From Ruminococcus flavefaciens (lineage in GTDB: Bacteria; Bacillota; Clostridia; Oscillospirales; Ruminococcaceae): a DNA stretch of 60,705 nt. The position numbers and the translations under genes were made by a program. This document shows, piece after piece, positions 1 to 60,705 of the stretch. Every line of letters begins with the position of its first letter. Within the stretch, counting starts at the first letter, position 1. The stretch spans positions 1 to 60,705 of the forward strand of contig CACWHY010000014.1 of assembly GCA_902760805.1 (NCBI GenBank). Reading direction: 5' to 3'. The notes under the pieces are model-generated. The model had not been told where the DNA came from, searched no databases, and saw only the letters and a list, made by a program, of their open reading frames with translations.

Positions 1-1
1 C

Positions 2-760
2 TTTTGTCAGGAAGAACCTGTGTACAGCTTTCTGCTGTGTACAAAGCTGTATGTTGACAGTTATGATATATCAAGTTATGAAGAGCTTTTTGAGTATAAG
101 GATCACGCTGTTGAAATGCTGCGAGATATGGTACACACTCAAAACATTTTCTTCACTATCGCTGATGCGTATTGCAGATTTGAAGGCTCCCATGAGGAAA
201 AGACTACTAAAGCATTCTTAGGCAGGGAAACAATTTTCAAGTGCAAATTTGAGCAAGTCATCGCTCATACAGATGTCGGCACGGAAATGTTTCAGATGAC
301 AAGACCTAAGCTGCCATACAGCAGAGGTTATCGCTTTGACAATCTGCCTGACTATATATGGTACATCTTTCTGCACGCTATGGAGTTCGACACGGGATTC
401 AGTCAGTGCGACTACTGCGGTCATTTTTTCAAGCCCAAGACAAAGAAAAAGACCCGATACTGTGATCGGGTCAGGACTGATGACGGACGCACCTGTAAGC
501 AGATAGGTCCGCAGCAGATATATAAATTCAGGCTTCAGCACAGCGAGCTGCTGGCTGACTATGACCGAGCTATTAATCGCAACTACCGGCGAGTGGAGCG
601 GTACGAACTAAAGCTCGGAGACGAAAAGCATGGCAAGGACTTGTCCTATAACGATTATGCCGACTGGCTCAGAGTTCTCCATACTGCGAAGGTTGCGTTT
701 ATGTCTGGGGAGATGTTGGAGGAAGAGTTCAGGAAGGCTATTCACGGATTGGATCTATAG
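2..760 (+). CDS. DUF6076-like zinc-finger-type protein, 5' truncated by window edge
   Basis: The frame is open to the window edge, so the GTG at 20 is probably internal and the N-terminus lies outside. The visible part (about 250 aa) has a treble-clef-like cluster, CDYCGHFFKPKTKKKTRYCD followed about 10 residues later by another Cys, which resembles a CxxC...CxxxxxxxxxC zinc-binding unit. The overall look matches the DUF6076 family found in clostridial mobile elements; that assignment is from memory and uncertain. No catalytic motif is evident. A 23-nt segment of this gene (512-534) recurs almost exactly at 1638-1660, showing that a second, broken copy once lay just downstream. The function is unknown; a DNA-binding or mobile-element accessory role is only a guess. 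Confidence 0.6.
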   Translation, partial: FCQEEPVYSFLLCTKLYVDSYDISSYEELFEYKDHAVEMLRDMVHTQNIFFTIADAYCRFEGSHEEKTTKAFLGRETIFKCKFEQVIAHTDVGTEMFQMTRPKLPYSRGYRFDNLPDYIWYIFLHAMEFDTGFSQCDYCGHFFKPKTKKKTRYCDRVRTDDGRTCKQIGPQQIYKFRLQHSELLADYDRAINRNYRRVERYELKLGDEKHGKDLSYNDYADWLRVLHTAKVAFMSGEMLEEEFRKAIHGLDL

Positions 761-799
761 TATAAATCCAGCCATATTTTTCAGCTTTTGATCTGATTC

Positions 800-1162
800 T
801 CACAACTCATCATACAATTCGATGTTGGAGTTGAGCAGTTCCACCCTGATGAGATCTACGACAACTGCTATGAATTCTGAAACATAAGGCTTGCCGCCTG
901 GATATGGGAAAATGCTGCGTAACCGATCCGGAGAATTATAATAAGCTGAATCTATGGCTAAACGGATATTTCTCTCGATGCAGCTGGCATTCACGCCGAA
1001 TTCCACAGAAGCCATTCTATATGCGCCTTTGGAGATCGGATGAAGCAGCTCAGGCTTCATAACTCCGCAGGCAATAACTTTTTTCAGATAACTGTAACCC
1101 TTCAGATTGGCTCTTATTCCAACAGAATTTATTAAATATGCCGCTAATGGAGGGGAGAACAT
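800..1162 (-). CDS. Orphan Spo0A C-terminal (DNA-binding) domain protein
   Basis: The roughly 120-aa product matches the effector domain of the sporulation regulator Spo0A almost end to end. It opens with a helix ending GIRANLKGYSYL, continues through the recognition region ASCIERNIRLAIDSAYY, and closes with KPYVSEFIAVVVDLIRVE, which parallels the KPTNSEFIAMVADKLRLE end of Bacillus Spo0A. There is no receiver domain, so it cannot be phosphorylated like Spo0A. The frame stays open upstream to 1336, but that part is low complexity and lies over a hairpin, so the ATG at 1162 was chosen; no convincing Shine-Dalgarno site precedes it and a nearby TTG start is possible. Such free Spo0A_C genes are often seen in mobile DNA. 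It may bind 0A-box-like sites; targets are unknown. Confidence 0.65.
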   Translation of the reverse strand: MFSPPLAAYLINSVGIRANLKGYSYLKKVIACGVMKPELLHPISKGAYRMASVEFGVNASCIERNIRLAIDSAYYNSPDRLRSIFPYPGGKPYVSEFIAVVVDLIRVELLNSNIELYDEL

Positions 1163-1208
1163 CGCAACTATGAAGGTTTTGAAAGTCAAATTATAGAGAG
1201 AATATATT

Positions 1209-1242
1209 ACAGCAAGGGGAGAACTCTCCTTGCTGTTTTTTA
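1209..1242 (+). terminator. Rho-independent terminator, plus strand, orphaned
   Basis: AGCAAGG...GAG / CTC...CTTGCT arms are followed by GTTTTTT on the plus strand. No intact plus-strand gene ends just upstream, so it probably served a gene now lost. On the minus strand no T-tract follows. Confidence 0.6.
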
Positions 1243-1637
1243 TCAAGTTGTGTGCGATTTTTGAGAGGGGCGGGGTTTTTCCCGACAAGCAAGGGTTTGG
1301 CGGACTGCCGAATGCGATGCTGGCAGGCCTTTTCATACCACCGTGACCGTTACTGCTCCGTCATCGGTAGTTTTCTCTTTAGGCCAATGCGCCCACACTC
1401 GCTCCACGTTGCGCCACGATCGCCTTTGTTGGTACAGGTGGGATAACTACCCGATTTCTGTATCGGCGGCGAAAATTGGCGTTTTTGTGCGTGCTTTAAC
1501 TGTCACCCGAAAGCGTTATACCGTTATCCTGAACTGCAAATGCCGTCACTCATATTTTTACTGTCACTCGGCTCAAACAAAGGTAAATAGACATTTTCTG
1601 AACTTCGGGTGCCGGTATGGTCAGCAATTCCCACCCT

Positions 1638-1660
1638 CAGCAGATTTATAAATTCAGGCT
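1638..1660 (+). pseudogene. Fragment of a second DUF6076-like gene
   Basis: 22 of 23 bases match positions 512-534 of the first gene in the window, and the frame still reads QQIYKFRL. The similarity then breaks off and the frame closes shortly after. It is the scar of a duplicated or recombined copy of the upstream gene. Confidence 0.5.
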
Positions 1661-1687
1661 CACAGTGAGATGAGCAGTACGATCAAA

Positions 1688-1716
1688 ACACACACAGCCT
1701 CCCGAGGGAGGCTGCG
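1688..1716 (-). terminator. Terminator of first ECF/anti-sigma/dockerin operon
   Basis: On the minus strand, CAGCCTCC / GGAGGCTG arms with a short loop are followed by TGTGTGTTTT. It lies about 30 nt after the stop codon of the dockerin gene. The corresponding position of the second copy (about 29780-29800) keeps the left arm but has a weaker hairpin. Confidence 0.6.
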
Positions 1717-1746
1717 TGAGGTTATGGAGATAATTGCTCAGAGCTG

Positions 1747-2742
1747 TCAGACCAGCCCTGCGTCCTTCATCTGTATCCAGAGAGCGTCGCCGCCGGAGAT
1801 CCCGGCCTTGCCGTCGCAGTCGGCGTTGAACTTGCCCTGCGGGGTAAGGGGATATTTCGCCGGGAGAGCGATATTCTGGAGAACTGCCACTGCATCGTTT
1901 AGGGTGAGGTCGTTATCGTCATTTGCGTCGCCGTTAACATAATCGAATGTATCTATCTGGCCAGCTTCCATACCTGCGGACATTTCAGGAGAGTACGAAT
2001 TAGGATACATACCGAATTCTTCCAGGATGTTGTCAGCAGCCGTCAGCTTGCTGTTTGCGTCATTGGCTTCCGGGTCAGATAAATAGAATACTGTGTCATT
2101 TTGGGGATCAGAGGTGATCTTGTATTCCGGAAAAGCAGTCCTGATCTCATCTGTAATCTTGTCGCGTTCTGCTTCTGAGGAAGCATGATAATAAAACGGA
2201 TAATCGACTACTGTATAGCTGCCGGAGATCTTGTCGAAATACAGCTCGCTGGCAGTTATCAGTCCCTGTTCTCTCAAGTATTCAGAGAGCTCCTTGGCTG
2301 CGCTGGATTCTATCACCTTTGCGGAAAAGCCAAAGCTGAAGCCTCGGTAGGCCTCTCCCTCAGGCATTGTACGGATAAAACTGTATCCGCTGAAGTCCGT
2401 ATCCGATTTCTCGTCAAGAGCAGCCAGGGCGTTTTCCACGTCCTCTGTGGTGATGCCGTCAGGCATTTTTATATTCAGCAGATCATCACATCCGTATGCC
2501 AGCATTATGTTGAGGCTGCCATCATCGGTATTGTTTTCCTGAGTCACAAATGCCCCCATGAAATATGATCCTTCTGCCAGATATCCGGTATGCGAGCAGA
2601 AAATATGGGAGCTGTCAAGTTTGACATAGTTTTTCAGTGCTTCGGAATCCGCCTGCCAAGCAAGTGCATTTGATGTCATGGGGCTTATCATAGCGGCTGC
2701 TGCTACTGCCATTGCAGCCATTGCTTTCAATGTTTTTTTCAT
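1747..2742 (-). CDS. Secreted dockerin protein of ECF trio 1
   Basis: 331 aa. It has a Sec signal peptide (MKKTLKAMAAMAVAAAA, cleavage near the NALA-W region), about 230 residues of unrecognised sequence that may hold two similar alpha/beta modules, and a C-terminal type I-like dockerin (about 268-331). The dockerin has two Ca-binding segments, DANDDNDLTLND and DCDGKAGISGGD. Dockerins attach secreted proteins to scaffoldin cohesins, so the product should sit on the cellulosome or cell surface. It is the last gene of a sigma/anti-sigma operon, 13 nt after the anti-sigma gene; the same arrangement and spacing recur at 29827-32264. The dockerin coding DNA is nearly identical between copies, whereas the N-terminal parts differ strongly. 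No enzyme motif was found. A role as ligand sensor or regulated surface product is inference. Confidence 0.8.
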   Translation of the reverse strand: MKKTLKAMAAMAVAAAAMISPMTSNALAWQADSEALKNYVKLDSSHIFCSHTGYLAEGSYFMGAFVTQENNTDDGSLNIMLAYGCDDLLNIKMPDGITTEDVENALAALDEKSDTDFSGYSFIRTMPEGEAYRGFSFGFSAKVIESSAAKELSEYLREQGLITASELYFDKISGSYTVVDYPFYYHASSEAERDKITDEIRTAFPEYKITSDPQNDTVFYLSDPEANDANSKLTAADNILEEFGMYPNSYSPEMSAGMEAGQIDTFDYVNGDANDDNDLTLNDAVAVLQNIALPAKYPLTPQGKFNADCDGKAGISGGDALWIQMKDAGLV

Positions 2743-2755
2743 AGTGATACCTCCT

Positions 2756-3532
2756 TTAGTTTATTGGGTGAGCAATGAAGTGTTCCTGTCCGTTTTCGGT
2801 CTCAACGACGCACAGTATCTGGAAGGATACCATCTCGCTAAGGGGCTGAGCACTTGCGATACAGCCTTTTACTGACGTAACATTTCCGGAGTCGTCCTCC
2901 GTGAGCATTTCCGTATATTCGATAGGATCTATACTTTGGAAAAACTCCGGATCTGCTGCTTCGCCGGAGACCTCATAGGTTATGCCGTTCAGCTCGAAGG
3001 TGTAGGTCTTTCGTGGGTCGTAGAGGTTTTCGGTTTTGGGTGTGGTGGCCACTGCCGGTGACTCCGTTGTTGCAGGTGGCGCTGCTGTCTGCGTTTGAGT
3101 AACGGCTGCTGTGACCGGAGCAGTAGTCCCCGGATCGGTAACGTAAGGTCGGGTCACGGGAGTGGCAGTAGTCACGGAAGGAATATCCACCGTTTCGGAA
3201 GAAACTGACGGAGTGCTCTCAGTCCTTGCCGGAGCTTGTCTTTCCGTTGAAGGAACTGTTCCTGTGACTGTAGGTGAGGGAACTGCCGTGGTCTGGGGGC
3301 TCTCTGTTGCAGGAGAGGTCTCCGTCACCATGATGCTGCTTGAAGGCTCACGGTCAGGTGGAGTCTGTACAGCGGAATTGCTCCAGATTCCCAAACCGAT
3401 CAGCACCGCCGCACAAAGCCCCGAAACTGAGAAGGCTGCCCTTCTGATAATAGAGGTTCTGCGCCTCTTTTTTTCGATGATACTGTCGCCCAGCTCCATT
3501 AGAGCGAGAGCGCATTTTCTGCGTTTATCCAT
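2756..3532 (-). CDS. Transmembrane anti-sigma-like protein of trio 1
   Basis: 258 aa. A short basic cytoplasmic N-terminus (MDKRRKCALALMELGDSIIE) is followed by one transmembrane helix (about 28-50), a long Thr/Ser/Pro-rich extracellular linker (about 55-165), and a C-terminal domain of about 85 aa starting near YDPRKTYTFELNGITYEV and ending AHPIN. The same C-terminal domain ends the paralogue at 30854-31726. The ATG at 3532 overlaps the sigma gene stop by 8 nt (ATGGATAA), giving translational coupling, the usual arrangement for an ECF sigma factor and its membrane anti-sigma. No classical zinc anti-sigma motif (HxxxCxxC) is present and the cytoplasmic part is very short, so the inhibitory role is inferred from position and topology. 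The linker plus outer domain resembles the general design of RsgI sensors of clostridial cellulosome regulation, though sequence similarity to RsgI is not evident. Confidence 0.65.
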   Translation of the reverse strand: MDKRRKCALALMELGDSIIEKKRRRTSIIRRAAFSVSGLCAAVLIGLGIWSNSAVQTPPDREPSSSIMVTETSPATESPQTTAVPSPTVTGTVPSTERQAPARTESTPSVSSETVDIPSVTTATPVTRPYVTDPGTTAPVTAAVTQTQTAAPPATTESPAVATTPKTENLYDPRKTYTFELNGITYEVSGEAADPEFFQSIDPIEYTEMLTEDDSGNVTSVKGCIASAQPLSEMVSFQILCVVETENGQEHFIAHPIN

Positions 3533-4070
3533 TGGCCTGCCTCCTTTCCATTTCAGCTCTGAGTGCCTTTTTTGCACAGTATATCAGATCTGATGTCTGC
3601 TTCGGTGACTTTTTCATGACCTTTGCAGCTTCCGCTGGGGTCATTTCCTCAAAGAAGACCAGATACAATACCTGGGCGTATTCAGCTTTCAAAGCCTTTA
3701 GTGACTGGTGGATAAGAATTCTCTGCTGATCCTTGATATAGTCTGATTCAAGATCGGTCTCGTCCGGGATATAGCACATATCCTCAATGGAAGAATACCT
3801 GATCTTCCGGAATTTTTTCATGTAATTGACAGCGGTATTCTTGCCGATAGTATAAAGCCAGGTTTTGAAGGAATAGCCGCTTTTGTACTTTGGTCTGTTC
3901 ACATACAGCTTCAGGAAGACCTCATTTGCGGCCTCCTCGGAAATATGTATATCCCTGATGATCGTATTGATGAACAGGGTCAGGCCGTCCTTGTACTCAG
4001 TTACAAGCTCAACAAAGCCCTCATTATCACCATTCAGGAAACGGAGGTAGCTACTTGCACCGTTATCCAT
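3525..4070 (-). CDS. ECF-type RNA polymerase sigma factor, trio 1
   Basis: 181 aa. Region 2 spans about 10-85 (FLNGDNEGFVELV near the start, then FKTWLYTIGKNTAVNYMKK as the -10-binding part). Region 4 spans about 120-175 (LVFFEEMTPAEAAKVM then a helix-turn-helix ending YCAKKALRAEME). Length and two-domain build are typical of ECF sigma-70 factors. The ATG follows AGGAG by 6 nt. It heads a three-gene operon with the anti-sigma-like and dockerin genes. The paralogue at 31713-32264 shares the N-terminus (MDNGASSYxRFLNGDN) and most of region 2. It likely directs transcription of surface or polysaccharide-related genes; the target promoters are unknown. Confidence 0.88.
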   Translation of the reverse strand: MDNGASSYLRFLNGDNEGFVELVTEYKDGLTLFINTIIRDIHISEEAANEVFLKLYVNRPKYKSGYSFKTWLYTIGKNTAVNYMKKFRKIRYSSIEDMCYIPDETDLESDYIKDQQRILIHQSLKALKAEYAQVLYLVFFEEMTPAEAAKVMKKSPKQTSDLIYCAKKALRAEMERRQANG

Positions 4071-4113
4071 TTAATGCTCCTTTGTAAGATAGGTTCTGAA
4101 CTCTTTCTTACTT

Positions 4114-4119
4114 ATTATA
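4114..4119 (-). promoter_or_regulatory. -10 element upstream of ECF gene 1
   Basis: On the minus strand GTTGTATAATAAGT precedes the sigma gene by about 50 nt. The same 14 bases plus AAGAAAGA downstream occur before the paralogous sigma gene (32305-32310). The hexamer 17 bp upstream (TCGAGA) is a poor -35, so activation or an alternative holoenzyme may be needed. Confidence 0.5.
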
Positions 4120-4488
4120 CAACACTCATGGGAAAATCTCGAAGCGATTTCAAATATTTTTTGAATTAACTTTTGCCTATGGCCTGTGATCAGAAAAAGG
4201 GCTTTTTTCTTTTGTTCTCACTATTTCTACCTTAGTACCAGGTAATGTGACGCAAAACGTGTATTTCGTGTGTATTCCTAAAAAACTCCCTGTCAAGCCA
4301 TCTTGAACTGCGTGATAATAGATCCTATATTATCATTTGTTTCAATTACGATTGCCTCAAAAATAGTCAGGAGCACTATAATGTAAAAGTGGAGCTTCTG
4401 AATTGAAAATTGACACTTATCCCATGTCTGAATGAAAATGTGCTCTGTTATTTCCTCCCTGAAATAAGTATGCTCTTGCAACGAAAGG
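4120..4488. other. Intergenic region with no recognised gene
   Basis: AT-rich. A 75-aa minus-strand frame (4293-4520) is best explained as antisense of the tRNA-like end at 4489-4520 plus chance sequence. A weak A/T hairpin lies near 4191-4211. Nothing else was recognised. Confidence 0.5.
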
Positions 4489-4520
4489 TGGGCAGTTTCA
4501 AGTCCTGTTACCCGCACCAT
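4489..4520 (+). other. Degenerate tRNA 3'-end fragment
   Basis: The segment contains a T-loop-like TTCAAGT, a 3' acceptor-like TACCCGC, discriminator A and encoded CCA, in the order of a tRNA 3' half. The T-stem has a mismatch at the pair next to the loop, and no matching 5' acceptor strand (GCGGGT-like) lies about 70 nt upstream. It is therefore a tRNA remnant or an integrase attachment scar rather than a working tRNA. A terminator hairpin follows, as expected after a tRNA. Confidence 0.4.
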
Positions 4521-4524
4521 TCAA

Positions 4525-4569
4525 AAAACAGTCTGAATAGCGGATCTATGCCGATGTTCAGGCTGTTTT
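4525..4569. terminator. Bidirectional terminator after the tRNA-like fragment
   Basis: 13-nt arms (AAAACAGTCTGAA / TTCAGGCTGTTTT, one wobble) enclose a 19-nt loop. T-runs lie on both strands within the arms. Confidence 0.55.
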
Positions 4570-4644
4570 ATCAAAGCACTGTTTTGCGTCTATCTTTCGT
4601 GGGTTTGAGCAGATCTGCCGTGTAATGCCTTCGCAGAAAAATGA

Positions 4645-4716
4645 AAGCTCAAGGGTGATGTGGATCGTGACGGTGAGATCGGTCTCTTCGACCTTATCAT
4701 CATGCAAACAGAACTG
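4645..4716 (+). pseudogene. Dockerin remnant (single Ca-binding motif)
   Basis: In the plus-strand frame beginning just after a TGA at 4642, the DNA reads KLKGDVDRDGEIGLFDLIIM and continues QTELVLQ. This is a recognisable dockerin segment (GDxxxDGxIxxxDL). There is no start codon, no upstream domain and no second motif; the frame runs through the following hairpin to a stop. It is the tail of a lost dockerin-bearing gene whose terminator (4771-4804) now serves the facing lipoprotein gene. Confidence 0.6.
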
Positions 4717-5653
4717 GTCTTACAAAAGCCTTCCAGTCCGGATCATGCGCCAAAAAAACATAAACCGACAAAAAGACCGGTCGAATGACCGGTCTGCTTT
4801 TTTCTTGATCGCACTTTACAGCGTGATCTGTTCCAGCTGTGAAGTATGTGATCTTTCCGGAAGGATCGCTCTCGGACTTGATACCCACCTTGAACTCGTA
4901 GCAGAGCTTGTCGTAGTCGTAGTTCACAAAGTCACAGCTCACGATCAGTGCGTCTGCGATCCCAGAAGCGGCGATAGCGTTCTGACCAGCCTGCTGGCTT
5001 GCCATTGCGTATCTGTGCTCAGCGGAATCCTGATATGTCTCCCACTCTTCCTTGCTGAGTGTGTCATTCTTGCTGATCCACTCGCCCTCTGTCATTGCGA
5101 AGTTCTCGCCAGCGTAGTAGTACCATGCAGGAGCCTTTGCGTTGTCAACAGGAACGATACCGAAGCGGTAAACTGCGGAACCGTCGTTTGTCTGTACAGC
5201 CTCAGAGCTGATGATCTTGTATCCGTTGCCGCCAGCGTATGCGATAGCGTTGTTAGCTGCGGCCTGCTCTGCGGAAGTTGCAGCCAGGTATGCAGGAGCC
5301 TGCTGTACGGGAGCAGCCTGCTGAGCCGGTGCGGACTGCTGAACTGCCTGCTGTACGGGAGCCTGTGTATATGAAGCAGTATTAGTGCTTGCATCGTAGG
5401 AAATGCTCTGTTCAGCGTTGTTCTGAGCGGTGTTGCTCAGTGACTCTGCCTTTACAGACTGCTCAGCAGCAGGAGTTTTTGCAGGCTTTGCAGCCTCTGT
5501 AGCAGCCTCGGCAGCTGCCTGAGTTGCAGGCTGAGTTGCGGGCTGTGCCTGTTCTGCGTTTCTGGAGCTCTCCACTACACTGCCGCATCCGGTCAGTGCG
5601 ATAGCTCCGAGGATCGATGCGATCGCGAATACTGTGATCTTTCTGGTTTTCAT
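4700..5653 (-). CDS. Ala/Gln-rich lipoprotein; C-terminus reads through a terminator
   Basis: 317 aa. An N-terminal lipoprotein signal has the lipobox LTGC at about 20-23. An Ala/Gln/Thr-rich linker (about 30-130) follows, then a C-terminal domain (about 130-285) with YKIISSEAVQTNDGSAVYRF and DYDKLCYEFKVGIKSES. The predicted fold, small beta-rich and PepSY-like, is a guess. The ATG at 5653 follows AAAGGAG. The last 31 or so residues are encoded by the perfect hairpin at 4771-4804 and the sequence beyond, overlapping the antisense of the dockerin remnant. The natural stop was probably lost by a small frameshift near 4815-4830, or the convergent junction formed by rearrangement. It would be anchored on the outer membrane face; function unknown. 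Confidence 0.7.
   Translation of the reverse strand: MKTRKITVFAIASILGAIALTGCGSVVESSRNAEQAQPATQPATQAAAEAATEAAKPAKTPAAEQSVKAESLSNTAQNNAEQSISYDASTNTASYTQAPVQQAVQQSAPAQQAAPVQQAPAYLAATSAEQAAANNAIAYAGGNGYKIISSEAVQTNDGSAVYRFGIVPVDNAKAPAWYYYAGENFAMTEGEWISKNDTLSKEEWETYQDSAEHRYAMASQQAGQNAIAASGIADALIVSCDFVNYDYDKLCYEFKVGIKSESDPSGKITYFTAGTDHAVKCDQEKSRPVIRPVFLSVYVFLAHDPDWKAFVRPVLFA
4771..4804. terminator. Bidirectional terminator between dockerin remnant and lipoprotein
   Basis: A perfect 9-bp stem (AGACCGGTC, loop GAAT, GACCGGTCT) has a T-run on both sides (GCTTTTTT on plus, TTTTTGT on minus). On the minus strand it lies inside the open frame of the lipoprotein gene. Confidence 0.8.
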
Positions 5654-5726
5654 GATGATTTCTCCTTTTTCATTACAATAGATTTTTTCGTTTTGATTTC
5701 CGGTGGAGGTCTTTCCCCCTTCCGTG

Positions 5727-5732
5727 ATTATA
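5727..5732 (-). promoter_or_regulatory. -10 element of the lipoprotein gene
   Basis: TATAAT on the minus strand, about 75 nt upstream of the ATG at 5653. The -35 hexamer at the matching distance (TACTCT) is poor. The paired palindromes at 5774-5826 lie just upstream, in position for an activator. Confidence 0.4.
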
Positions 5733-5773
5733 TAATACCATGGATCAGGAGAGTATTCAATATGCAGGTTTTC

Positions 5774-5826
5774 CCCGAAATGTAGCCTAAACTACGGCAT
5801 TTCTCGGGGGTGTAGTTTAAGCTACA
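5774..5826. promoter_or_regulatory. Pair of GTAG-N6-CTAC palindromes within interleaved inverted repeats
   Basis: Two related dyads, GTAGCCTAAACTAC (5782-5795) and GTAGTTTAAGCTAC (5812-5825), lie 30 bp apart, about three helical turns, upstream of the lipoprotein promoter. They also pair with each other as a long inverted repeat. A second pair, CCCCGAAATG (5774-5783) and CATTTCTCGGGG (5798-5809), interleaves with them. They could be a twin operator or a structured RNA. Confidence 0.45.
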
Positions 5827-5851
5827 GAAAGCACATAAATTGTTGCAAAAA

Positions 5852-5900
5852 AGAAAAGCATATCATCGTTGTCTCTGTGGACAGATGATATGCTTTTCGT
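5852..5900 (-). terminator. Terminator of the 1211-aa dockerin gene
   Basis: A 15-bp perfect stem (GAAAAGCATATCATC at 5853-5867 with GATGATATGCTTTTC at 5884-5898), loop of 16 nt. On the minus strand it is followed by a TTTTTT run. Confidence 0.8.
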
Positions 5901-5908
5901 GTTAAAAG

Positions 5909-8900
5909 CTATCTTAGGACCTGTATGATGTACTTATTGTAACCGTCCCAGCCGTTGACATATCGGGTGATCAGCATGGCGTCAAGCACGTTGATCTCAC
6001 CGTCACGGTCGATGTCAGCCGCATCAGTATCCAGTTCAGTATCCGGCCAGCCATTCGCATAATGAGCAATGAGTATTGCATCAAGAACATCTACATTGCC
6101 GTCGCTGTTTGCATCACCTACAAGAACAGTTTCAGGTATTTCCGGGATCTCCACTTTGATCGACTGATCTGAGAAGCGGTAGTATTCAAAGTCGGCCAGA
6201 TATGTTCTTTCTCCGTTATTATCAGTGTAAGTAGTGTCAACAGTCTCAGAGATGATGTGTTCTGAGTCGTTAGAGCAAACGCAGTAAGCGGTTGCCTGAG
6301 ACAGATCACTGTTCCACCTGTATACGGGTGATCCGTAATCATGTCCCTTAGCATAGATGATCAGGTCTGTCGGAAAGATCACAGGTGACTCGCCATTCTC
6401 ATCGTAGAAAAATACTCCGCAGTTCTCGCAGGAGTAGTGCTGTAGACAGCCGTTTTCCTCGCAGGTAGCCTCCACACCTTCCACCAAAGCCAGACTATGA
6501 CCGGTGGCAGGTATAACGGTCTCGCTCAGGGCTATCTCGTTCTCAGCGTTCTCGTCTGTGAAATATCTTCCGCAGGTACACTTATAATAGGCGATGTTTC
6601 CGGCTGTCACGCAGGTAGGCTCTACAGCTTCCACTAAAGTCATCTTCTCAGTGTGGATGTGGGAGCCGCCGATCACAACGTTGCTGGCAATCGTGCTTCC
6701 GTCGCTTTCATAGATGCTTGTGCCGATAATAGCCTTTTTCGGAGACTCCACGGAGCACTCCTTTAAGGCAATGCCGCCCTTGAATTCAGAGATCCCGTTA
6801 GGAGCATTGATGTTTGAGCTGAAGATCGTCAGGCTGCCGTCAGTGATCGCTTTTATGTCGCTGTTTATCGTAGTCTCTGAAATGGACAGGCTTGCGTTAA
6901 AACAAGAATAGAGATAAGCCGAGCTGCTTGTGCTTGTTAGAGTTCCCGGGCCGGTGATCCTGAACTCGTTTTCACCCATGAAGCTCATGATCTTGCCGAA
7001 CTTCACATCGCCCTCGATATTCAGGTCAACGTCGGTAAATATCAGTACATCTCCGCTGAGGTCAACGTCTTTCAGGGTGAGAGTATTGGTCTCAGGGTCG
7101 AAGGAAACAAACTCCTCGCCGTTGAGATATTTCTCCATAGCGTCATCGCTCTTGGAGAACAGCTCGCCGATGCTGTCGAGGTTGTCTTCTGTGAGCTGTA
7201 CCAGATTGACCATGACGCCGTATCTTATCTGGCGGTCGATGTGGAGCTTCTCCACAGGCTCGCCATCTGCGGTGAGGACAGCACTTCCGTTCACATCAGC
7301 GCCTACAGGCTCGGTGATCTTGCAGTTTTCCAGAATGATACCGTTGTTGAAGCCGTTTATAGCGGAGCTCTCGCCGTCGCCAACACAGTCAAGATCGCAG
7401 TAGCGGATCTTGAGCTGCTCACCGGTGCCGGAGCCTGCAATAGCGCCGCCAGCATTGAGGCTACGGGCGTTAATGGTGAGCAAAGCGCCGTTTGAGACAG
7501 TTATGGCATTGCCGTTGACGGGAGTTATGGTGTAGTCCATATGTCGGTAGCCCGGGTCGATGAAGGTCTCTGCCATGATCTCCAGACCGCCCTTTATGCT
7601 GAATGATGTCTTGCTGGTCTTGGAGTCGTCTGTTGTAATGGTAAGCCCCTCGCAGCTCTCGTTGCGGATCGTGGGGGACTTACAGCCGCTCAGATCTATG
7701 TCTCCGTAGAGATAGAGGCAGTTGGAGATGGGGCTGTAGACCACCTTTCCGTTTCTGAGAACATCGCTGGCGTTTTTGGTATCCACCTCAGTGTCGCCTA
7801 CGAAAATTCCCAGGGGATCGCCCTTTGCACGGAAGGTCACGTCAGCGGTATTTACTTCGGACTCACTTAACTTCTGGGCACTATTGTTCGGGAGGAATTC
7901 AGTATCCTCAAGAGTTATCCCTCCGGTGAAACCGTTAATGTACAAACTCACCCAGACATCCGAGCAGATGATATCCAGCTTTTCGCCATTAGATTTTCCG
8001 ATAAGAGAACCTAAGATCTCGATATCAGCATTATCAATGGTGACTGTTGCCCCATCGTATGCCTCGATCGAGTTCTTAACGTTTCCCTTACCGGTGAAGG
8101 TCGTATCTTTTCTTACATGGAAACTGTGAAGATAAACGTCATCAACTAAGTTGACTGTCAGTCCGTCACAGCCGGAATTGACGAGCCCTTTTTCCAGATC
8201 TTCCGTAATGGTCATGGTCCTTGTATCTTCGTCAAATTCAGCGGCATCTCCGAAAACTTCCTCAAAGTTATCTGAAGTTACTTTTGTATTATCGTAAGTG
8301 AAATACCAGTATTTATCAGGGTCACATATGTATACGTTCGGAAGGTTGCCATATTCGTTACGGATATCCCCATTGATTATTGAAGCGTTTACAGGGTCTA
8401 CCACCTGACATCCTTTTAATGTGATCCCTTCCTTAAAGCCCCATATTATTGATGACACAGTTGAGTTTTCTATCTCCAGAGAATACTTGTCATTTGTATA
8501 TAATCCGTTGATTGATGTGGCCGTGATATATGCATTCTTAATAGTGAGTTTCAGGCTGCCCTTGCAATCGATTTTCTGGGACACAGTCAGCTTTCCATCA
8601 CCTGTTATAATGGTTTCGGTGCGAAGATCAATGCCTTCGACTGTGCTGTCGCTTACAGTGTTGATGATAAGGCCATCGCATGAAATGTTTAAGATAGTGC
8701 CGTCATATTCTCCATTGATATTCAGAGTCTTTGTGTCAGCATCAAAGCTGAAAACTCCGTCACCCAGAACATCGTCTGCATTATCCGAATTGACCTCAGT
8801 CGCTCCGATCTTTATACCTGCTGAAACAGGCGGAAAGTAAGGGTCAGGATCCGTACCGGGGACGATCTTTATAGGAGCATTATAATCGCCTTTTACGATC

Positions 8901-9544
8901 TTACTGCCGTTTACATAGGATTTTTCAGGGCTCTTGATATAGCAGTTATCAAGAGTAATGCCTCCGTTAAAATCGTATACAGATCTACCAACATTAACAT
9001 TTGAGTTGATTACATTAAGCGCTGTTGTTGAAGTACCAAAAATATCGAAGTTTACGTCAATATCTGCATCCTTGATCAAAAGAGTCGTCAGATTGTCCAT
9101 GACTTCAATACAACCCTTGATATATTTTTGATCATAGGTGGAAGTAGGACTTTTGACCTGGATCTTACCGCTTCCGGTAATAGTGGTATTTACACGACAA
9201 AGGATATAGCCAACGATGACGCAGTCCTCTTCTGCCACCATGGTCAGGCCATATGCACCTTCATTACTTACACCCCATGACGTTACATCCCCACTTTTAT
9301 TCATGAAGGAAAAGTCATTGTAGCCCTTCATATAGAGCTTGTTTTCAGAGGCGTCATATCTGAAATGTCCGTCCCCAAGAATGTCACTGGCATTATCGCT
9401 TGTAACGTTTATGCTGTTGATTTTGATACCGTAGTTGGTGGCGGCGGCATTGATCCGTGGCAGTGTCCGCTGCGGCAGGCACATAAACACCATGCAAATG
9501 CCCAGCATGATGCTCACAAGCCGCTGTGATAGTTTTTTCTCCAT
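5909..9544 (-). CDS. Large secreted dockerin protein with five beta-helix-like repeats
   Basis: 1211 aa. A signal peptide (about 1-33) is followed by five divergent repeats of about 150-200 aa. Each begins with a motif such as INVTSDNASDILGDGHFRYD or TEVNSDNADDVLGDGVFSFD. Each ends with a line such as GITLDNCYIKSP, GITLKGCQVVDP, GITLEDTEFLPN, GIILENCKITEP or GIALKECSVESP. The regular short strands suggest right-handed beta-helices. About 980-1125 is Cys/His-rich with TATGH/CTCG-type modules (YKCTCGRYF, YSCENCGVFF) common in clostridial surface proteins. The C-terminus (about 1143-1205) is a dockerin with GDANSDGNVDVLDAILIAHY and DIDRDGEINVLDAMLITRY. No catalytic residues are identifiable, so a binding or structural cellulosome component is more likely than an enzyme. 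It is a single-gene unit with its own promoter and terminator. Confidence 0.8.
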   Translation of the reverse strand: MEKKLSQRLVSIMLGICMVFMCLPQRTLPRINAAATNYGIKINSINVTSDNASDILGDGHFRYDASENKLYMKGYNDFSFMNKSGDVTSWGVSNEGAYGLTMVAEEDCVIVGYILCRVNTTITGSGKIQVKSPTSTYDQKYIKGCIEVMDNLTTLLIKDADIDVNFDIFGTSTTALNVINSNVNVGRSVYDFNGGITLDNCYIKSPEKSYVNGSKIVKGDYNAPIKIVPGTDPDPYFPPVSAGIKIGATEVNSDNADDVLGDGVFSFDADTKTLNINGEYDGTILNISCDGLIINTVSDSTVEGIDLRTETIITGDGKLTVSQKIDCKGSLKLTIKNAYITATSINGLYTNDKYSLEIENSTVSSIIWGFKEGITLKGCQVVDPVNASIINGDIRNEYGNLPNVYICDPDKYWYFTYDNTKVTSDNFEEVFGDAAEFDEDTRTMTITEDLEKGLVNSGCDGLTVNLVDDVYLHSFHVRKDTTFTGKGNVKNSIEAYDGATVTIDNADIEILGSLIGKSNGEKLDIICSDVWVSLYINGFTGGITLEDTEFLPNNSAQKLSESEVNTADVTFRAKGDPLGIFVGDTEVDTKNASDVLRNGKVVYSPISNCLYLYGDIDLSGCKSPTIRNESCEGLTITTDDSKTSKTSFSIKGGLEIMAETFIDPGYRHMDYTITPVNGNAITVSNGALLTINARSLNAGGAIAGSGTGEQLKIRYCDLDCVGDGESSAINGFNNGIILENCKITEPVGADVNGSAVLTADGEPVEKLHIDRQIRYGVMVNLVQLTEDNLDSIGELFSKSDDAMEKYLNGEEFVSFDPETNTLTLKDVDLSGDVLIFTDVDLNIEGDVKFGKIMSFMGENEFRITGPGTLTSTSSSAYLYSCFNASLSISETTINSDIKAITDGSLTIFSSNINAPNGISEFKGGIALKECSVESPKKAIIGTSIYESDGSTIASNVVIGGSHIHTEKMTLVEAVEPTCVTAGNIAYYKCTCGRYFTDENAENEIALSETVIPATGHSLALVEGVEATCEENGCLQHYSCENCGVFFYDENGESPVIFPTDLIIYAKGHDYGSPVYRWNSDLSQATAYCVCSNDSEHIISETVDTTYTDNNGERTYLADFEYYRFSDQSIKVEIPEIPETVLVGDANSDGNVDVLDAILIAHYANGWPDTELDTDAADIDRDGEINVLDAMLITRYVNGWDGYNKYIIQVLR

Positions 9545-9618
9545 ATCATTACCTGTCCTTTCTGCCCATTTGGGCGGAGGGGTCCATATTTTGCAGCCCT
9601 ATACTGCAAGTTACCATT

Positions 9619-9647
9619 ATTATACAACATTGCATTCTTTTTGTCAA
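9619..9647 (-). promoter_or_regulatory. Consensus sigma-A promoter of the large dockerin gene
   Basis: On the minus strand TTGACA (9642-9647), 17-bp spacer, TATAAT (9619-9624), an exact match to consensus about 75 nt upstream of the ATG at 9544. Confidence 0.85.
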
Positions 9648-9683
9648 ATAAAATGTGGTAATTTGCACAGCGTTTGTGGCCAC

Positions 9684-9712
9684 TTGCTATTTCGATCAAT
9701 ATATGGTAAAAT
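9684..9712 (+). promoter_or_regulatory. Promoter of the cobalamin biosynthesis operon
   Basis: TTGCTA (9684-9689), 17-bp spacer, TAAAAT (9707-9712), 31 nt before the cbiD start. The leader is too short for a B12 riboswitch. Confidence 0.6.
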
Positions 9713-9742
9713 AAAATATAAATGACTGGAAGGAGGAGCGGT

Positions 9743-10873
9743 ATGGAGGAGATGTATGTTTACAGCGGCACAAAAAAGCTGCGCTGCGGATATACTACGG
9801 GTACCTGTGCTGCTGCGGCTGCAAAGGCTGCTGCTATAGCTCTGCTCACCCATGATCGTGTGAACAGAGTTGAGATCCTTACACCTAAAGGACATATGCT
9901 CCATATCGAGATCGGGCGCTGTATAACTGATAATGAAAGCGTGCTTTGCTCTGTGATAAAGGACAGCGGTGACGACCCTGATGTGACGAACGGTGCAGAG
10001 GTGTGCGCCGAGGTAACGCTTATCAGTGAAGGAATAGAGATAGACGGAGGACAAGGCGTCGGCAGAGTCACCAAGGCCGGCCTTGATCAGCCTGTCGGTG
10101 CTGCTGCGATAAATTCAGTTCCCAGGAAAATGATAACTCAGGCGGTAAAGGATATAGCAGAGCTTTACGAGTATCATGGCGGATTTCGCATAGTCATCTC
10201 AGTTCCTCAGGGGGAGGAGATCGCAAAAAAGACCTTCAATCCCCGTATCGGGATCGTAGGGGGGATCTCTATCATCGGCACGACTGGCATAGTGGAGCCC
10301 ATGAGCAGCTCAGCTCTGATAGAAACGATCCGCACAGAGGCTAATATCCGCAAAGCTGAGGGGCGGGAAGTTCTTGTTCTGACGGTGGGGAATTACAGTG
10401 AGCGATTCATTTCAGAGCATAAGCCTGAACTGAGCGAGCGGTGCGTTATGTGCAGCAATTTCATCGGCGATGCCATAGATATCGGCATATCGCTGGGGTT
10501 TTCTGAGATCCTTATCTACGGCCATATAGGAAAAATGGTGAAGCTGGGCTCTGGGATAATGAATACCCATTCCTCCTTTGCAGACGGAAGAATTGAGACC
10601 CTCATCACCTGCGGAGCCCTTGCCGGTGTGGAAGGCTCTGTTCTTCGCAGTCTTGGCGACTGTGCGACAACTGATGCAGCGCTGGAGATCCTGACTGAAA
10701 ATGGCATTTTGGAGAAGGTGCTCGATGTGCTTACCGGCAGAATACACGGCTATTTACAAGCGAGAGCAAAGGATCAGGCCAGAGTCGGAGCAGTGGTTTT
10801 CTCATATAAAAACGACTTTATCTTGAAAACTGAGTTTGCTGATGAGATACTGAGAAAGGCTTTAGGTGAGTGA
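9743..10873 (+). CDS. cbiD: Cobalt-precorrin-5B C1-methyltransferase
   Basis: About 376 aa. CbiD uses SAM to methylate C1 of the corrin ring in the anaerobic (early cobalt insertion) B12 pathway. The diagnostic N-terminus LRCGYTTGTCAAAAAKAA is present, as are GGDPDVTNG-like (DDPDVTNGAEV) and GTTGIVEPMS motifs. The ATG at 9743 was preferred over the one at 9722 because AAGGAGG sits 6 nt before it. It is the first of 16 tightly packed genes on the plus strand and its stop lies 1 nt before the cbiF start. Confidence 0.96.
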   Translation: MEEMYVYSGTKKLRCGYTTGTCAAAAAKAAAIALLTHDRVNRVEILTPKGHMLHIEIGRCITDNESVLCSVIKDSGDDPDVTNGAEVCAEVTLISEGIEIDGGQGVGRVTKAGLDQPVGAAAINSVPRKMITQAVKDIAELYEYHGGFRIVISVPQGEEIAKKTFNPRIGIVGGISIIGTTGIVEPMSSSALIETIRTEANIRKAEGREVLVLTVGNYSERFISEHKPELSERCVMCSNFIGDAIDIGISLGFSEILIYGHIGKMVKLGSGIMNTHSSFADGRIETLITCGALAGVEGSVLRSLGDCATTDAALEILTENGILEKVLDVLTGRIHGYLQARAKDQARVGAVVFSYKNDFILKTEFADEILRKALGE

Positions 10874-10874
10874 A

Positions 10875-11633
10875 ATGGTACATTTTGTAGGAGCAGGGAG
10901 CGGTGCGGCTGACCTTATCACGCTGAGAGGAAAGGCTCTGCTGGAGACCGCTGATGTGGTAATATACGCCGGATCCCTTGTGAGCCCGGAGCTGCTGGGC
11001 TATACCCGTCCTGACTGTAAGATCTGCAACAGCGCCGAAATGACTCTCGACCAGGTGATCAAGACCATGGAAACGGCTGAAAATAGCGGGCTGACCACGG
11101 TGCGGCTCCATACCGGCGACCCCTGTATCTACGGTGCTGTCCGTGAGCAGATGGACAGGCTGGAGGAGCTGGGCATAACCTATGATGTCTGCCCGGGAGT
11201 AAGCTCCTTCTGCGGAGCTGCGGCTGCCTTGAAAGCTGAGTACACCCTTCCTGAGGTGTCCCAGACGGTCATTTTGACACGAATGGCAGGCCGGACCACT
11301 GTGCCTGAAAGCGAGAGCATAGAAAGCCTGGCCGCCCACAATGCGACCATGGTGATATTCCTCAGCACAGGTATGCTTGAGGAGCTGTCACGCAGGCTGA
11401 TAAAGGGCGGATACAGCGCCGAAACTCCTGCGGCGATCGTATACAAGGCGACCTGGCCGGAGGAGAAGGTCTGCCGGTGTACAGTTGCAACTCTGGCTCA
11501 GACCGCCAAAGAAAACGGGATCACAAAGACTGCACTGATCACCGTCGGGAACTTCCTGGGCGATGTGAAGTCCCTCTCAAAGCTCTATTCTCCGGACTTT
11601 GAGACAGGCTACAGAAAGGCAGTGGAGAAATGA
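10875..11633 (+). CDS. cbiF: Cobalt-precorrin-4 C11-methyltransferase
   Basis: 252 aa, tetrapyrrole methylase fold. It starts MVHFVGAGSGAADLITLRG, the family hallmark, with LHTGDPCIYGAV and CPGVSSFCGAAAAL as SAM/substrate loops. It methylates C11 of cobalt-precorrin-4. A GTG start at 10866 (adding MSE) is possible, but the ATG at 10875 gives the standard N-terminus. Its last codons overlap cbiG by 4 nt (ATGA). Confidence 0.95.
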   Translation: MVHFVGAGSGAADLITLRGKALLETADVVIYAGSLVSPELLGYTRPDCKICNSAEMTLDQVIKTMETAENSGLTTVRLHTGDPCIYGAVREQMDRLEELGITYDVCPGVSSFCGAAAALKAEYTLPEVSQTVILTRMAGRTTVPESESIESLAAHNATMVIFLSTGMLEELSRRLIKGGYSAETPAAIVYKATWPEEKVCRCTVATLAQTAKENGITKTALITVGNFLGDVKSLSKLYSPDFETGYRKAVEK

Positions 11634-12661
11634 AGGCGGCGTTGATCTCACTTACCGAAAAGGGCAGGGCTCTTTCCGCTAAGATCGCAGAAAAAGCGGC
11701 GTTTTTGGAGTGCCGGCGCTTCTGCTTCCACAAGCACTCAGATCCGGCGGCTTCTGATTTTTACAGCATCAGCCAGCTTACAGCGGAGATCTTTTCCGGG
11801 TACGAGGCGCTGATCTTCGTCTGCGCCTGCGGGATAGCTGTGCGGTCTGTGGCTCCCCACGTCAGGTCAAAGACCACCGACCCGGCTGTTGTGGTGATCG
11901 ACGACTGCGGAAAGTTCGTGATCCCCGTTCTTTCGGGGCATTTGGGCGGAGCAAATGAGCTCTCACGGCGGCTTGCGGAGCTTATCGGCGCTCAGCCTGT
12001 GATCACGACTGCCACGGACACTGGCAGCCATTTTTCGCCGGACAGCTTTGCCTCAGCAAACGGCCTGATCATCACGGATATGTCTGCGGCAAAGGCCGCA
12101 GCTTCGGCGATCCTCGACGGCGAGAGGATCGGCCTTGTCAGTGAGTATGACTGCATAAATGTGCCGGAGGAGGTCTCTCCGGGAGCAGATCATCCCGTGG
12201 GGATCTTCGTGGGGAGTGCCCATCGGGAGCCTTTTCCCGTGACGCTCAGGCTTGTGCCGAGGAACGTTGTTCTGGGGATAGGCTGCAAGCGAGGAACAGA
12301 CTGCGAAACCATAGAGCGCACGGTGCTTGCAGCTCTGAAAAGTGCCGGCATCGAAATGGAGCGTGTCTGCGGTGCCGCAACGATCGACCTGAAAAAAGAC
12401 GAAGAGGGGCTGCTGGGATTTTGCAAAAACCACGGGCTGGAGCTCAACACTTTTTCCGCAGAGGAGCTCATGAGCACAGGAGGAGATTTCAGCTCATCGG
12501 AATTTGTCAAAAGTGTCACCGGAGCCGATAATGTTTGCGAAAGAAGTGCCGTACTGCTCAGCGGAGGAAGGCTAATCATGGCTAAGACCGCCGCAAATGG
12601 CGTGACTGCTGCGGCTGCGGAAAAACCGCTGATACTTGACTTTGAGAGGAGGATCCTGTGA
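11630..12661 (+). CDS. cbiG: Cobalt-precorrin-5A hydrolase
   Basis: 343 aa. CbiG opens the delta-lactone of cobalt-precorrin-5A and releases acetaldehyde, a step unique to the anaerobic route. The N-terminal domain has LIFVCACGIAVRSVAPHV and PVLSGHLGGANELSRRLA. The C-terminal domain begins at about 210 with VLGIGCKRGTDCETIE and has STGGDFSSSEFVK. Full length relative to the family. The stop TGA shares one base with the ATG of the next gene. Confidence 0.95.
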   Translation: MKAALISLTEKGRALSAKIAEKAAFLECRRFCFHKHSDPAASDFYSISQLTAEIFSGYEALIFVCACGIAVRSVAPHVRSKTTDPAVVVIDDCGKFVIPVLSGHLGGANELSRRLAELIGAQPVITTATDTGSHFSPDSFASANGLIITDMSAAKAAASAILDGERIGLVSEYDCINVPEEVSPGADHPVGIFVGSAHREPFPVTLRLVPRNVVLGIGCKRGTDCETIERTVLAALKSAGIEMERVCGAATIDLKKDEEGLLGFCKNHGLELNTFSAEELMSTGGDFSSSEFVKSVTGADNVCERSAVLLSGGRLIMAKTAANGVTAAAAEKPLILDFERRIL

Positions 12662-13383
12662 TGCTTTACGTTGTTGGCACAGGAGCAGGAGACCGTGAGG
12701 GCATGACCATTGCCGCTGAGCAGGCGATACTGCGCAGTGAGCTGATAGTTGGCTACACAAAATATACTGAGCTTTTGAGGGAGATCTTCCCCGAAAAGCA
12801 ATATGCCTCCACGGGAATGAAGCAGGAGCGTGAGCGTGTGGAGCTGGCATTGAAGGAGGCAGTCCACAAGGATGTTTCCCTTATTTGCAGCGGCGACCCT
12901 CAGCTCTACGGCATGGCAGGGCTGGCCTATGAGCTAAGCCCCGGCTATCCCGGCGTGGAGATCCAGGTGGTGCCGGGAGTTACGGCTGCATTCAGCGGAG
13001 GAGCTGTGCTTGGCTCTCCACTTACCCATGACTTCGCAGTTATAAGCCTTTCTGACCTGCTGACTCCGGCGGAAAAGATCCGCAGGCGCCTTGAATGTGC
13101 GGCAGACTGCGATATGGTGATAGTTCTGTACAACCCCTCCTCAAAGACCCGTGCAGACTACCTGAAAAAAGCCTGTGATATTGTGCTGAGGTACCGCTCG
13201 GGCGAGACTGTCTGCGGCTATGTGCGAAACATCGGCCGTGAGGGACAGGAGAGCCGTATCCTCACCCTTGCTGAGCTGAGGGAGACTGCCGTGGATATGT
13301 TCACCACAGTCTACATCGGCAGCTCGGAAACTAAGGTGATCGGCGGAAAAATGGTAACTCCCAGAGGCTATCGGAATGTTTAG
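12661..13383 (+). CDS. cbiH: Cobalt-factor III (precorrin-3B) C17-methyltransferase
   Basis: 240 aa, tetrapyrrole methylase. MLYVVGTGAGDREGMTIAA opens the protein; LICSGDPQLYGMAGL and VPGVTAAFSGGAVLGSPLTHDF are the signature loops. It methylates C17 and drives ring contraction in the anaerobic pathway. The ATG at 12661 is used, overlapping the cbiG stop (TGATG). It ends 8 nt inside the next gene. Confidence 0.93.
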   Translation: MLYVVGTGAGDREGMTIAAEQAILRSELIVGYTKYTELLREIFPEKQYASTGMKQERERVELALKEAVHKDVSLICSGDPQLYGMAGLAYELSPGYPGVEIQVVPGVTAAFSGGAVLGSPLTHDFAVISLSDLLTPAEKIRRRLECAADCDMVIVLYNPSSKTRADYLKKACDIVLRYRSGETVCGYVRNIGREGQESRILTLAELRETAVDMFTTVYIGSSETKVIGGKMVTPRGYRNV

Positions 13384-14116
13384 GCTGCTCATTTTCGGAG
13401 GAACTACCGAAGGCCGGAAACTGGCGGAATACTGCGCTGAGAGAGCCATAAGTGCGGCTGTTTCGGTTGCCACCCGGCAGGGAGCTGCCCTGCTGCCTGA
13501 GGGAGTGAGGATCCTCTGCGGAAGGCTGGATGAGGAGCAGATGAAGGAGCTTATCCGCAGCGGTTATTCTGCGGTGATCGATGCAACTCACCCCTATGCT
13601 GTGGAGGCAACTGCCAACATACGCCGTGCCTGCGAGGAGACCGGAGCCAGATACCTTCGCCTTATCCGTGAGAGCTCCGCCTCATGGGGGAAAACTGTTC
13701 CGGATATGGATAGTCTCATTGAGCTGCTCAACGGTACAGATGAGGCCATTCTCAGCACTCTCGGCAGCAAGGCTCTGCCTGAGCTGACCAGGGTGAAGGA
13801 CTTCCGCAGACGCCTTTGGGTCAGAGTTTTGCCCACGGATGAGATCCTGGACAGGTGTCAGGCTCTGGGCTATGACCGGGAAAAGGTGATCCGGCAGAAG
13901 GGCCCCTTCACAGCTGAGCAGAATGCAGCGCACCTTCGGAAAAGCGGCGCTGGGATCCTTCTCACAAAGGAAAGCGGCGCCGCAGGAGGCTATCCGGAAA
14001 AGGCTGAGGCTGCACGGATATGCGGTGCAGAGCTCATAACTCTCGCTCGTCCGCAGGAAAGGGGCTACAGCTTCGGCCAAATGATCCAGATCATTGAAAA
14101 GGAAATGGAAAGATGA
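13376..14116 (+). CDS. cbiJ: Cobalt-precorrin-6A reductase
   Basis: 246 aa. The NAD(P)H-binding N-terminus MFRLLIFGGTTEGRKLAEY and the conserved VIDATHPYAVEATANI are typical of the CbiJ/CobK family, which reduces the macrocycle of precorrin-6A. IRQKGPFTAEQNAAHLRK and LLTKESGAAGG near 170-205 complete the family pattern. It overlaps cbiH by 8 nt and cbiET by 4 nt. Confidence 0.93.
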   Translation: MFRLLIFGGTTEGRKLAEYCAERAISAAVSVATRQGAALLPEGVRILCGRLDEEQMKELIRSGYSAVIDATHPYAVEATANIRRACEETGARYLRLIRESSASWGKTVPDMDSLIELLNGTDEAILSTLGSKALPELTRVKDFRRRLWVRVLPTDEILDRCQALGYDREKVIRQKGPFTAEQNAAHLRKSGAGILLTKESGAAGGYPEKAEAARICGAELITLARPQERGYSFGQMIQIIEKEMER

Positions 14117-15303
14117 AAGTATACATTGTGGGAACAGGTGCAGAGGGCGAAAATTCCCTGACAAAAGAGGCCAAAACAGCCATAGACAGCGCAGGTCTGC
14201 TTATAGGCGCTGAGCGTATGCTGAAGCCCTATGTCGGCTCCGGCAAGGAGGCCTTTGCGGGATACAGACCCGAGATGATCGCCGAAAAGCTGAGCTCATG
14301 CGAGCATTCTTCGGCGGCAGTTCTTATGTCGGGAGACTGCGGCTTTTTCAGCGGAGCCAAGAAGCTCCTTCCGCTGCTTGCAGATCATGAGGTGCGCATT
14401 ATCCCGGGAATATCGTCGGCGGCGATGTTTTGCAGCCGGCTGGGTATCTCCTACGAGGACATGAAGTTCGTCACCCTTCACGGAAGAAGCTCCAATATCG
14501 CCGTGAATGTCAGGCTGAACGAGCGCTGCTTTTTTCTGCTTGGAGGAGAAATGACCGCCGCCCGGGTCTGCCGGGTGCTGTGCTCATATGGACTGTCTGA
14601 CGTGACGGTACACATCGGCACAGATTTGGGCTACGAAAGCGAGTCGATCACAAGCGGAAAGGCTGAGGAGCTGGTCGAGACTGATCCGTCTGGACTGACT
14701 GTTATGATCGTGGAAAACAGCCGTGCGCTGGGTCATATCCCCTCTGGGATAGACGATGAGGAGTTCCGCCGAAGCACCGTTCCCATGACGAAGTCCGAGG
14801 TGCGGTGCGTGGCAGTTGCAAAGCTGGGGATCTGCCGAAATTCCGTTGTTTGGGACATCGGCTGCGGTACAGGCTCTGTGTCCGTGGAGGCCGCTTACCG
14901 CTGTCCTGACGGGACTGTCTGCGCCTTTGACAAGGACCCGGAAGCGGCAGAGCTTACCTCAGAAAATGCCCGGCTCCACGGCTGTGACAACATTCAGGTC
15001 ACAGCAGGCAGCTGCCCTGAGGCTCTGGCAGGAGCGGCGGCTCCGGACAAGGTGTTCATCGGCGGCAGCTCCGGGGATATGGGCGGTATTTTTGAGGCTG
15101 TTCATGGGAAGGCCCCGGCGGCGGACATCGCAGTTACGGCGGTCTCTCTGGAGACATTGCGGCAGACTGTGAGCTGCTTTGAGAGATACGGAGCCGCTCC
15201 GCAGATAGTGCAGATCTCAGTAACACGCACGAAAAGAGTTGGCTCCCACACCATGCTCCAAGGGCAAAATCCGGTTTTCGTCATTTGGGGGAGGCTCTCA
15301 TGA
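14113..15303 (+). CDS. cbiET: Fused cobalt-precorrin-7 C5-methyltransferase / C15-methyltransferase-decarboxylase
   Basis: 396 aa, a CobL-type fusion. Residues 1-200 are the CbiE tetrapyrrole methylase (MKVYIVGTGAEGENSLT; VLMSGDCGFFSGAKKL; IPGISSAAMFCSRLG). Residues about 215-396 are the CbiT SAM methyltransferase with the motif I VVWDIGCGTGSVSVEAA and acidic loop CAFDKDPEA. Together they methylate C5 and C15 and decarboxylate the C12 acetate. In many bacteria these are two genes. It overlaps cbiA by 4 nt. Confidence 0.95.
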   Translation: MKVYIVGTGAEGENSLTKEAKTAIDSAGLLIGAERMLKPYVGSGKEAFAGYRPEMIAEKLSSCEHSSAAVLMSGDCGFFSGAKKLLPLLADHEVRIIPGISSAAMFCSRLGISYEDMKFVTLHGRSSNIAVNVRLNERCFFLLGGEMTAARVCRVLCSYGLSDVTVHIGTDLGYESESITSGKAEELVETDPSGLTVMIVENSRALGHIPSGIDDEEFRRSTVPMTKSEVRCVAVAKLGICRNSVVWDIGCGTGSVSVEAAYRCPDGTVCAFDKDPEAAELTSENARLHGCDNIQVTAGSCPEALAGAAAPDKVFIGGSSGDMGGIFEAVHGKAPAADIAVTAVSLETLRQTVSCFERYGAAPQIVQISVTRTKRVGSHTMLQGQNPVFVIWGRLS

Positions 15304-16628
15304 GGCGTTTCATCATCGGCGGCACCAAAAGCGGCTGCGGAAAGACCACTGTGACCTGCGCTGTGCTGGCGGCTCTCAAACGGCGAAATATAGCGGTCTC
15401 TGCCGTAAAGTGCGGCCCGGATTATATCGATCCCATGTTCCACAGGAGGGCGATCGGCGTTGATTCACACAATCTGGACAGCTTTTTCTGCGAAAGAGAC
15501 ACAGTGCTTGGTCTCCTTGAGGAGTACGGGAGAAATGCCTATGTTTCGGTCATCGAGGGGGTCATGGGTTACTACGACGGTGAGGCCGGCAGCGCTTATT
15601 CTCTCTCTGAAATGACGGAAACTCCGGCGGTGATCGTCATTGACTGCAAGGGCATGAGCAACTCCATTGGCGCAGTGATGAGCGGCTTTCTCCGCTATCG
15701 CCCAAATCGGATCGCCGGCTTTATTTTTGACCAACTTCCGGAGAAGCTGATCCCTCTGGCGAAGAAGCTCTGTCAGGAGCTGGAAACCAAGTATTTCGGC
15801 TGTCTTCCAAAGACGGATCTCACCTTGGAGAGCCGGCATCTGGGGCTGGTCACCGCCGACGAGATCGCTGACATCCATGCAAAGCTGCGGAAGCTGGGGG
15901 AGCTGGCCGAGGAGCACATCTGCATAGACGAGCTGCTTGATCTGGGCGAAAAGCCTCTTCCCGAGCACAGAGCTCCCGAAATACCGCTGTTTCAGAATGC
16001 TCCGACTATTGCCGCTGCGAAGGACAGAGCCTTCTGCTTTATCTATCAGGAAAACATAGAGCTGCTCGAAAAAATGGGGTGCAGGATAGAGTATTTCTCG
16101 CCCCTTTATGACAGCTCAGTTCCGAAAGCAGACGGGCTGATCCTCTGCGGAGGCTACCCCGAGCTTTACGCAGAGCAGCTTTCACAAAACAAGTCCATGC
16201 TTGCGGACGTGAAGCGCCTGATCTCCGGCGGTATGCCCACGATTGCGGAGTGCGGCGGATTTATGTACCTGCACCATGAGCTCACCGACAAGAACGGCCG
16301 GACATTCCCCATGGCAGGCGTTATAAACGGGCGAGCCTTTCCAACTGAGAGGCTGCAAAGATTTGGCTATATCACGCTGAAAGGATCCTCTGACAGCCTG
16401 CTGCTGAGAGCTGGCGGCTCCCTCAGAGCCCATGAGTTCCACTATTGGGAGAGCACCTGCTGCGGCGAGGCTCTGACAGCAGAAAAGTCCGACGGCAGAA
16501 GCTGGGAGTGCTGCCACACAAGCGAGAGCCTGTACGCTGGCTTTCCCCATATCTACTTCTATTCCGATGTGGGATCAGCGGCCGGGTTTGTGAGAAAATG
16601 TATTAGCTACGGAGAAAACAATGGATAG
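15300..16628 (+). CDS. cbiA: Cobyrinate a,c-diamide synthase
   Basis: 442 aa. CbiA uses ATP and glutamine to amidate the a and c side chains of cobyrinic acid. The N-terminal ATPase has a P-loop-like IIGGTKSGCGKTTVTCAV and KCGPDYIDPMFH. The C-terminal GATase1-like domain has the catalytic Cys in TIAECGGFMYLHHEL and a His in RAHEFHYWEST. The ATG at 15300 (ATGA overlap with cbiET) follows GGGAGG; an upstream in-frame ATG is less likely. Confidence 0.95.
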   Translation: MRRFIIGGTKSGCGKTTVTCAVLAALKRRNIAVSAVKCGPDYIDPMFHRRAIGVDSHNLDSFFCERDTVLGLLEEYGRNAYVSVIEGVMGYYDGEAGSAYSLSEMTETPAVIVIDCKGMSNSIGAVMSGFLRYRPNRIAGFIFDQLPEKLIPLAKKLCQELETKYFGCLPKTDLTLESRHLGLVTADEIADIHAKLRKLGELAEEHICIDELLDLGEKPLPEHRAPEIPLFQNAPTIAAAKDRAFCFIYQENIELLEKMGCRIEYFSPLYDSSVPKADGLILCGGYPELYAEQLSQNKSMLADVKRLISGGMPTIAECGGFMYLHHELTDKNGRTFPMAGVINGRAFPTERLQRFGYITLKGSSDSLLLRAGGSLRAHEFHYWESTCCGEALTAEKSDGRSWECCHTSESLYAGFPHIYFYSDVGSAAGFVRKCISYGENNG

Positions 16629-17670
16629 GATAAGAAGGATCACACCTGCCGATAAAGCTGCGTATATTGCGGCAAAGGAGCGCTGGGACAGCATAGCGAA
16701 GCCCCTGGGCAGCTTTGGGCTGCTGGAAGAGATGATACAGAAGATCGCTGCCATTCAGGGCAGTCCCCATGTGGACATCTCTTCACGGACAGCCGTGGTG
16801 ATGTGCGCAGATCATGGGGTGGTCTGCGAGGGGGTAACTCAGTGCGGACAGGAGGTCACGGCAGAGTGCGCAAAAGCCATTGCAGATGGACGGTCAAATG
16901 TCAACGCAGTGGCTTCGGCCTTCGGTGCTGACGTGATCGCAGTTGATGTGGGCATTGCGGCGGAGGTCAGCTGCGACAAGCTGATCGGGCGCAAGGTGGT
17001 CAGCGGCACAAGAAATATGGCCGCCGAAAGCGCCATGACTCCGGCAGAAACTGAGCAGGCTATACAAGTGGGGATGAACACTGCTCAGGAGCTGGCTAGA
17101 AGAGGCACAAAGCTCATCATTTCAGGAGAAATGGGCATCGGCAACACCACCTCGGCTTCGGCCATAGCCTCAGTTTTGCTGGGACTGCCCCCGGAGAAGG
17201 TCACCGGCAGAGGTGCAGGGCTTTCCACAGAGGGGCTGCAAAAAAAGATCGCTGCGATCCGCAGGGCGATACAAGTGAACTGTCCTTCAGCCGATGAGCC
17301 TCTGGAGCTGCTGCAAAAGCTGGGCGGAGCCGAGATCGCCGCTATGACGGGGCTTTTCCTGGGAGGAGCCTGCTGCAAGATCCCCGTGATCATCGACGGA
17401 GTGATCTCCTCAGCGGCCGCAGCCATCGCATATTCGATCCAGCCCTTGTGCAGGGAGTATATGCTGGCCAGTCACAGCTCAGGGGAGCCTGCCGGAGAAG
17501 GTCTACTTGCATACTGCGGCCTGAAGGCTCCCATAAATGCAGGCCTTCGTCTTGGAGAGGGCACAGGCGGACTTCTGCTGGTGCCGCTTCTGGACGGAGC
17601 TCTTGCCCTCTACAACAACTCCCACAGATTTGACGAAACAGGGATAGAAAGGTATGTTGAACAGAAATGA
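16621..17670 (+). CDS. cobT: Nicotinate-nucleotide:dimethylbenzimidazole phosphoribosyltransferase
   Basis: 349 aa, full length. CobT activates the lower-ligand base (DMB or another benzimidazole/phenolic base) as alpha-ribazole phosphate. Conserved segments include KPLGSFGLLEEMIQKIAAIQ, VVMCADHGVVCEGV, GEMGIGNTTSASAIAS and the C-terminal LGEGTGGLLLVPLLDGA carrying the catalytic Glu. It overlaps cbiA by 8 nt and cobU by 4 nt. Confidence 0.96.
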   Translation: MDRIRRITPADKAAYIAAKERWDSIAKPLGSFGLLEEMIQKIAAIQGSPHVDISSRTAVVMCADHGVVCEGVTQCGQEVTAECAKAIADGRSNVNAVASAFGADVIAVDVGIAAEVSCDKLIGRKVVSGTRNMAAESAMTPAETEQAIQVGMNTAQELARRGTKLIISGEMGIGNTTSASAIASVLLGLPPEKVTGRGAGLSTEGLQKKIAAIRRAIQVNCPSADEPLELLQKLGGAEIAAMTGLFLGGACCKIPVIIDGVISSAAAAIAYSIQPLCREYMLASHSSGEPAGEGLLAYCGLKAPINAGLRLGEGTGGLLLVPLLDGALALYNNSHRFDETGIERYVEQK

Positions 17671-18188
17671 TCACCCTTGTTACAGGCGGCTCAAAGTGCG
17701 GAAAATCCAGCTTTGCCGAGAGGATCCTTGACGGCTTTCACGGAAGGAAAATCTACATCGCCACCATGGAGCCCTTCGGTGCGGACGCATTTGAGGCCAT
17801 AGACCGCCACCGGAAAATGCGCCGGGGGAAGGGCTTTGAAACGGTGGAAAGATACACAGATCTTCATGAGCTCTCCCTTCCGGCAGGGTCTGGGGTCTTG
17901 CTGGAATGTGTGGGGAATCTCTGCGCAAACGAGATGTTCCGGGAGGGGGAGATCCTTTGCCCCACGGACAAGGTGCTCAAAGGCGTAAGGGCGGTCGCAG
18001 AGCAGGTCTCAGAGCTGGTGATCGTCACAAACCAGGTGGGCAGCGACGGTATCACTTACTCTGAGGGAACATCGCTGTATATACGCTTTCTCGGCCAGAT
18101 CAACCGCTCTATGGCAGAGCTGGCAGACAACGTGATCGAGTGCGTTTACGGTATACCGATCGTGCTGAAAGGAGAACTGCCATGCTGA
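17667..18188 (+). CDS. cobU: Adenosylcobinamide kinase / guanylyltransferase
   Basis: 173 aa. The P-loop TLVTGGSKCGKSSFAERI begins the protein. The guanylylated His region is RHRKMRRGKGFETVER, and LVIVTNQVGSDGITYSEGTS is the usual late motif, with N in place of the commoner E of TNEVG. CobU phosphorylates and GMP-activates adenosylcobinamide before ring assembly. It overlaps cobS by 7 nt. A shorter relative follows at 18943-19326. Confidence 0.92.
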   Translation: MITLVTGGSKCGKSSFAERILDGFHGRKIYIATMEPFGADAFEAIDRHRKMRRGKGFETVERYTDLHELSLPAGSGVLLECVGNLCANEMFREGEILCPTDKVLKGVRAVAEQVSELVIVTNQVGSDGITYSEGTSLYIRFLGQINRSMAELADNVIECVYGIPIVLKGELPC

Positions 18189-18949
18189 GATCTTTGCTGT
18201 CGGCCTTCCTCATGTACTCACGTATACCAGTTCCAATGGTGGAGTGGAAGGAGGAAAACCGCCGCTATTCACTGGGCTTTTTCCCTCTTATCGGAGCAGT
18301 CATCGGCGGACTGCTGCTGGGTTGGAGGTATGCCTGTGATGCCCTTGAGATAGGCCAGTTTCTTTTTGCGTCAGGTGCAGTCCTCATCCCTGTCCTCGTG
18401 ACGGGAGGGATCCATTTGGACGGATTTTGCGACGTTTGCGACGCAAGAGCCTCCTACGCTGACCGGGAGAAGCGCCTTGAGATCATGTCGGATCCCCACA
18501 TCGGATCCTTTGCCGTTATGAAGCTGAGCCTGTATCTTTTGGCTCAGGCCGGGCTGTTTTCTCAGGTGAAGACTTTGAGGACAGCAGCTGTGATCGCCTG
18601 CGGATATGTTCTGTCAAGGGCGCTCAGCGGCCTGTCTGCGGTCATGTTCAGGTCGGCCAAAAGCGGCGGAGCTCTCCAGAGCTTTGTTCGTCCGGCACAT
18701 AAAAGGATCACAGCGGCCATGGTGCTGCTTTTCGGCATAGTCAGCGCAATTGGGGCAGTTTTGATCTGGCCTGTCTGCGGAGTTCCTGCTGTGGCTGCGG
18801 CGGCTGCGGTGCTGATCTGGCACAGATACTCCTCATACCGGGACTTTGGCGGAGTTACAGGAGATCTGTGCGGCTGGTTTTTGCAAATGTGCGAGATCAT
18901 GATGCTGGCGGCAGTTATTTTTTCGGAAAGGATAATAAGGCTATGGTAA
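18182..18949 (+). CDS. cobS: Adenosylcobinamide-GDP ribazoletransferase
   Basis: 255 aa integral membrane protein with about six hydrophobic segments. It joins GDP-cobinamide and alpha-ribazole(-phosphate). The family motif GGIHLDGFCDVCDARAS (metal-binding Asp residues) and EIMSDPHIGSFAVM are present. The ATG at 18182 was chosen over an upstream in-frame start because it gives the standard MLRSLLSAFLMYSRIPVP N-terminus. It overlaps the next gene by 7 nt. Confidence 0.94.
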   Translation: MLRSLLSAFLMYSRIPVPMVEWKEENRRYSLGFFPLIGAVIGGLLLGWRYACDALEIGQFLFASGAVLIPVLVTGGIHLDGFCDVCDARASYADREKRLEIMSDPHIGSFAVMKLSLYLLAQAGLFSQVKTLRTAAVIACGYVLSRALSGLSAVMFRSAKSGGALQSFVRPAHKRITAAMVLLFGIVSAIGAVLIWPVCGVPAVAAAAAVLIWHRYSSYRDFGGVTGDLCGWFLQMCEIMMLAAVIFSERIIRLW

Positions 18950-19326
18950 TGATAACAGGAGGGGCTTATCAGGGGAAAACTGCCTGTGCTGTGGGAAATT
19001 TCGGCATTTCTCAGGACGAGATCATCAGCGGCAGGAGCTGCACGCCCCATGAGGCCATGTCCGCAAAATGTATCACCGATCTTCAGGAGCTCCTCCGCAG
19101 GCTGGGCGATGGCTCAGTGGCCTTTACCCAGGAGCTCTGCCGCCGAAACAGCTCCGCAGTCATCATTATGGAGGAGATCGGCTGCGGCATCGTCCCCATG
19201 GAAAAGAGCGAGAGAGTTTGGCGTGAGAACGTGGGGCGCTGCGGCTGTATCATCGCAGCTAGCTCCGAAACAGTGGTAAGAATGGTCTGCGGGATCCCCA
19301 CTGCGATAAAGGGAGAAATGCCATGA
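18943..19326 (+). CDS. Short CobU-like P-loop protein
   Basis: 127 aa, about 50 residues shorter than CobU. It keeps the P-loop MITGGAYQGKTACAV and the C-terminal block EEIGCGIVPMEKSERVWREN, which matches the NEVG-GIVP-R pattern of CobU better than the full-length cobU upstream does, and it ends IPTAIKGEMP. The central part with the guanylylated-His helix is shortened and no RHRxxR motif is visible. It lies between cobS and cobC with 7- and 4-nt overlaps. It may be a specialised kinase-only or regulatory partner of CobU; function is inferred. Confidence 0.75.
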   Translation: MVMITGGAYQGKTACAVGNFGISQDEIISGRSCTPHEAMSAKCITDLQELLRRLGDGSVAFTQELCRRNSSAVIIMEEIGCGIVPMEKSERVWRENVGRCGCIIAASSETVVRMVCGIPTAIKGEMP

Positions 19327-19883
19327 GGATGCTGTTTATCCGCCACGGCCTGACCGCAGGAAATCTCCAAAAGCGCTACATCGGACGAACTGACCAGCCC
19401 CTCTGCCAAGAGGGGATAGACCGCCTCAAAAGCAAGGTTTATCCGCCCTGTCAGATCCTTGTGTGCAGCCCTATGGAGCGCTGCCTACAGACTGCGAAGA
19501 TCATTTTTCCTCAGCAGGAGATCATCACCGACAATGACCTGAGAGAGTGCGATTTTGGCAGATTTGAGGGGAAAAACTACACCGAGCTGTCAGGAGATCC
19601 CGACTATCAGCGTTGGATAGACAGCGGCGGGAATTTGCCTTTCCCCGGCGGCGAAAGCCCTCAGTCCTTCAAAGAAAGGTGCGTGAGAGCCTTTGGCCTC
19701 ATCGCCGAAAAATACAGAACATCGGGCTCTGTCTGCTTCGTAGTTCACGGGGGAACGATCATGTCGATCCTTGAAAAATACGCTGTTCCTGCCGGGAGCT
19801 ACTACGACTGGCACTGCGAAAACGGCTGCGGATACCTCTGTCAGTGGAACGGCTCAGAGCTTCACATAATGGAGAGAATATGA
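19323..19883 (+). CDS. cobC: Alpha-ribazole-phosphate phosphatase (histidine phosphatase family)
   Basis: 186 aa. The catalytic RHG (MLFIRHGLTAGN), ECDFGRFEGKNYTEL, and second His in VVHGGTIMSIL define the phosphoglycerate-mutase-like superfamily. In B12 operons this is CobC, which removes the 5'-phosphate from alpha-ribazole-P or adenosylcobalamin-P. The assignment rests on family plus location. It overlaps cbiB by 4 nt (ATGA). Confidence 0.9.
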   Translation: MRMLFIRHGLTAGNLQKRYIGRTDQPLCQEGIDRLKSKVYPPCQILVCSPMERCLQTAKIIFPQQEIITDNDLRECDFGRFEGKNYTELSGDPDYQRWIDSGGNLPFPGGESPQSFKERCVRAFGLIAEKYRTSGSVCFVVHGGTIMSILEKYAVPAGSYYDWHCENGCGYLCQWNGSELHIMERI

Positions 19884-20845
19884 AACTATTATTACCTGCA
19901 CTTCCCATAATATTGGGCTTTTTGCTGGACTGCGCCGTGGGAGACCCCTACAGCCTGCCCCACCCCATAAGGCTTATCGGCAAACTTATCAGCGCCTTGG
20001 AAGGGTTTGTGCGCAGGCGCTTTTCCGACCTGCGCAGGGGAGGAGTTTTCCTTGGGCTGACCGTCGTGATCCTTTCGACAGCAGCGCCTCTTTGCGCCCT
20101 CATCATCTGCTACCGGATCCATATCCTGCTTGGACTTGCCGCCGAGACCGTGCTGTGCTGCTATATGCTGGCGGCAAGGTGCCTCTGCAATGAGAGCATG
20201 AAGGTCTGCAAGGCTGCTGAAAATGGCGATACAGAGGCTGCCAGAAGTGCAGTTTCCATGATCGTGGGGCGAGACACAGCTGTTCTTGACCGTGACGGGA
20301 TCATTCGTGCGGCTGTTGAAACTGTGGCGGAAAACGCCTCTGACGGCGTGACTGCGCCTCTTTTCTTCATGGGACTTGGGGGAGCTGTGGGCGGTTTTTT
20401 TTACAAATCGGTGAACACCATGGATTCCATGATCGGCTATACGGACGAAAAATACGCCGATATCGGGCGGTTTGCGGCAAAGCTGGACGATGTGCTCAAC
20501 TTCATCCCCTCCCGGCTGACAGCTCTTCTCATGGCGGCGACAGCTCCTCTTTTTGGACTTGACGGCAGGAATTCTCTCCGCATTTGGAAGCGTGACAGGC
20601 GAAACCATGCAAGCCCTAACTCCGCACAGACCGAGTCTGCCTGCGCCGGAGCCCTCCACCTTAGGCTCGCAGGAGATGCCTGGTACTTCGGAAAGCTCCA
20701 CAAAAAGCCGTATATCGGCGATGATGACCGCCCCATAGAACCCGGTGACATTCGCCGTGCAAACCGGCTGATGTACGGCGCTTCGGTGCTGATGCTCCTT
20801 CTCTCAGCCGCAGCAAGATGTTTGATGATCGGAGGCCTTTTATGA
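19880..20845 (+). CDS. cbiB: Adenosylcobinamide-phosphate synthase
   Basis: 321 aa membrane protein. LDCAVGDPYSLPHPIRLIG at the N-terminus and VAENASDGVTAPLFF, KSVNTMDSMIGYTDEKYADIG in the middle are CbiB hallmarks. It attaches aminopropanol (phosphate) to adenosylcobyric acid. The ATG at 19880 overlaps the cobC stop; an upstream in-frame start is rejected. Its stop overlaps the next ATG (ATGA). Confidence 0.95.
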   Translation: MKLLLPALPIILGFLLDCAVGDPYSLPHPIRLIGKLISALEGFVRRRFSDLRRGGVFLGLTVVILSTAAPLCALIICYRIHILLGLAAETVLCCYMLAARCLCNESMKVCKAAENGDTEAARSAVSMIVGRDTAVLDRDGIIRAAVETVAENASDGVTAPLFFMGLGGAVGGFFYKSVNTMDSMIGYTDEKYADIGRFAAKLDDVLNFIPSRLTALLMAATAPLFGLDGRNSLRIWKRDRRNHASPNSAQTESACAGALHLRLAGDAWYFGKLHKKPYIGDDDRPIEPGDIRRANRLMYGASVLMLLLSAAARCLMIGGLL

Positions 20846-21876
20846 TCCAGCAGCATGGCGGAAATATTGACCGCCTCGAAAACATCCTCGATCTTTCGGC
20901 GAATATCAACCCTCTCGGGCTGCCGGAGAGGGTGAGAGCAGCGATCGCAGAGAGTATCCCTGACGCCGAGAGATATCCCGATCCGGGCTGCACTGTCCTG
21001 CGTGAACGGCTGGCGGACCTCGAGCAGATCCCGGCGGAGAACATAGTCTGCGGAAACGGCGCCGACGACCTGATCTTCCGGATAGTCCACGCTCTCAGGC
21101 CAAAAAAAGCTCTTGTCACAGCTCCCACGTTCAGCGAATACAGCCGTGCGCTGGCGGAAGCGGGCTGCGGAACTGACCTGCATTTTCTCAGGGAGGAACG
21201 GGGATTTGAGCTGACAGAGGAAATTCTCCAACAGCTTGACGAGAACGTTGACATTTGCTTTATCTGCACGCCGAATAATCCCACGGGCCGGCTCGCTGAC
21301 CCGGATCTGCTGGGGAAGATCGCCCGGAAATGCCTTGAAAACAGCACGATCCTTGTGTGTGATGAGTGCTTTCTTGGCTTCGCTGAGAACAGTCCGTATC
21401 TCAGTCTGAGGCAGTATCTCAACGACAGCTGCGTGATCCTAAAGGCCTTCACAAAGCTCTTTGCCATGCCGGGGATCAGGCTTGGCTGGGCCATTTGCGG
21501 CAGCAGCTCCCTTGCTAAGAGGATCGTGGAGAGCGGTCAGTTTTGGCCGGTGTCATCGCTGGCTCAGGCGGCAGGGATAGCTGCTCTTGACGAGGTGGGC
21601 TACCTTGGCAGAACAGTCCGGCTCATCGCTGAGGAAAGGCGTTTTCTTAGAGCTGAAATGGAGAAAATGGGCGTTAAGGTGTACGAATCACAGGCGAATT
21701 TCCTTCTTTTCAGGAGCCGCCCTGACCTGGGAGAAAAGCTGCTTGCTCAGGGGATCCTTATCCGGGATTGCAGGGCTTTTGCGGGGCTTTCACCGGGCTA
21801 TTACCGTATCGCAGTGCGGGATCATGAGGAAAATTCTGCGTTTTTGACCGGACTTAGGAGGTGCTTAAATGGCTAA
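20842..21876 (+). CDS. cobD: L-threonine-O-3-phosphate decarboxylase
   Basis: 344 aa, PLP-dependent fold type I aminotransferase family. LDLSANINPLGLPERVRAAI opens the protein, ICTPNNPTGRLAD follows, and the Schiff-base Lys lies in LKAFTKLFAMPGIRLGW. It makes (R)-1-aminopropan-2-ol phosphate, the nucleotide-loop linker used by CbiB, its immediate upstream neighbour. A HisC-like aminotransferase is the alternative by sequence; location favours CobD. The start at 20842 uses the ATGA overlap. Confidence 0.92.
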   Translation: MIQQHGGNIDRLENILDLSANINPLGLPERVRAAIAESIPDAERYPDPGCTVLRERLADLEQIPAENIVCGNGADDLIFRIVHALRPKKALVTAPTFSEYSRALAEAGCGTDLHFLREERGFELTEEILQQLDENVDICFICTPNNPTGRLADPDLLGKIARKCLENSTILVCDECFLGFAENSPYLSLRQYLNDSCVILKAFTKLFAMPGIRLGWAICGSSSLAKRIVESGQFWPVSSLAQAAGIAALDEVGYLGRTVRLIAEERRFLRAEMEKMGVKVYESQANFLLFRSRPDLGEKLLAQGILIRDCRAFAGLSPGYYRIAVRDHEENSAFLTGLRRCLNG

Positions 21877-23338
21877 AAGCATAATGCTGCAAGGGACCAT
21901 GTCCAACGTGGGCAAGAGCTTTCTCACTGCGGCGCTTTGCAGGATCCTGCGGCAGGACGGCTATTCAGTTGCCCCGTTCAAATCCCAGAACATGGCGCTG
22001 AATTCCTTCATCACTCCCGACGGTCTGGAGATCGGCAGAGCCCAGGCTTTGCAGGCTGAGGCCGCCGGACTTGAGCCCTCAGCCCTCATGAATCCCATTC
22101 TGCTCAAGCCCACCACCGACGTAGGCTCCCAAGTCATCGTCAACGGCAGGGTGCTCGGCAACATGAAGGCTGCCGAGTATTTTCGCCGAAAAAAGGAGCT
22201 TATCCCGGACATTATGAGAGCCTATGAAACGCTTTCGGCTCAGCACGACGTGATCGTTATCGAGGGCGCAGGAAGTCCCGTGGAGCTGAATTTGAAAAAG
22301 GACGACATCGTGAATATGGGGCTTGCGGAGCTGGTAAGATCCCCTGTGCTGCTGGTGGGCGACATCGACCGGGGAGGAGTTTTCGCCCAGCTGATCGGCA
22401 CTCTCACCCTGCTGGAAAGCAGCCAGCGTGAGCTGGTAAAGGGGCTTGTGGTGAACAAATTCCGGGGCGACATCTCCCTTTTCAGCGACGGGGTACAAAT
22501 TCTTGAGGAGCTCTCCTGCAAGAAGGTGGCAGGAGTGGTGCACTACATAAACTGCGACCTGGAGGACGAGGACAGCCTGTCCGAAAAGCTGGCGGCAAGG
22601 GATCTGAACGGGATCATCGACATCGCTGTGATCCGCCTGCCGAAGATCTCCAACTTCACCGACATGGACGTTTTTGGCCAGTATGAGGGAGTTTCTGTGC
22701 GGTATGTTTCAAGAGCCGGCGAGCTTGGAGACCCAGATCTGATCATAATTCCCGGCACAAAAAGCACTATCTCAGATATGCAGTGGCTGAGTGAGAGCGG
22801 TCTTGCCCGGGCGATAAAGGGCAGCTTTGACCGGCGGATCCCGGTCTTTGGCATCTGCGGAGGATATCAAATCATGGGCAGAACTGTGACTGATCCTCTT
22901 GGCAGCGAGTGCGGAGGCAGCGTGGCCGGCCTTGGTCTGCTGGACTGCGAAACTGTTTTCACCAGCGAAAAAAAGCAGACCCAGGTGAGGGGCAGATTTG
23001 GCGAAGTGACGGGCTTTTTCTCCTGTCTGTCGGGAGCTGAGTTTTACGGCTACGAAGTCCACATGGGCGTGACTGAAAACACAGGAACGGAGCTCACTGA
23101 CTGCGGAGGAGCGTTCAGCGGAAATGGAGCAGGCTGCTATGTACACGGCATTTTTGACAGCGCCGATGTGTCCGGCAGGCTGGTGAAGGAGCTCTACCGG
23201 CGCAAAGGCCTGACCTACAGCGGCAGCAGCTCCGACAGGCGTGAGTACCGGAGCGCTCAGCTCGATATCCTGGCCGAAAATGTGAGAAAGGCTCTTGATA
23301 TGGAGCTTATCCGCCGCATCATCGAGGAGGGTGTATGA
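21869..23338 (+). CDS. cbiP: Cobyric acid synthase
   Basis: 489 aa. CbiP/CobQ amidates the b, d, e and g side chains. The N-terminal dethiobiotin-synthetase-like domain has MLQGTMSNVGKSFLTAALC and FKSQNMALNSFITPDG; VLLVGDIDRGGVFAQLIGTL follows. The C-terminal GATase has the catalytic Cys in VFGICGGYQIMGR and His in YVHGIFD. Full length. It overlaps cobD by 8 nt and cbiC by 4 nt. Confidence 0.97.
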   Translation: MAKSIMLQGTMSNVGKSFLTAALCRILRQDGYSVAPFKSQNMALNSFITPDGLEIGRAQALQAEAAGLEPSALMNPILLKPTTDVGSQVIVNGRVLGNMKAAEYFRRKKELIPDIMRAYETLSAQHDVIVIEGAGSPVELNLKKDDIVNMGLAELVRSPVLLVGDIDRGGVFAQLIGTLTLLESSQRELVKGLVVNKFRGDISLFSDGVQILEELSCKKVAGVVHYINCDLEDEDSLSEKLAARDLNGIIDIAVIRLPKISNFTDMDVFGQYEGVSVRYVSRAGELGDPDLIIIPGTKSTISDMQWLSESGLARAIKGSFDRRIPVFGICGGYQIMGRTVTDPLGSECGGSVAGLGLLDCETVFTSEKKQTQVRGRFGEVTGFFSCLSGAEFYGYEVHMGVTENTGTELTDCGGAFSGNGAGCYVHGIFDSADVSGRLVKELYRRKGLTYSGSSSDRREYRSAQLDILAENVRKALDMELIRRIIEEGV

Positions 23339-23976
23339 ATTTAGAATATGTGCTTCCGGGGGACATCGAAAAACGCAGCTTTGAGATCATCGAGAGCGAG
23401 CTTGAGGCTGAGATCCCGGAAAAAATAAGGCCTGTAGTGCTGCGTGCGATCCACACTACCGCCGACTTTGACTATGCGAAAAACCTCTATTTTTCGGAAA
23501 ATATCATAGATAAGGCTCTTGAGGCTCTCAGCAGGGGAGCCCTTATCGTCACTGATACCAACATGGCGAAGGCCGGGATCAACAAGGCTGCCCTTGCCCG
23601 GCACGGCTGTCAGTGTCTGTGCTTTATGGCTGACCCTGATGTTGCCGAGAGCGCAAAGCAAAACGGCACCACCCGTGCGGCGGCTTCCGTGGATAAGGCT
23701 GTAAAGCTGGGAAGGCCGGTGATCTACGCCGTGGGGAATGCCCCCACTGCTCTTGTGCGTATCTGCGAGCATATTGAGACCGGAGACTTTTCTCCCCAGC
23801 TGGTCATAGGTGCTCCAGTAGGCTTCGTGAATGTGGTGCAGTCCAAGGAAATGCTTATCGCTTCGGGAGTTCCCTGCATAGTAGCAAGGGGTAGAAAGGG
23901 CGGGAGCGGCGTGGCTGCGGCGGTGTGCAACGCCCTGCTGTATATGCTTGACGACCAAAAAAGTTCCCAAAAGTGA
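23335..23976 (+). CDS. cbiC: Cobalt-precorrin-8 methylmutase
   Basis: 213 aa. CbiC moves the C11 methyl to C12, forming cobyrinic acid. RAIHTTADFDYAKNLYFS carries the catalytic His; VTDTNMAKAGINK and IYAVGNAPTALVRICEHI are family motifs, as is GAPVGFVNVVQSKE. Last gene of the biosynthetic operon; no clear terminator follows before the promoter at 24015. Confidence 0.96.
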   Translation: MNLEYVLPGDIEKRSFEIIESELEAEIPEKIRPVVLRAIHTTADFDYAKNLYFSENIIDKALEALSRGALIVTDTNMAKAGINKAALARHGCQCLCFMADPDVAESAKQNGTTRAAASVDKAVKLGRPVIYAVGNAPTALVRICEHIETGDFSPQLVIGAPVGFVNVVQSKEMLIASGVPCIVARGRKGGSGVAAAVCNALLYMLDDQKSSQK

Positions 23977-24014
23977 AACCAGATCGTAGCGAACGTATAA
24001 ATTGATGTTAGTGC

Positions 24015-24043
24015 TTGCAATTTGCAGAGCGTTCTGCTATAAT
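24015..24043 (+). promoter_or_regulatory. Promoter of the riboswitch-controlled operon
   Basis: TTGCAA (24015-24020), 17-bp spacer, TATAAT (24038-24043), about 35 nt before the cobalamin riboswitch. Confidence 0.7.
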
Positions 24044-24075
24044 ATTTTATGTTCATGAACAAGAATTTAATAAAG

Positions 24076-24245
24076 CAAACGGTGCCTCCTATGCCGGATC
24101 GGTATGCAGGAGGGTAAAAGGGAAGCAGGTGAAGGTCCTGCACGATCTCGTCACTGTAATTGCGGAGCGGTATGCAAAACGCCACTGAGCGATCGGGAAG
24201 GCTGTGTACTGCGCTGAGGCATAAGTCAGGAAACCTGCCGTTTTG
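24076..24245 (+). ncRNA. Cobalamin (adenosylcobalamin-type) riboswitch
   Basis: The conserved order is visible: GGTGCCTCC opening stem, AGGGTAAAAGGGAAGCAGGTG, GTCCTGC, CACTGTAATTGCGGAGC, GCCACTG, CGGGAAGGC and the B12 box AAGTCAGGAAACCTGCCG (about 24223-24240). It lies in the leader of the cbiK-transport operon. With the hairpin at 24327-24355 it should repress these genes when corrinoid is abundant. Confidence 0.95.
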
Positions 24246-24326
24246 TTGGTACACGACCGAAAAGGTCAAGGTCACGAGGTATTGATCGTACTGTTTTCAG
24301 GCTCTGGAAAGGGCCTGTTTGCAATG

Positions 24327-24355
24327 CCTTCTGCCTGTGCGGAGGGTATTTTTTG
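24327..24355 (+). terminator. Riboswitch expression-platform terminator
   Basis: A 7-bp stem (CCTTCTG / CGGAGGG, two wobble pairs) is followed by TATTTTTTG, between the riboswitch and the cbiK start. It suits transcriptional attenuation, although the long spacer after the aptamer could hold an antiterminator. Confidence 0.6.
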
Positions 24356-24392
24356 TTATGCGACCATGCCTTTCTTAGAAAGGAAGTTCATT

Positions 24393-25433
24393 ATGAAAAA
24401 AACAATCGCATTGCTTTTAGGACTTAGCTGCCTTACAGCCTCATTCACAAGCTGCGGAGACAGCACTTCTGACTCTTCATCTGAGTCATCATCTTCTGTA
24501 TCTGAGTCCTCTGTGGAGGAGTCATCTGAGGAGTCCTCTGAGGCTTCTTCCGAGGAGTCTGAGCCTGAGGAGGCAGAAGAGGACGAGGAGAACTACGATA
24601 CAGGCGACGCTTCTCTCGACAATATCCGAAATGAGGACAATATCGGCGACAACGAGCTTCTCGTGCTCAGCTTCGGAACCAGCTTCAACGACAGCCGCCG
24701 CCTGACTATCGGCGCTATCGAGAGCGCTCTCGACGAGGCTTTCCCGGAATACTCTGTGCGCCGTGGTTTTACAGCAAACATCATCATCGACCACGTTGAG
24801 CGCCGTGACGGTATCCACATCGATGACATCAACGAGGCTCTCAAAAGAGCTGTTGACAACGGCGTAAAAAACCTTGTTATCCAGCCCACACACCTGATGA
24901 ACGGTATCGAGTATAACGAGATCGTTGACACTGTTGCAGGCTATTCCGACGCCTTTGAAAAGGTAGTTTTCGGCGAGCCTCTCCTCACAAGCGATGATGA
25001 TTTCAAGCGTGTGGAGAACGCTATCGTTGACTGGACCAAGGAGTACGACGACGGAAAGACAGCTATCTGCTTCATGGGTCACGGCACTGAGGCCGAGTCC
25101 AACGGCGTTTACGCAAAAATGCAGGAGCTGCTCACTGCTGACGGACATGAGAACTATTTCGTGGGAACAGTTGAGGCTGAGCCTTCGCTGGAGGACGTTA
25201 TGGCTAAGGTCAAGGCCGGCGACTACGAGAAGGTCATCCTTGAGCCGCTCATGGTAGTTGCAGGTGACCACGCAAACAACGATATGGCCGGCGACGAAGA
25301 GGATTCCTGGAAGTCTGCGTTCGAGGCTGAGGGCTACGAGGTAGAGTGCCTCCTCAGAGGTCTTGGCGAAAACGAGGAGATCAGAGAGCTCTACGTTGAG
25401 CACGCTCAGAAGGCCATTGACTCTATCGGTTAA
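24393..25433 (+). CDS. cbiK: Exported lipoprotein CbiK-type sirohydrochlorin cobaltochelatase
   Basis: 346 aa. A lipoprotein signal (MKKTIALLLGLSCLTASF, lipobox ending TSC) is followed by a strongly acidic Ser/Glu linker (about 27-75) and a complete CbiK-type chelatase domain (about 85-346). The two metal-handling His residues of the family fit VIQPTHLMNGIEYNEI and CFMGHGTEAESNGVY; ELLVLSFGTSFNDSR begins the domain and LEPLMVVAGDHANNDMAGD follows late. CbiK normally inserts cobalt into sirohydrochlorin in the cytoplasm; here it would face outside. The ATG at 24393 follows AAAGGAAG. It is the first gene behind the B12 riboswitch, and a terminator-like hairpin separates it from the transporter genes. 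It may act on extracellular tetrapyrroles or bind metal; this is inference. Confidence 0.88.
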   Translation: MKKTIALLLGLSCLTASFTSCGDSTSDSSSESSSSVSESSVEESSEESSEASSEESEPEEAEEDEENYDTGDASLDNIRNEDNIGDNELLVLSFGTSFNDSRRLTIGAIESALDEAFPEYSVRRGFTANIIIDHVERRDGIHIDDINEALKRAVDNGVKNLVIQPTHLMNGIEYNEIVDTVAGYSDAFEKVVFGEPLLTSDDDFKRVENAIVDWTKEYDDGKTAICFMGHGTEAESNGVYAKMQELLTADGHENYFVGTVEAEPSLEDVMAKVKAGDYEKVILEPLMVVAGDHANNDMAGDEEDSWKSAFEAEGYEVECLLRGLGENEEIRELYVEHAQKAIDSIG

Positions 25434-25444
25434 GAAAAAACTAT

Positions 25445-25470
25445 CGGGCAGTTTCGGCTGCCCGGTTTTT
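25445..25470 (+). terminator. Intercistronic terminator after cbiK
   Basis: A perfect 7-bp stem (CGGGCAG / CTGCCCG, loop TTTCGG) plus TTTTT lies 12 nt after the cbiK stop. Partial readthrough would give more CbiK transcript than transporter transcript. Confidence 0.7.
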
Positions 25471-25486
25471 ACATAGGAGAGATCAC

Positions 25487-26422
25487 ATGAAAAAACTTAT
25501 CATCACATTATCACTGCTAGCAGCCCTTTCACTTGCTTCCTGCGGCGGGCAGGAGGCTTCATCAGAGAAGGAGAGCTCCCAGTCCTCAGCCTCTGAGGAG
25601 GTATCAGAGGATCCCAAAGAGAGCGCAGAGGATCCTTCCTCCGAGGGATCTGCGGAGCACGCTACCGCTCCCCAGAATGAGGTGGGCTTTGAGGGCATGG
25701 AGGCTGTCACAGCAGACGCTCTCAACATGGGGAATTACTACATTACCGTAGACTCAAGCTCCTCAATGTTCAAGATCGCCGACTGCGTGCTCCACGCTGA
25801 CGGAGAGAGCCTTACCGCCGACATCATCATCGACAGCAAGTCCTACGACGCACTGTTCATGGGAACTGAGGACGAGGCCGCTGCTGCTGACCAGTCTCAG
25901 CTCATCACCTACACCGAAAATGAGAGCGGACAGTCAGTATTCACCGTGCCTGTTGAGGCTCTTGACAAGGAGATCCAGTGTGCAGCCCTCAGCGCTAAGA
26001 AGCAGGAGTGGTATGACAGAACTCTGGTCTTCCGGGCTGACTCACTGCCTGACACTGCCTTCAAGGAAGCAAGATACGCAACTGCTGAGTCTCTCGGCCT
26101 TGAGGATGGGGAGTACACCGCCCAGGTGGAGCTGGAGGGCGGCTCAGGCAAGGCCTCTGTCGAGTCTCCTGCAAAGATCACCGTCGAAGGCGGAAGAGCA
26201 GTTGCCCAGATCATCTGGAGCAGTGACAAGTACGACCTGATGGTGGCAGGCTATCTGGAGTATTCCCCTGAAATCAAGGATGGCCATTCCGTTTTTGAGA
26301 TACCTGTTACCGGCTTCGACTACAGAATGCCTGTACAGGCCGAAACTACGGCAATGAGCGAGCCTCACATGATCGACTACACGCTCTATTTCGACTCCTC
26401 CACGATCGAAAAATGCGACTAA
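25487..26422 (+). CDS. Surface lipoprotein with two NEAT-like beta domains
   Basis: 311 aa. A lipoprotein signal (lipobox LASC at about 16-19) and a Ser/Glu-rich linker (about 22-60) precede two related domains, about 65-185 and 200-305. Both follow the same pattern: a YD pair, M-x-G, (Q/H)SVF(T/E)(V/I)PV, and a late YDRTLVF or DYTLYFD strand. The layout recalls NEAT haem-binding domains of Gram-positive surfaces, but the match is structural impression only. It sits between exported CbiK and a BtuF-like binding protein, so a tetrapyrrole or corrinoid capture role is plausible. AGGAG precedes the ATG by 7 nt. It overlaps the next gene by 10 nt. Confidence 0.65.
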   Translation: MKKLIITLSLLAALSLASCGGQEASSEKESSQSSASEEVSEDPKESAEDPSSEGSAEHATAPQNEVGFEGMEAVTADALNMGNYYITVDSSSSMFKIADCVLHADGESLTADIIIDSKSYDALFMGTEDEAAAADQSQLITYTENESGQSVFTVPVEALDKEIQCAALSAKKQEWYDRTLVFRADSLPDTAFKEARYATAESLGLEDGEYTAQVELEGGSGKASVESPAKITVEGGRAVAQIIWSSDKYDLMVAGYLEYSPEIKDGHSVFEIPVTGFDYRMPVQAETTAMSEPHMIDYTLYFDSSTIEKCD

Positions 26423-27537
26423 AGCTGCTGATCCCGGCTGGGCTGCTGATACTTTCCCTGACAGGCTGCGGAGAAAAGCCGGAGACCGCACTCCCGGAGA
26501 TCACCGGCAGCATGGAGCTGGAATATGCCGAGCAGTTCAGCGTGGACTACTGTGCAGACGGCTGCTCGCTGGTTACTATCGGCGAGGACAGATTTATCGT
26601 AGTGCCTGAGGGGAATGATGTTCCCCAAAACACCGAGGGAGCGACGGTGATCCGGCAGCCTCTTTCCAATATTTACGTTGCCGCAAGCTCTGCCATGGAT
26701 CTTTTCGATGCAGCCGGGGGACTTGGGGCAGTCACCATGACCTCCACCTCTGCCGATAGCTGGAGCCTGCCCAATATCCGCAGCGCAGTCAGCTCCGGAG
26801 AGATCGAGTTCATCGGCAAGTACAGCTCACCTGACTACGAAACTCTCGTTTCCCAAAACTGCGGACTTGCGGTAGAGTCCACCATGATCTACCACTCTCC
26901 GAAGGTGAAGGAGCAGATCCAGGAGCTGGGGATCCCTGTTATAGTGGAGCGCTCCAGCTACGAAACTCACCCCCTTGGCCGAATGGAGTGGATCAAGCTC
27001 TACGGGCTGCTGCTTGGGGATCTGGATCCAGCCAAGGAGCGATTTGACGAAAAGATCAAGGCCTTTGAGGAGCTGCCAGATATCGATATTCCCGAAAATG
27101 AGCGCAAAACAGCAGCTTTTTTCTATATCACCTCCAACGGATATGCAAGCATACGCAAGCCGGGAGACCATGTCTCCAAGATGATCGAGCTTGCCGGAGG
27201 ACGCTACATCTTTACCGCAGATGATCTTAATGTTGACGACAATGCGCTCTCGACAATGAATATCCAGATCGAGACCTTCTGCGATACTGCACGGGATGCC
27301 GATATACTCATCTACAACAGCACTATCGACGGCGAGCTTGAAACTATAGATCAGCTCGTTGAAAAATGCGGTGTTCTCGCTGATTTTAAGGCTGTAAAGA
27401 ACGGAGATGTGTGGTGTGCCGGACAGAATATGTTCCAGCAGACCACGGGTGCGGCTGATATGATATGCGACCTGAATGCCGTTTTCAGCGGAACTGCTGA
27501 TGAAGAAAAACTCACATTCCTCCACAGGCTCAAATGA
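26413..27537 (+). CDS. btuF: Corrinoid/iron-type ABC transporter substrate-binding lipoprotein
   Basis: 374 aa. Lipobox LTGC at about 16-19, then a FepB/BtuF-type periplasmic-binding fold with NIYVAASSAMDLFDAAGGL, FIGKYSSPDYETLVSQNC, IPVIVERSSYETHPLGRMEW and a C-terminal lobe with FQQTTGAADMICDL. This class delivers cobalamin, haem or siderophores to FecCD permeases. The B12 riboswitch upstream and B12 operon next door point to corrinoids; sequence alone does not fix the ligand. Confidence 0.85.
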   Translation: MRLKLLIPAGLLILSLTGCGEKPETALPEITGSMELEYAEQFSVDYCADGCSLVTIGEDRFIVVPEGNDVPQNTEGATVIRQPLSNIYVAASSAMDLFDAAGGLGAVTMTSTSADSWSLPNIRSAVSSGEIEFIGKYSSPDYETLVSQNCGLAVESTMIYHSPKVKEQIQELGIPVIVERSSYETHPLGRMEWIKLYGLLLGDLDPAKERFDEKIKAFEELPDIDIPENERKTAAFFYITSNGYASIRKPGDHVSKMIELAGGRYIFTADDLNVDDNALSTMNIQIETFCDTARDADILIYNSTIDGELETIDQLVEKCGVLADFKAVKNGDVWCAGQNMFQQTTGAADMICDLNAVFSGTADEEKLTFLHRLK

Positions 27538-27546
27538 GGTGGCATT

Positions 27547-28569
27547 ATGCAAAAAAATAGAGCGATCCGCTGGACAGTCTGCTTTGCGGCTCTGATCATA
27601 CTTTCAGCGGTCTTTTTCCTGCTTGAGATAGCCGGCGGAACAACGGACATCTCCTTTTCCGATGTCCTGCGTGCTTTGACAGATGGCTCTGATACTGCGG
27701 CGCATACCATAGTTGCGGAAATACGCCTTCCTCGAGCGATAGCTGCGGCCTTGCTTGGGGGAGCCCTTTCTGTATCAGGCTTTCTCCTGCAAACCTTTTT
27801 TGCCAATCCGATCGCCGGTCCCTATGTGCTGGGGATCTCCTCCGGAGCAAAGCTCACCGTGGCGCTGGCGATGATGATCACCATGCAGCATAATATCCTG
27901 CTGAGCTCTGCGGAGATGATAGGATCAGCCTTTTTTGGCTCGCTTTTGTCAATGGCAGCGATCCTGCTTCTCTCAGGAAAGGTGAAGAATATGTCTCAGC
28001 TCATTATCGCAGGAGTGATGATAGGCTACATATGCTCATCAGTTACCGAGCTTGCGGTGACCTTCGCAGACGATGCCAACATCGTAAATCTCCACAACTG
28101 GTCCATGGGCAGCTTTTCCGGCATAAGCATGGACAATATCCCTGTGATCACAGTGACTGTTTTGCTGGCAGCTTCCGCCTCGTTTTTTCTCTCAAAACCC
28201 ATGGGAGCCTTTCAGCTGGGGGAGAGCTATGCGCAAAATCTTGGCGTTGACATAAGGCGGCTGAAGCTGGCCATGATCCTCATTTCAAGTGTGCTTTCAG
28301 CCTGTGTTACGGCCTTTGCCGGACCTGTCTCCTTTGTGGGAGTTGCAGTGCCCCACCTGATAAAGAACTTATTCGGCACAGCAAGACCTCTCATCGTGAT
28401 ACCGGCTTCATTCATCGGCGGTGCGGTATTCTGCCTTGCCTGTGACCTTGTAGCGAGGACGCTTTTTGCTCCGGTGGAGCTGAGCATCAGCACGATCACA
28501 GCTGTTTTCGGAGCGCCGGTAGTAGTGGCTGCCATGCTCAGCCGCCGCACACAGAAAAGAGGTGCCTGA
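27547..28569 (+). CDS. btuC: FecCD/BtuC-family ABC transporter permease
   Basis: 340 aa, about ten hydrophobic helices. EIRLPRAIAAALLGGALSVSG, ANPIAGPYVLGISSGAKL and FAGPVSFVGVAVPHLIKNL are BtuC/FecCD family signatures. It forms the inner-membrane channel for the BtuF-like protein upstream. It starts 9 nt after btuF and touches the ATPase gene by one base. Confidence 0.92.
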   Translation: MQKNRAIRWTVCFAALIILSAVFFLLEIAGGTTDISFSDVLRALTDGSDTAAHTIVAEIRLPRAIAAALLGGALSVSGFLLQTFFANPIAGPYVLGISSGAKLTVALAMMITMQHNILLSSAEMIGSAFFGSLLSMAAILLLSGKVKNMSQLIIAGVMIGYICSSVTELAVTFADDANIVNLHNWSMGSFSGISMDNIPVITVTVLLAASASFFLSKPMGAFQLGESYAQNLGVDIRRLKLAMILISSVLSACVTAFAGPVSFVGVAVPHLIKNLFGTARPLIVIPASFIGGAVFCLACDLVARTLFAPVELSISTITAVFGAPVVVAAMLSRRTQKRGA

Positions 28570-29684
28570 TGGGAAACACAGTTCTAAAAGCTGAGAGCTT
28601 GGCAGTAGGCTACGGGAAAAAGATCGTGGTGGACGGCCTTGAGATAGAGGTGCGTCCGGGGGAGGTACTGACCATAATTGGACCAAACGGTGCCGGAAAG
28701 ACCACGATCCTGAAAAGCATCTCAGCCCAGCTCCCTGCGATCTCCGGCAGTATCACTGTGGGCAGCAGCGATCTGGCAGACATGAGCCTTAGGGACATCT
28801 CCAAGACCATGGCGGTGTGCTTTACGGGCAGGACTGACCTGGAAAGAATGACCTGCGAGGACGTAGTTTCCTCCGGACGCTATCCATATACCGGAAGGCT
28901 GGGGCTGCTTTCGGAGGAAGACAAAAGGATCGTCCGCCAGGCCATGGAGCTGACAGGGATCTCTGCTCTTTGCGATACTGACGTAAACTGCATCAGTGAC
29001 GGCCAGCGCCAGACGGTCATGCTTGCGAGAGCTGTTGCCCAGCAGCCGAGGGTGCTCATCCTGGACGAGCCCAGTTCCTTCCTGGACATAAACAACAAGC
29101 TCCGCCTTCTGAGCCTTTTGAGGGAGCTGGCCAAGTCCCGTAGTATCGCAGTTGTGCAGACCCTCCACGAGCTGGATCTTGCCCAGCGCTTTTCCGATAA
29201 GATCCTCTGCGTAAAGGACAACAAGGCGCAAAGGATAGGTGCTCCCGAGGAGATCTTCTGCGGAGACTATATCAGCCGGCTCTACGGCATCTCATACGGA
29301 ACTTTTCTGCCGGGATTTGGCGTAGCAGAGGCTCAGAAGCCGGAGGGCCAGCCGCAGGTCTTCGTGATCGGCGGAGGGGGCAGCGGTATCTCCACATACC
29401 GCAGGCTCCAGCGGCAGGGGATCCCCTTTGCAGCAGGAGTTCTCCACGAAAATGACGTTGAATACCCGGTCGCAAAGAGCCTTGCAGCAGTGCTGATAAC
29501 AGAAAAAGCCTTTGAGCCCATAAGCGAGGAAAGCATGGCTCGTGCAAGGGAGATAATGAAAAAATGCAGCGAGGTCATATGCTGCATCGAAGTATTTGGA
29601 TCTATGAATAAGGGAAACCGTAAGTTGCTCGAAGAATATAACATCAGTCATCTCGAGCAGAAAAAAGAGCCTGAGATATTGTGA
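28569..29684 (+). CDS. btuD: ABC transporter ATPase with extra C-terminal domain
   Basis: 371 aa. Residues 1-245 form a standard FecE/BtuD ATPase: Walker A IIGPNGAGKTTILKS, signature ISDGQRQTVMLARAVAQQ, Walker B RVLILDEPSSFLD, switch His in VQTLHELDL. Residues about 255-371 form an added domain starting QVFVIGGGGSGISTYRRL, with a glycine-rich nucleotide-binding-like loop, followed by alpha/beta sequence with a Cys pair (EVICCIEVFG). The usual family length is about 255-265 aa. The added part could be a ligand-sensing or regulatory domain; its function is unknown. The gene is followed directly by a strong terminator. Confidence 0.9.
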   Translation: MGNTVLKAESLAVGYGKKIVVDGLEIEVRPGEVLTIIGPNGAGKTTILKSISAQLPAISGSITVGSSDLADMSLRDISKTMAVCFTGRTDLERMTCEDVVSSGRYPYTGRLGLLSEEDKRIVRQAMELTGISALCDTDVNCISDGQRQTVMLARAVAQQPRVLILDEPSSFLDINNKLRLLSLLRELAKSRSIAVVQTLHELDLAQRFSDKILCVKDNKAQRIGAPEEIFCGDYISRLYGISYGTFLPGFGVAEAQKPEGQPQVFVIGGGGSGISTYRRLQRQGIPFAAGVLHENDVEYPVAKSLAAVLITEKAFEPISEESMARAREIMKKCSEVICCIEVFGSMNKGNRKLLEEYNISHLEQKKEPEIL

Positions 29685-29690
29685 AATAAA

Positions 29691-29724
29691 AAAGCCGCAG
29701 GTCTCCCTGCGGCTTTCGCTGTTT
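29691..29724 (+). terminator. Terminator of the corrinoid uptake operon
   Basis: A perfect 11-bp stem (AAAGCCGCAGG / CCTGCGGCTTT, loop TCTC) is followed by CGCTGTTTT. Confidence 0.85.
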
Positions 29725-29826
29725 TGATCGTCTATCTTCTGCGAATATCCCCTTGTCATTTTATCGTATCTATGCTTCCCCAAAAGGGAGGCTGCGTGAG
29801 GCTATGGAGATAATTGCTCAGAGCTG

Positions 29827-30840
29827 TCAGATCAGCCCTGCGTCCTTCATCTGTATCCAGAGGGCATCTCCGCCGGAGATCCCGGCCTTTCCGTCACAGT
29901 CGGCGTTGAATTTGCCCTGTGCGGTAAGGGGGTATTTCTTGGGAAGAGCGATATTCTGGAGGACAGCCACGGCATCGTTGAGGGTGAGGTCGTTATCGTC
30001 ATTTGCATCGCCGTTAACATAATCGAAGCCTTCAATCTGTGCCTCATAGGACTCCAGAGCTTCCGGAGAGATCAGATCCGCATATCTATCCTCAGCGAAG
30101 ATCGTGCTCCTCATTTCATCGTAGAGCTGCCATTTCTCGGCAACAGAAAGCTCCTCCTCTGTGACTATGCGGAAACGGTCCTCCAGCTCGATCTGATACT
30201 GGTCGATGCCGTTTTCAGCGTATGTCCAAGCGTAGCCTTTTTCAACGTGGTAAGGGATGCCTTTTTCCGTGAAAAATCCCTCAACTATATCTCTTTTGTC
30301 GTTGTAGAAGCTAAGTGTTTTCATATCGATACCATGAGGATACCAGTGCGATAGAGAGCATCTGTTGATCCTGATGCTTGCATAGGTAACAAGCTCCTTC
30401 TCCTTCAACGCAGAAGTAATGGCCTTTGCGTCAGAGATCGACAGACCCTTTGCCGGGAACTGAATGTAGCAGTTCTCGCAGTCAGAGACCCCCGTTATGT
30501 CAGCTACACGCTCGCAAGAGATCCCCAGCTCCTCAAGAACAGCGGAAATATCTTCGTTTGAGGCGCTGTCGCTGCGCATGAGCCAGATAATATCAGGAGT
30601 ATACTCCTTTACGAGAATGTCCTTTTCTCCCATGAAGACATCATAGTGCTGAGACCACTGGTCGTTATAGCCGAAAAGCGGCTCCAGGAAGCTGAGATCC
30701 TCACGCTCCACCGGGGTATAGCCCTCGGTGATAGACGGGTCATCGGAGTCTGCTTCGATGCAGACAGCCTGTGCCGGTACAGCTGCTGCTGAGACAGCCA
30801 TAACTGCGGCTGATATAAGTGATGTAAATAGTTTTTTCAT
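29827..30840 (-). CDS. Secreted dockerin protein of ECF trio 2
   Basis: 337 aa. Signal peptide (MKKLFTSLISAAVMAVSAAAVPAQA), about 245 residues of unrecognised sequence, and a C-terminal dockerin (about 275-337) that differs from the copy at 1747-2742 by only a few residues. The middle part differs strongly from that copy, although both appear to contain two alpha/beta modules; here ISCERVADITGVSDCENCYI and LEDRFRIVTEEELSV are visible. 13 nt separate it from the anti-sigma gene, exactly as in copy 1, with the same GGAGGTATCACTATG start context. No catalytic motif was found. It is probably the exported partner or output of the sigma system. Confidence 0.8.
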   Translation of the reverse strand: MKKLFTSLISAAVMAVSAAAVPAQAVCIEADSDDPSITEGYTPVEREDLSFLEPLFGYNDQWSQHYDVFMGEKDILVKEYTPDIIWLMRSDSASNEDISAVLEELGISCERVADITGVSDCENCYIQFPAKGLSISDAKAITSALKEKELVTYASIRINRCSLSHWYPHGIDMKTLSFYNDKRDIVEGFFTEKGIPYHVEKGYAWTYAENGIDQYQIELEDRFRIVTEEELSVAEKWQLYDEMRSTIFAEDRYADLISPEALESYEAQIEGFDYVNGDANDDNDLTLNDAVAVLQNIALPKKYPLTAQGKFNADCDGKAGISGGDALWIQMKDAGLI

Positions 30841-30853
30841 AGTGATACCTCCT

Positions 30854-31726
30854 TTAGTTTATGGGACGAGCAATGAAATTTGCCTGTCCGGCGGCAGTTT
30901 CAACGGTGCAGATGATCTTGTCCTGGGTCGTTGAGATCATTGCACTAATTGTTATGGTATGGCCCTGAGAATTGGTGGTGTAAAGATCGGCATATCCCAC
31001 AGCCTTCATGGACTGTATATCCTCATAGGACGCAGCCTCGTCTGACACCTCATAGCTAACATCGTCAAGGTAGAATATGTAGGTCTTTTCCGGGTTGTAG
31101 AAGAAATACCCTACCTGCGCAATGGTAGTTGCAGACACCGGCATAGTTTCCGGAACTTGGGCGGTAGTCTGCGGCAGTGTAGGCGGCACTGGAGACTCAA
31201 CCGATCCCGTGGGCTCCTCAGGCAAAGTGGTTTTCGGCGGAGCGGTCTGTGAAGCTGCCGCTGCCGTGCTTGAAGCCCTCTCAGTGGCGGCAGCAGTCTG
31301 CACAGTGCTCACCGCAGCAGTCCGAGCGGCGGTCTCCGTCCTCATGGGAGCAGTCCCTACAGCCGCCGTCCTCTCTGTGGTGGGAGCAGTTCCGGTGACC
31401 GGCTGAGCGGAGGTCTGTGGAGCAGTACCACTGACAGCCTGAGCCGTGGCAGTAGGTGAGGGAACTGCCGTGGTCTGTGAGATCTCCGCTGCCGGAGGAG
31501 CGTCCGTGGGAGCAGTGGTCTCCACGATCATCAGCTCCGTGCGTGGAGGCTTTGCGGCCTCACGGAGATCCCTGCCGGACATGAGCCACACACCGGCGAT
31601 CGCCGCAGCACAGGCTCCTGAGGAGACAGCGCTGCGCCTTATGATAGTATTCCTGCGCTTTTTTTCGGCTATTCTTTTTTCGCCAAGCCGCATTATCTCC
31701 GCAGCTCTTCTTTCAAATCTGTCCAC
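30854..31726 (-). CDS. Transmembrane anti-sigma-like protein of trio 2
   Basis: 290 aa from a GTG at 31726, preceded by GAGGAGGGG. Cytoplasmic N-terminus MDRFERRAAEIMRLGEKRI, one transmembrane helix (about 28-47), an extracellular Thr/Ala/Pro-rich linker of about 140 residues, and a C-terminal domain (about 205-290) with FYNPEKTYIFYLDDVSYEV and ending ARPIN. It resembles trio 1 at both ends while the linker is freely diverged. The gene overlaps the sigma stop by 14 nt. The predicted job is to hold the ECF factor inactive until the outer domain receives a signal. Confidence 0.65.
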   Translation of the reverse strand: MDRFERRAAEIMRLGEKRIAEKKRRNTIIRRSAVSSGACAAAIAGVWLMSGRDLREAAKPPRTELMIVETTAPTDAPPAAEISQTTAVPSPTATAQAVSGTAPQTSAQPVTGTAPTTERTAAVGTAPMRTETAARTAAVSTVQTAAATERASSTAAAASQTAPPKTTLPEEPTGSVESPVPPTLPQTTAQVPETMPVSATTIAQVGYFFYNPEKTYIFYLDDVSYEVSDEAASYEDIQSMKAVGYADLYTTNSQGHTITISAMISTTQDKIICTVETAAGQANFIARPIN

Positions 31727-32264
31727 TTATACCCCTCCTCGCCATTTCCTCTCTCAAAGCGATCTTCGCCCTGTAGAGCAGCTGTGTCACCTGCCGGGAG
31801 GTCTTCCCCATGACCCTTGCTGCCTCCTGATTGGTGAGCCCCTCAAAATAAATGAGGAACAGCACCTGAGCATGATCTGCGTAAAGCGCTTTGATACACT
31901 GGTGGATCGCCTTGTTGCGTTCGTCTGATATGTACTCAGACTCGATGTCAGTTTCGTCCGAAAAATAGCTGATATCCTCCAGAGGAGCATACTGCCTGCG
32001 CCGAATTTTTTTCAGATAATTGAGAGCAGTGTTCCTGCCGATGGCATAAAGCCAGGTCTTGAATGAACAGCCCTCTCTGAATTTCGGCTTGTCCGCATAG
32101 AGCCGGATAAAAACATCGTCGGCGGCTTCTTCTGCAATGTGCATATCATTTATTATCGTATTGATGAAAAGAGTCAGTCCGTCGCTGAACTCTCTGACCA
32201 GCTGAACAAAAGCGTCATTGTCACCATTCAGGAAACGGCGGTAGCTACTTGCACCGTTATCCAT
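31713..32264 (-). CDS. ECF-type RNA polymerase sigma factor, trio 2
   Basis: 183 aa. Region 2 includes RFLNGDNDAFVQLVREF and FKTWLYAIGRNTALNYLKK; region 4 includes LIYFEGLTNQEAARVM and the helix-turn-helix ending YRAKIALREEMARR. The N-terminal ten residues and the region 2 core are nearly identical to the factor at 3525-4070, while region 4 diverges more, hinting at different -35 preferences. AAAGGAG precedes the ATG by 7 nt. First gene of a three-gene operon. Confidence 0.88.
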   Translation of the reverse strand: MDNGASSYRRFLNGDNDAFVQLVREFSDGLTLFINTIINDMHIAEEAADDVFIRLYADKPKFREGCSFKTWLYAIGRNTALNYLKKIRRRQYAPLEDISYFSDETDIESEYISDERNKAIHQCIKALYADHAQVLFLIYFEGLTNQEAARVMGKTSRQVTQLLYRAKIALREEMARRGISGQI

Positions 32265-32304
32265 AGTTAACTCCTTTGTGAAGATCTGAATTCTTTCTTC
32301 ACTT

Positions 32305-32310
32305 ATTATA
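32305..32310 (-). promoter_or_regulatory. -10 element upstream of ECF gene 2
   Basis: The sequence GTTGTATAATAAGT is identical to that before ECF gene 1, at nearly the same distance from the start. The hexamer 17 bp upstream (AGATGA) is not a sigma-A -35. Confidence 0.5.
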
Positions 32311-32441
32311 CAACTTTTGGCAGGCCATCATCTCACCTCCGGGATATATTTTTATCATTTAACCATGGAAAATGATCCTGAACTGCAAATTGACGGCATG
32401 ATCCCGGGCAGAGAATAACCTATAAAAAAAATAAGTAAAAT

Positions 32442-32504
32442 TTGTAAATTGTAACTAATTTGTAACACATTGTGACAACTGTGTAACACGGTTTGTGGTA
32501 TAAT
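32442..32504 (+). promoter_or_regulatory. Heptamer operator array and -10 of the fibre operon
   Basis: TTGTAAA (32442), TTGTAAC (32449), TTGTAAC (32460), TTGTGAC (32470) and GTGTAAC (32481) form direct repeats; the last four are spaced 11, 10 and 11 bp. TATAAT follows at 32499-32504 with no good -35. Heptamers repeated once per helical turn just upstream of the -10 are the known pattern of SARP-type activators, and the first gene of the operon encodes a SARP-like winged-helix regulator. Confidence 0.6.
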
Positions 32505-32652
32505 AATTATGGGAAAATGTATTCCCTAGGCGGTTTTCCTTTTCATGCGGCATGATCGGAGCTCTGTGCAGAAAGCTCCCTTTAATTACATCATCAGCTC
32601 CGAAGATCTTCTTCCGGAACTGTCAGAACGATCAGGTGAATGGAGGCAGACA

Positions 32653-33441
32653 ATGCGCACAATTGTGATCGACGACGAATTATTTGCCCTGAACTCACTT
32701 CTGAAGGCTCTGGATAAGCTGTATCCCTACGGCGAGCACATCGGCATGAGCGACCCGAAAAAATTCCTCGCCTACATGAAGGAAAACTACGTTGACGCAG
32801 CTTTCATCGACATAAATTTGGGAGAGGCGAACGGCCTTGAGCTCATAAAGCAGCTTCAGGACATCTGCCCTCAGCTCAACGTCATCGTATATACCGCACA
32901 CCCTGAGTACAAGGCTCAGGCTCTGGATCTTTGGGTCAGCGGCTATCTTGTGAAGCCTCTTGACCAGAATGCGCTTGAGGCCGCAATGCGCCACCTGCGC
33001 TATCCCGTAAAGCAGCTTTGGATAAGGTGCTTCGGGTATTTTGAGGTCTTCTATGACTCCCGTCCTGTGAAATTCAGCCGCAAGGACAGCAAGGAGGTCT
33101 TCGCATACCTTATCGACAAGAGGGGAGCGGAGGTCTCGGAGGACGAGCTGAGATACATCCTCTGGGAGGAGAATGAGGACAGCGACAAGAAAAAGATCTA
33201 TATCCGCAACATAATCTACGATATACGCCGCTCGCTGGAAGCCTGCGGAGTTACCGATGTGGTGCTCAATTCCAAGGGCAGCTATTCAATAAATACACCT
33301 AAGCTGAACTGCGGTTATTTCGACTACCTCCGTGGAAAAAAGGCAGTGGCCTCTGCCATGGAGGAGTATATGGAGCAGTACAGCAGCTGGTCCATACAGA
33401 CAAAATCTAAGTTATTCGATATTGAAAAACATACATTTTAA
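32653..33441 (+). CDS. Response regulator with SARP/OmpR-like winged helix
   Basis: 262 aa. Receiver domain 1-120 with MRTIVIDDE acidic pocket, phospho-acceptor D53 in AAFIDINLGEANG and Lys in YLVKPLDQNA. The effector domain (about 125-230) has IRCFGYFEVFYDSRPVKFSR, EVFAYLIDKRGAEVSEDEL and IYIRNIIYDIRRSL, typical of the SARP-like winged helix used by some Firmicutes regulators. The ATG at 32653 has GGAGG upstream; the frame is open further upstream but that part is the leader. It leads the fibre operon, 56 nt before the giant adhesin. No cognate kinase is adjacent. The repeats at 32442-32487 suggest autoregulation. Confidence 0.85.
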   Translation: MRTIVIDDELFALNSLLKALDKLYPYGEHIGMSDPKKFLAYMKENYVDAAFIDINLGEANGLELIKQLQDICPQLNVIVYTAHPEYKAQALDLWVSGYLVKPLDQNALEAAMRHLRYPVKQLWIRCFGYFEVFYDSRPVKFSRKDSKEVFAYLIDKRGAEVSEDELRYILWEENEDSDKKKIYIRNIIYDIRRSLEACGVTDVVLNSKGSYSINTPKLNCGYFDYLRGKKAVASAMEEYMEQYSSWSIQTKSKLFDIEKHTF

Positions 33442-33497
33442 CAAACACTCGATCCGCTATAAACCGCTAGACCTATCTGACAGAAGGAGTGAGGTGA

Positions 33498-36400
33498 ATG
33501 AAAAGAAAATATCTGAGCATTTTCAGAAGGGCATTCTTGATACTCATGTGCCTTTCACTTGTGCTGTCACCTGCTGATCTTCAGAGGCTGGCTCTGGGCT
33601 CCGACTCTCTGCTCTTAGAGGCAAGAGCTGAGGACTCCTGCTTTGCGGAGATAGAACAAAATGACGAAGGCATTTTCACCGCTGAGCTCCTGTCAGAAGG
33701 GGTAAGGGTCTTGGTTTCATTCACTGAGGAGGCTAATATCCCTGAGGGCTCGCTGATCTCCATGCGTGAGATAAGTTCTGATACGCAGGAGTACAGCGAC
33801 TACCTGGACGGCTCGCTCTCCGCTATCAACGATGGCCTTGAAAGCGAGGAACAGGCACAGATCAGCCACGCAAGATTTTTCGACATCGGCTTCGTTTGCG
33901 ATGGTCAGGAGATAGAGCCTGAGGCTCCTGTTTCTGTGGAGATCAGCTGCGAAAGACCTGACCTTGACTATGAGTCACTTGATATAGTATCGAATGTTGT
34001 CCACTTTGTGGATGAGCAGGCTGTGATCATGGAATCCGCTTCTGAGCCTGACCTGCTGCCTACCGGTGAGGAGTCTGAGACCCTCAGCTTTGAAACTGAG
34101 TCATTCTCAGCATACGGCGTCCTGTTTTACCATGTGGACGATAACTACATCGGCGATCTGCTGGACGGAATGAGCTTCGGACTTGTTTCATTTACCAAAC
34201 AGGAGACTGAGACTAATCTCACGACTGGAGCAGCAGCACTTATGGGCGCCTATAAGCAGAATAGCCGCCTTGATCTGAAGGTGGTATCTGTATACCCTGC
34301 CAGCCAGATCGAGTCTGATACCGAGTTTACTCACTATGTTATGACTGATGACGACATCACGCTGTGGACCTTCACTTGGATCGAGGATAACAAATACTAC
34401 GTCACCACTCAGGTGGACGGCGTCACGAAGTACCTTTCTCTCTACAGTCAAAAGGTCAAGGTCAATGGCAGCGAAGGCGGAAAGGTCGAGCTTCTGGACG
34501 AGCCTAATGAGTACTCTGTGATCACTGTCCTCAATAACGGCACCGATACCAATGACAACAAGCTGAGACTGGTCAACAAGGACGGCTGGTCTCTCAATAG
34601 AAAGGGCGGCAATAATACCCTTGGATATCAGACATCTCTGGCTAATAATAGTTTCAGTGATGTCAGCAATTATTTCGTTCCATGCTTGCCGACTGAGGCT
34701 GAGCTCAAAAGCGGTACGGTAGACCCTTCGCAACAGTTAGAGATACATATAGCTGACAAGGTCAGCGTCTCTGATACGATAAATATGACCGATGGCGCAA
34801 TGGTAGTGGTATACAGCAAGATCTGGGACTCCGATTCACAGTCCTATGTCAACTACGCTATCAACGGCAACGGCGAGCTGGTAAAGGTCTGGGAGAGCGG
34901 CGGAGTCGTTCAGTGGATGGACTACGAGGATACCAGCCTGTACTGGCAGTTCATCCAGTACGATGATACCGGCTATTACGAGTTCTACAACCCGGTCACT
35001 GGAATGTACCTTGCTCCACAGAACGGACAGCTCCTTTCCAACAGCCCTATCGGCGTGACCCTTAATGGCAGACAGAACGGGGAGTATTCCTCCACGCTCG
35101 TTGCCTGGGACAGCAATGTTTGGAGCTGGTACGGATATAAGTATTCCAACGACCTGACTCTTATCCCTATAGTAGACACTCAGTCAGCGGAGATGTGCTT
35201 TGCTGTGAAGGATCTCCATGAGGATGGCCTTCATCAGGTGGAGACCGTGGACAGCAAGGCTGCTGGCATCACCATCAAGATGTATGACTACGTCAATGCA
35301 ACTAGGCCGAACACTATCCTTGGCGATAAAGATTTCACAGGAGATGGTAACGGAGCAAGAACGGGTCTGGTACGAAACGTTCTTGAAGGCGGCTATCCTG
35401 TAGCAGTAAAAACAGGTACTTCCCTTGAAGAGCTGTTCACCTCCAATTCTACCTATCCCGAGCGAGAGGCCAACCACCTTTTCCTGAAGCCCACCTACGA
35501 TGAGACAGGATATTACGAGTACAGCTGCTTTGATACCTCAGCCTTCCTGATGCAGGAGGACGGTACAGGGGCTGTTCCCTCAGCAGAGGGCTATCCCGGC
35601 GTCTATGATTTCAGCGTTTATCAAGAGCTGGTCTCACCCGGCAGTAGTCCTACAAAAAAAACATATTGGCGAGGGAATTTCCTGCCCTATGATATGGTGG
35701 ACGTCAACGATAGGAAGGTCAGAAATCTTTATGACGGCGGACTTAATCCTTTGCCTGCTGATGATCCGAGATATAATGAGAATATCTACGTTCAGCAGTC
35801 TCCCGACTACTATTTTGGTCTGTCGCTAGAGACTACCTTCATGATCCCGGAGAACGGCTGTGACAAAAACGGCAATCCTCTGATCTTTGAGTTCAACGGA
35901 GATGACGACTTCTGGCTGTTCATCGATGATGTTCTTGTTATCGATCTGGGCGGTATCCACAATGCCCTTACAGGAAAGGTGGATTTCAGCACAGGTATAG
36001 TTTCTACATATAACGGCTATAATTCAAATACCTATTCCTACACGACCCTCATGGACAGCTTCAGGAATGCAGGAGTATTCCCGGACGGCTCTCCTTGGGA
36101 CGAAAGCCAGATCCATGAATATTTCAAGGACGACGGCAGCTTCCAGAGCGGCGAGGGCATATTCAAGGATTTCAGCTCACACACCATGAAGATCTTCTAC
36201 ATGGAGCGTGGTGCAGGTGCATCAAATCTGAAGCTCCGCTTCAACCTGGCAACTGTTTCAGAAAAAAGCGTATTTCTTGAAAAGAAGCTGACCGGAACTC
36301 AGACAACGGACTACTCCAACACAAAATACGCATATCAGCTATACTATAAGCCTGAGGGCAGCGAGGACTATATCCTTTACGCAAACCCCGATGATGAGTC

Positions 36401-38774
36401 TCAGAAGGCTCACATCGAAGGCCAGAGCAGGCAGATACAGTATGAGAGCTCCGCTGAGATAAACGGCCAGACCTACGATAACGTTTTCTTCCTGAGATCC
36501 GGCGAAAAGGCTGAGTTCACAATGCCCAGCAAGGAGGCCGAATATTACTTCGTGGAGCTGGGCGTGTTCAATCAGGAATACGACTATGTAAATATCAACA
36601 GCCAAAGAGCCTTCACCAGCGATTTTGCACAGACCCATGAAAAGGACTATGTAGACGTTAGCTCTACCAGTGAAACTATCGCTAACCGCAAGCGTGTGAT
36701 ATATGAAAATCACATCGACCCGGATTACCTGAAAAAGCTGATCATCACCAAGGAAGTGGTGGATAAGGACGGCAACCCCGTGGAGGGCGACAAGACCGGA
36801 TTTGAGTTCCAGGTGGGCTTCGTCAATGACCAGGGCGTGACTGTTCCCTATCAAAAGGGCGAATATTACGTCATGGACGACGACGGGAATTACTACGTCT
36901 ATGTGAACGGAAAGCTCTCAAAGCACGGCAAGGAAAAGGCTGTGTGCAGCGTTTCCGGTAACAACGGATCCATCGCAGGTATACCCGACGGACTGTCAGT
37001 GGTCATCGAAGAGCTCATCCCACAGACCATATTCAAGGTGGAGGAGCTGGACAGCAAGATGCCTCTGGGCTACCAGTGGAAGAGCTACGACAGAGTATTC
37101 GACGAGGTGGACGGTGCGACCTACAACCTCATCGACAGCGGCGTCAACAATATCGGCGAGATCCGTGAGAACATCAACGCTCACATGACGGTCACTAACC
37201 AGAAGGGCTTCGGCATAACTGTAAACAAGAAGTGGAAAGACGACAAGTACACCTCTTACCACGATACTATATACATCGCTCTTTTCAAAAAGGGCGAGGG
37301 CGATCAGCTGATCTATGTGGAGGATACCTTCCGAGAGCTCGTTTCGCCAAATACATCAATGTACTATTTCAATGACGAGCAGGAGGCCAGCCAGTATGTT
37401 GCTATGGAGGTCAGACCGGAAACAATCGTACCGGCTGATTGGAACGGCGATACGACGGTAGTTACAGACTGCCAGCCCTATCTGGCTGACTCTACCACCA
37501 CTCTCAGCGCTCAGACCCTGGGCGGCGAGGAGTATGACTTCCATTACAGCGTTGACTATGAGCAGGGCGAGATCACCGGTACAGGTCACAATATCCGCAC
37601 GGATTCGATCATCAACTCCAGGAACTTCCTGAGGATCCTCAAGCAGTCTGTGGACGGCGATCCCTTGGGCGGAGCAAGATTTGATCTCACTGACATCACA
37701 AGCGGCGAGATCTTGATGAAAACTCTGACCTCCGGCGATGACGGCTTCGTGGACGACGCATACTTCGTGGCCGGCCATAGCTACAGGTTGGACGAGATCG
37801 CTGCTCCCAACGGATATTTGCAGCTTTCCGGTCCCATAACCATAAACGTTTCCGAGAGCGATGAGCTGGATATCCAGTACACAGCCGAAGATGCTGAGAA
37901 TATCTCGGTAGAGCTCTCTCCGGACCGCACCAGCGGCACACTTCTGATCAAGAACAAGCCCAGAGGACTGCTGATGAGAAAGGTGGACTCCCAGGGCGAA
38001 CACCTGAGCGGTGCGGTTTTCACGGTGTACCAGTTCGACAGGGGACAGAACAAGAAGTATCCGCTTCCCGGATATCAGAATGTTGTCTCAGACGAAAACG
38101 GCGTGTTCTTCAGCGATACTCTTCCCAGCGGTTACTATCTCATCGAGGAGGTCAAAGCTCCTAATGGATTTGCCACACCTGAGGAGAGCACGGTCATCCA
38201 CATAAAAATGGAGGATCGTAGCGTTGATAGGCTATATACCGTTAGATATGACAGCGGTACAGGAACATACGTTACTGTAAAGGACGTGCTGAGCCAGCAG
38301 CTGTATGCTGACGGACAGGTCATAAGAGTGGATTTCCCCAACGAAAAGATCACGGGAAATCTCATCCTTCGCAAAACTATCGACGGCATCGACGCTTCTA
38401 AGGGCTATCCCACCTTCACCTTTAAGATAACTCAGACCAAGGACGAAAACGGAAACGCCCTTACTCATACAAATGAGTACATTCGCACGATCTCCTTTGA
38501 CAGCACTGATACAGATCCCACCAAGGAGATCACGGTAAGCGGTCTGCCCATAGGAACATATATCGTTCAGGAGCTTTCCACCTTGAATTACACCCTGTCG
38601 GGACTGACAGTAGAGGGCGACAGCCACGCTATCATAACTGACACGAATGCAGCCGTTTCCCTTGTTTCCGAGGATTTGGTAACGGTTGCCTTCAGCAACC
38701 GGCTCAACGAGGAAACTCCGCCCGGCTATGTAGCCTTTGCTGATAACAAGATCAGCTATCCGGCACAGGAATGA
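33498..38774 (+). CDS. Giant fibro-slime / Cna-B-type surface adhesin
   Basis: 1758 aa. Signal peptide about 1-47. An N-terminal region to about 260 is followed by a long middle part with lectin-like or PA14-like sequence. A fibro-slime-type domain (about 770-930) has GDDDFWLFIDDVLVIDLGGI. From about 1075 come SpaA/Cna-B-like modules: KLIITKEVVDKDGNPVEG (about 1078), ITVNKKWKDDKY (about 1238), FLRILKQSVDGDPLGGARFD (about 1375), LLMRKVDSQGEHLSGAVF (about 1491) and LILRKTIDGIDAS (about 1620). These modules often carry internal isopeptide bonds and build stalks. No LPxTG-type motif or C-terminal transmembrane segment is present, so anchoring must be indirect. The likely role is a tip adhesin of the fibre encoded downstream. 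Confidence 0.82.
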   Translation: MKRKYLSIFRRAFLILMCLSLVLSPADLQRLALGSDSLLLEARAEDSCFAEIEQNDEGIFTAELLSEGVRVLVSFTEEANIPEGSLISMREISSDTQEYSDYLDGSLSAINDGLESEEQAQISHARFFDIGFVCDGQEIEPEAPVSVEISCERPDLDYESLDIVSNVVHFVDEQAVIMESASEPDLLPTGEESETLSFETESFSAYGVLFYHVDDNYIGDLLDGMSFGLVSFTKQETETNLTTGAAALMGAYKQNSRLDLKVVSVYPASQIESDTEFTHYVMTDDDITLWTFTWIEDNKYYVTTQVDGVTKYLSLYSQKVKVNGSEGGKVELLDEPNEYSVITVLNNGTDTNDNKLRLVNKDGWSLNRKGGNNTLGYQTSLANNSFSDVSNYFVPCLPTEAELKSGTVDPSQQLEIHIADKVSVSDTINMTDGAMVVVYSKIWDSDSQSYVNYAINGNGELVKVWESGGVVQWMDYEDTSLYWQFIQYDDTGYYEFYNPVTGMYLAPQNGQLLSNSPIGVTLNGRQNGEYSSTLVAWDSNVWSWYGYKYSNDLTLIPIVDTQSAEMCFAVKDLHEDGLHQVETVDSKAAGITIKMYDYVNATRPNTILGDKDFTGDGNGARTGLVRNVLEGGYPVAVKTGTSLEELFTSNSTYPEREANHLFLKPTYDETGYYEYSCFDTSAFLMQEDGTGAVPSAEGYPGVYDFSVYQELVSPGSSPTKKTYWRGNFLPYDMVDVNDRKVRNLYDGGLNPLPADDPRYNENIYVQQSPDYYFGLSLETTFMIPENGCDKNGNPLIFEFNGDDDFWLFIDDVLVIDLGGIHNALTGKVDFSTGIVSTYNGYNSNTYSYTTLMDSFRNAGVFPDGSPWDESQIHEYFKDDGSFQSGEGIFKDFSSHTMKIFYMERGAGASNLKLRFNLATVSEKSVFLEKKLTGTQTTDYSNTKYAYQLYYKPEGSEDYILYANPDDESQKAHIEGQSRQIQYESSAEINGQTYDNVFFLRSGEKAEFTMPSKEAEYYFVELGVFNQEYDYVNINSQRAFTSDFAQTHEKDYVDVSSTSETIANRKRVIYENHIDPDYLKKLIITKEVVDKDGNPVEGDKTGFEFQVGFVNDQGVTVPYQKGEYYVMDDDGNYYVYVNGKLSKHGKEKAVCSVSGNNGSIAGIPDGLSVVIEELIPQTIFKVEELDSKMPLGYQWKSYDRVFDEVDGATYNLIDSGVNNIGEIRENINAHMTVTNQKGFGITVNKKWKDDKYTSYHDTIYIALFKKGEGDQLIYVEDTFRELVSPNTSMYYFNDEQEASQYVAMEVRPETIVPADWNGDTTVVTDCQPYLADSTTTLSAQTLGGEEYDFHYSVDYEQGEITGTGHNIRTDSIINSRNFLRILKQSVDGDPLGGARFDLTDITSGEILMKTLTSGDDGFVDDAYFVAGHSYRLDEIAAPNGYLQLSGPITINVSESDELDIQYTAEDAENISVELSPDRTSGTLLIKNKPRGLLMRKVDSQGEHLSGAVFTVYQFDRGQNKKYPLPGYQNVVSDENGVFFSDTLPSGYYLIEEVKAPNGFATPEESTVIHIKMEDRSVDRLYTVRYDSGTGTYVTVKDVLSQQLYADGQVIRVDFPNEKITGNLILRKTIDGIDASKGYPTFTFKITQTKDENGNALTHTNEYIRTISFDSTDTDPTKEITVSGLPIGTYIVQELSTLNYTLSGLTVEGDSHAIITDTNAAVSLVSEDLVTVAFSNRLNEETPPGYVAFADNKISYPAQE

Positions 38775-38784
38775 GGTGGACGGT

Positions 38785-39384
38785 ATGAGATACAAATTAA
38801 AGAAGAAGCACCTTCTTCTGGTGCTTTCGGCAATGCTGATCGGAGCTGCTGCCTTTACTCTGGCCTATTTTATCAGCTCAGATCAGGTCACTAACAGATT
38901 TAGCGGAGAGAATGAGACTTCCTCCTCAGGCAAGGTGGAGATCTCCATTTCAGAGGAATTCGACCCGCCCCCAGACAAAAGCGATGACCCCTTCCAGAAA
39001 AGCGTCTGTGTGGCCAACACCGGCGAAACGGACTGCTACATCAGGGTAAGGCTATCGTTCTCCTCATCTCAGGTGAGAGACATATCATGGATCTCCAACG
39101 ACGAGGACAAGGACAATGCGGATGCCTATATAAACGCAGCCGATTATCCCTATTCCGACCTTCCTGAAGGCTGGGAGTACCGAGAAGAGGACGGCTTCTA
39201 CTACTACACCGAAAAGGTGCCCCCGGGACAGTCTACAGCCACCCTGATAAAATGGGTGAAGACCATTTTCCCGGAGGACGGATCGGTGGAGGCTGACGAG
39301 TACGACATCTATGTGTATTCCGAGTCAGTAACAGCCGTAAACGATGACGGCGAGGAGCTCGACTATGAACAGGCCTGGAGCTAA
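38785..39384 (+). CDS. TasA-like SipW-type surface subunit 1
   Basis: 200 aa. The N-terminus (MRYKLKKKHLLLVLSAMLIG, then LAYFISSDQVTNRFSG) is the SipW-type signal region typical of TasA/camelysin-like secreted fibre proteins. The mature part has beta-rich segments such as VCVANTGETDCYIRVRLSFS and YYYTEKVPPGQSTATLI. The ATG at 38785 lies 10 nt after the adhesin stop with GAGGTGG upstream. Its product is probably processed by the SipW-like peptidases encoded next. TasA proteins polymerise by donor-strand exchange; whether this one does is untested. Confidence 0.75.
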   Translation: MRYKLKKKHLLLVLSAMLIGAAAFTLAYFISSDQVTNRFSGENETSSSGKVEISISEEFDPPPDKSDDPFQKSVCVANTGETDCYIRVRLSFSSSQVRDISWISNDEDKDNADAYINAADYPYSDLPEGWEYREEDGFYYYTEKVPPGQSTATLIKWVKTIFPEDGSVEADEYDIYVYSESVTAVNDDGEELDYEQAWS

Positions 39385-39388
39385 CGCC

Positions 39389-39880
39389 ATGAAAAAGGTC
39401 CTTCGCCTGGCAGTGAACGGCATCATCACGCTGTTCATAGCAGCTGCTGCGGCAGTTGTGATCCTGATGATAGCCGGCATAAGAGCCTATGTGGTGAAGA
39501 CCGGATCTATGGAGCCTGCGATCATGACCGGCAGCATTTGCCTGGTGGATCAAAAGGCAAAGGTCAGCGATATAAAGACCGGCGACATTATAACCTTCCG
39601 GATCTCAGAAAAGACAGTGGTCACCCACAGAGCCGTCAGGATCCGGGACGGCATGATCTACACCAAGGGCGACGCAAATAACACAGAAGATGAAGAGGCG
39701 GTGACCTCAGAGGAGCTGGTGGGCAAATGTATCCTCTCCATAAAAGGAGCAGGAAAGGTCCTGAAGGCTCTCAGGAGCCCCTTAGGTATCGTCTCAGCGG
39801 CAATGCTGATAGTGATACTGATCGCCGCCGATCACATTCTAGATAATGATGACACTCATACAAGGAGGAAAAACCAATGA
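39389..39880 (+). CDS. sipW: SipW-type signal peptidase I, copy 1
   Basis: 163 aa. N-terminal transmembrane helix (about 10-30), catalytic Ser in VVKTGSMEPAIMTGSICLV, second conserved box KTGDIITFRISEKTVVTHRA (His in place of Lys, as in archaeal/SipW-type peptidases), and YTKGDANNTEDEE. A C-terminal transmembrane helix is at about 130-150. Two starts are possible; the ATG at 39389 (MKKVL) gives the best signal-anchor. It is predicted to cleave the TasA-like subunits flanking it. It overlaps the second peptidase gene by 4 nt. Confidence 0.88.
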   Translation: MKKVLRLAVNGIITLFIAAAAAVVILMIAGIRAYVVKTGSMEPAIMTGSICLVDQKAKVSDIKTGDIITFRISEKTVVTHRAVRIRDGMIYTKGDANNTEDEEAVTSEELVGKCILSIKGAGKVLKALRSPLGIVSAAMLIVILIAADHILDNDDTHTRRKNQ

Positions 39881-40500
39881 GCAGATCTAACAAAGGACCG
39901 CCTGAAAAGAAGGGCTACTTGGTCTACGCTATTGTAAGAAGGCTGATCGTTTTGATGTTCTGTATAGCCTTGATCGGAGGAGCTGTCTTGTTTGCAGCAA
40001 ACACCTCACCCAACAAATCACTGCTGGGCTATAGGTACTATACGGTCATAACCCCGTCAATGGAGCCGAATTACAATGTTGGCGATCTGGTTTTCGTCAA
40101 GGTGGGAGGCGTTAGGAGCATTGAAGTTGGTGATGTTATCACCTTCAATCCCTCCAGCGATGGCAAGGCCTACCTTACCCACCGGGTCACCCAGAAGCTG
40201 TCTGATTATCAGAACACTGGCGTGACCTGCTTTAAGACCAAGGGCGATGCCAATAACACTGAGGATTCGTTCCTGGTGGACGAGGACAGAGTTATAGGAA
40301 GGGTAACATTCAGGATCCCGAAGCTGGGCTATTTCATACGCTTCGTTCAGCTTCGCTGGTATTACATTCTTGCTCTTGCGGTCATGCTGGGGATAGCTCT
40401 GAAGCTACTGAAGATGTATTTTTCAGCCGCTGATGAGGAAACTCAGGATACCGCTGAACATACACAAGCCAATGACCCTAAGATTATTGAGAAGGAGTAA
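39877..40500 (+). CDS. SipW-type signal peptidase I, copy 2
   Basis: 207 aa. Transmembrane helix about 22-42, catalytic Ser in VITPSMEPNYNVGDLVFV, box with His in AYLTHRVTQKL, and KTKGDANNTEDSFLV. A second transmembrane helix lies near 163-183. It is related to the peptidase just upstream but diverged, which suggests each processes a different subunit or stage. It is followed 4 nt later by the second TasA-like gene. Confidence 0.88.
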   Translation: MSRSNKGPPEKKGYLVYAIVRRLIVLMFCIALIGGAVLFAANTSPNKSLLGYRYYTVITPSMEPNYNVGDLVFVKVGGVRSIEVGDVITFNPSSDGKAYLTHRVTQKLSDYQNTGVTCFKTKGDANNTEDSFLVDEDRVIGRVTFRIPKLGYFIRFVQLRWYYILALAVMLGIALKLLKMYFSAADEETQDTAEHTQANDPKIIEKE

Positions 40501-40504
40501 AACT

Positions 40505-41689
40505 ATGAAAATTAATGCTAAGTCTAAAAAGAATGATAAGAAGCTGCTGGTCGGCTCCGCAGCCGTAGCAGCAATGGTAGTTGCAGGCGCAACTTTCGCA
40601 TGGTTCACATCTCAGGACGAGGTGACCAACCGTCTGTCCGCTGAGGCAGATTACAAAGTATCCATCACCGAGAGCTTCACTCCCCCCGAGGATTGGACTC
40701 CCGGTCAGGAGATCAACAAGGACGTAAGCGCAGTAAATACTGGAAACATCGATTCTCTGGTAAACCTGACCTTCGGCCACTCATTCACAGTTACCGGAAA
40801 GGGCACACCGATCACAGCTTCTGCTGCTGCAACTGCTGGCCTTGATAATGCCGTAGAGATCACCGCTGACGAGGCTAAGGCTGCTCAGGCCGGCGGCTAC
40901 ATCATCTACAACAAGGACGCTGTAGTGACAGAGAACAACGCAATGGAGGCTTCCTCCGCTCCCTTCACTGATAACGGCCTGTACCTCTTCCGCAGAGAGA
41001 TCAAGAAGACAGTTGGCGATGACAACAAGCTCACATCTGTTGGATATGAGTATTCTGGATACTACGTTAAGGGCGGAAAGTATTACCGTGTCGAGATCGC
41101 TGATGATGCTGTTGCACTGAAAACAGACAGCCCTGAGGTAGACACAGTTGACACAACTAAGGTGAACATCCCCACTGTAGGCGACGCTTACGTTTACACC
41201 TACGGCGATGGCACCGAGGTTACTTGGACCTTTGTTAAGGAGCTTGAGGCAGACACCACTACTGTTGACAACAAGACTACAGACTTTGCTCAGGCAAAGG
41301 GAATCAGGATCACCTATGCTGGTAAGGACGCAACTACTACAGACGATGATATCGTAGTTTATGTGGCATTTGATAAGGATGCACAGACCAACTATACATA
41401 CAACGCTACAAATAAGAAGTACTACTACAACTACGTTCTTCCTGCCGGCACCGAGACCAAGAGCCCGCTGATCACCAGCGTTACACTTGGCAGCGAGACT
41501 AAGGAGAACGCTTACATCAAGCTGGATTACGATCTCGATGTGATCCTTGATAGCATCCAGGCTTCTGTTAACGAGGCAAAGAGCTACACCAATGAGACTG
41601 CTGAGTCCTGGCTCGCCGGAAGCACTGTAAACGGTCAGCAGGGAACTGCTATCAGCGACACCAATGGAAAGGTCACTTGGGCTGAATAA
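40505..41689 (+). CDS. TasA-like SipW-type surface subunit 2 (major fibre candidate)
   Basis: 394 aa. SipW-type signal MKINAKSKKNDKKLLVGSAA, then GATFAWFTSQDEVTNRLSAE, closely resembling subunit 1. The mature protein is acidic, Thr/Ala-rich and beta-rich, with FTPPEDWTPGQEINKDVSAV near the start. GAAGGAG lies 7 nt before the ATG, a strong ribosome site, and codon use is restricted as in highly expressed genes. By position and size it is the best candidate for the major structural subunit. No sortase motif. Confidence 0.78.
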   Translation: MKINAKSKKNDKKLLVGSAAVAAMVVAGATFAWFTSQDEVTNRLSAEADYKVSITESFTPPEDWTPGQEINKDVSAVNTGNIDSLVNLTFGHSFTVTGKGTPITASAAATAGLDNAVEITADEAKAAQAGGYIIYNKDAVVTENNAMEASSAPFTDNGLYLFRREIKKTVGDDNKLTSVGYEYSGYYVKGGKYYRVEIADDAVALKTDSPEVDTVDTTKVNIPTVGDAYVYTYGDGTEVTWTFVKELEADTTTVDNKTTDFAQAKGIRITYAGKDATTTDDDIVVYVAFDKDAQTNYTYNATNKKYYYNYVLPAGTETKSPLITSVTLGSETKENAYIKLDYDLDVILDSIQASVNEAKSYTNETAESWLAGSTVNGQQGTAISDTNGKVTWAE

Positions 41690-41721
41690 AGTCATAGTAT
41701 TCAAGACAGGAGGAATGTGAG

Positions 41722-42474
41722 TTGAGGATCAAAGCAATATTTGCTGCGCTTTGCAGCTCATTCCTCCTGTTCTCATTTCCTTTGACGGCAAACGCTCAGG
41801 TCATGCTCCCGGAGGGCGCTGTAAAGGGCCTTCCGTCGGACCTGACCGCAATGGACAGCGAGGGCAATGTGGTCAGCTCCGATACGGGGGAGTATTTCTT
41901 CCGAGTGGAGGACATGGACTACGGCGTGACGTACCAAAAAGACGTCCAGCTGATGAATCTCCGTGACGACAAGGCCTACAACATCTACTTCTACGTTGAG
42001 CCGCTTTGGAAGGATGGTCAGATCGACCTGGAGGAAGGCTGTGAGTGCAAATTCTTCCTTGACGGGGAGGAATTCTACTCCGGCACAGTTACCGGGAACG
42101 GCAATTTCGACCTTACCGAAGAGGTCAAGGACTGCGGATATTACGCCCCGGGCGAGAGCCATACCCTCACCTGTACGGTGATCTGGGACAAGCTGGATGT
42201 CCTTCACGGCGTCAGCAACGGACACCGCCTCATCGACAAGGACGGCCAGCACGTTCTTGTGGGACCGGACAGCTCCGGCCATGTTGAGGGTCAGATCGAG
42301 TTCAAGTGGATCTTCTACGCAGCCGTTGACGAGAGCTATGTTCCGCCAAAAACAGGAATACTGTCAGCCGACGGGAAATTCTGGCTGATGTGCATGGCAG
42401 GTGCAGGAGGACTTGTGCTGCTGCTGGCTGTGCTGCTTCTGATGAAGCGGAAAAAGGGCAAGCAGGAGCAATGA
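41722..42474 (+). CDS. Sortase-anchored surface protein (PPKTG)
   Basis: 250 aa from a TTG start (AGGAGG 8 nt upstream). Signal peptide MRIKAIFAALCSSFLLF ending TANA. The mature region includes EYFFRVEDMDYGVTYQKDVQ and HTLTCTVIWDKLDVLHGVSN. The C-terminus has PPKTG, a hydrophobic helix (about 222-242) and KRKKGKQEQ, the layout of a sortase substrate with P in place of L. The sortase gene follows with a 4-nt overlap. It probably anchors the TasA-like fibre to the wall as a base protein. Confidence 0.8.
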   Translation: MRIKAIFAALCSSFLLFSFPLTANAQVMLPEGAVKGLPSDLTAMDSEGNVVSSDTGEYFFRVEDMDYGVTYQKDVQLMNLRDDKAYNIYFYVEPLWKDGQIDLEEGCECKFFLDGEEFYSGTVTGNGNFDLTEEVKDCGYYAPGESHTLTCTVIWDKLDVLHGVSNGHRLIDKDGQHVLVGPDSSGHVEGQIEFKWIFYAAVDESYVPPKTGILSADGKFWLMCMAGAGGLVLLLAVLLLMKRKKGKQEQ

Positions 42475-43220
42475 AAAAACTGATGATCGCAGCGACCCTG
42501 ATCCTGGGAGCGGCCGGTATTTACGCCGGGCTCCGCTATAGGGCTCAGGTCTACCTGCCGAGGAAGTCTCTTCAGCAGGACTATGAAAAGCTGACACAGG
42601 AAGTGTCTAAGATCCGTCCGGAGAGCTTCCAGACAGACAGCGCTCAGGATACCGAGGCCTCTCCCCTTGAGAAGGCGAGGCAGCTAAACGGCGATGTGGT
42701 GGGCTGGATCTATATCCCGGACACAAACATCGACTTCCCGGTGGTGCAGGGCGAGGACAACGACTTCTACCTTCATCACGGTGTTGATAAGGCTGAAAAC
42801 CAGCTGGGCGTGCCCTTTCTTGACTGCCGATGTCAGGGGGATTTCTCCGGCTTCAGCTCGATCGTTTACGGCCATCATTTCTCGGAAATGCGTATGTTCG
42901 CCCAGATCTTTTCCTTCAAGGATAGGGCATTCTTTGACGCCCACAGAACGGGCTATCTTGCCCTTGATGACGGGGTGAGAGAGGTGGAGTTTTTCGCCTA
43001 TCTCAACCTGAGGAGCGATTCGCCGGTGTATGACACCAAGATCATTACCGGCAGCGACAAGGAAAACTATTACCAGACTCTTCTTTCAGAGGCGGTCTTT
43101 GCCGAGGATCTGGACAAGGAGAGCCTTTCGGACAAGCACCTGCTGCTTCTCTCCACCTGCACCTATGAATTTGAGGACGCAAGGGGAGTCCTGGCGGGAG
43201 TGATCCGTGACAAGCAATAA
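42471..43220 (+). CDS. srtB: Class B sortase
   Basis: 249 aa. N-terminal membrane anchor (about 1-20), then the sortase fold with DVVGWIYIPDTNIDFPVVQG, catalytic His in SSIVYGHHFSEMRMF, Cys in LLLLSTCTYEFEDARG and the Arg shortly after (DARG). The spacing is that of class B. Its likely substrate is the PPKTG protein immediately upstream. Last gene of the fibre operon, followed by a terminator. Confidence 0.92.
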   Translation: MKKLMIAATLILGAAGIYAGLRYRAQVYLPRKSLQQDYEKLTQEVSKIRPESFQTDSAQDTEASPLEKARQLNGDVVGWIYIPDTNIDFPVVQGEDNDFYLHHGVDKAENQLGVPFLDCRCQGDFSGFSSIVYGHHFSEMRMFAQIFSFKDRAFFDAHRTGYLALDDGVREVEFFAYLNLRSDSPVYDTKIITGSDKENYYQTLLSEAVFAEDLDKESLSDKHLLLLSTCTYEFEDARGVLAGVIRDKQ

Positions 43221-43258
43221 AAAAACGGCAGTCTGTGCGAAACAGGCTGCCGTTTTTG
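43221..43258. terminator. Bidirectional terminator between fibre operon and GH43 gene
   Basis: AAAACGGCAG / CTGCCGTTTTT arms lie between two convergent genes; poly-T is present on both strands. Confidence 0.8.
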
Positions 43259-43259
43259 T

Positions 43260-45434
43260 TTAGTTCGTGAGGAGCTGCCGCATTGCGATGAGGTCGAATA
43301 CGGTCAGTCTATCGTCGCTGCAAAGGTCTCCGGCCTTCCAGTTGGGGAGGGTGTCGGTCTTTGCCAGGAGGAAACTCTGCATGAGCACCAGGTCTGCGAT
43401 ATTGAGATCACCGTCGTCGTTCACATCGCCCTTTACCTCTGTTGCGGGCTCAAGGATAAATCTCTGGCCGACGCCGTTCCAGTATTCCCACTGGCAGATA
43501 TTTGCGCCGTCGTCCAGGCTGATGTTGTACACGTCAAGGCACCGCACTCCGCCGGAGCTGATCGTCATGAAGGAGTAGGATCCGTCACCGTTGTTCTTTA
43601 GGCGGAACTGCTGAGAGCTGCCGCCTGTGTAGGGCGAAAGGCTCACGTTTGCGCCGTCGTCAGGGGAGTCGTTCTCAACGGTGAGGGCGTTGCCGTTTCC
43701 GTCGGTGATGCTGTAGAGGGCATCGCCGGAGCTGACTATGCTCCAGGTCTGCTTTGCGGACTGGAGGACGTTTCCGCCATTTTCAGCGATATACAGGCCG
43801 CTGTTCACGTTTTTCAGAGCGTACTTCCCCTCGTCGATAGTCACGGGAACTACCATGTCCTCGGCCTGATCGTAGGCAGTTTTCTTGCTGCCCCAAACGC
43901 AGGTGTTGTTGCCGGTTGCGGTGAAGGTCATGCGCTGTGTCTGTGCTGAGGACTCGTCCCCCTGCACCAGAAATGCGCCCTTGTAGGTCGTTCCGCCGAA
44001 GGTGATCGACATATAGGGAGTGCCGTCCTTCATGACCCAATTTCCGGTAACATAGCCGGAAACAGTTCCGTCCTGCCCGAGAGTTATGGTGTGGGGCTTT
44101 TCCACATCGGCGCTCTGCTCGTTTACGAATTTCTGATCTAGAGTGTGGAAAATGAAGTCGTAGTCTCCTGCAACAGCCTGCATAGTGTGGCCGTTTTCTG
44201 AGAGGCGCTCGCCGGAGAACTCGTAGGGCGCAGCTGTTGGCCAGCCGTCCTCGTTCATGATCATCTGGTGGACTCTCACCTCGTGCGCTCCCCAGTTGTC
44301 GTCGAATTTAGTGTGGTAGATGACGTAGAGCCTGCCGTCGTCGTCCATAAGTGCGGAGTTGTGACCCTGAGCCTTGAAGGGCTTGGGATTGCACTCCCAC
44401 TGATAGTTGCTCATAAGGCGCTCGCCGATCGTTCCGCCGATGTTGTCGCCGCCCCGTGGATAGATCGCACTGTTGCCGTTCTGGTCAACGAAGGGGCCGT
44501 CGGGTTTCTCACTGCGGAAAATTCGCATATTATAGCCGCCGTTTGAATTGAAAAAGCCATAGGACATGAACAGATAATAGTAGCCCTTGTCGCTGCCGGG
44601 AGCCTTCATGTACTCGATGTAGGGGCCTTCACCGGAAACGAAATTTCCTCCGGCAGCCTTCTTGCCCATGTAAGCGTCGGAAACGTTGGGGATAGTGTCG
44701 TACTTCACATTGTAGTCACGCAGACCGGTCTTTTCGTCCAGCTCAAGCATATAGATCCCGCCGAACCACGAGCCGTATACTATGTGGAGCTGCCCCTCTT
44801 CATCGTAGAAAACAGCCGGGTCGATGGCATTCGTGCCGTAGGCGGCGTTCCAGGATCCGTTAGTGAGATAGCGGCTGATGTCGGGATTTTTGCCTAAAAC
44901 TCGGGGAACATCGGTGGCGCTGACATTATTCACGGCGTTGTTGGTGAAGCCGGAATAAACGATAGTTCCCTGATAGGAATAAGGGCCCTCCACCTTATCG
45001 GCGGTACACAGCACGATCGAGGAGTTCCACACCTGACCGTTGACGCTGAGGTACATACAGTATTTGCCCATATCCTTGTTGTAGATGATGTCCGGCGCCC
45101 ACATATTTCCGGCCAAATTATAGCCGTCAGTGGTGTTGGACCACTTCTCCGGGATAGCCAGATCAGTGTAGATGTTGTTAAAAAACGTAGTTCTGGTGGA
45201 GCCCAGATGAGAGTTTGCCGCAGAATACCAGTTCTGCAAGTCGGATGAGCTCGCAGCGCCCAAATGCGAGCCGATGATGAAGTATCCGCCGTTCTCCAGC
45301 TTCACAACAGAGGGGTCGTGAACTGAAACACGGGCGAATTCAGCAGCAGCGTTTCCGCCTGGAATGGAAGAGAGGGAACTTCCTGTGATCAGGCAGACTG
45401 AGAGGAGCGCTGACAGCACTTTTTTGATCTTCAT
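43260..45434 (-). CDS. GH43 endo-alpha-1,5-arabinanase with CBM13-like and dockerin domains
   Basis: 724 aa. Signal peptide about 1-30. The GH43 five-bladed propeller spans about 32-350: base Asp in VSVHDPSVVKLENGGYF, pKa-modulating Asp in NMWAPDIIYNKDMGKY, acid Glu probably in FVSGEGPYIEYMKAP. A beta domain (about 400-505) as in extracellular arabinanases follows, then a ricin-type CBM13-like domain (about 510-650; YALKNVNSGLYIAEN, GANICQWEYWNGVGQRF) and a dockerin (about 655-724; GDVNDDGDLNIADLVLMQSF). It cleaves arabinan side chains of pectin outside the cell and docks onto a scaffoldin. GGAGG precedes the ATG. Divergent from the pectate lyase gene. Confidence 0.9.
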   Translation of the reverse strand: MKIKKVLSALLSVCLITGSSLSSIPGGNAAAEFARVSVHDPSVVKLENGGYFIIGSHLGAASSSDLQNWYSAANSHLGSTRTTFFNNIYTDLAIPEKWSNTTDGYNLAGNMWAPDIIYNKDMGKYCMYLSVNGQVWNSSIVLCTADKVEGPYSYQGTIVYSGFTNNAVNNVSATDVPRVLGKNPDISRYLTNGSWNAAYGTNAIDPAVFYDEEGQLHIVYGSWFGGIYMLELDEKTGLRDYNVKYDTIPNVSDAYMGKKAAGGNFVSGEGPYIEYMKAPGSDKGYYYLFMSYGFFNSNGGYNMRIFRSEKPDGPFVDQNGNSAIYPRGGDNIGGTIGERLMSNYQWECNPKPFKAQGHNSALMDDDGRLYVIYHTKFDDNWGAHEVRVHQMIMNEDGWPTAAPYEFSGERLSENGHTMQAVAGDYDFIFHTLDQKFVNEQSADVEKPHTITLGQDGTVSGYVTGNWVMKDGTPYMSITFGGTTYKGAFLVQGDESSAQTQRMTFTATGNNTCVWGSKKTAYDQAEDMVVPVTIDEGKYALKNVNSGLYIAENGGNVLQSAKQTWSIVSSGDALYSITDGNGNALTVENDSPDDGANVSLSPYTGGSSQQFRLKNNGDGSYSFMTISSGGVRCLDVYNISLDDGANICQWEYWNGVGQRFILEPATEVKGDVNDDGDLNIADLVLMQSFLLAKTDTLPNWKAGDLCSDDRLTVFDLIAMRQLLTN

Positions 45435-45456
45435 TGATAGACCTCCTTTTTGATGT

Positions 45457-45475
45457 TGTTAACAATATATTAACA
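45457..45475. promoter_or_regulatory. Palindrome over the GH43 -10 region
   Basis: TGTTAA and TTAACA separated by 7 bp overlap the -10 of the GH43 promoter, in position for a repressor. Confidence 0.4.
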
Positions 45476-45495
45476 GAAAATCAGGAGGCTGTCAA
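45467..45495 (-). promoter_or_regulatory. GH43 gene promoter
   Basis: On the minus strand TTGACA (45490-45495), 17-bp spacer, TAATAT (45467-45472), about 32 nt before the start codon. Confidence 0.7.
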
Positions 45496-45714
45496 TTACA
45501 TTTTGCACTCAAATAGTTGCATTTTGTCTCATAACAGATCAGCGGTCTTCTTTTCCAGGAATTCCGCAGCACGGTGTCCATTTCGCTGATCACTGTGTGG
45601 AGGAGGCATTGCAACAGACCTGAGATGTGTAAAATAGTCTCATTGTTCTGCATGAGTTCGCAATAATGCATAGCCTGGAGGCTCTGTGCAGAAAAATGTT
45701 CACACCAAAATCAA
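45496..45714. other. Divergent intergenic core between GH43 and PL1 genes
   Basis: About 220 bp of AT-rich sequence between two divergent promoters. No gene or RNA recognised. Confidence 0.5.
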
Positions 45715-45744
45715 TTGACAGTTTGTTCATAATCGTGATATACT
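45715..45744 (+). promoter_or_regulatory. Pectate lyase gene promoter
   Basis: TTGACA (45715-45720), 18-bp spacer, TATACT (45739-45744). The small palindrome AACGTCCGTT follows at 45758-45767. Confidence 0.7.
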
Positions 45745-45790
45745 TTTTATATAAACTAACGTCCGTTCATTATATTTTGGAGGTTTTGCA

Positions 45791-48622
45791 ATGAAAAGAT
45801 CAACTCTTATCAGGAGAGCCCTGCTTATCTCGTTGACCATGCTGGCAGCCTGGCTCCTCCCAATGTTCGGCGGGATATCGCTGGACGCTTCGGCGGTCTC
45901 CACCGACTATCCGCCCCAGCTCATGAACATCGCCACCAAGGACAGCTCCAAGGTGCTCACCGAAAACGGCACCACGGACGGATCTTCCCTCTCAGTGAAG
46001 GCTCTGGGCAGCGACCTCTCCTGCTCATGGAGATTTGACCGTGTGGGAGCTGACTCCAAGGGCACCTTCTTCAAGCTGGTCAACGCTCAGTCAGGAAGGC
46101 TCCTGACCCCCAAGGGCTACAGCGCCACTTCCGGCAACTCAGTCATCATGTACGGAAGCGAGTCCGACAAGACCCAGCACTGGTATGTTGTTCCCGTGAA
46201 GCAGGATCACCTTGGCAACGATCTTTACTACAAGATCGTGAACTACTCCGACACGGATCTTGCTCTTACTCAGGGCAGCAGCGGGATGACCCTCTCCGCC
46301 TACACAGGCGCCGACAGCCAGCTCTGGCTGCTCAATGCTGACGGGCTCCAGGGATTCGCAGGATATTGCTCCGACGACACCACAGGCCAGATCAAGGCTG
46401 CGGACATCGGCGGTCTCTTCGGCGAGATAGTGGAGGTCACCACCTTCGACGACCTGAAGAAGTATGCGACCTCTGACACTCCTTACACCATCGTAGTTAC
46501 AAAAAATCTCAGCGTAACAGACCTCAACCTTAACGGTGAGCGCTATATGTGTCAGGCAGGCCGTATCTACGTCCACAACAACAAGACCATCATCGGCAGC
46601 TACAACGCCCACACTCTGTTCAACGTGCAGTTCTGCACCTCCTCCAAGAGCGGCACAGGCAACAACATCATCATCAAGAATTTCGAGAGTCAGCACGATG
46701 CTGAGTCCAACAACAACGACTCGATCCAGTTCTATTTCGGCTCAGGAAAGAATATCTGGGCCGACCACATCACCTTCACCGGCCACAGCAACTACGGCTA
46801 CGCTCCCAAGACTGGCAAGGTGGACGAGGACAAGTTCATGGCGGTCTGCTACGATGCGGACTACGCCACAGTTTCCGACTGTTCCTTCGGCGCCCACAAA
46901 TACGGCGTGCTGCTGGGCTATCCTGCTGACGACGCCAACACCAAGAGCAAGTATGACAACTTCCCCAGAATGTCGCTGATCTCCAACAAATTCAACGACA
47001 CCAACACAAGAGGTCCCGGACTTATGCGCTGGGGATACTTCCACTCACTGAACAACTACGTCAACAAGTTCAGTATGGCCTACACAGTCATCTCAAACTG
47101 CAAGATCTTCGCTGAGAACTGCGTTTACGAAAACGGCGGAAACGTTATCTGCGACTGGGATCAGATGACCTACGTCGGCTATTATTCCGAGACAGGCTCC
47201 ACATTCTCAAACTGCAACAGAACTAAGCAGGGCGGCGACTCCAACAGCACCGCACAGGCCTGCCCATGGAGACCTGCCTCCAACTACAGCTACACCTCAC
47301 TGACTGCCGCAAACGCCAAGACCTACTGCAACAGCTACAGCGGCTGCCAGTCCTCTAAGGACAACATGATGTATCTGCGCTTTGCCAAGAAGGGCGTGCC
47401 CAGCTGTGCCTATACTGAGGCTCCCAGCGGACCTTCCGCAGCTTCATTTGCAGAGGGCGCTGCATTCCGATTCAAGAACGTGAATTCCGGCCTGTATATG
47501 CAGGTGGCAGGCGCTTCTGCCGAAAACAATGCCAATATCCAGCAGTGGGGCAGTGACGGCACCTCCGTACACGACATCTGGAAGCTCTACAGCGCCGGCG
47601 ACGGCTATTACTACATCGCCTCCTGCGTGGGCGACGGCGGCACTTATGTCCTGGACGTTGCCGGAAGAAAGACCGACAACGGCACGAATATCGACCTTTA
47701 TCAGTACAACGGCGGCACCAATCAGCAGTTCATGTTCACTCCCAACAGCGATGGCAGCTACAAGATCCGCACCCGTGTGACCGGCGAGGGCTCAGCTGTT
47801 GAGGTAGCAGACGGCTCAGCAGCCTCCGGCGCCAATGTTCAGCAGTGGGAGATCAACGGCGCAAACTGCCAGGACTGGATCCTTGAGGCAGTCACCGATC
47901 CCGGCACTTCTATGGACACCTCCGTGATCTACACCTTCGAGAACGTGAATTCCGGCCTTGTTATGGACATCGTCAACGGCTCCATGACCGCCGGCACCAA
48001 TGTTCAGCAGTGGGGCGCAAACGGCTTTGACTGCCAGAAGTGGACTCTCCGTGCGTTCGGCTCAGGCAATTACTACTGGATCCGCTCGCTGGCCGACGAG
48101 GGCTTCGCTCTGAAGGCTGAGAGCAGCGCAAATGGCGGAAACATCGACATTGCGGAGTATTCCTCCAAGGACAGCGCAGAGCTCTTCCGCTTTACGAAAA
48201 ACCTTGACGGCTCCTACAGCATCGTTTCCCACGCATCAAAGGATGCTTGTCTGGTGGAAGTCGCAAACGCTTCCGCTGACAGTGGCGCAAACGTTCAGCA
48301 GTACGAGCCTACTGATCACGCCTGCCAGAAGTGGAACTTGATCACCGAGACCACAACTGCAACTACCACCACAACTACAACGACTACAACAACGACCACA
48401 ACAGCTCCCGTGACAACAACTGTTCCGGCGCCTGTACAGGGCGATGTGAACACAGACGGCGGCTTCGACCTGAACGACCTGGTGCTGATCCAGCGCTGGC
48501 TGCTGAAGGATCCTTTGGCTGAGCTGGAGGACTGGAAGGCCGCAGATCTTGACGGCAACGGCAAGCTGAACGTATTCGACCTGATCCTCATTCGACAGCT
48601 CTACCTGGAGCGCAGAGGCTGA
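45791..48622 (+). CDS. PL1 pectate lyase with ricin-type and dockerin domains
   Basis: 943 aa. Signal peptide about 1-36. An N-terminal ricin-type domain (about 40-185) precedes a PL1 beta-helix (about 195-540) with ADHITFTGHSNYGYA, DEDKFMAVCYDADYATVSDC and the catalytic-Arg region RGPGLMRWGYFHSLNNYV. Two CBM13-like domains follow (about 555-710 and 715-860; FKNVNSGLYMQVAG, FENVNSGLVMDIVNG; repeated ANVQQW motifs). Then come a poly-Thr linker (about 863-885) and a dockerin (about 888-943; GDVNTDGGFDLNDLVLIQRW, DLDGNGKLNVFDLILIRQLY). It cleaves polygalacturonate by beta-elimination outside the cell. GGAGG lies 10 nt before the ATG. Confidence 0.92.
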   Translation: MKRSTLIRRALLISLTMLAAWLLPMFGGISLDASAVSTDYPPQLMNIATKDSSKVLTENGTTDGSSLSVKALGSDLSCSWRFDRVGADSKGTFFKLVNAQSGRLLTPKGYSATSGNSVIMYGSESDKTQHWYVVPVKQDHLGNDLYYKIVNYSDTDLALTQGSSGMTLSAYTGADSQLWLLNADGLQGFAGYCSDDTTGQIKAADIGGLFGEIVEVTTFDDLKKYATSDTPYTIVVTKNLSVTDLNLNGERYMCQAGRIYVHNNKTIIGSYNAHTLFNVQFCTSSKSGTGNNIIIKNFESQHDAESNNNDSIQFYFGSGKNIWADHITFTGHSNYGYAPKTGKVDEDKFMAVCYDADYATVSDCSFGAHKYGVLLGYPADDANTKSKYDNFPRMSLISNKFNDTNTRGPGLMRWGYFHSLNNYVNKFSMAYTVISNCKIFAENCVYENGGNVICDWDQMTYVGYYSETGSTFSNCNRTKQGGDSNSTAQACPWRPASNYSYTSLTAANAKTYCNSYSGCQSSKDNMMYLRFAKKGVPSCAYTEAPSGPSAASFAEGAAFRFKNVNSGLYMQVAGASAENNANIQQWGSDGTSVHDIWKLYSAGDGYYYIASCVGDGGTYVLDVAGRKTDNGTNIDLYQYNGGTNQQFMFTPNSDGSYKIRTRVTGEGSAVEVADGSAASGANVQQWEINGANCQDWILEAVTDPGTSMDTSVIYTFENVNSGLVMDIVNGSMTAGTNVQQWGANGFDCQKWTLRAFGSGNYYWIRSLADEGFALKAESSANGGNIDIAEYSSKDSAELFRFTKNLDGSYSIVSHASKDACLVEVANASADSGANVQQYEPTDHACQKWNLITETTTATTTTTTTTTTTTTTAPVTTTVPAPVQGDVNTDGGFDLNDLVLIQRWLLKDPLAELEDWKAADLDGNGKLNVFDLILIRQLYLERRG

Positions 48623-48651
48623 TCTACGACATCTTCATTTCTCAATAACTG

Positions 48652-48683
48652 GCAAAGGGCGACCAAATTTGGCCGCCCTTTGC
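48652..48683. terminator. Hairpin between PL1 and ANTAR genes
   Basis: A 10-bp perfect stem (GCAAAGGGCG / CGCCCTTTGC). T-runs are weak, so termination efficiency is uncertain; it serves two convergent genes. Confidence 0.55.
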
Positions 48684-49256
48684 TTATCTTTCGTATGTTG
48701 CAAGGATCCGCATGGCCACTTCACGCCGGGTCTGGCGGGTGTTCATGGCCTGCTTTTCGATGTATCGGTGAGCCTGGGGCTCGGTGAATTTCAGGTACTG
48801 CATCAGCGTGGACTTGGCACGGTTGATAAGCCTCATCTCGTCAATCTTGGTGAGGATCTCGTCGTTCTCCTTTTTCAGTCCCATCATTCGGCTCCGGCTT
48901 GCGCAGACCACACGGACCGTTCTGCTGAGGACTGACCTGCTCAGAGGCCGGGAGATCACGGTGACGCCGGAGTCAGACACCTTGTCCGCAACGTCGTCGG
49001 CGATGTCACTTCCGCAGATAAGTATCAGCCCGGCAGAGGTCACCTCCGCTGCCAGCTCAGCCAGCTCCTGGCCGAATTCGTCGGAAAGGGGAGCGTTTAT
49101 GACGATGAGCTCCGGCTCAGTGTCACGGCCGATGATACGGCGTGCCTCGCTGCCGGAAGCTGCGTGGGCGGTCTTGGAGAAGCCCTCTCCGGCCAGCACC
49201 TGTCCGATCAGCTCACAGGTCTCGCCGGCCGGTGAGACGATAAGTGCTCTGTTCAT
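48684..49256 (-). CDS. ANTAR-domain regulator with degenerate receiver
   Basis: 190 aa. Residues about 1-120 look like a receiver domain, but the acidic pocket is absent (RALIVSPAG) and the phospho-acceptor position reads LIVINAPLSDE, with Asn for Asp. After a coiled-coil (about 125-145), residues about 140-190 form an ANTAR RNA-binding domain with INRAKSTLMQYLKFTEPQAH and the terminal REVAMRILA helix. ANTAR proteins bind paired hexaloop hairpins and prevent transcription termination, often in nitrogen genes. It follows the glutamine-synthetase-like gene by 16 nt. Control without phosphorylation, perhaps by contact with that protein, is inference. Confidence 0.85.
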   Translation of the reverse strand: MNRALIVSPAGETCELIGQVLAGEGFSKTAHAASGSEARRIIGRDTEPELIVINAPLSDEFGQELAELAAEVTSAGLILICGSDIADDVADKVSDSGVTVISRPLSRSVLSRTVRVVCASRSRMMGLKKENDEILTKIDEMRLINRAKSTLMQYLKFTEPQAHRYIEKQAMNTRQTRREVAMRILATYER

Positions 49257-49272
49257 ACTTGATCACGCTCCA

Positions 49273-50571
49273 TCAGGTGGATTTGAAATAGGTCTCTTCC
49301 TCGAAAAGCTCCTTGTCGGGAGCCGCATCATAGCCGGAAAGCTCCTCATCGACTCTGGCGAAGAAGCTCTTGCGGATCTCCTCCGGGAGCACCTGACAGA
49401 CGAAGCTGCTGCTGCGGGCAAGGTCAGAGGCTTCCTTTAAAGAAGAGGGCAGGGGAGCGAACTCAGCGCCGCTGGAGCCCTTCTGCTTTCTGGTGCCGTC
49501 AAGGAGCGAGCAGTCGCCGCTGCGGATGCCCTCCATGCCTGCGGCAAGGATCAGCTTGAAGGCCACATAGGGGTTGCAGCAGGCGTCTGCGGAACGGATC
49601 TCGATGCGTGGAGCTCCGCCGGAGACCATGGGGATGCGGATGAGCTGGCCTCTGTTCTCGAAGGACCAGTTGACGTATCTTGGGGCAAATCCCTTGCCAA
49701 GGCGCTTATAGGAATTTGTGGTGGAATTGAGGAATGCAGTCATTTCCGGGATCCTTCTGAGGACGCCGGAGATGAAGCACTTGCCCTCGAAGGACATCTC
49801 CTCCTGAGAGGAGCCGAAGATGAACTCGCCGTTTTTCTTCACGCTCAGGGAGATATTCAGGGCGCTGCCGTGCTCGCCGGAAAGGGGCAGCGGCATGAAC
49901 GAGGCAAAAAGGCCGTTCTGTGCAGCGATGGACTTTACCACGGTCTTGTAGTGTACCATGTCGTCGGCAGCCGTCACGGGCTCGTTTTCCCGGAACTCGA
50001 TCTCGTTCTGGCCGGGGCCGTGCTTGTGGCAGGAGCTCTTGGGGCTCAGTCCCATTTCCTCCAGTGAAAGGCAGATCTCACGGCGAGGATTCTCACACTT
50101 GTCCAAGGGAGCAACGTCAAGGTAGCTGCCGTGGTCGTGAGGGATCTTGGTAGGAGCTCCCTCAGCATCCAGCTCGAAGAGGTAGAACTCGCATTTTGTG
50201 CCCATTTTGCAGGAAAATCCGTCCAGCCGCAGGGAGTTGATGTACTCGGTCAGGTCGCTTCGCATATCGCCGGAATAGTCCGAGCCGTCGGGGTTTTTCA
50301 GCGAGCAGAAGAAGCGGACCACTCGTCCGGACTTTGGCCGCCAAGGGAGCACGGAGAGGGTGGAAATATCCGGAACAAGGAGCAGGTCTGAGCAGTCCTC
50401 TCCGAAATAAGAGGCATCGAAGGGGATGCCGCTGGTGAAGGCGTGCTCCAGCTCGTTGGGCATAATTGCGATGTTTTTGAGGCTGCCCGACACGTCGCAG
50501 AAGGTCAGGCGGATAAATTTAACGTCGTTTTCCTCGACGAAATGCAGGATCTCTTTAGGTGAAAAGCTCAT
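49273..50571 (-). CDS. Glutamine-synthetase-like protein lacking key active-site residues
   Basis: 432 aa, type I GS fold throughout: N-terminal beta-grasp (EENDVKFIRLTFCDVSGSLK) and catalytic domain. Against clostridial GlnA the usual GPECEFFLFE reads GTKCEFYLFE (the Glu129 position is Lys), HHEVAEGQNE reads CHKHGPGQNE (Glu212 is Lys), GSGMHVNMSL reads GSALNISLSV (His269 is Asn), and the flap PGYEAP reads KGFAP (Glu327 is missing). Glu131, Glu220 and Glu357 (RIEIRSAD) equivalents remain. Salmonella GS numbering is used from memory. It is probably not a normal glutamine synthetase. The ATG at 50571 follows GGAGG. It is transcribed with the ANTAR gene, suggesting a regulatory role. Confidence 0.82.
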   Translation of the reverse strand: MSFSPKEILHFVEENDVKFIRLTFCDVSGSLKNIAIMPNELEHAFTSGIPFDASYFGEDCSDLLLVPDISTLSVLPWRPKSGRVVRFFCSLKNPDGSDYSGDMRSDLTEYINSLRLDGFSCKMGTKCEFYLFELDAEGAPTKIPHDHGSYLDVAPLDKCENPRREICLSLEEMGLSPKSSCHKHGPGQNEIEFRENEPVTAADDMVHYKTVVKSIAAQNGLFASFMPLPLSGEHGSALNISLSVKKNGEFIFGSSQEEMSFEGKCFISGVLRRIPEMTAFLNSTTNSYKRLGKGFAPRYVNWSFENRGQLIRIPMVSGGAPRIEIRSADACCNPYVAFKLILAAGMEGIRSGDCSLLDGTRKQKGSSGAEFAPLPSSLKEASDLARSSSFVCQVLPEEIRKSFFARVDEELSGYDAAPDKELFEEETYFKST

Positions 50572-50603
50572 GGAAAGGACCTCCGTAATAACTCTATCAA
50601 GAT

Positions 50604-50632
50604 AGTATAACACATTTTTGCGGAAAATGCAA
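50604..50632 (-). promoter_or_regulatory. Promoter of the GS-like/ANTAR operon
   Basis: On the minus strand TTGCAT (50627-50632), 17-bp spacer, TATACT (50604-50609). Confidence 0.55.
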
Positions 50633-50639
50633 TAGCCTG

Positions 50640-51300
50640 CAACGATCTGTAGGGGAGGCCGCCCTCGGCCTCCCGGAAATATCGGCTCCATGCCCGATTC
50701 ATTGTAGGGGCGGATATTATCCGCTCGTCACCACGAATCAAAAACGTAGGGGCAAACATTGTCCGCCAGGCCGCCACGGACAAAAAACGTAGGGGGCGAT
50801 GCCCACATCGCCCCACCAATATCGTTGCCGCAACGATATTCAAAAGGCAGGGACGTCGAGGACGCCGTCCCCTACGATCTGTTCCGGCAGATGTTGTCGG
50901 ATCGGTCGGGAGGCCGAGGGCGGCCTCCCCTACATTGCGTTGATCGGTACGTTTTGCGGAAGGCACGGGCGGATAATATCCGCCCCTACATTTTCGCATA
51001 TGTTGTCCTAAAGGCCGGGACGTCGAGGACGCCGTCCCCTACGATCTGTTCCGGCAGATGTTGTCGAATCGGTCGGGAGGCCGAGGGCGGCTTCCCCAAC
51101 ATTGCGTTGATCGGTACGTTTTGGGGAAGGCACGGGCGGATAATATCCGCCCCTACATTTTCGCTGTCCTAAAGGCCGGGACGTCGAGGACGCCGCTCCT
51201 ACGATCTGTTCAGGCAGATGTTGCCGGATCGGTCGGGAGGCCGAGGGCGGCCGCCCCTACATTGCGTTGATCGGTACGTTTACGCATACGCCGTCCAAAC
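50640..51300. repeat. Palindrome-rich tandem repeat block
   Basis: Noncoding GC-rich sequence. A unit of about 161-167 bp starts at 50850, 51017 and 51178. Each unit holds a GGGACGTCGAGGACGCCGTCCC-like palindrome and GGGAGGCCGAGGGCGGCCTCCC-like palindrome; the first two also carry GGGCGGATAATATCCGCCC, absent from the third. The left part (50648-50820) has the same palindromes in the opposite orientation (GTAGGGGCGGATATTATCCG) plus other variants. Related copies lie at 60465-60532. The pattern is that of REP/MITE-like repeats in related genomes. Open frames here are not genes. Confidence 0.8.
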
Positions 51301-51338
51301 GGATCTGTTAGACATGGTTACCTTTTTTTCGCTGCCTA

Positions 51339-51367
51339 TTGACAAGCCGGCTCGAATGGTGTATAAT
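51339..51367 (+). promoter_or_regulatory. metK promoter
   Basis: TTGACA (51339-51344), 17-bp spacer, TATAAT (51362-51367), a perfect sigma-A match 10 nt before the S-box. Confidence 0.85.
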
Positions 51368-51377
51368 AAGACCATAC

Positions 51378-51470
51378 CTTATCAAGAGCGGCGGAGGAAC
51401 CAGGTCCTGTGAAGCCCGGCAACCTGTTATCAAGGTGCCAAATCCTGCGGTATTTACCGAAAGATGAGGA
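51378..51470 (+). ncRNA. SAM-I (S-box) riboswitch
   Basis: The canonical order is seen: CTTATCAAGAGCGGCGGAGG, then GTGAAGCCCGGCAACC, GGTGCCAAATCCTGC and closing GAAAGATGAGG. It senses SAM, the product of the downstream MetK. Confidence 0.96.
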
Positions 51471-51490
51471 ACGTTGAGCCACAATGCTAT

Positions 51491-51517
51491 TGCGTCCCTT
51501 CCGGGCGCATTTTTTAT
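51491..51517 (+). terminator. S-box expression-platform terminator
   Basis: TGCG-T-CCC / GGG-CGCA stem, loop TTCC, followed by TTTTTTATTTT; 16 nt before the metK start. Confidence 0.8.
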
Positions 51518-51532
51518 TTTAAGGAGGAAATC

Positions 51533-52717
51533 ATGAGCAAGTATTTTTTCACCTCTGAGTCTGTTACAGAGGGTCATCCCGACAAGATCTGCGATCAGAT
51601 CTCTGACGCAGTTCTGGACGCTATGCTTGAGCAGGACGAGCTCTCTCGAGTTGCCTGCGAAACAGTTGTTACCACAGGCATGATCATGTGCATGGGAGAG
51701 ATCTCCACCAAGGCAAGAGTGGATATCCCCAAGATCGCACGTCAGGTAGTGGCTGAGATCGGTTACGACAGAGCTAAATACGGCTTCGATGCCCACACCT
51801 GCGCTGTTCTCACAACTATCGACGAGCAGTCACCTGACATCGCAATGGGCGTAAACGAGGCCTATGAGTACCGTGAGCAGAACGACTCAGACGACGGACT
51901 TTCCAACGGCGCCGGCGACCAGGGGATCATGTTCGGCTATGCCTGCAATGAGACTCCCGAGCTCATGCCTCTGCCCATCTCACTAGCACACAAGCTGGCT
52001 CTGAAGCTGACAGAGGTGCGCAAGGACGGTACTCTCCGCTATCTTCGTCCCGACGGAAAGTCTCAGGTCACTATCGAGTATGATAACGGCAAGCCCGTAA
52101 GAGTTGACGCAGTTGTCATCTCCTCACAGCACTCCGCAGACATCTCTCTTGACCAGCTCCGCAAGGACATCGAGGAGTTCGTTATCCGTGAGGTCATCCC
52201 GGCCGAGCTTATGGACGAGAACACCAAGATCTTCATCAACCCCACCGGACGCTTCGTTGTAGGCGGCCCTCAGGGCGACAGCGGCCTTACCGGAAGAAAG
52301 ATCATCGTTGATACATACGGCGGATATTCCCGTCACGGCGGCGGCGCATTCAGCGGAAAGGACCCCACGAAGGTAGACCGCTCCGCAGCCTATGCAGCCC
52401 GTTATATCGCAAAGAACATCGTTGCAGCAGGCCTTGCTGATAAGTGCGAGGTACAGCTCTCCTACGCTATCGGAGTTGCAAAGCCGATCTCCATTCTGGT
52501 GGACACCTTCGGCACAGGCAAGGTGGACGAGGAGAAGCTCTCTGAGGCAGTTGACAAGGTATTCGACCTTCGTCCGGCAGCTATCATCAAGATGCTGGAT
52601 CTGAGAAAGCCCCAGTACAGAAAGCTGGCAGCTTACGGACACATGGGCCGTGAGGATCTGGGCGTTGCTTGGGAGAAGACCGACAAGGCTGAGGCTATCA
52701 AGGCTGCACTTAACTAA
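51533..52717 (+). CDS. metK: S-adenosylmethionine synthetase
   Basis: 394 aa, full length. It makes SAM from methionine and [61 protein letters not shown] and [19 protein letters not shown] are the standard metal, ATP and P-loop-like motifs. AAGGAGG precedes the ATG at 51533. It is a single gene under S-box control, with its own promoter and terminator. It supplies SAM for, among others, the corrin methyltransferases in this window. Confidence 0.98.
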
Positions 52718-52730
52718 AAACCGCATAAGA

Positions 52731-52757
52731 AAAAGCCACGGAGATCCCGTGGCTTTT
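52731..52757. terminator. Bidirectional terminator between metK and the two-component operon
   Basis: A perfect 11-bp stem (AAAAGCCACGG / CCGTGGCTTTT), with A/T flanks serving both convergent units. Confidence 0.85.
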
Positions 52758-52758
52758 G

Positions 52759-53757
52759 TTATTTCTCGACGTAGAAGCCTTCAACACAGTTTTCGGCGAT
52801 GTTGAAAATTATGATCAGCTTGCGTCTTCCACTGGTGATGGTCTGATAGATCCTGCCCTTGTATACTGAGTAGCTCTTGGCCGGGAGCTCAGGGTTGTCC
52901 AGGAAGCTGTAGATCAGGTCGTAAAAGCCTCCGGGAGTGCCGATGTTCTCGATGTCCACCGTAGAGATCCCCAGCAGATAGGTCCAGTAGAGCAGCATGG
53001 GAGAGTCCGTGATCTCCTCAGCGAAGCTCCTCATCAGCGAGCAGCGGGTCTTGAGGATATTGAGGATCTCCCCTCTGTCCGAGGTGGTGATATAGGGATA
53101 GGCTGTGATCTCGTTGGGGTCAGTAGGTGCGATGTCATAGCCGTTTTTGGAGTAATAATCATCATAGGCCTTGTTGAGCCTGTCGTTGTAGACCTCAATA
53201 TCTGCATGAAATACTGCGGAATACTCCGAAAGCCTGTCCAGTGAGCGGTTAACTTCCTGAGCGGAGATCTCCTGCTCCTGCTGCTCGTCCCTCCAGAATC
53301 GGGCGTACACGATGCTGAAGTCGATAGGGTCGATGATGAAGTCCATGCAGCACTCCTTTTCGGAGGTGTCAAGGTACTTCCAGTGGTTGGCGTAAATGAA
53401 GCCATCACGGCTGATCTGCCAGGTCTTGGTCAGCTCCCTGGCGTAGTCATCGCCGATCTGGCCTGACTCACGGAAGCTGCTCATAGTCTGAGCCAAAGCG
53501 GTGGAAACTGACCTTTGGAAGGCTGAGACAAAGCCCGTATTCAGGGCATTTCCTCCGGTTATGTGGAGAGCTCCCATGGGGTCGAAGCCGATCTCTCCTC
53601 CCGAGAGATACACCGCTCCGGCAGCTCCGGTATTACGCTGGACCACAGATGCCTGGCCGGAGTTGTCCTCGCCCAGCAGAGAGGCGGCCTCAGCGCTGAA
53701 AAATCCCAGCAGCAGCACAGCTGCCAGAAGAATGGCAAAGAGGATGTTCTGTTTCAC
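52759..53757 (-). CDS. Membrane-anchored protein of the two-component operon, unknown function
   Basis: 332 aa. One N-terminal hydrophobic segment (about 4-24, MKQNILFAILLAAVLLLGFF) acts as signal or anchor; the rest is soluble and faces outside. Visible segments: ITGGNALNTGFVSAFQRSVS, KECCMDFIIDPIDFSIVYAR, EIEVYNDRL-like ADIEVYNDRLNKAYDDYY. No family recognised. Its start overlaps the histidine kinase stop by 4 nt, so it is co-translated with the sensor and is probably an accessory sensing or feedback protein. Confidence 0.75.
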   Translation of the reverse strand: MKQNILFAILLAAVLLLGFFSAEAASLLGEDNSGQASVVQRNTGAAGAVYLSGGEIGFDPMGALHITGGNALNTGFVSAFQRSVSTALAQTMSSFRESGQIGDDYARELTKTWQISRDGFIYANHWKYLDTSEKECCMDFIIDPIDFSIVYARFWRDEQQEQEISAQEVNRSLDRLSEYSAVFHADIEVYNDRLNKAYDDYYSKNGYDIAPTDPNEITAYPYITTSDRGEILNILKTRCSLMRSFAEEITDSPMLLYWTYLLGISTVDIENIGTPGGFYDLIYSFLDNPELPAKSYSVYKGRIYQTITSGRRKLIIIFNIAENCVEGFYVEK

Positions 53758-55205
53758 TGCTTATCGGCCTCCTTCATCAGCAAGCTGACCGTAGTGCCCT
53801 TGCCGATCTCGCTGGTGACGGAGAGCTCTGCTCCGTGGACGCTGGCGATCTTTTCGCAAAGAGCAAGTCCCAGACCGGCACCGCCGGCCTTACGGCTCCG
53901 GGATTTGTCCACCATGTAGAATGGCTGGAAGACCTTCTCGATGGCCTCCTGGCTCATGCCGATGCCCTCGTCGGTAACTGAGATCAGGCAGCGGCCTTCG
54001 TCGCTGTGGCGTGCGTTCAGAGCGATGCGCTTGCCCTCAGAGGAGGCCTTCACGGCGTTTTCGATAAGGTTTGACAGGAGAGATTTCAGCAGCTCCTCGT
54101 CGGCATTTACAGTGATCTCCTCGCAGGAGGTGTACAGGGTAAGGCCGTTTTTGCTGAGCTGGGGAGAAAAGGCGGTCTCAAGATCCCGGAAGATCTCACG
54201 GAGAGCCACCGGCTTCATCTCGGTCTCAGTTCCGCCCAGAGCCACCAGCTCCATGAGCTTTCCGGAGAGGGATCGCAGGCGCTTTGTCTCCTCCACGATG
54301 ACGCCGGCGTACTCCATGCGCTCATCGTCGGTAACGTTTTTCTTGATCCGGAGCAGGTCTCCGAAGCCCAGGATCGAGGTCAGGGGAGTTTTCATCTCGT
54401 GGGCAAGGTTTGCGATGAAGGTCTGTCTGTCCTCGGCGATCTTTTCAAGGCGGGCGGCGTTGCGCTGGATCGAGTCCGCCATAATATTCATGTTCCCTGA
54501 GAGCTCCCGGAACTCGATGCTGCCCTTTTTCCGGATACGGATCTTGTAGTTTCCGCCTGCGATCGCCTTGGTGTAGATGTTCAGCCTGCTCAGAGGCCTG
54601 AGCAGAATGATCACTGTGATCAGCAGGATCAGAGAAACGATCCCGGCTGAAATGATCGACACCTTCCGGACGAAGTCACGCTGACGGTCACGCATGGCGT
54701 AGATGTCAGAAACGTCCAGGGCTGTGATGACGATGTAGTCATTTCCTTCAACGGTCATGGAGGAGGTGACGGTCATCATGTGGGCATTTCCCACGGGAAA
54801 GATCCTGATCTGACAGGTGTCGGGGTCGGGGGAGTAGCTGTCAAGGTAGTCTCCGAATTCGCTCAGCTCCATGATCTGGTCGAAGCCGCTGCCTGCAACC
54901 AGTTTTCTGTCGTCGGCGGAGAGCACGGCTGCACGGTTGGCGCCCTTCTCCCGGCCGAAGAACAGCTCAGATGCGATCTCGGCCACCTGCTCCTCTGACA
55001 GGATCACCTCGTCTGCACGGAGCCTTTCGTAGATCACGGCGTTGGAGAATGAGGCTGAGAAGAACTCATACTCGTTGACGGCGTGGGTCTGCTCACGCTC
55101 AAGGAGCATCTTGTGGCTGCTGGAGAGCACTGCTGCCGAAACGATATTTATGGCAAGGATCATCAGCAGCAGGGAGCTGAGGAAGATGTTCTGCCAGAGC
55201 TTCAT
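53754..55205 (-). CDS. Sensor histidine kinase
   Basis: 483 aa. Transmembrane helices at about 7-29 and 176-198 enclose an extracellular domain of about 145 aa. HAMP (about 200-250) and HisKA follow, with the phospho-acceptor H269 in IANLAHEMKTPLTSILGFGD, then an HATPase with N box LLSNLIENAVKASSE, DEGIGMSQEAIEKVF and AGGAGLGLALCEKIASVHG. The gene overlaps the response regulator upstream and the anchored protein downstream by 4 nt each. Confidence 0.94.
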   Translation of the reverse strand: MKLWQNIFLSSLLLMILAINIVSAAVLSSSHKMLLEREQTHAVNEYEFFSASFSNAVIYERLRADEVILSEEQVAEIASELFFGREKGANRAAVLSADDRKLVAGSGFDQIMELSEFGDYLDSYSPDPDTCQIRIFPVGNAHMMTVTSSMTVEGNDYIVITALDVSDIYAMRDRQRDFVRKVSIISAGIVSLILLITVIILLRPLSRLNIYTKAIAGGNYKIRIRKKGSIEFRELSGNMNIMADSIQRNAARLEKIAEDRQTFIANLAHEMKTPLTSILGFGDLLRIKKNVTDDERMEYAGVIVEETKRLRSLSGKLMELVALGGTETEMKPVALREIFRDLETAFSPQLSKNGLTLYTSCEEITVNADEELLKSLLSNLIENAVKASSEGKRIALNARHSDEGRCLISVTDEGIGMSQEAIEKVFQPFYMVDKSRSRKAGGAGLGLALCEKIASVHGAELSVTSEIGKGTTVSLLMKEADKQ

Positions 55206-55867
55206 ACGCTGTCCTGGCTCTCAAGGCGATAGCCCAGCTTGGGGATCGTGATCAGCTTGTCTTTCAGCCCCAGCTTTCGGCGGACCTGCTGAACGTGAAT
55301 GTCAACAGTCCTGCTCTCGCCCTCGAACTCATACCCCCAGACTGCGGAGAGCAGCCTTTCACGGGTAACGGCGATGTCCTGATGCTGGAGGAAGTAAACG
55401 ATCACGTCGAATTCCTTTGGAGTGAGCTGCACAGGCTGCCCCTTCAGAGTAATGATGTGGCGGCCGATGTCGGCAGTAAGGTCGCCGTAGGTTATGGTGT
55501 CACGGGTCTTTTCTGAGCGGCGCAGCACCACGTCGATCCTGGCCAGCAGCTCCAGTGCCTCGAAGGGCTTGACGATGTAGTCCTCGGCACCAAGGCGGAG
55601 ACCCTTTACCTTGTCGGCCACGTCCTGCATGGCGGTGAGGAAAATCACGGGAGTACCGCAGGACTTGATGCTCTCCATGACCTCGAAGCCGTTCATCTCC
55701 GGCAGCATGATGTCCAGCAGGATCAGGTCGTAGCTGCCCTTCATGGCCTCCTCAGCGCCGGAGCGCCCGTCATAGCGGCAGGTGCCCGAATAGCCCACGA
55801 TCGAAAGAGTGGCCTTGATCATTTTGGCGATATTCACATCGTCTTCTATTATAAGTATGCTGATCAT
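55202..55867 (-). CDS. OmpR/PhoB-family response regulator
   Basis: 221 aa. Receiver 1-118 with IIEDDVNIAKMI, phospho-acceptor in DLILLDIMLPEMNGF and Lys in YIVKPFEALELL. The winged-helix effector (about 125-220) has QLTPKEFDVIVYFLQ and TVDIHVQQVRRKLG. First gene of the operon; partner of the kinase downstream. The ATG is preceded by GAGG. Confidence 0.95.
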   Translation of the reverse strand: MISILIIEDDVNIAKMIKATLSIVGYSGTCRYDGRSGAEEAMKGSYDLILLDIMLPEMNGFEVMESIKSCGTPVIFLTAMQDVADKVKGLRLGAEDYIVKPFEALELLARIDVVLRRSEKTRDTITYGDLTADIGRHIITLKGQPVQLTPKEFDVIVYFLQHQDIAVTRERLLSAVWGYEFEGESRTVDIHVQQVRRKLGLKDKLITIPKLGYRLESQDSV

Positions 55868-56117
55868 TTGTGTACCTCGTTAAAAAATTGTTGAAAGACT
55901 TGACATTTTGCTGAAAATAATCAATAATAGTAATGCTGGAAATTTTATGTGATCTTTCCGGCAGCTGCTTCGTATTATAAACAAAGCCCTGAACATATTG
56001 TAGCAGTTATTTTCCCATATGTCAAAGGGAAAGGCCTAACTTTTGCAATTTTTTTGCACTGTCACACAAAGGCGTCCGGCCTTGTATTATAGTAATGAAA
56101 GGAAAGGAGGCGGGAAT

Positions 56118-57044
56118 TTGAAACGAACTGCGGTGATCTTGATCCTTGCGATGCTGCTGACAGGCTGCGGAACACAGCCGGCGGAGATCTCCTCACAGCC
56201 TGAGACTGAGCCCGTGACCGAAGCTGCATCTCCGGCGGCGGAGGCTCCAACAGAGCTAAAAACCGAGGCTCCCACCCCGGCACCCACTGAGCCGGAGACT
56301 GAGCCGCCCACCCAGGCTCCCGCTGAGCCTGAAACTGAGGCAGCCCCCCAGCCTCCGGAGGCAAATACTGTTTTAGAGAACAGAGCTGCCCCGGCAGATG
56401 TGGCTCAGCCGGAGATCCAGCCTCCGGATACTGTAATGGTGCTTGACCTGCCGGGCTACTCTCAGGCGGAGCTGCCTACGGGCTGCGAGCTGGTGAGCAC
56501 ATCTATGCTGCTGAGCTACTACGGCTACGATATTTCCGCCTATGATCTGGTGGATGAGGGCTATGTGGGGACTTCGGCTCTGGAGGAGGACAGCAGCAGG
56601 AACGGCGCTCTTCGTGGGGGAGATCCCAACCAGGTCTTTGTGGGGGATCCCTTCGACAAAAGCGGCTACGGCTGCTACAGCGGCGCCATTTACTCGGCTC
56701 TTGACAGCTATCTTTCGGAGGAGCCCCTGGGACCTGTGGATCTTGGAGGAATGAGCCTTCCGGACATCTGCTCGCTGTACATCGACTACGGAACGCCTGT
56801 TATGATCTGGGCAACGATCAATATGGTGCCCAGCTTCGTGCTCCCTGAGAACAGCTGGTACGTCAACGACACCGATGAGGTATTTTCGTGGATCTCCAAC
56901 GAGCACTGCCTGGTGCTTGTGGGCTATGACGAAAACTTCTACTATTTCAACGACCCTCTCAGGGACGACATTGCCGCCTATGGCCGAGCCCTCACTGAGC
57001 AGAGGTACGCTGAACTTGGCTGTCAGGCCTTGTGCATACAATAG
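56118..57044 (+). CDS. C39-like papain-fold peptidase lipoprotein
   Basis: 308 aa from a TTG start at 56118 (AAGGAGG 7 nt upstream). Lipobox LTGC at about 13-16 and a Pro/Glu/Thr repeat linker (TEPETEPPT type, about 20-110). The C39_2-type domain (about 115-308) carries the catalytic Cys in LPTGCELVSTSMLLSYYGYD, His in SNEHCLVLVGYDEN and the Asn/Asp in YYFNDPLRDD. Such lipoproteins process or bind peptides outside the cell; the substrate is unknown. A single gene with a strong terminator. Confidence 0.82.
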   Translation: MKRTAVILILAMLLTGCGTQPAEISSQPETEPVTEAASPAAEAPTELKTEAPTPAPTEPETEPPTQAPAEPETEAAPQPPEANTVLENRAAPADVAQPEIQPPDTVMVLDLPGYSQAELPTGCELVSTSMLLSYYGYDISAYDLVDEGYVGTSALEEDSSRNGALRGGDPNQVFVGDPFDKSGYGCYSGAIYSALDSYLSEEPLGPVDLGGMSLPDICSLYIDYGTPVMIWATINMVPSFVLPENSWYVNDTDEVFSWISNEHCLVLVGYDENFYYFNDPLRDDIAAYGRALTEQRYAELGCQALCIQ

Positions 57045-57062
57045 GATGTGGAAAATAATAGC

Positions 57063-57089
57063 CGCCGGGGAAGCTTCCCCGGCGTTTTT
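57063..57089 (+). terminator. Terminator of the C39-like gene
   Basis: A perfect palindrome (CGCCGGGGAA GC TTCCCCGGCG) is followed by TTTTT. Confidence 0.9.
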
Positions 57090-57157
57090 GTACACAGCCT
57101 TGACAGATCTTAGTCCAAAATGTCATGATTTTGATAGAATACTACATAGGCGCCGTA

Positions 57158-57186
57158 TTGACTTTGTAAATCCCCCGTGATATAAT
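57158..57186 (+). promoter_or_regulatory. Promoter of the CE12 gene
   Basis: TTGACT (57158-57163), 17-bp spacer, TATAAT (57181-57186). Confidence 0.75.
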
Positions 57187-57234
57187 TAAAATAGCTAAAA
57201 AGTACGCAATTTCTCAAGAATTGGAGGAGTTAGA

Positions 57235-60200
57235 ATGAAAATGAAAAAACTATTGTCCGGACTGACATCTGCTGCGCTTGCCCTATCAGCCTTCGCAGGG
57301 ATCGGTGCCGCAAAGCCTGAAAGCACCCTCAGCGCTCAGGCTGCACAGGCTAACTGGAAGTTCGACTTCGGAGGAAACGGCGCAGCCAGCGGCTACACCG
57401 GAGTTTCCGCATCAGAGGGCTACAACGCCTCAAAGGGCTATGGCTTCGCTCAGACCGGAAATATGGCTAACGTGGCTGCTTCAGGCTCCGGGGCTCTCAG
57501 CGATGCTGTTCAGTTCAAGGACACCGGCCTTAGCAACACCTTCAACGTTGACCTTCCCAACGGTCTTTATGAGGTGAAGGTGACTCTGGGCAACACCACA
57601 AGAACTTCCGTAAGAGCTGAGAATATGCTCCAGCTGATCAACCTTACCGGAAACAACGCCTATGACACCTTCCAGATCCCCGTAACTGACGGCCAGCTCA
57701 ACATCATGGCCTGTGAGGGAAAGGCCGGCTATGCTTACACCATGAGCGCTCTGGAGATCACTCAGCTCAACACCACCGCTGTGACCAATCCCACAGTCTG
57801 GATCTGCGGAGACTCCACAGTTGCGAACTGTTATAACGTGGCCGATACCTCTCAGCATGGCTGGGGACAGTTCTTCGGCGACTATGTGAAGGATGACGGC
57901 TATATCGTTAGAAATATGGCTGCCAGCGGACAGTTCGCAGAGGGCTTCATCAATGCAGGACAGTTCGATGCGATCAAGACCTACGGCAAGACCGGGGATT
58001 ACTATATAATCGCCATCGGTATCAACGACACCAACAAGGCCTACACTACTGAGGAAAAATACATCGAAAGCGTAACCTACATGGTACAGGAGGCCAAGAA
58101 GAAGGGCATGGAGGTCATCCTTGTAAAGCAGCAGGGAAGAAGAAGCGACCTCCAAAAAAACCCTCTTATTGGGGGACGCTGGTTTGGCGGTGATCTGGAC
58201 AAGATCGGTGCATCTGAGGGCGTTCAGGTAGTTGACCTGTTCACAGCTTGGCAGAACTTCGGCGTTTCTGTTGGCTTTGACGGAATGGCTGAATACTACG
58301 CAGCAAACGACGACCTCCACCAGAGCAAGAAGGGCGCACAGAAGCTGGCTGAGCTCATGGACGAGCTCACCGACATCGGCCGTGACCCTGAGACCATGGA
58401 CACCACAAAGGCCTACCGCTTCAAGAACGTGAACAGCGGCCTCTACCTTGAGGTAAAGGACGGCGCTGCTGAGGCTGGCGCAAATGTTCAGCAGTGGGGC
58501 GGCGACACAGTTGGCGACTGGAACGTTTGGCGCCTCAAGCACAAGGGTTATAACTACTATGAGATCTGGTCCTACCTTGGGGACGGCAGCACATACCTTC
58601 TTGACGTTACAAACGGCAGCAAGGAGTCCGGAGCAAATATCGCTCTTAACACAAACACAAATACAGGAGCCCAGTGGTTCCGTTTCTTCAAGAACAACGA
58701 CGGCAGCTACACCATGATCTCACGCTGCTCCGGCGACGCAGGCGCTATCGAGGTGGCAAATGCTTCAACAGCAGCCGGCGGAAATGTTCAGCAGTGGGCT
58801 GTAAACGGCCACGCCTGCCAGAATTGGATGCTGGAGGAGGTAGAGTGGCCTGAGGCTCAGGTCACAACAACTGCCGCTCCCGTGACAACAGTTCCCCAGA
58901 CTACAACAACACCTGCTCCTCAGCTTACCGGCAGAATGGCTGGCGATGCTAACATGAGCGGAGATGTTTCCCTTAACGACGCAGTTGCTATCCTCCAGTT
59001 CGTGGCTCTTCCTCAGAAGTATCCGCTGACTGAGGTCGGAAAGCTCAACGCAGACGTTTCCAGCGGTCAGGAGGGCGTTCCGGATGGCGCTGTTACCGGC
59101 CTTGACGCTCTGTTCATCCAGAAATACGACGCAGGTATGGTACAGCTCCCCAAGATCGAGGATGAGCCTGCCGTTACCGAGCCCCCTGTTACCACAAGTC
59201 CCTGGGCGAACTACTATTTCGCAGTTGACCAGAGCTGGGATCAGGGTCTGGCAGAGGACAACCACGAGGGCTTCACAAAGACTGAGGCTTCCATGGGCTC
59301 CTCCGCAAACGTTGGCTTCGTAAATCTTGACAACACCAAGGGCAGCAGCATAACCTTCACCGTAAATGCGGAGAAGTCCGGCAACTTTATGACCCACATC
59401 AGATATGCAAACGGCTCGACCACAGACCGCAAGGGCTATGTTTATGTAAACGGCGACACTCAGACCTACTGGCTCCAGTCCTTCACCGGCACAGCCGATT
59501 GGGACACCTGGGGTGAAATGGGCATCGTTCTTCCTCTGAAGGAGGGAACTAACACTATCAAGCTGGAGTCCGCAGTGGACGAGGGCTGTCCTAACCTGGA
59601 CTACATCACTATCGAATGGACAGACGAGCCTATCGCTGAGCCCTTTGATCCCAATGCGCAGACACCCAGCGGTCCGATCAGCAGCGATCCTACACTGTTC
59701 CTGCTGGGCGATTCAACAACAAGGTACTACGACGCAAAGGCACAGAGCCAGAACGGCGGCCCGATCCAGGGCTGGGGCTACTATCTCCCTGACTACCTTG
59801 ACAGCGCTCTTCCAGTGGACAACAGATCTATGGGAGGCCGATCCACCAAGAAGGCCTATGACGAGGGCAGATGGCAGGGTATCGTTGACTCCATGAAAGA
59901 GGGTGACTTCGTTATCATCCAGTTTGCTATCAACGATGCCGGCGCAAGCAATGCCGACAGATACGCACCTGTATGCGGAAATGTTGACAACCCCACAACT
60001 GGCTCCTACGAGTATTACATGACCATTTTCATCAACGACTGCAAGGCTAAGAACGTAACACCTGTTCTCATGTCCTGCACTCTCAACGGAAATTCCTACT
60101 CAAACGGAAAGTTCGTTGCCAATTACACCAACTACACAGACGCTCTGAAGAAGCTGTCTGCTAAGCATAACGTGCCCTTCGTGGACGCAAACGCAGCACT

Positions 60201-60381
60201 GGTCAACCACTACAATTCAGTGGGCTACGACACAGCACGCTCATATCACATGGGCGCAGCACTTGGCGACTATAAGGATATGACTCACTTCAATGAGCAG
60301 GGCGCAAAGGTTATCGCAGGCGTTATCGCAGGCGCTATCAAGTCCGCAAATATCGCAGGCCTTTCAAATTACGTTAAGTAA
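57235..60381 (+). CDS. Double CE12 pectin/rhamnogalacturonan acetylesterase with CBMs and internal dockerin
   Basis: 1048 aa. Signal peptide about 1-36. A small beta domain (about 38-178) precedes the first SGNH esterase (about 180-385; Ser in WICGDSTVANCY, IGINDTNKAY, Asp/His in NDDLHQSKKGAQKLAELM). A ricin-type CBM13-like domain (about 392-540) and an internal dockerin (about 563-640; GDANMSGDVSLNDAVAILQF) follow. Then come a CBM35-like domain (about 655-800; NVGFVNLDN, YVNGDTQTYWLQSF, LDYITIEW) and a second SGNH esterase (about 815-1040; Ser in FLLGDSTTRYYD, FAINDAG, Asp/His in DMTHFNEQGAKVIAG). It removes acetyl groups from pectin backbones, helping PL1-type lyases. Two catalytic domains on one chain with a central dockerin is unusual. 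GGAGG lies 7 nt before the ATG. Confidence 0.9.
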   Translation: MKMKKLLSGLTSAALALSAFAGIGAAKPESTLSAQAAQANWKFDFGGNGAASGYTGVSASEGYNASKGYGFAQTGNMANVAASGSGALSDAVQFKDTGLSNTFNVDLPNGLYEVKVTLGNTTRTSVRAENMLQLINLTGNNAYDTFQIPVTDGQLNIMACEGKAGYAYTMSALEITQLNTTAVTNPTVWICGDSTVANCYNVADTSQHGWGQFFGDYVKDDGYIVRNMAASGQFAEGFINAGQFDAIKTYGKTGDYYIIAIGINDTNKAYTTEEKYIESVTYMVQEAKKKGMEVILVKQQGRRSDLQKNPLIGGRWFGGDLDKIGASEGVQVVDLFTAWQNFGVSVGFDGMAEYYAANDDLHQSKKGAQKLAELMDELTDIGRDPETMDTTKAYRFKNVNSGLYLEVKDGAAEAGANVQQWGGDTVGDWNVWRLKHKGYNYYEIWSYLGDGSTYLLDVTNGSKESGANIALNTNTNTGAQWFRFFKNNDGSYTMISRCSGDAGAIEVANASTAAGGNVQQWAVNGHACQNWMLEEVEWPEAQVTTTAAPVTTVPQTTTTPAPQLTGRMAGDANMSGDVSLNDAVAILQFVALPQKYPLTEVGKLNADVSSGQEGVPDGAVTGLDALFIQKYDAGMVQLPKIEDEPAVTEPPVTTSPWANYYFAVDQSWDQGLAEDNHEGFTKTEASMGSSANVGFVNLDNTKGSSITFTVNAEKSGNFMTHIRYANGSTTDRKGYVYVNGDTQTYWLQSFTGTADWDTWGEMGIVLPLKEGTNTIKLESAVDEGCPNLDYITIEWTDEPIAEPFDPNAQTPSGPISSDPTLFLLGDSTTRYYDAKAQSQNGGPIQGWGYYLPDYLDSALPVDNRSMGGRSTKKAYDEGRWQGIVDSMKEGDFVIIQFAINDAGASNADRYAPVCGNVDNPTTGSYEYYMTIFINDCKAKNVTPVLMSCTLNGNSYSNGKFVANYTNYTDALKKLSAKHNVPFVDANAALVNHYNSVGYDTARSYHMGAALGDYKDMTHFNEQGAKVIAGVIAGAIKSANIAGLSNYVK

Positions 60382-60386
60382 AAAAA

Positions 60387-60418
60387 CTCCCCGGGAGCCG
60401 CTGCTTCCGGGGTTTTTT
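60387..60418 (+). terminator. Terminator of the CE12 gene
   Basis: CCCCGGGAGC / GCTTCCGGGG arms followed by TTTTTT, directly after the stop codon. Confidence 0.85.
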
Positions 60419-60424
60419 GTGCGT

Positions 60425-60540
60425 AATGTGAAATTGTGGTGTCCGCCCGGCCGTCACGAACAAAACGTAGGGGCGGACCCGTGTGTCCGCCCGGCCGCAA
60501 CGAAAAAAAACGTAGGGGCGGATATTATCCGCCCGCAATA
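60425..60540. repeat. Dispersed palindromic repeats, second location
   Basis: GTAGGGGCGGA...TCCGCCC palindromes (60468-60491 and 60513-60532) belong to the same family as the block at 50640-51300. The frame at 60293-60541 runs over them and is not a gene. Confidence 0.75.
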
Positions 60541-60555
60541 ACGAATATCAAAACC

Positions 60556-60701
60556 CAGCAGACCCGAAGGGTTCTGCGAAGAACAGTCAAAAGCCGGTGG
60601 GGGTGAGGAGTGAGGGAAAAGAGAGTGCAGAGAGGAAAACCGTATAGAGGGGAGGGGCGCACCGGCTTTTGTACCAGTTTTTTTATAGCCCCTCCCCTCT
60701 A
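60556..60701 (+). other. Interleaved inverted repeats, candidate structured RNA
   Basis: A short hairpin (GCAGACCCGAAGGGTTCTGC, about 60558-60577) is followed by CAAAAGCCGGTG (60588-60599), TAGAGGGGAGGGGC (60645-60658), CACCGGCTTTTG (60660-60671) and GCCCCTCCCCTCTA (60688-60701). The two perfect pairs (12 and 14 bp) interleave A-B-A'-B'. A T-run (60678-60684) sits after A'. No coding frame explains it. It may be a small RNA, an attenuator, or the end of a mobile element; it may continue past the window edge. Confidence 0.45.
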
Positions 60702-60705
60702 GGAG

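Follow-up and report, generated by a model that had tools for sequence, protein, structure and literature searches.

ECF sigma factors and predicted membrane anti-sigma factors gene-linked to dockerin proteins in Ruminococcus

Introduction

According to the accessible text of a 2024 genome survey (PMC11557425), a dedicated suite of RsgI receptors is used only by cellulosome producers of the Acetivibrio type, which would therefore leave open how Ruminococcus cellulosomes are regulated. For R. flavefaciens FD-1, the available part of another report counts 118 non-catalytic dockerin proteins (Rincon 2010, PMC2930009). The loci described here resemble SigI/RsgI of Clostridium (Acetivibrio) thermocellum in several ways: a cellulosome producer carries many paralogous pairs of a sigma factor and a (here predicted) membrane anti-sigma factor, the two genes share one (here likewise predicted) operon, and the membrane protein has an outer, putatively sensing part, one transmembrane segment and an inner part.

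We analyzed a 60,705-nt stretch of the R. flavefaciens assembly GCA_902760805.1 (contig CACWHY010000014.1), called the window below. A preliminary description had reported one operon there encoding a sigma factor, a single-pass membrane protein and a secreted dockerin protein. We confirm this trio at 1747-4070(-), with an ECF sigma factor and a group I dockerin, and extend the observation to many genomes. The best overall explanation, which we hold with middling confidence, is that these loci encode ECF sensors with cellulosome docking built into them.

Sampling and counting

The survey collected 210 sigma ORFs, reduced to 179 distinct loci from the genus and other taxa, many of them from MAGs. 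Of these, 158 were scorable; the other 21 were left out because the sigma or sensor gene was cut or near an end, or no sensor gene overlapped, and 6 of them have a dockerin on a cut sensor ORF. Genus regions were hand-picked from the top matches listed, mostly in better assembled genomes, and further regions likewise came from the top of a match list, with sigma factors close to the query over-represented in both. Dockerins were counted with a profile constructed and iterated from these same loci. Pfam checks covered 67 sensors, 42 of the 48 dockerin-bearing third proteins and 20 of the 26 fused ORFs (sensor ORFs with dockerin-type repeats).

Results

The window holds two trios with the same gene order:
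3525..4070 (-): ECF sigma factor of trio 1 (MDNGASSY type), 181 aa
2756..3532 (-): trio 1 single-pass membrane protein (P0002), predicted anti-sigma factor, 258 aa
2759..3034 (-): trio 1 sensor outer domain, 92 aa modelled; AF2 model all-beta, pLDDT 79
2750..2755 (-): AGGAGG of the trio 1 dockerin gene, directly 3' of the middle-gene stop codon
1747..2742 (-): trio 1 secreted dockerin protein (P0003), 331 aa, signal-peptide-like start
1750..1941 (-): trio 1 dockerin module, about residues 268-331
31713..32264 (-): ECF sigma factor of trio 2, 183 aa, sharing 60% identity with sigma 1
30854..31726 (-): predicted anti-sigma factor of trio 2, 290 aa, starting at GTG and overlapping sigma by 14 nt
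29827..30840 (-): trio 2 secreted dockerin protein (P0006), 337 aa

In the trio 1 sigma factor, Pfam recognized Sigma70_r2 above the cut-off (E 1e-9) and Sigma70 r4_2 just below it (E 3e-5; 24.1 of 25.7 bits), and region 3 gave no match at E 1. TIGR02937 (sigma70-ECF, NCBIfam) matched above the cut-off, and the top solved structure was SigW (5wuq), aligned over residues 12-174. The protein thus has regions 2 and 4 without region 3, as an ECF factor does by sequence; judged on the recognized region 4 alone, it is not a SigI. The preliminary description had called the three genes translationally linked. At the first junction, the middle gene starts inside the sigma gene, its ATG giving an overlap of 8 nt. 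The dockerin gene is closely coupled with no overlap, its ATG lying 13 nt downstream (TAA AGGAGGTATCACT ATG). The paralogous trio 2 at 29827-32264(-) was absent from that description and, together with the recurrence of the arrangement in many genomes, rules out a chance gene neighborhood.

P0002 begins with a basic N-terminus of about 30 aa, followed by one hydrophobic segment (about residues 27-49, ~3386-3454), a Thr/Pro-rich linker and an outer domain some 90 residues long. Neither Pfam (lowest E 0.38) nor NCBIfam (lowest E 0.014) gave a family that approached its cut-off. The RsgI domain RsgI_N (PF12791) is absent from the Pfam matches of P0002 at E 1, so P0002 is not assigned to RsgI, and from those of 67 relatives at E 0.01; across the genus it matched in 19 of 100 genomes at E 0.001, once each, five times above the cut-off and never in the window genome. 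Scans of the 67 relatives yielded a weak DUF match in two (Pfam) and a few scattered NCBIfam matches, leaving the sensor family without a model in either database, in line with the earlier suggestion of a possibly new family. The proposed Pfam and AlphaFold check of the outer domain returned no Pfam family, the all-beta model and no PDB match at E 0.001. Among the collected sensors, this domain is homologous only to that of the trio 2 sensor (41%); iterated profiles over the collection recovered the two window copies alone, and membership in a larger family was rejected.

Both dockerin proteins match the solved 'Group I Dockerin' 5m2o_B (P0003, E 6e-8; P0006, E 1e-7) and are by homology type I dockerins of R. 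flavefaciens group I, a type with two Ca-binding repeats, while Pfam Dockerin_1 matched neither. P0003 is also homologous to about 50 other places in its own genome (53 matches including itself), and the dockerin region of trio 2 is 83% identical to that of trio 1, with no significant BLASTP match elsewhere in the protein. Cohesins were matched in 99 of 100 genus genomes, with five matches in the window genome, and would be the binding partners of these modules. The non-dockerin part of P0003 is hardly conserved: at E 0.01 it was found in 3 of 125 genus genomes, one of them its own. We found no homology between the window sensor outer domain and its own dockerin protein. Their predicted folds differ, all-beta for the sensor versus tandem beta-alpha-beta-beta-alpha for P0003, the latter at low confidence from a poor model (pLDDT 51, 3 sequences); the P0003 domain had no PDB match at E 0.001.

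Candidate promoter elements precede both window trios:
4112..4121 (-): TGTATAATAA ahead of sigma 1, a candidate -10 that also resembles a housekeeping -10
32304..32335 (-): candidate trio 2 promoter, TGAGA - spacer - TGTATAATA

A CGTC -10, as at many loci here, is typical of ECF promoters. No -35 matching the trio 1 candidate was found, and TGTATAATAA may be recognized by the housekeeping sigma factor. Of 147 regions preceding sigma genes, 22 contain a TGAGA-N17-CGTC dyad, versus a maximum of 7-8 for any dyad in eight shuffles; this dyad is a promoter-like element common to a subset of loci. A template scan with no shuffled control gave candidates in only 43 of 171 upstream regions. A regulon defined by trio 2-like promoters was rejected: the whole-genome search returned two matches (one being trio 2 itself) versus three with a reversed-pattern control. 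The sigma/sensor loci may be autoregulated and transcribed as operons.

The sigma family is present in 78 of 100 sampled genus genomes, in up to 21 copies. Copy number correlates with first-look dockerin candidates (rho 0.76, or 0.46 once genome size is removed) and with genome size (rho 0.68). In 48 of the 158 scorable loci the third gene encodes a dockerin protein, 26 have dockerin-type repeats on the sensor ORF (including L177 and L058, with weak repeats there plus a third dockerin gene) and 18 have a third gene without dockerin; the remaining 66 have neither a counted third gene nor a sensor dockerin, 6 of them with only a third gene of weak ribosome site. The trio order recurs in other genomes, and the idea survives one refutation proposed for it, that gene order would not be conserved elsewhere. 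The 66 loci do oppose a strict trio rule, as does the poor conservation of the non-dockerin part of P0003; with the 18 non-dockerin third genes, they imply that the pair can exist without dockerin. No dockerin was seen at 22 sampled sigma loci outside the genus.

Our first third-gene count demanded a ribosome site only of non-dockerin genes; free of that bias, dockerin is encoded by 48 of 72 third genes regardless of site, or by 42 of 60 when genes of both classes must have one. Among complete third genes within 50 nt, 39 of 44 encode dockerin, versus 9 of 189 behind other genes at the same loci under the same rule (P = 4e-30); this matched control supersedes an earlier one (48/66 versus 92/835 other ORFs). 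Pfam Dockerin_1 matched 35 of the 42 scanned third proteins, a set already chosen as dockerin-bearing, and no carbohydrate-active enzyme family was found in the 42 at E 0.01.

The dockerin protein could be output only: the sigma/anti-sigma pair would be real, and the third gene would encode a co-expressed structural or protective component of the cellulosome with no part in signaling. We consider this doubtful, though a substantial possibility. ECF sigma factors often drive their own operon, the domains of the third proteins vary widely, two of the 42 (one at L122) match Serpin, a plausible output, and 66 of 158 scorable loci lack the gene. Output alone does not explain the dockerins on sensor ORFs, with nine inferred label changes (below), nor the trios whose dockerin protein contains a domain homologous to the sensor outer domain: 8 of 51, at up to 73% over 162 aa and including neither window trio, versus 34 of 2550 mismatched pairs. 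These two observations add weight to the earlier proposal of a link between a cellulosome-attached protein and the membrane sensor.

The 32 dockerin-bearing sensor ORFs comprise 26 complete and 6 cut ones, and 28 of the 32 contain a signal-peptide start that is internal and in frame, versus 3 of 139 sensor ORFs without dockerin. The consensus at these starts is GAAAGGAGnnTTnAnATG, and a Shine-Dalgarno match precedes 21 of the 28, versus 5 of 479 other internal Met codons. Such an ORF probably gives two products. On a quick sigma tree (no bootstrap), the 28-row class with an internal start requires nine label changes, at least eight of them forced by starred branches. L171, considered as proof of a stand-alone internal start, was dropped because of a frameshift in an A-run that may be a sequencing error. 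The internal signal peptide might instead be a relic of ordinary fusion, with only the full-length membrane protein mattering, as four ORFs with no internal signal-peptide start and seven starts with no Shine-Dalgarno match could indicate. We judge this unlikely, given that Shine-Dalgarno and signal peptide are kept together in three quarters of the class across diverged loci and that such starts are so rare where dockerin is missing.

The middle protein, predicted to bind sigma, is best read as a putative anti-sigma factor. That it is an unrelated surface protein travelling with the sigma gene agrees with the lack of a matching anti-sigma model or convincing PDB relative, and is improbable in the face of the frequent gene overlap (14 nt in 134 of 175 loci), a basic segment conserved before the single hydrophobic stretch (N-terminal make-up of 165 relatives) and the occurrence of this pair in further genera and families of the order, features that ECF/anti-sigma pairs would be expected to show.

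Discussion

We propose that each trio belongs to a large family of operons pairing an ECF sigma factor with a membrane anti-sigma factor, a family that has expanded in cellulosome-encoding Ruminococcus. With its short basic N-terminus, the middle protein would retain sigma at the membrane until an external event, acting through linker and outer domain, releases it; freed sigma would transcribe its own operon and other targets. The outer sensor part would be tied to the cellulosome by a secreted dockerin protein of the same operon or by a dockerin on the sensor ORF, where the in-frame internal start would also give a free secreted form. Plugged into scaffoldin cohesins, the dockerin form may act outside the cell as the sensor's partner, whether as ligand, competitor or co-receptor, and cellulosome assembly or occupancy would feed into transcription. 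The signaling role of the dockerin protein and the signal itself are inferred.

A more specific version is tentative, with a probability clearly short of even for the whole: the outer part would exist in two forms, on the membrane anti-sigma factor and on the secreted dockerin protein, made either from neighboring genes or from a single ORF whose internal signal-peptide start lies in frame. Once docked, the secreted form would compete with the membrane form or present the signal to it, setting enzyme expression by cohesin occupancy or substrate contact. Homologous outer parts do not extend this version to the window trios, because there the two domains are not detectably homologous and their models differ.

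If docking is indeed wired into these sensors, the bacterium may couple gene expression to the state of its cellulose-degrading complex. The loci form an expanded family of candidates in bacteria of this kind, tied by gene linkage to the cellulosome itself, and make a simple prediction: the internal start should yield a secreted form. They also provide a genetic context for some of the numerous dockerin proteins of unknown function.

The literature searched, which lay largely outside subscription papers and included available parts of PMC3573020 and PMC12484212, held no earlier description of these trios. Like the non-catalytic dockerin proteins in the accessible FD-1 report (PMC2930009), those here join a dockerin to domains of unknown function; the word 'sigma' does not occur in that report's available text, whereas our loci place some such proteins beside a sigma/anti-sigma pair. 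As in SigW/RsiW-type systems, an ECF sigma factor adjoins a single-pass predicted anti-sigma factor, and many loci have a CGTC -10; unlike those systems, the sensors match no known anti-sigma model and carry a Thr/Pro linker with variable or dockerin-bearing outer domains. SigI differs in having a SigI-C domain (PMC6056542, accessible text) where the sigma factors here have region 4. Finally, dockerin is co-encoded with or fused to the sensor here, in contrast to RsgI, for which none was met in the portions of the literature examined.

Sigma, sensor and dockerin genes in the window

The preliminary description claimed a trio of a sigma factor, a single-pass protein and a secreted dockerin protein, and this trio (trio 1) is present on the minus strand of the window:

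3525-4070, minus: ECF sigma factor
2756-3532, minus: single-pass membrane protein (the predicted sensor)
1747-2742, minus: secreted dockerin protein (P0003)

The three genes are closely packed, with an 8-nt overlap between the sigma gene and the start (ATG) of the sensor gene. AGGAGG abuts the sensor stop codon and the dockerin ATG lies 13 nt past that stop. A paralogous set, trio 2 (29827-32264), has the identical gene order; its sigma factor is 60% identical to that of trio 1 and its sensor about 41%. By BLASTP, the two dockerin proteins match significantly over the dockerin region only (83% over 86 residues). The window genome holds two further sigma copies of the same type. One (L050) is followed by a sensor with the dockerin gene absent behind it, and the other (L049) by a single 540-aa ORF combining a sensor N-terminus, a Pro-rich linker, an internal signal peptide and a dockerin.

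Three other features were seen in this genome. At L051:3999-5707 (+), an additional ECF gene is accompanied by a membrane protein with a Thr/Pro linker; no adjoining dockerin gene was seen. By eye, a long gene run between the trios (9722-23976) resembles a cobalamin biosynthesis cluster, and 33498-40500 holds a large surface protein resembling Cna/SpaA-type adhesins, with signal-peptidase-like genes behind it.

Dockerin linkage across genomes

At a threshold of E 1e-25, a sigma profile built from the four window-genome sigmas matched 78 of 100 sampled genus genomes; the highest copy number per genome was 21. Across the order it matched 68 of 295 sampled genomes (two of them from the genus), with one to four copies each. 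One match (L145:1501-2034) in the 21-copy genome, putatively that of R. flavefaciens FD-1, has an in-frame TAG. Dockerins matched in all 100 genus genomes and cohesins in 99. Sigma copy number correlates with genome size (rho 0.68) and with dockerin first-look candidates, a rough proxy for dockerin number (rho 0.76, falling to 0.46 once genome size is removed).

We read 198 loci, representing 179 distinct sigma loci; sensor and sigma genes overlap by 14 nt in 134 of 175. Among 158 scorable loci, the gene behind the pair (third gene) encodes a dockerin in 48 and lacks one in 18, the sensor ORF itself bears dockerin-type repeats in 26, and no third gene was counted in 66, including six where a third gene with a weak ribosome site is present. 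Dockerin was also seen on six additional sensor ORFs that are cut by an end. Under a uniform counting rule, 48 of 72 third genes are dockerin genes, and 39 of 44 complete ones within 50 nt. Applied at the same loci behind other genes coding for 200 aa or more, this rule found dockerins at 15/293, and at 9/189 for close complete genes (39/44 versus 9/189, p 4e-30). Dockerin linkage is recurrent, rare behind other genes, and takes two forms, third gene and fused ORF. The 80 genus regions fetched by position gave 81 retained sigma loci, and 47 of them, in 23 of 28 genomes, have one form or the other.

In other genera of the order, a predicted sensor-like ORF lies behind each of 22 sigma genes (20 loci), most with a similar N-terminus by eye. 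None of the 22 has a dockerin on that ORF or the next gene, and no dockerin ORF was seen anywhere in the 20 loci. This suggests that the sigma/sensor pair is older and that the dockerin was added later, within the cellulosome-encoding genus.

Fused ORFs

Dockerin-bearing sensor ORFs number 32 (26 complete, 6 cut). Of these, 28 have an internal M[KRNQ][KR] start combined with a signal-peptide-like stretch; among 139 dockerin-free sensor ORFs no shorter than 200 aa, the same filter found 3. Shine-Dalgarno matches lie upstream of 21 of the 28 internal starts and of 5 of 479 other internal Met codons; the consensus, GAAAGGAGnnTTnAnATG, is mostly read in frame as Glu-Arg-Ser. The internal start should yield a free secreted dockerin protein beside the full-length form, which is expected from the sensor start since no stop intervenes. 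Both arrangements would then give the same predicted products, a membrane sensor and a secreted dockerin protein.

In a quick sigma tree, 9 label changes are needed to account for the internal-start class, and starred branches force 8 or more of them. Of 31 close separate trios, 10, among them both window trios, have a Shine-Dalgarno site immediately after the sensor stop codon, so stop loss at suitable spacing could give rise to the fused form. Two loci are worth recording here. A fused-class relative (L171:1010-1411, +) has a frameshift, real or a sequencing error, at an A-run between its sensor and dockerin parts. In L211, a sensor ORF with no detected dockerin has an internal signal-peptide-like start near residue 175; it may belong to the fused type, its dockerin having diverged.

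Protein families and outer domains

The sensor family is unrecognized by Pfam (two families, both DUFs, with one member each among 67). Three NCBIfam families matched two members at most, and these matches look compositional. Pfam Dockerin_1 matched 35 of 42 third proteins, which were preselected as dockerin-bearing so that the count checks the detector and not the rate, and 16 of 20 fused ORFs. The window dockerins miss the Pfam model yet match a solved group I dockerin, as do one fused FD-1 ORF and the window genome's own fused ORF. Pfam found no carbohydrate-active enzyme families among these 42 third proteins and 20 fused ORFs. Serpin matched two third proteins; one third-gene protein, L122:7521-10388 (+), has both serpin and dockerin domains.

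With dockerin and N-terminal parts masked, 8 of 51 trios show homology between the sensor outer domain and a segment of the dockerin protein from the same trio (BLASTP, E below 1e-3), versus 34 of 2550 mismatched pairs. Identity reaches 73% across 162 residues at L091, an FD-1 locus. Iterated profiles gave 8/49 own and 51/2352 mismatched pairs. Neither window trio is one of the eight. AF2 models of the trio 1 outer domain (all-beta, pLDDT 79, 2 sequences) and of P0003 (tandem beta-alpha-beta-beta-alpha, low confidence, pLDDT 51, 3 sequences) differ in predicted fold, and neither has a PDB match at E 0.001. A P0003-domain relative (47%) occurs in a 677-aa ORF at L269:4914-6947 (-), with a tail-like N-terminus, LRR_5 repeats and a dockerin recognized by eye (no Pfam match). 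The ORF adjoins tail-like phage ORFs, also by eye; it is either a dockerin-bearing prophage protein or a MAG chimera.

Promoters

Among 147 non-redundant upstream sequences, the dyad TGAGA-N17-CGTC occurs in 22 and the overlapping GAGAG-N19-CTAA in 23; the top count of any dyad in eight shuffles was 7-8. A template scan, designed after this result and without its own control, found promoter candidates at 43 of 171 loci, 36 with 17-nt spacing. Their elements vary around GTGAGAG and CGTCTAATAA. Together these suggest ECF-factor autoregulation in part of the family. Trio 2 has a candidate variant, TGTATAATAA. Upstream of trio 1 there is a -10 only, which could also serve the housekeeping sigma factor. 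A search for further promoter targets in the window genome was negative.

Interpretation and known systems

Judged from sequence, the first two genes are most economically read as an ECF sigma/membrane anti-sigma pair. We put the odds at about even that the dockerin protein participates in sensing, perhaps as a reporter of whether cohesins are free or filled; the matched-control recount of third genes did not change this estimate. In the chief competing explanation, the protein is a co-expressed output.

PMC2930009 describes 118 FD-1 dockerin proteins with unknown domains; the word 'sigma' occurs nowhere in that paper. RsgI_N, a domain of the SigI anti-sigma factor, gave matches at E 0.001 in 19 of the 100 genus genomes, one per genome and five of them over the cut-off. 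In the portions consulted, PMC11557425 assigns the RsgI receptor suite to Acetivibrio-type producers only, PMC6056542 contrasts SigI with ECF factors, and PMC8999054 lists the ECF262 group from R. albus among non-canonical ECF factors.
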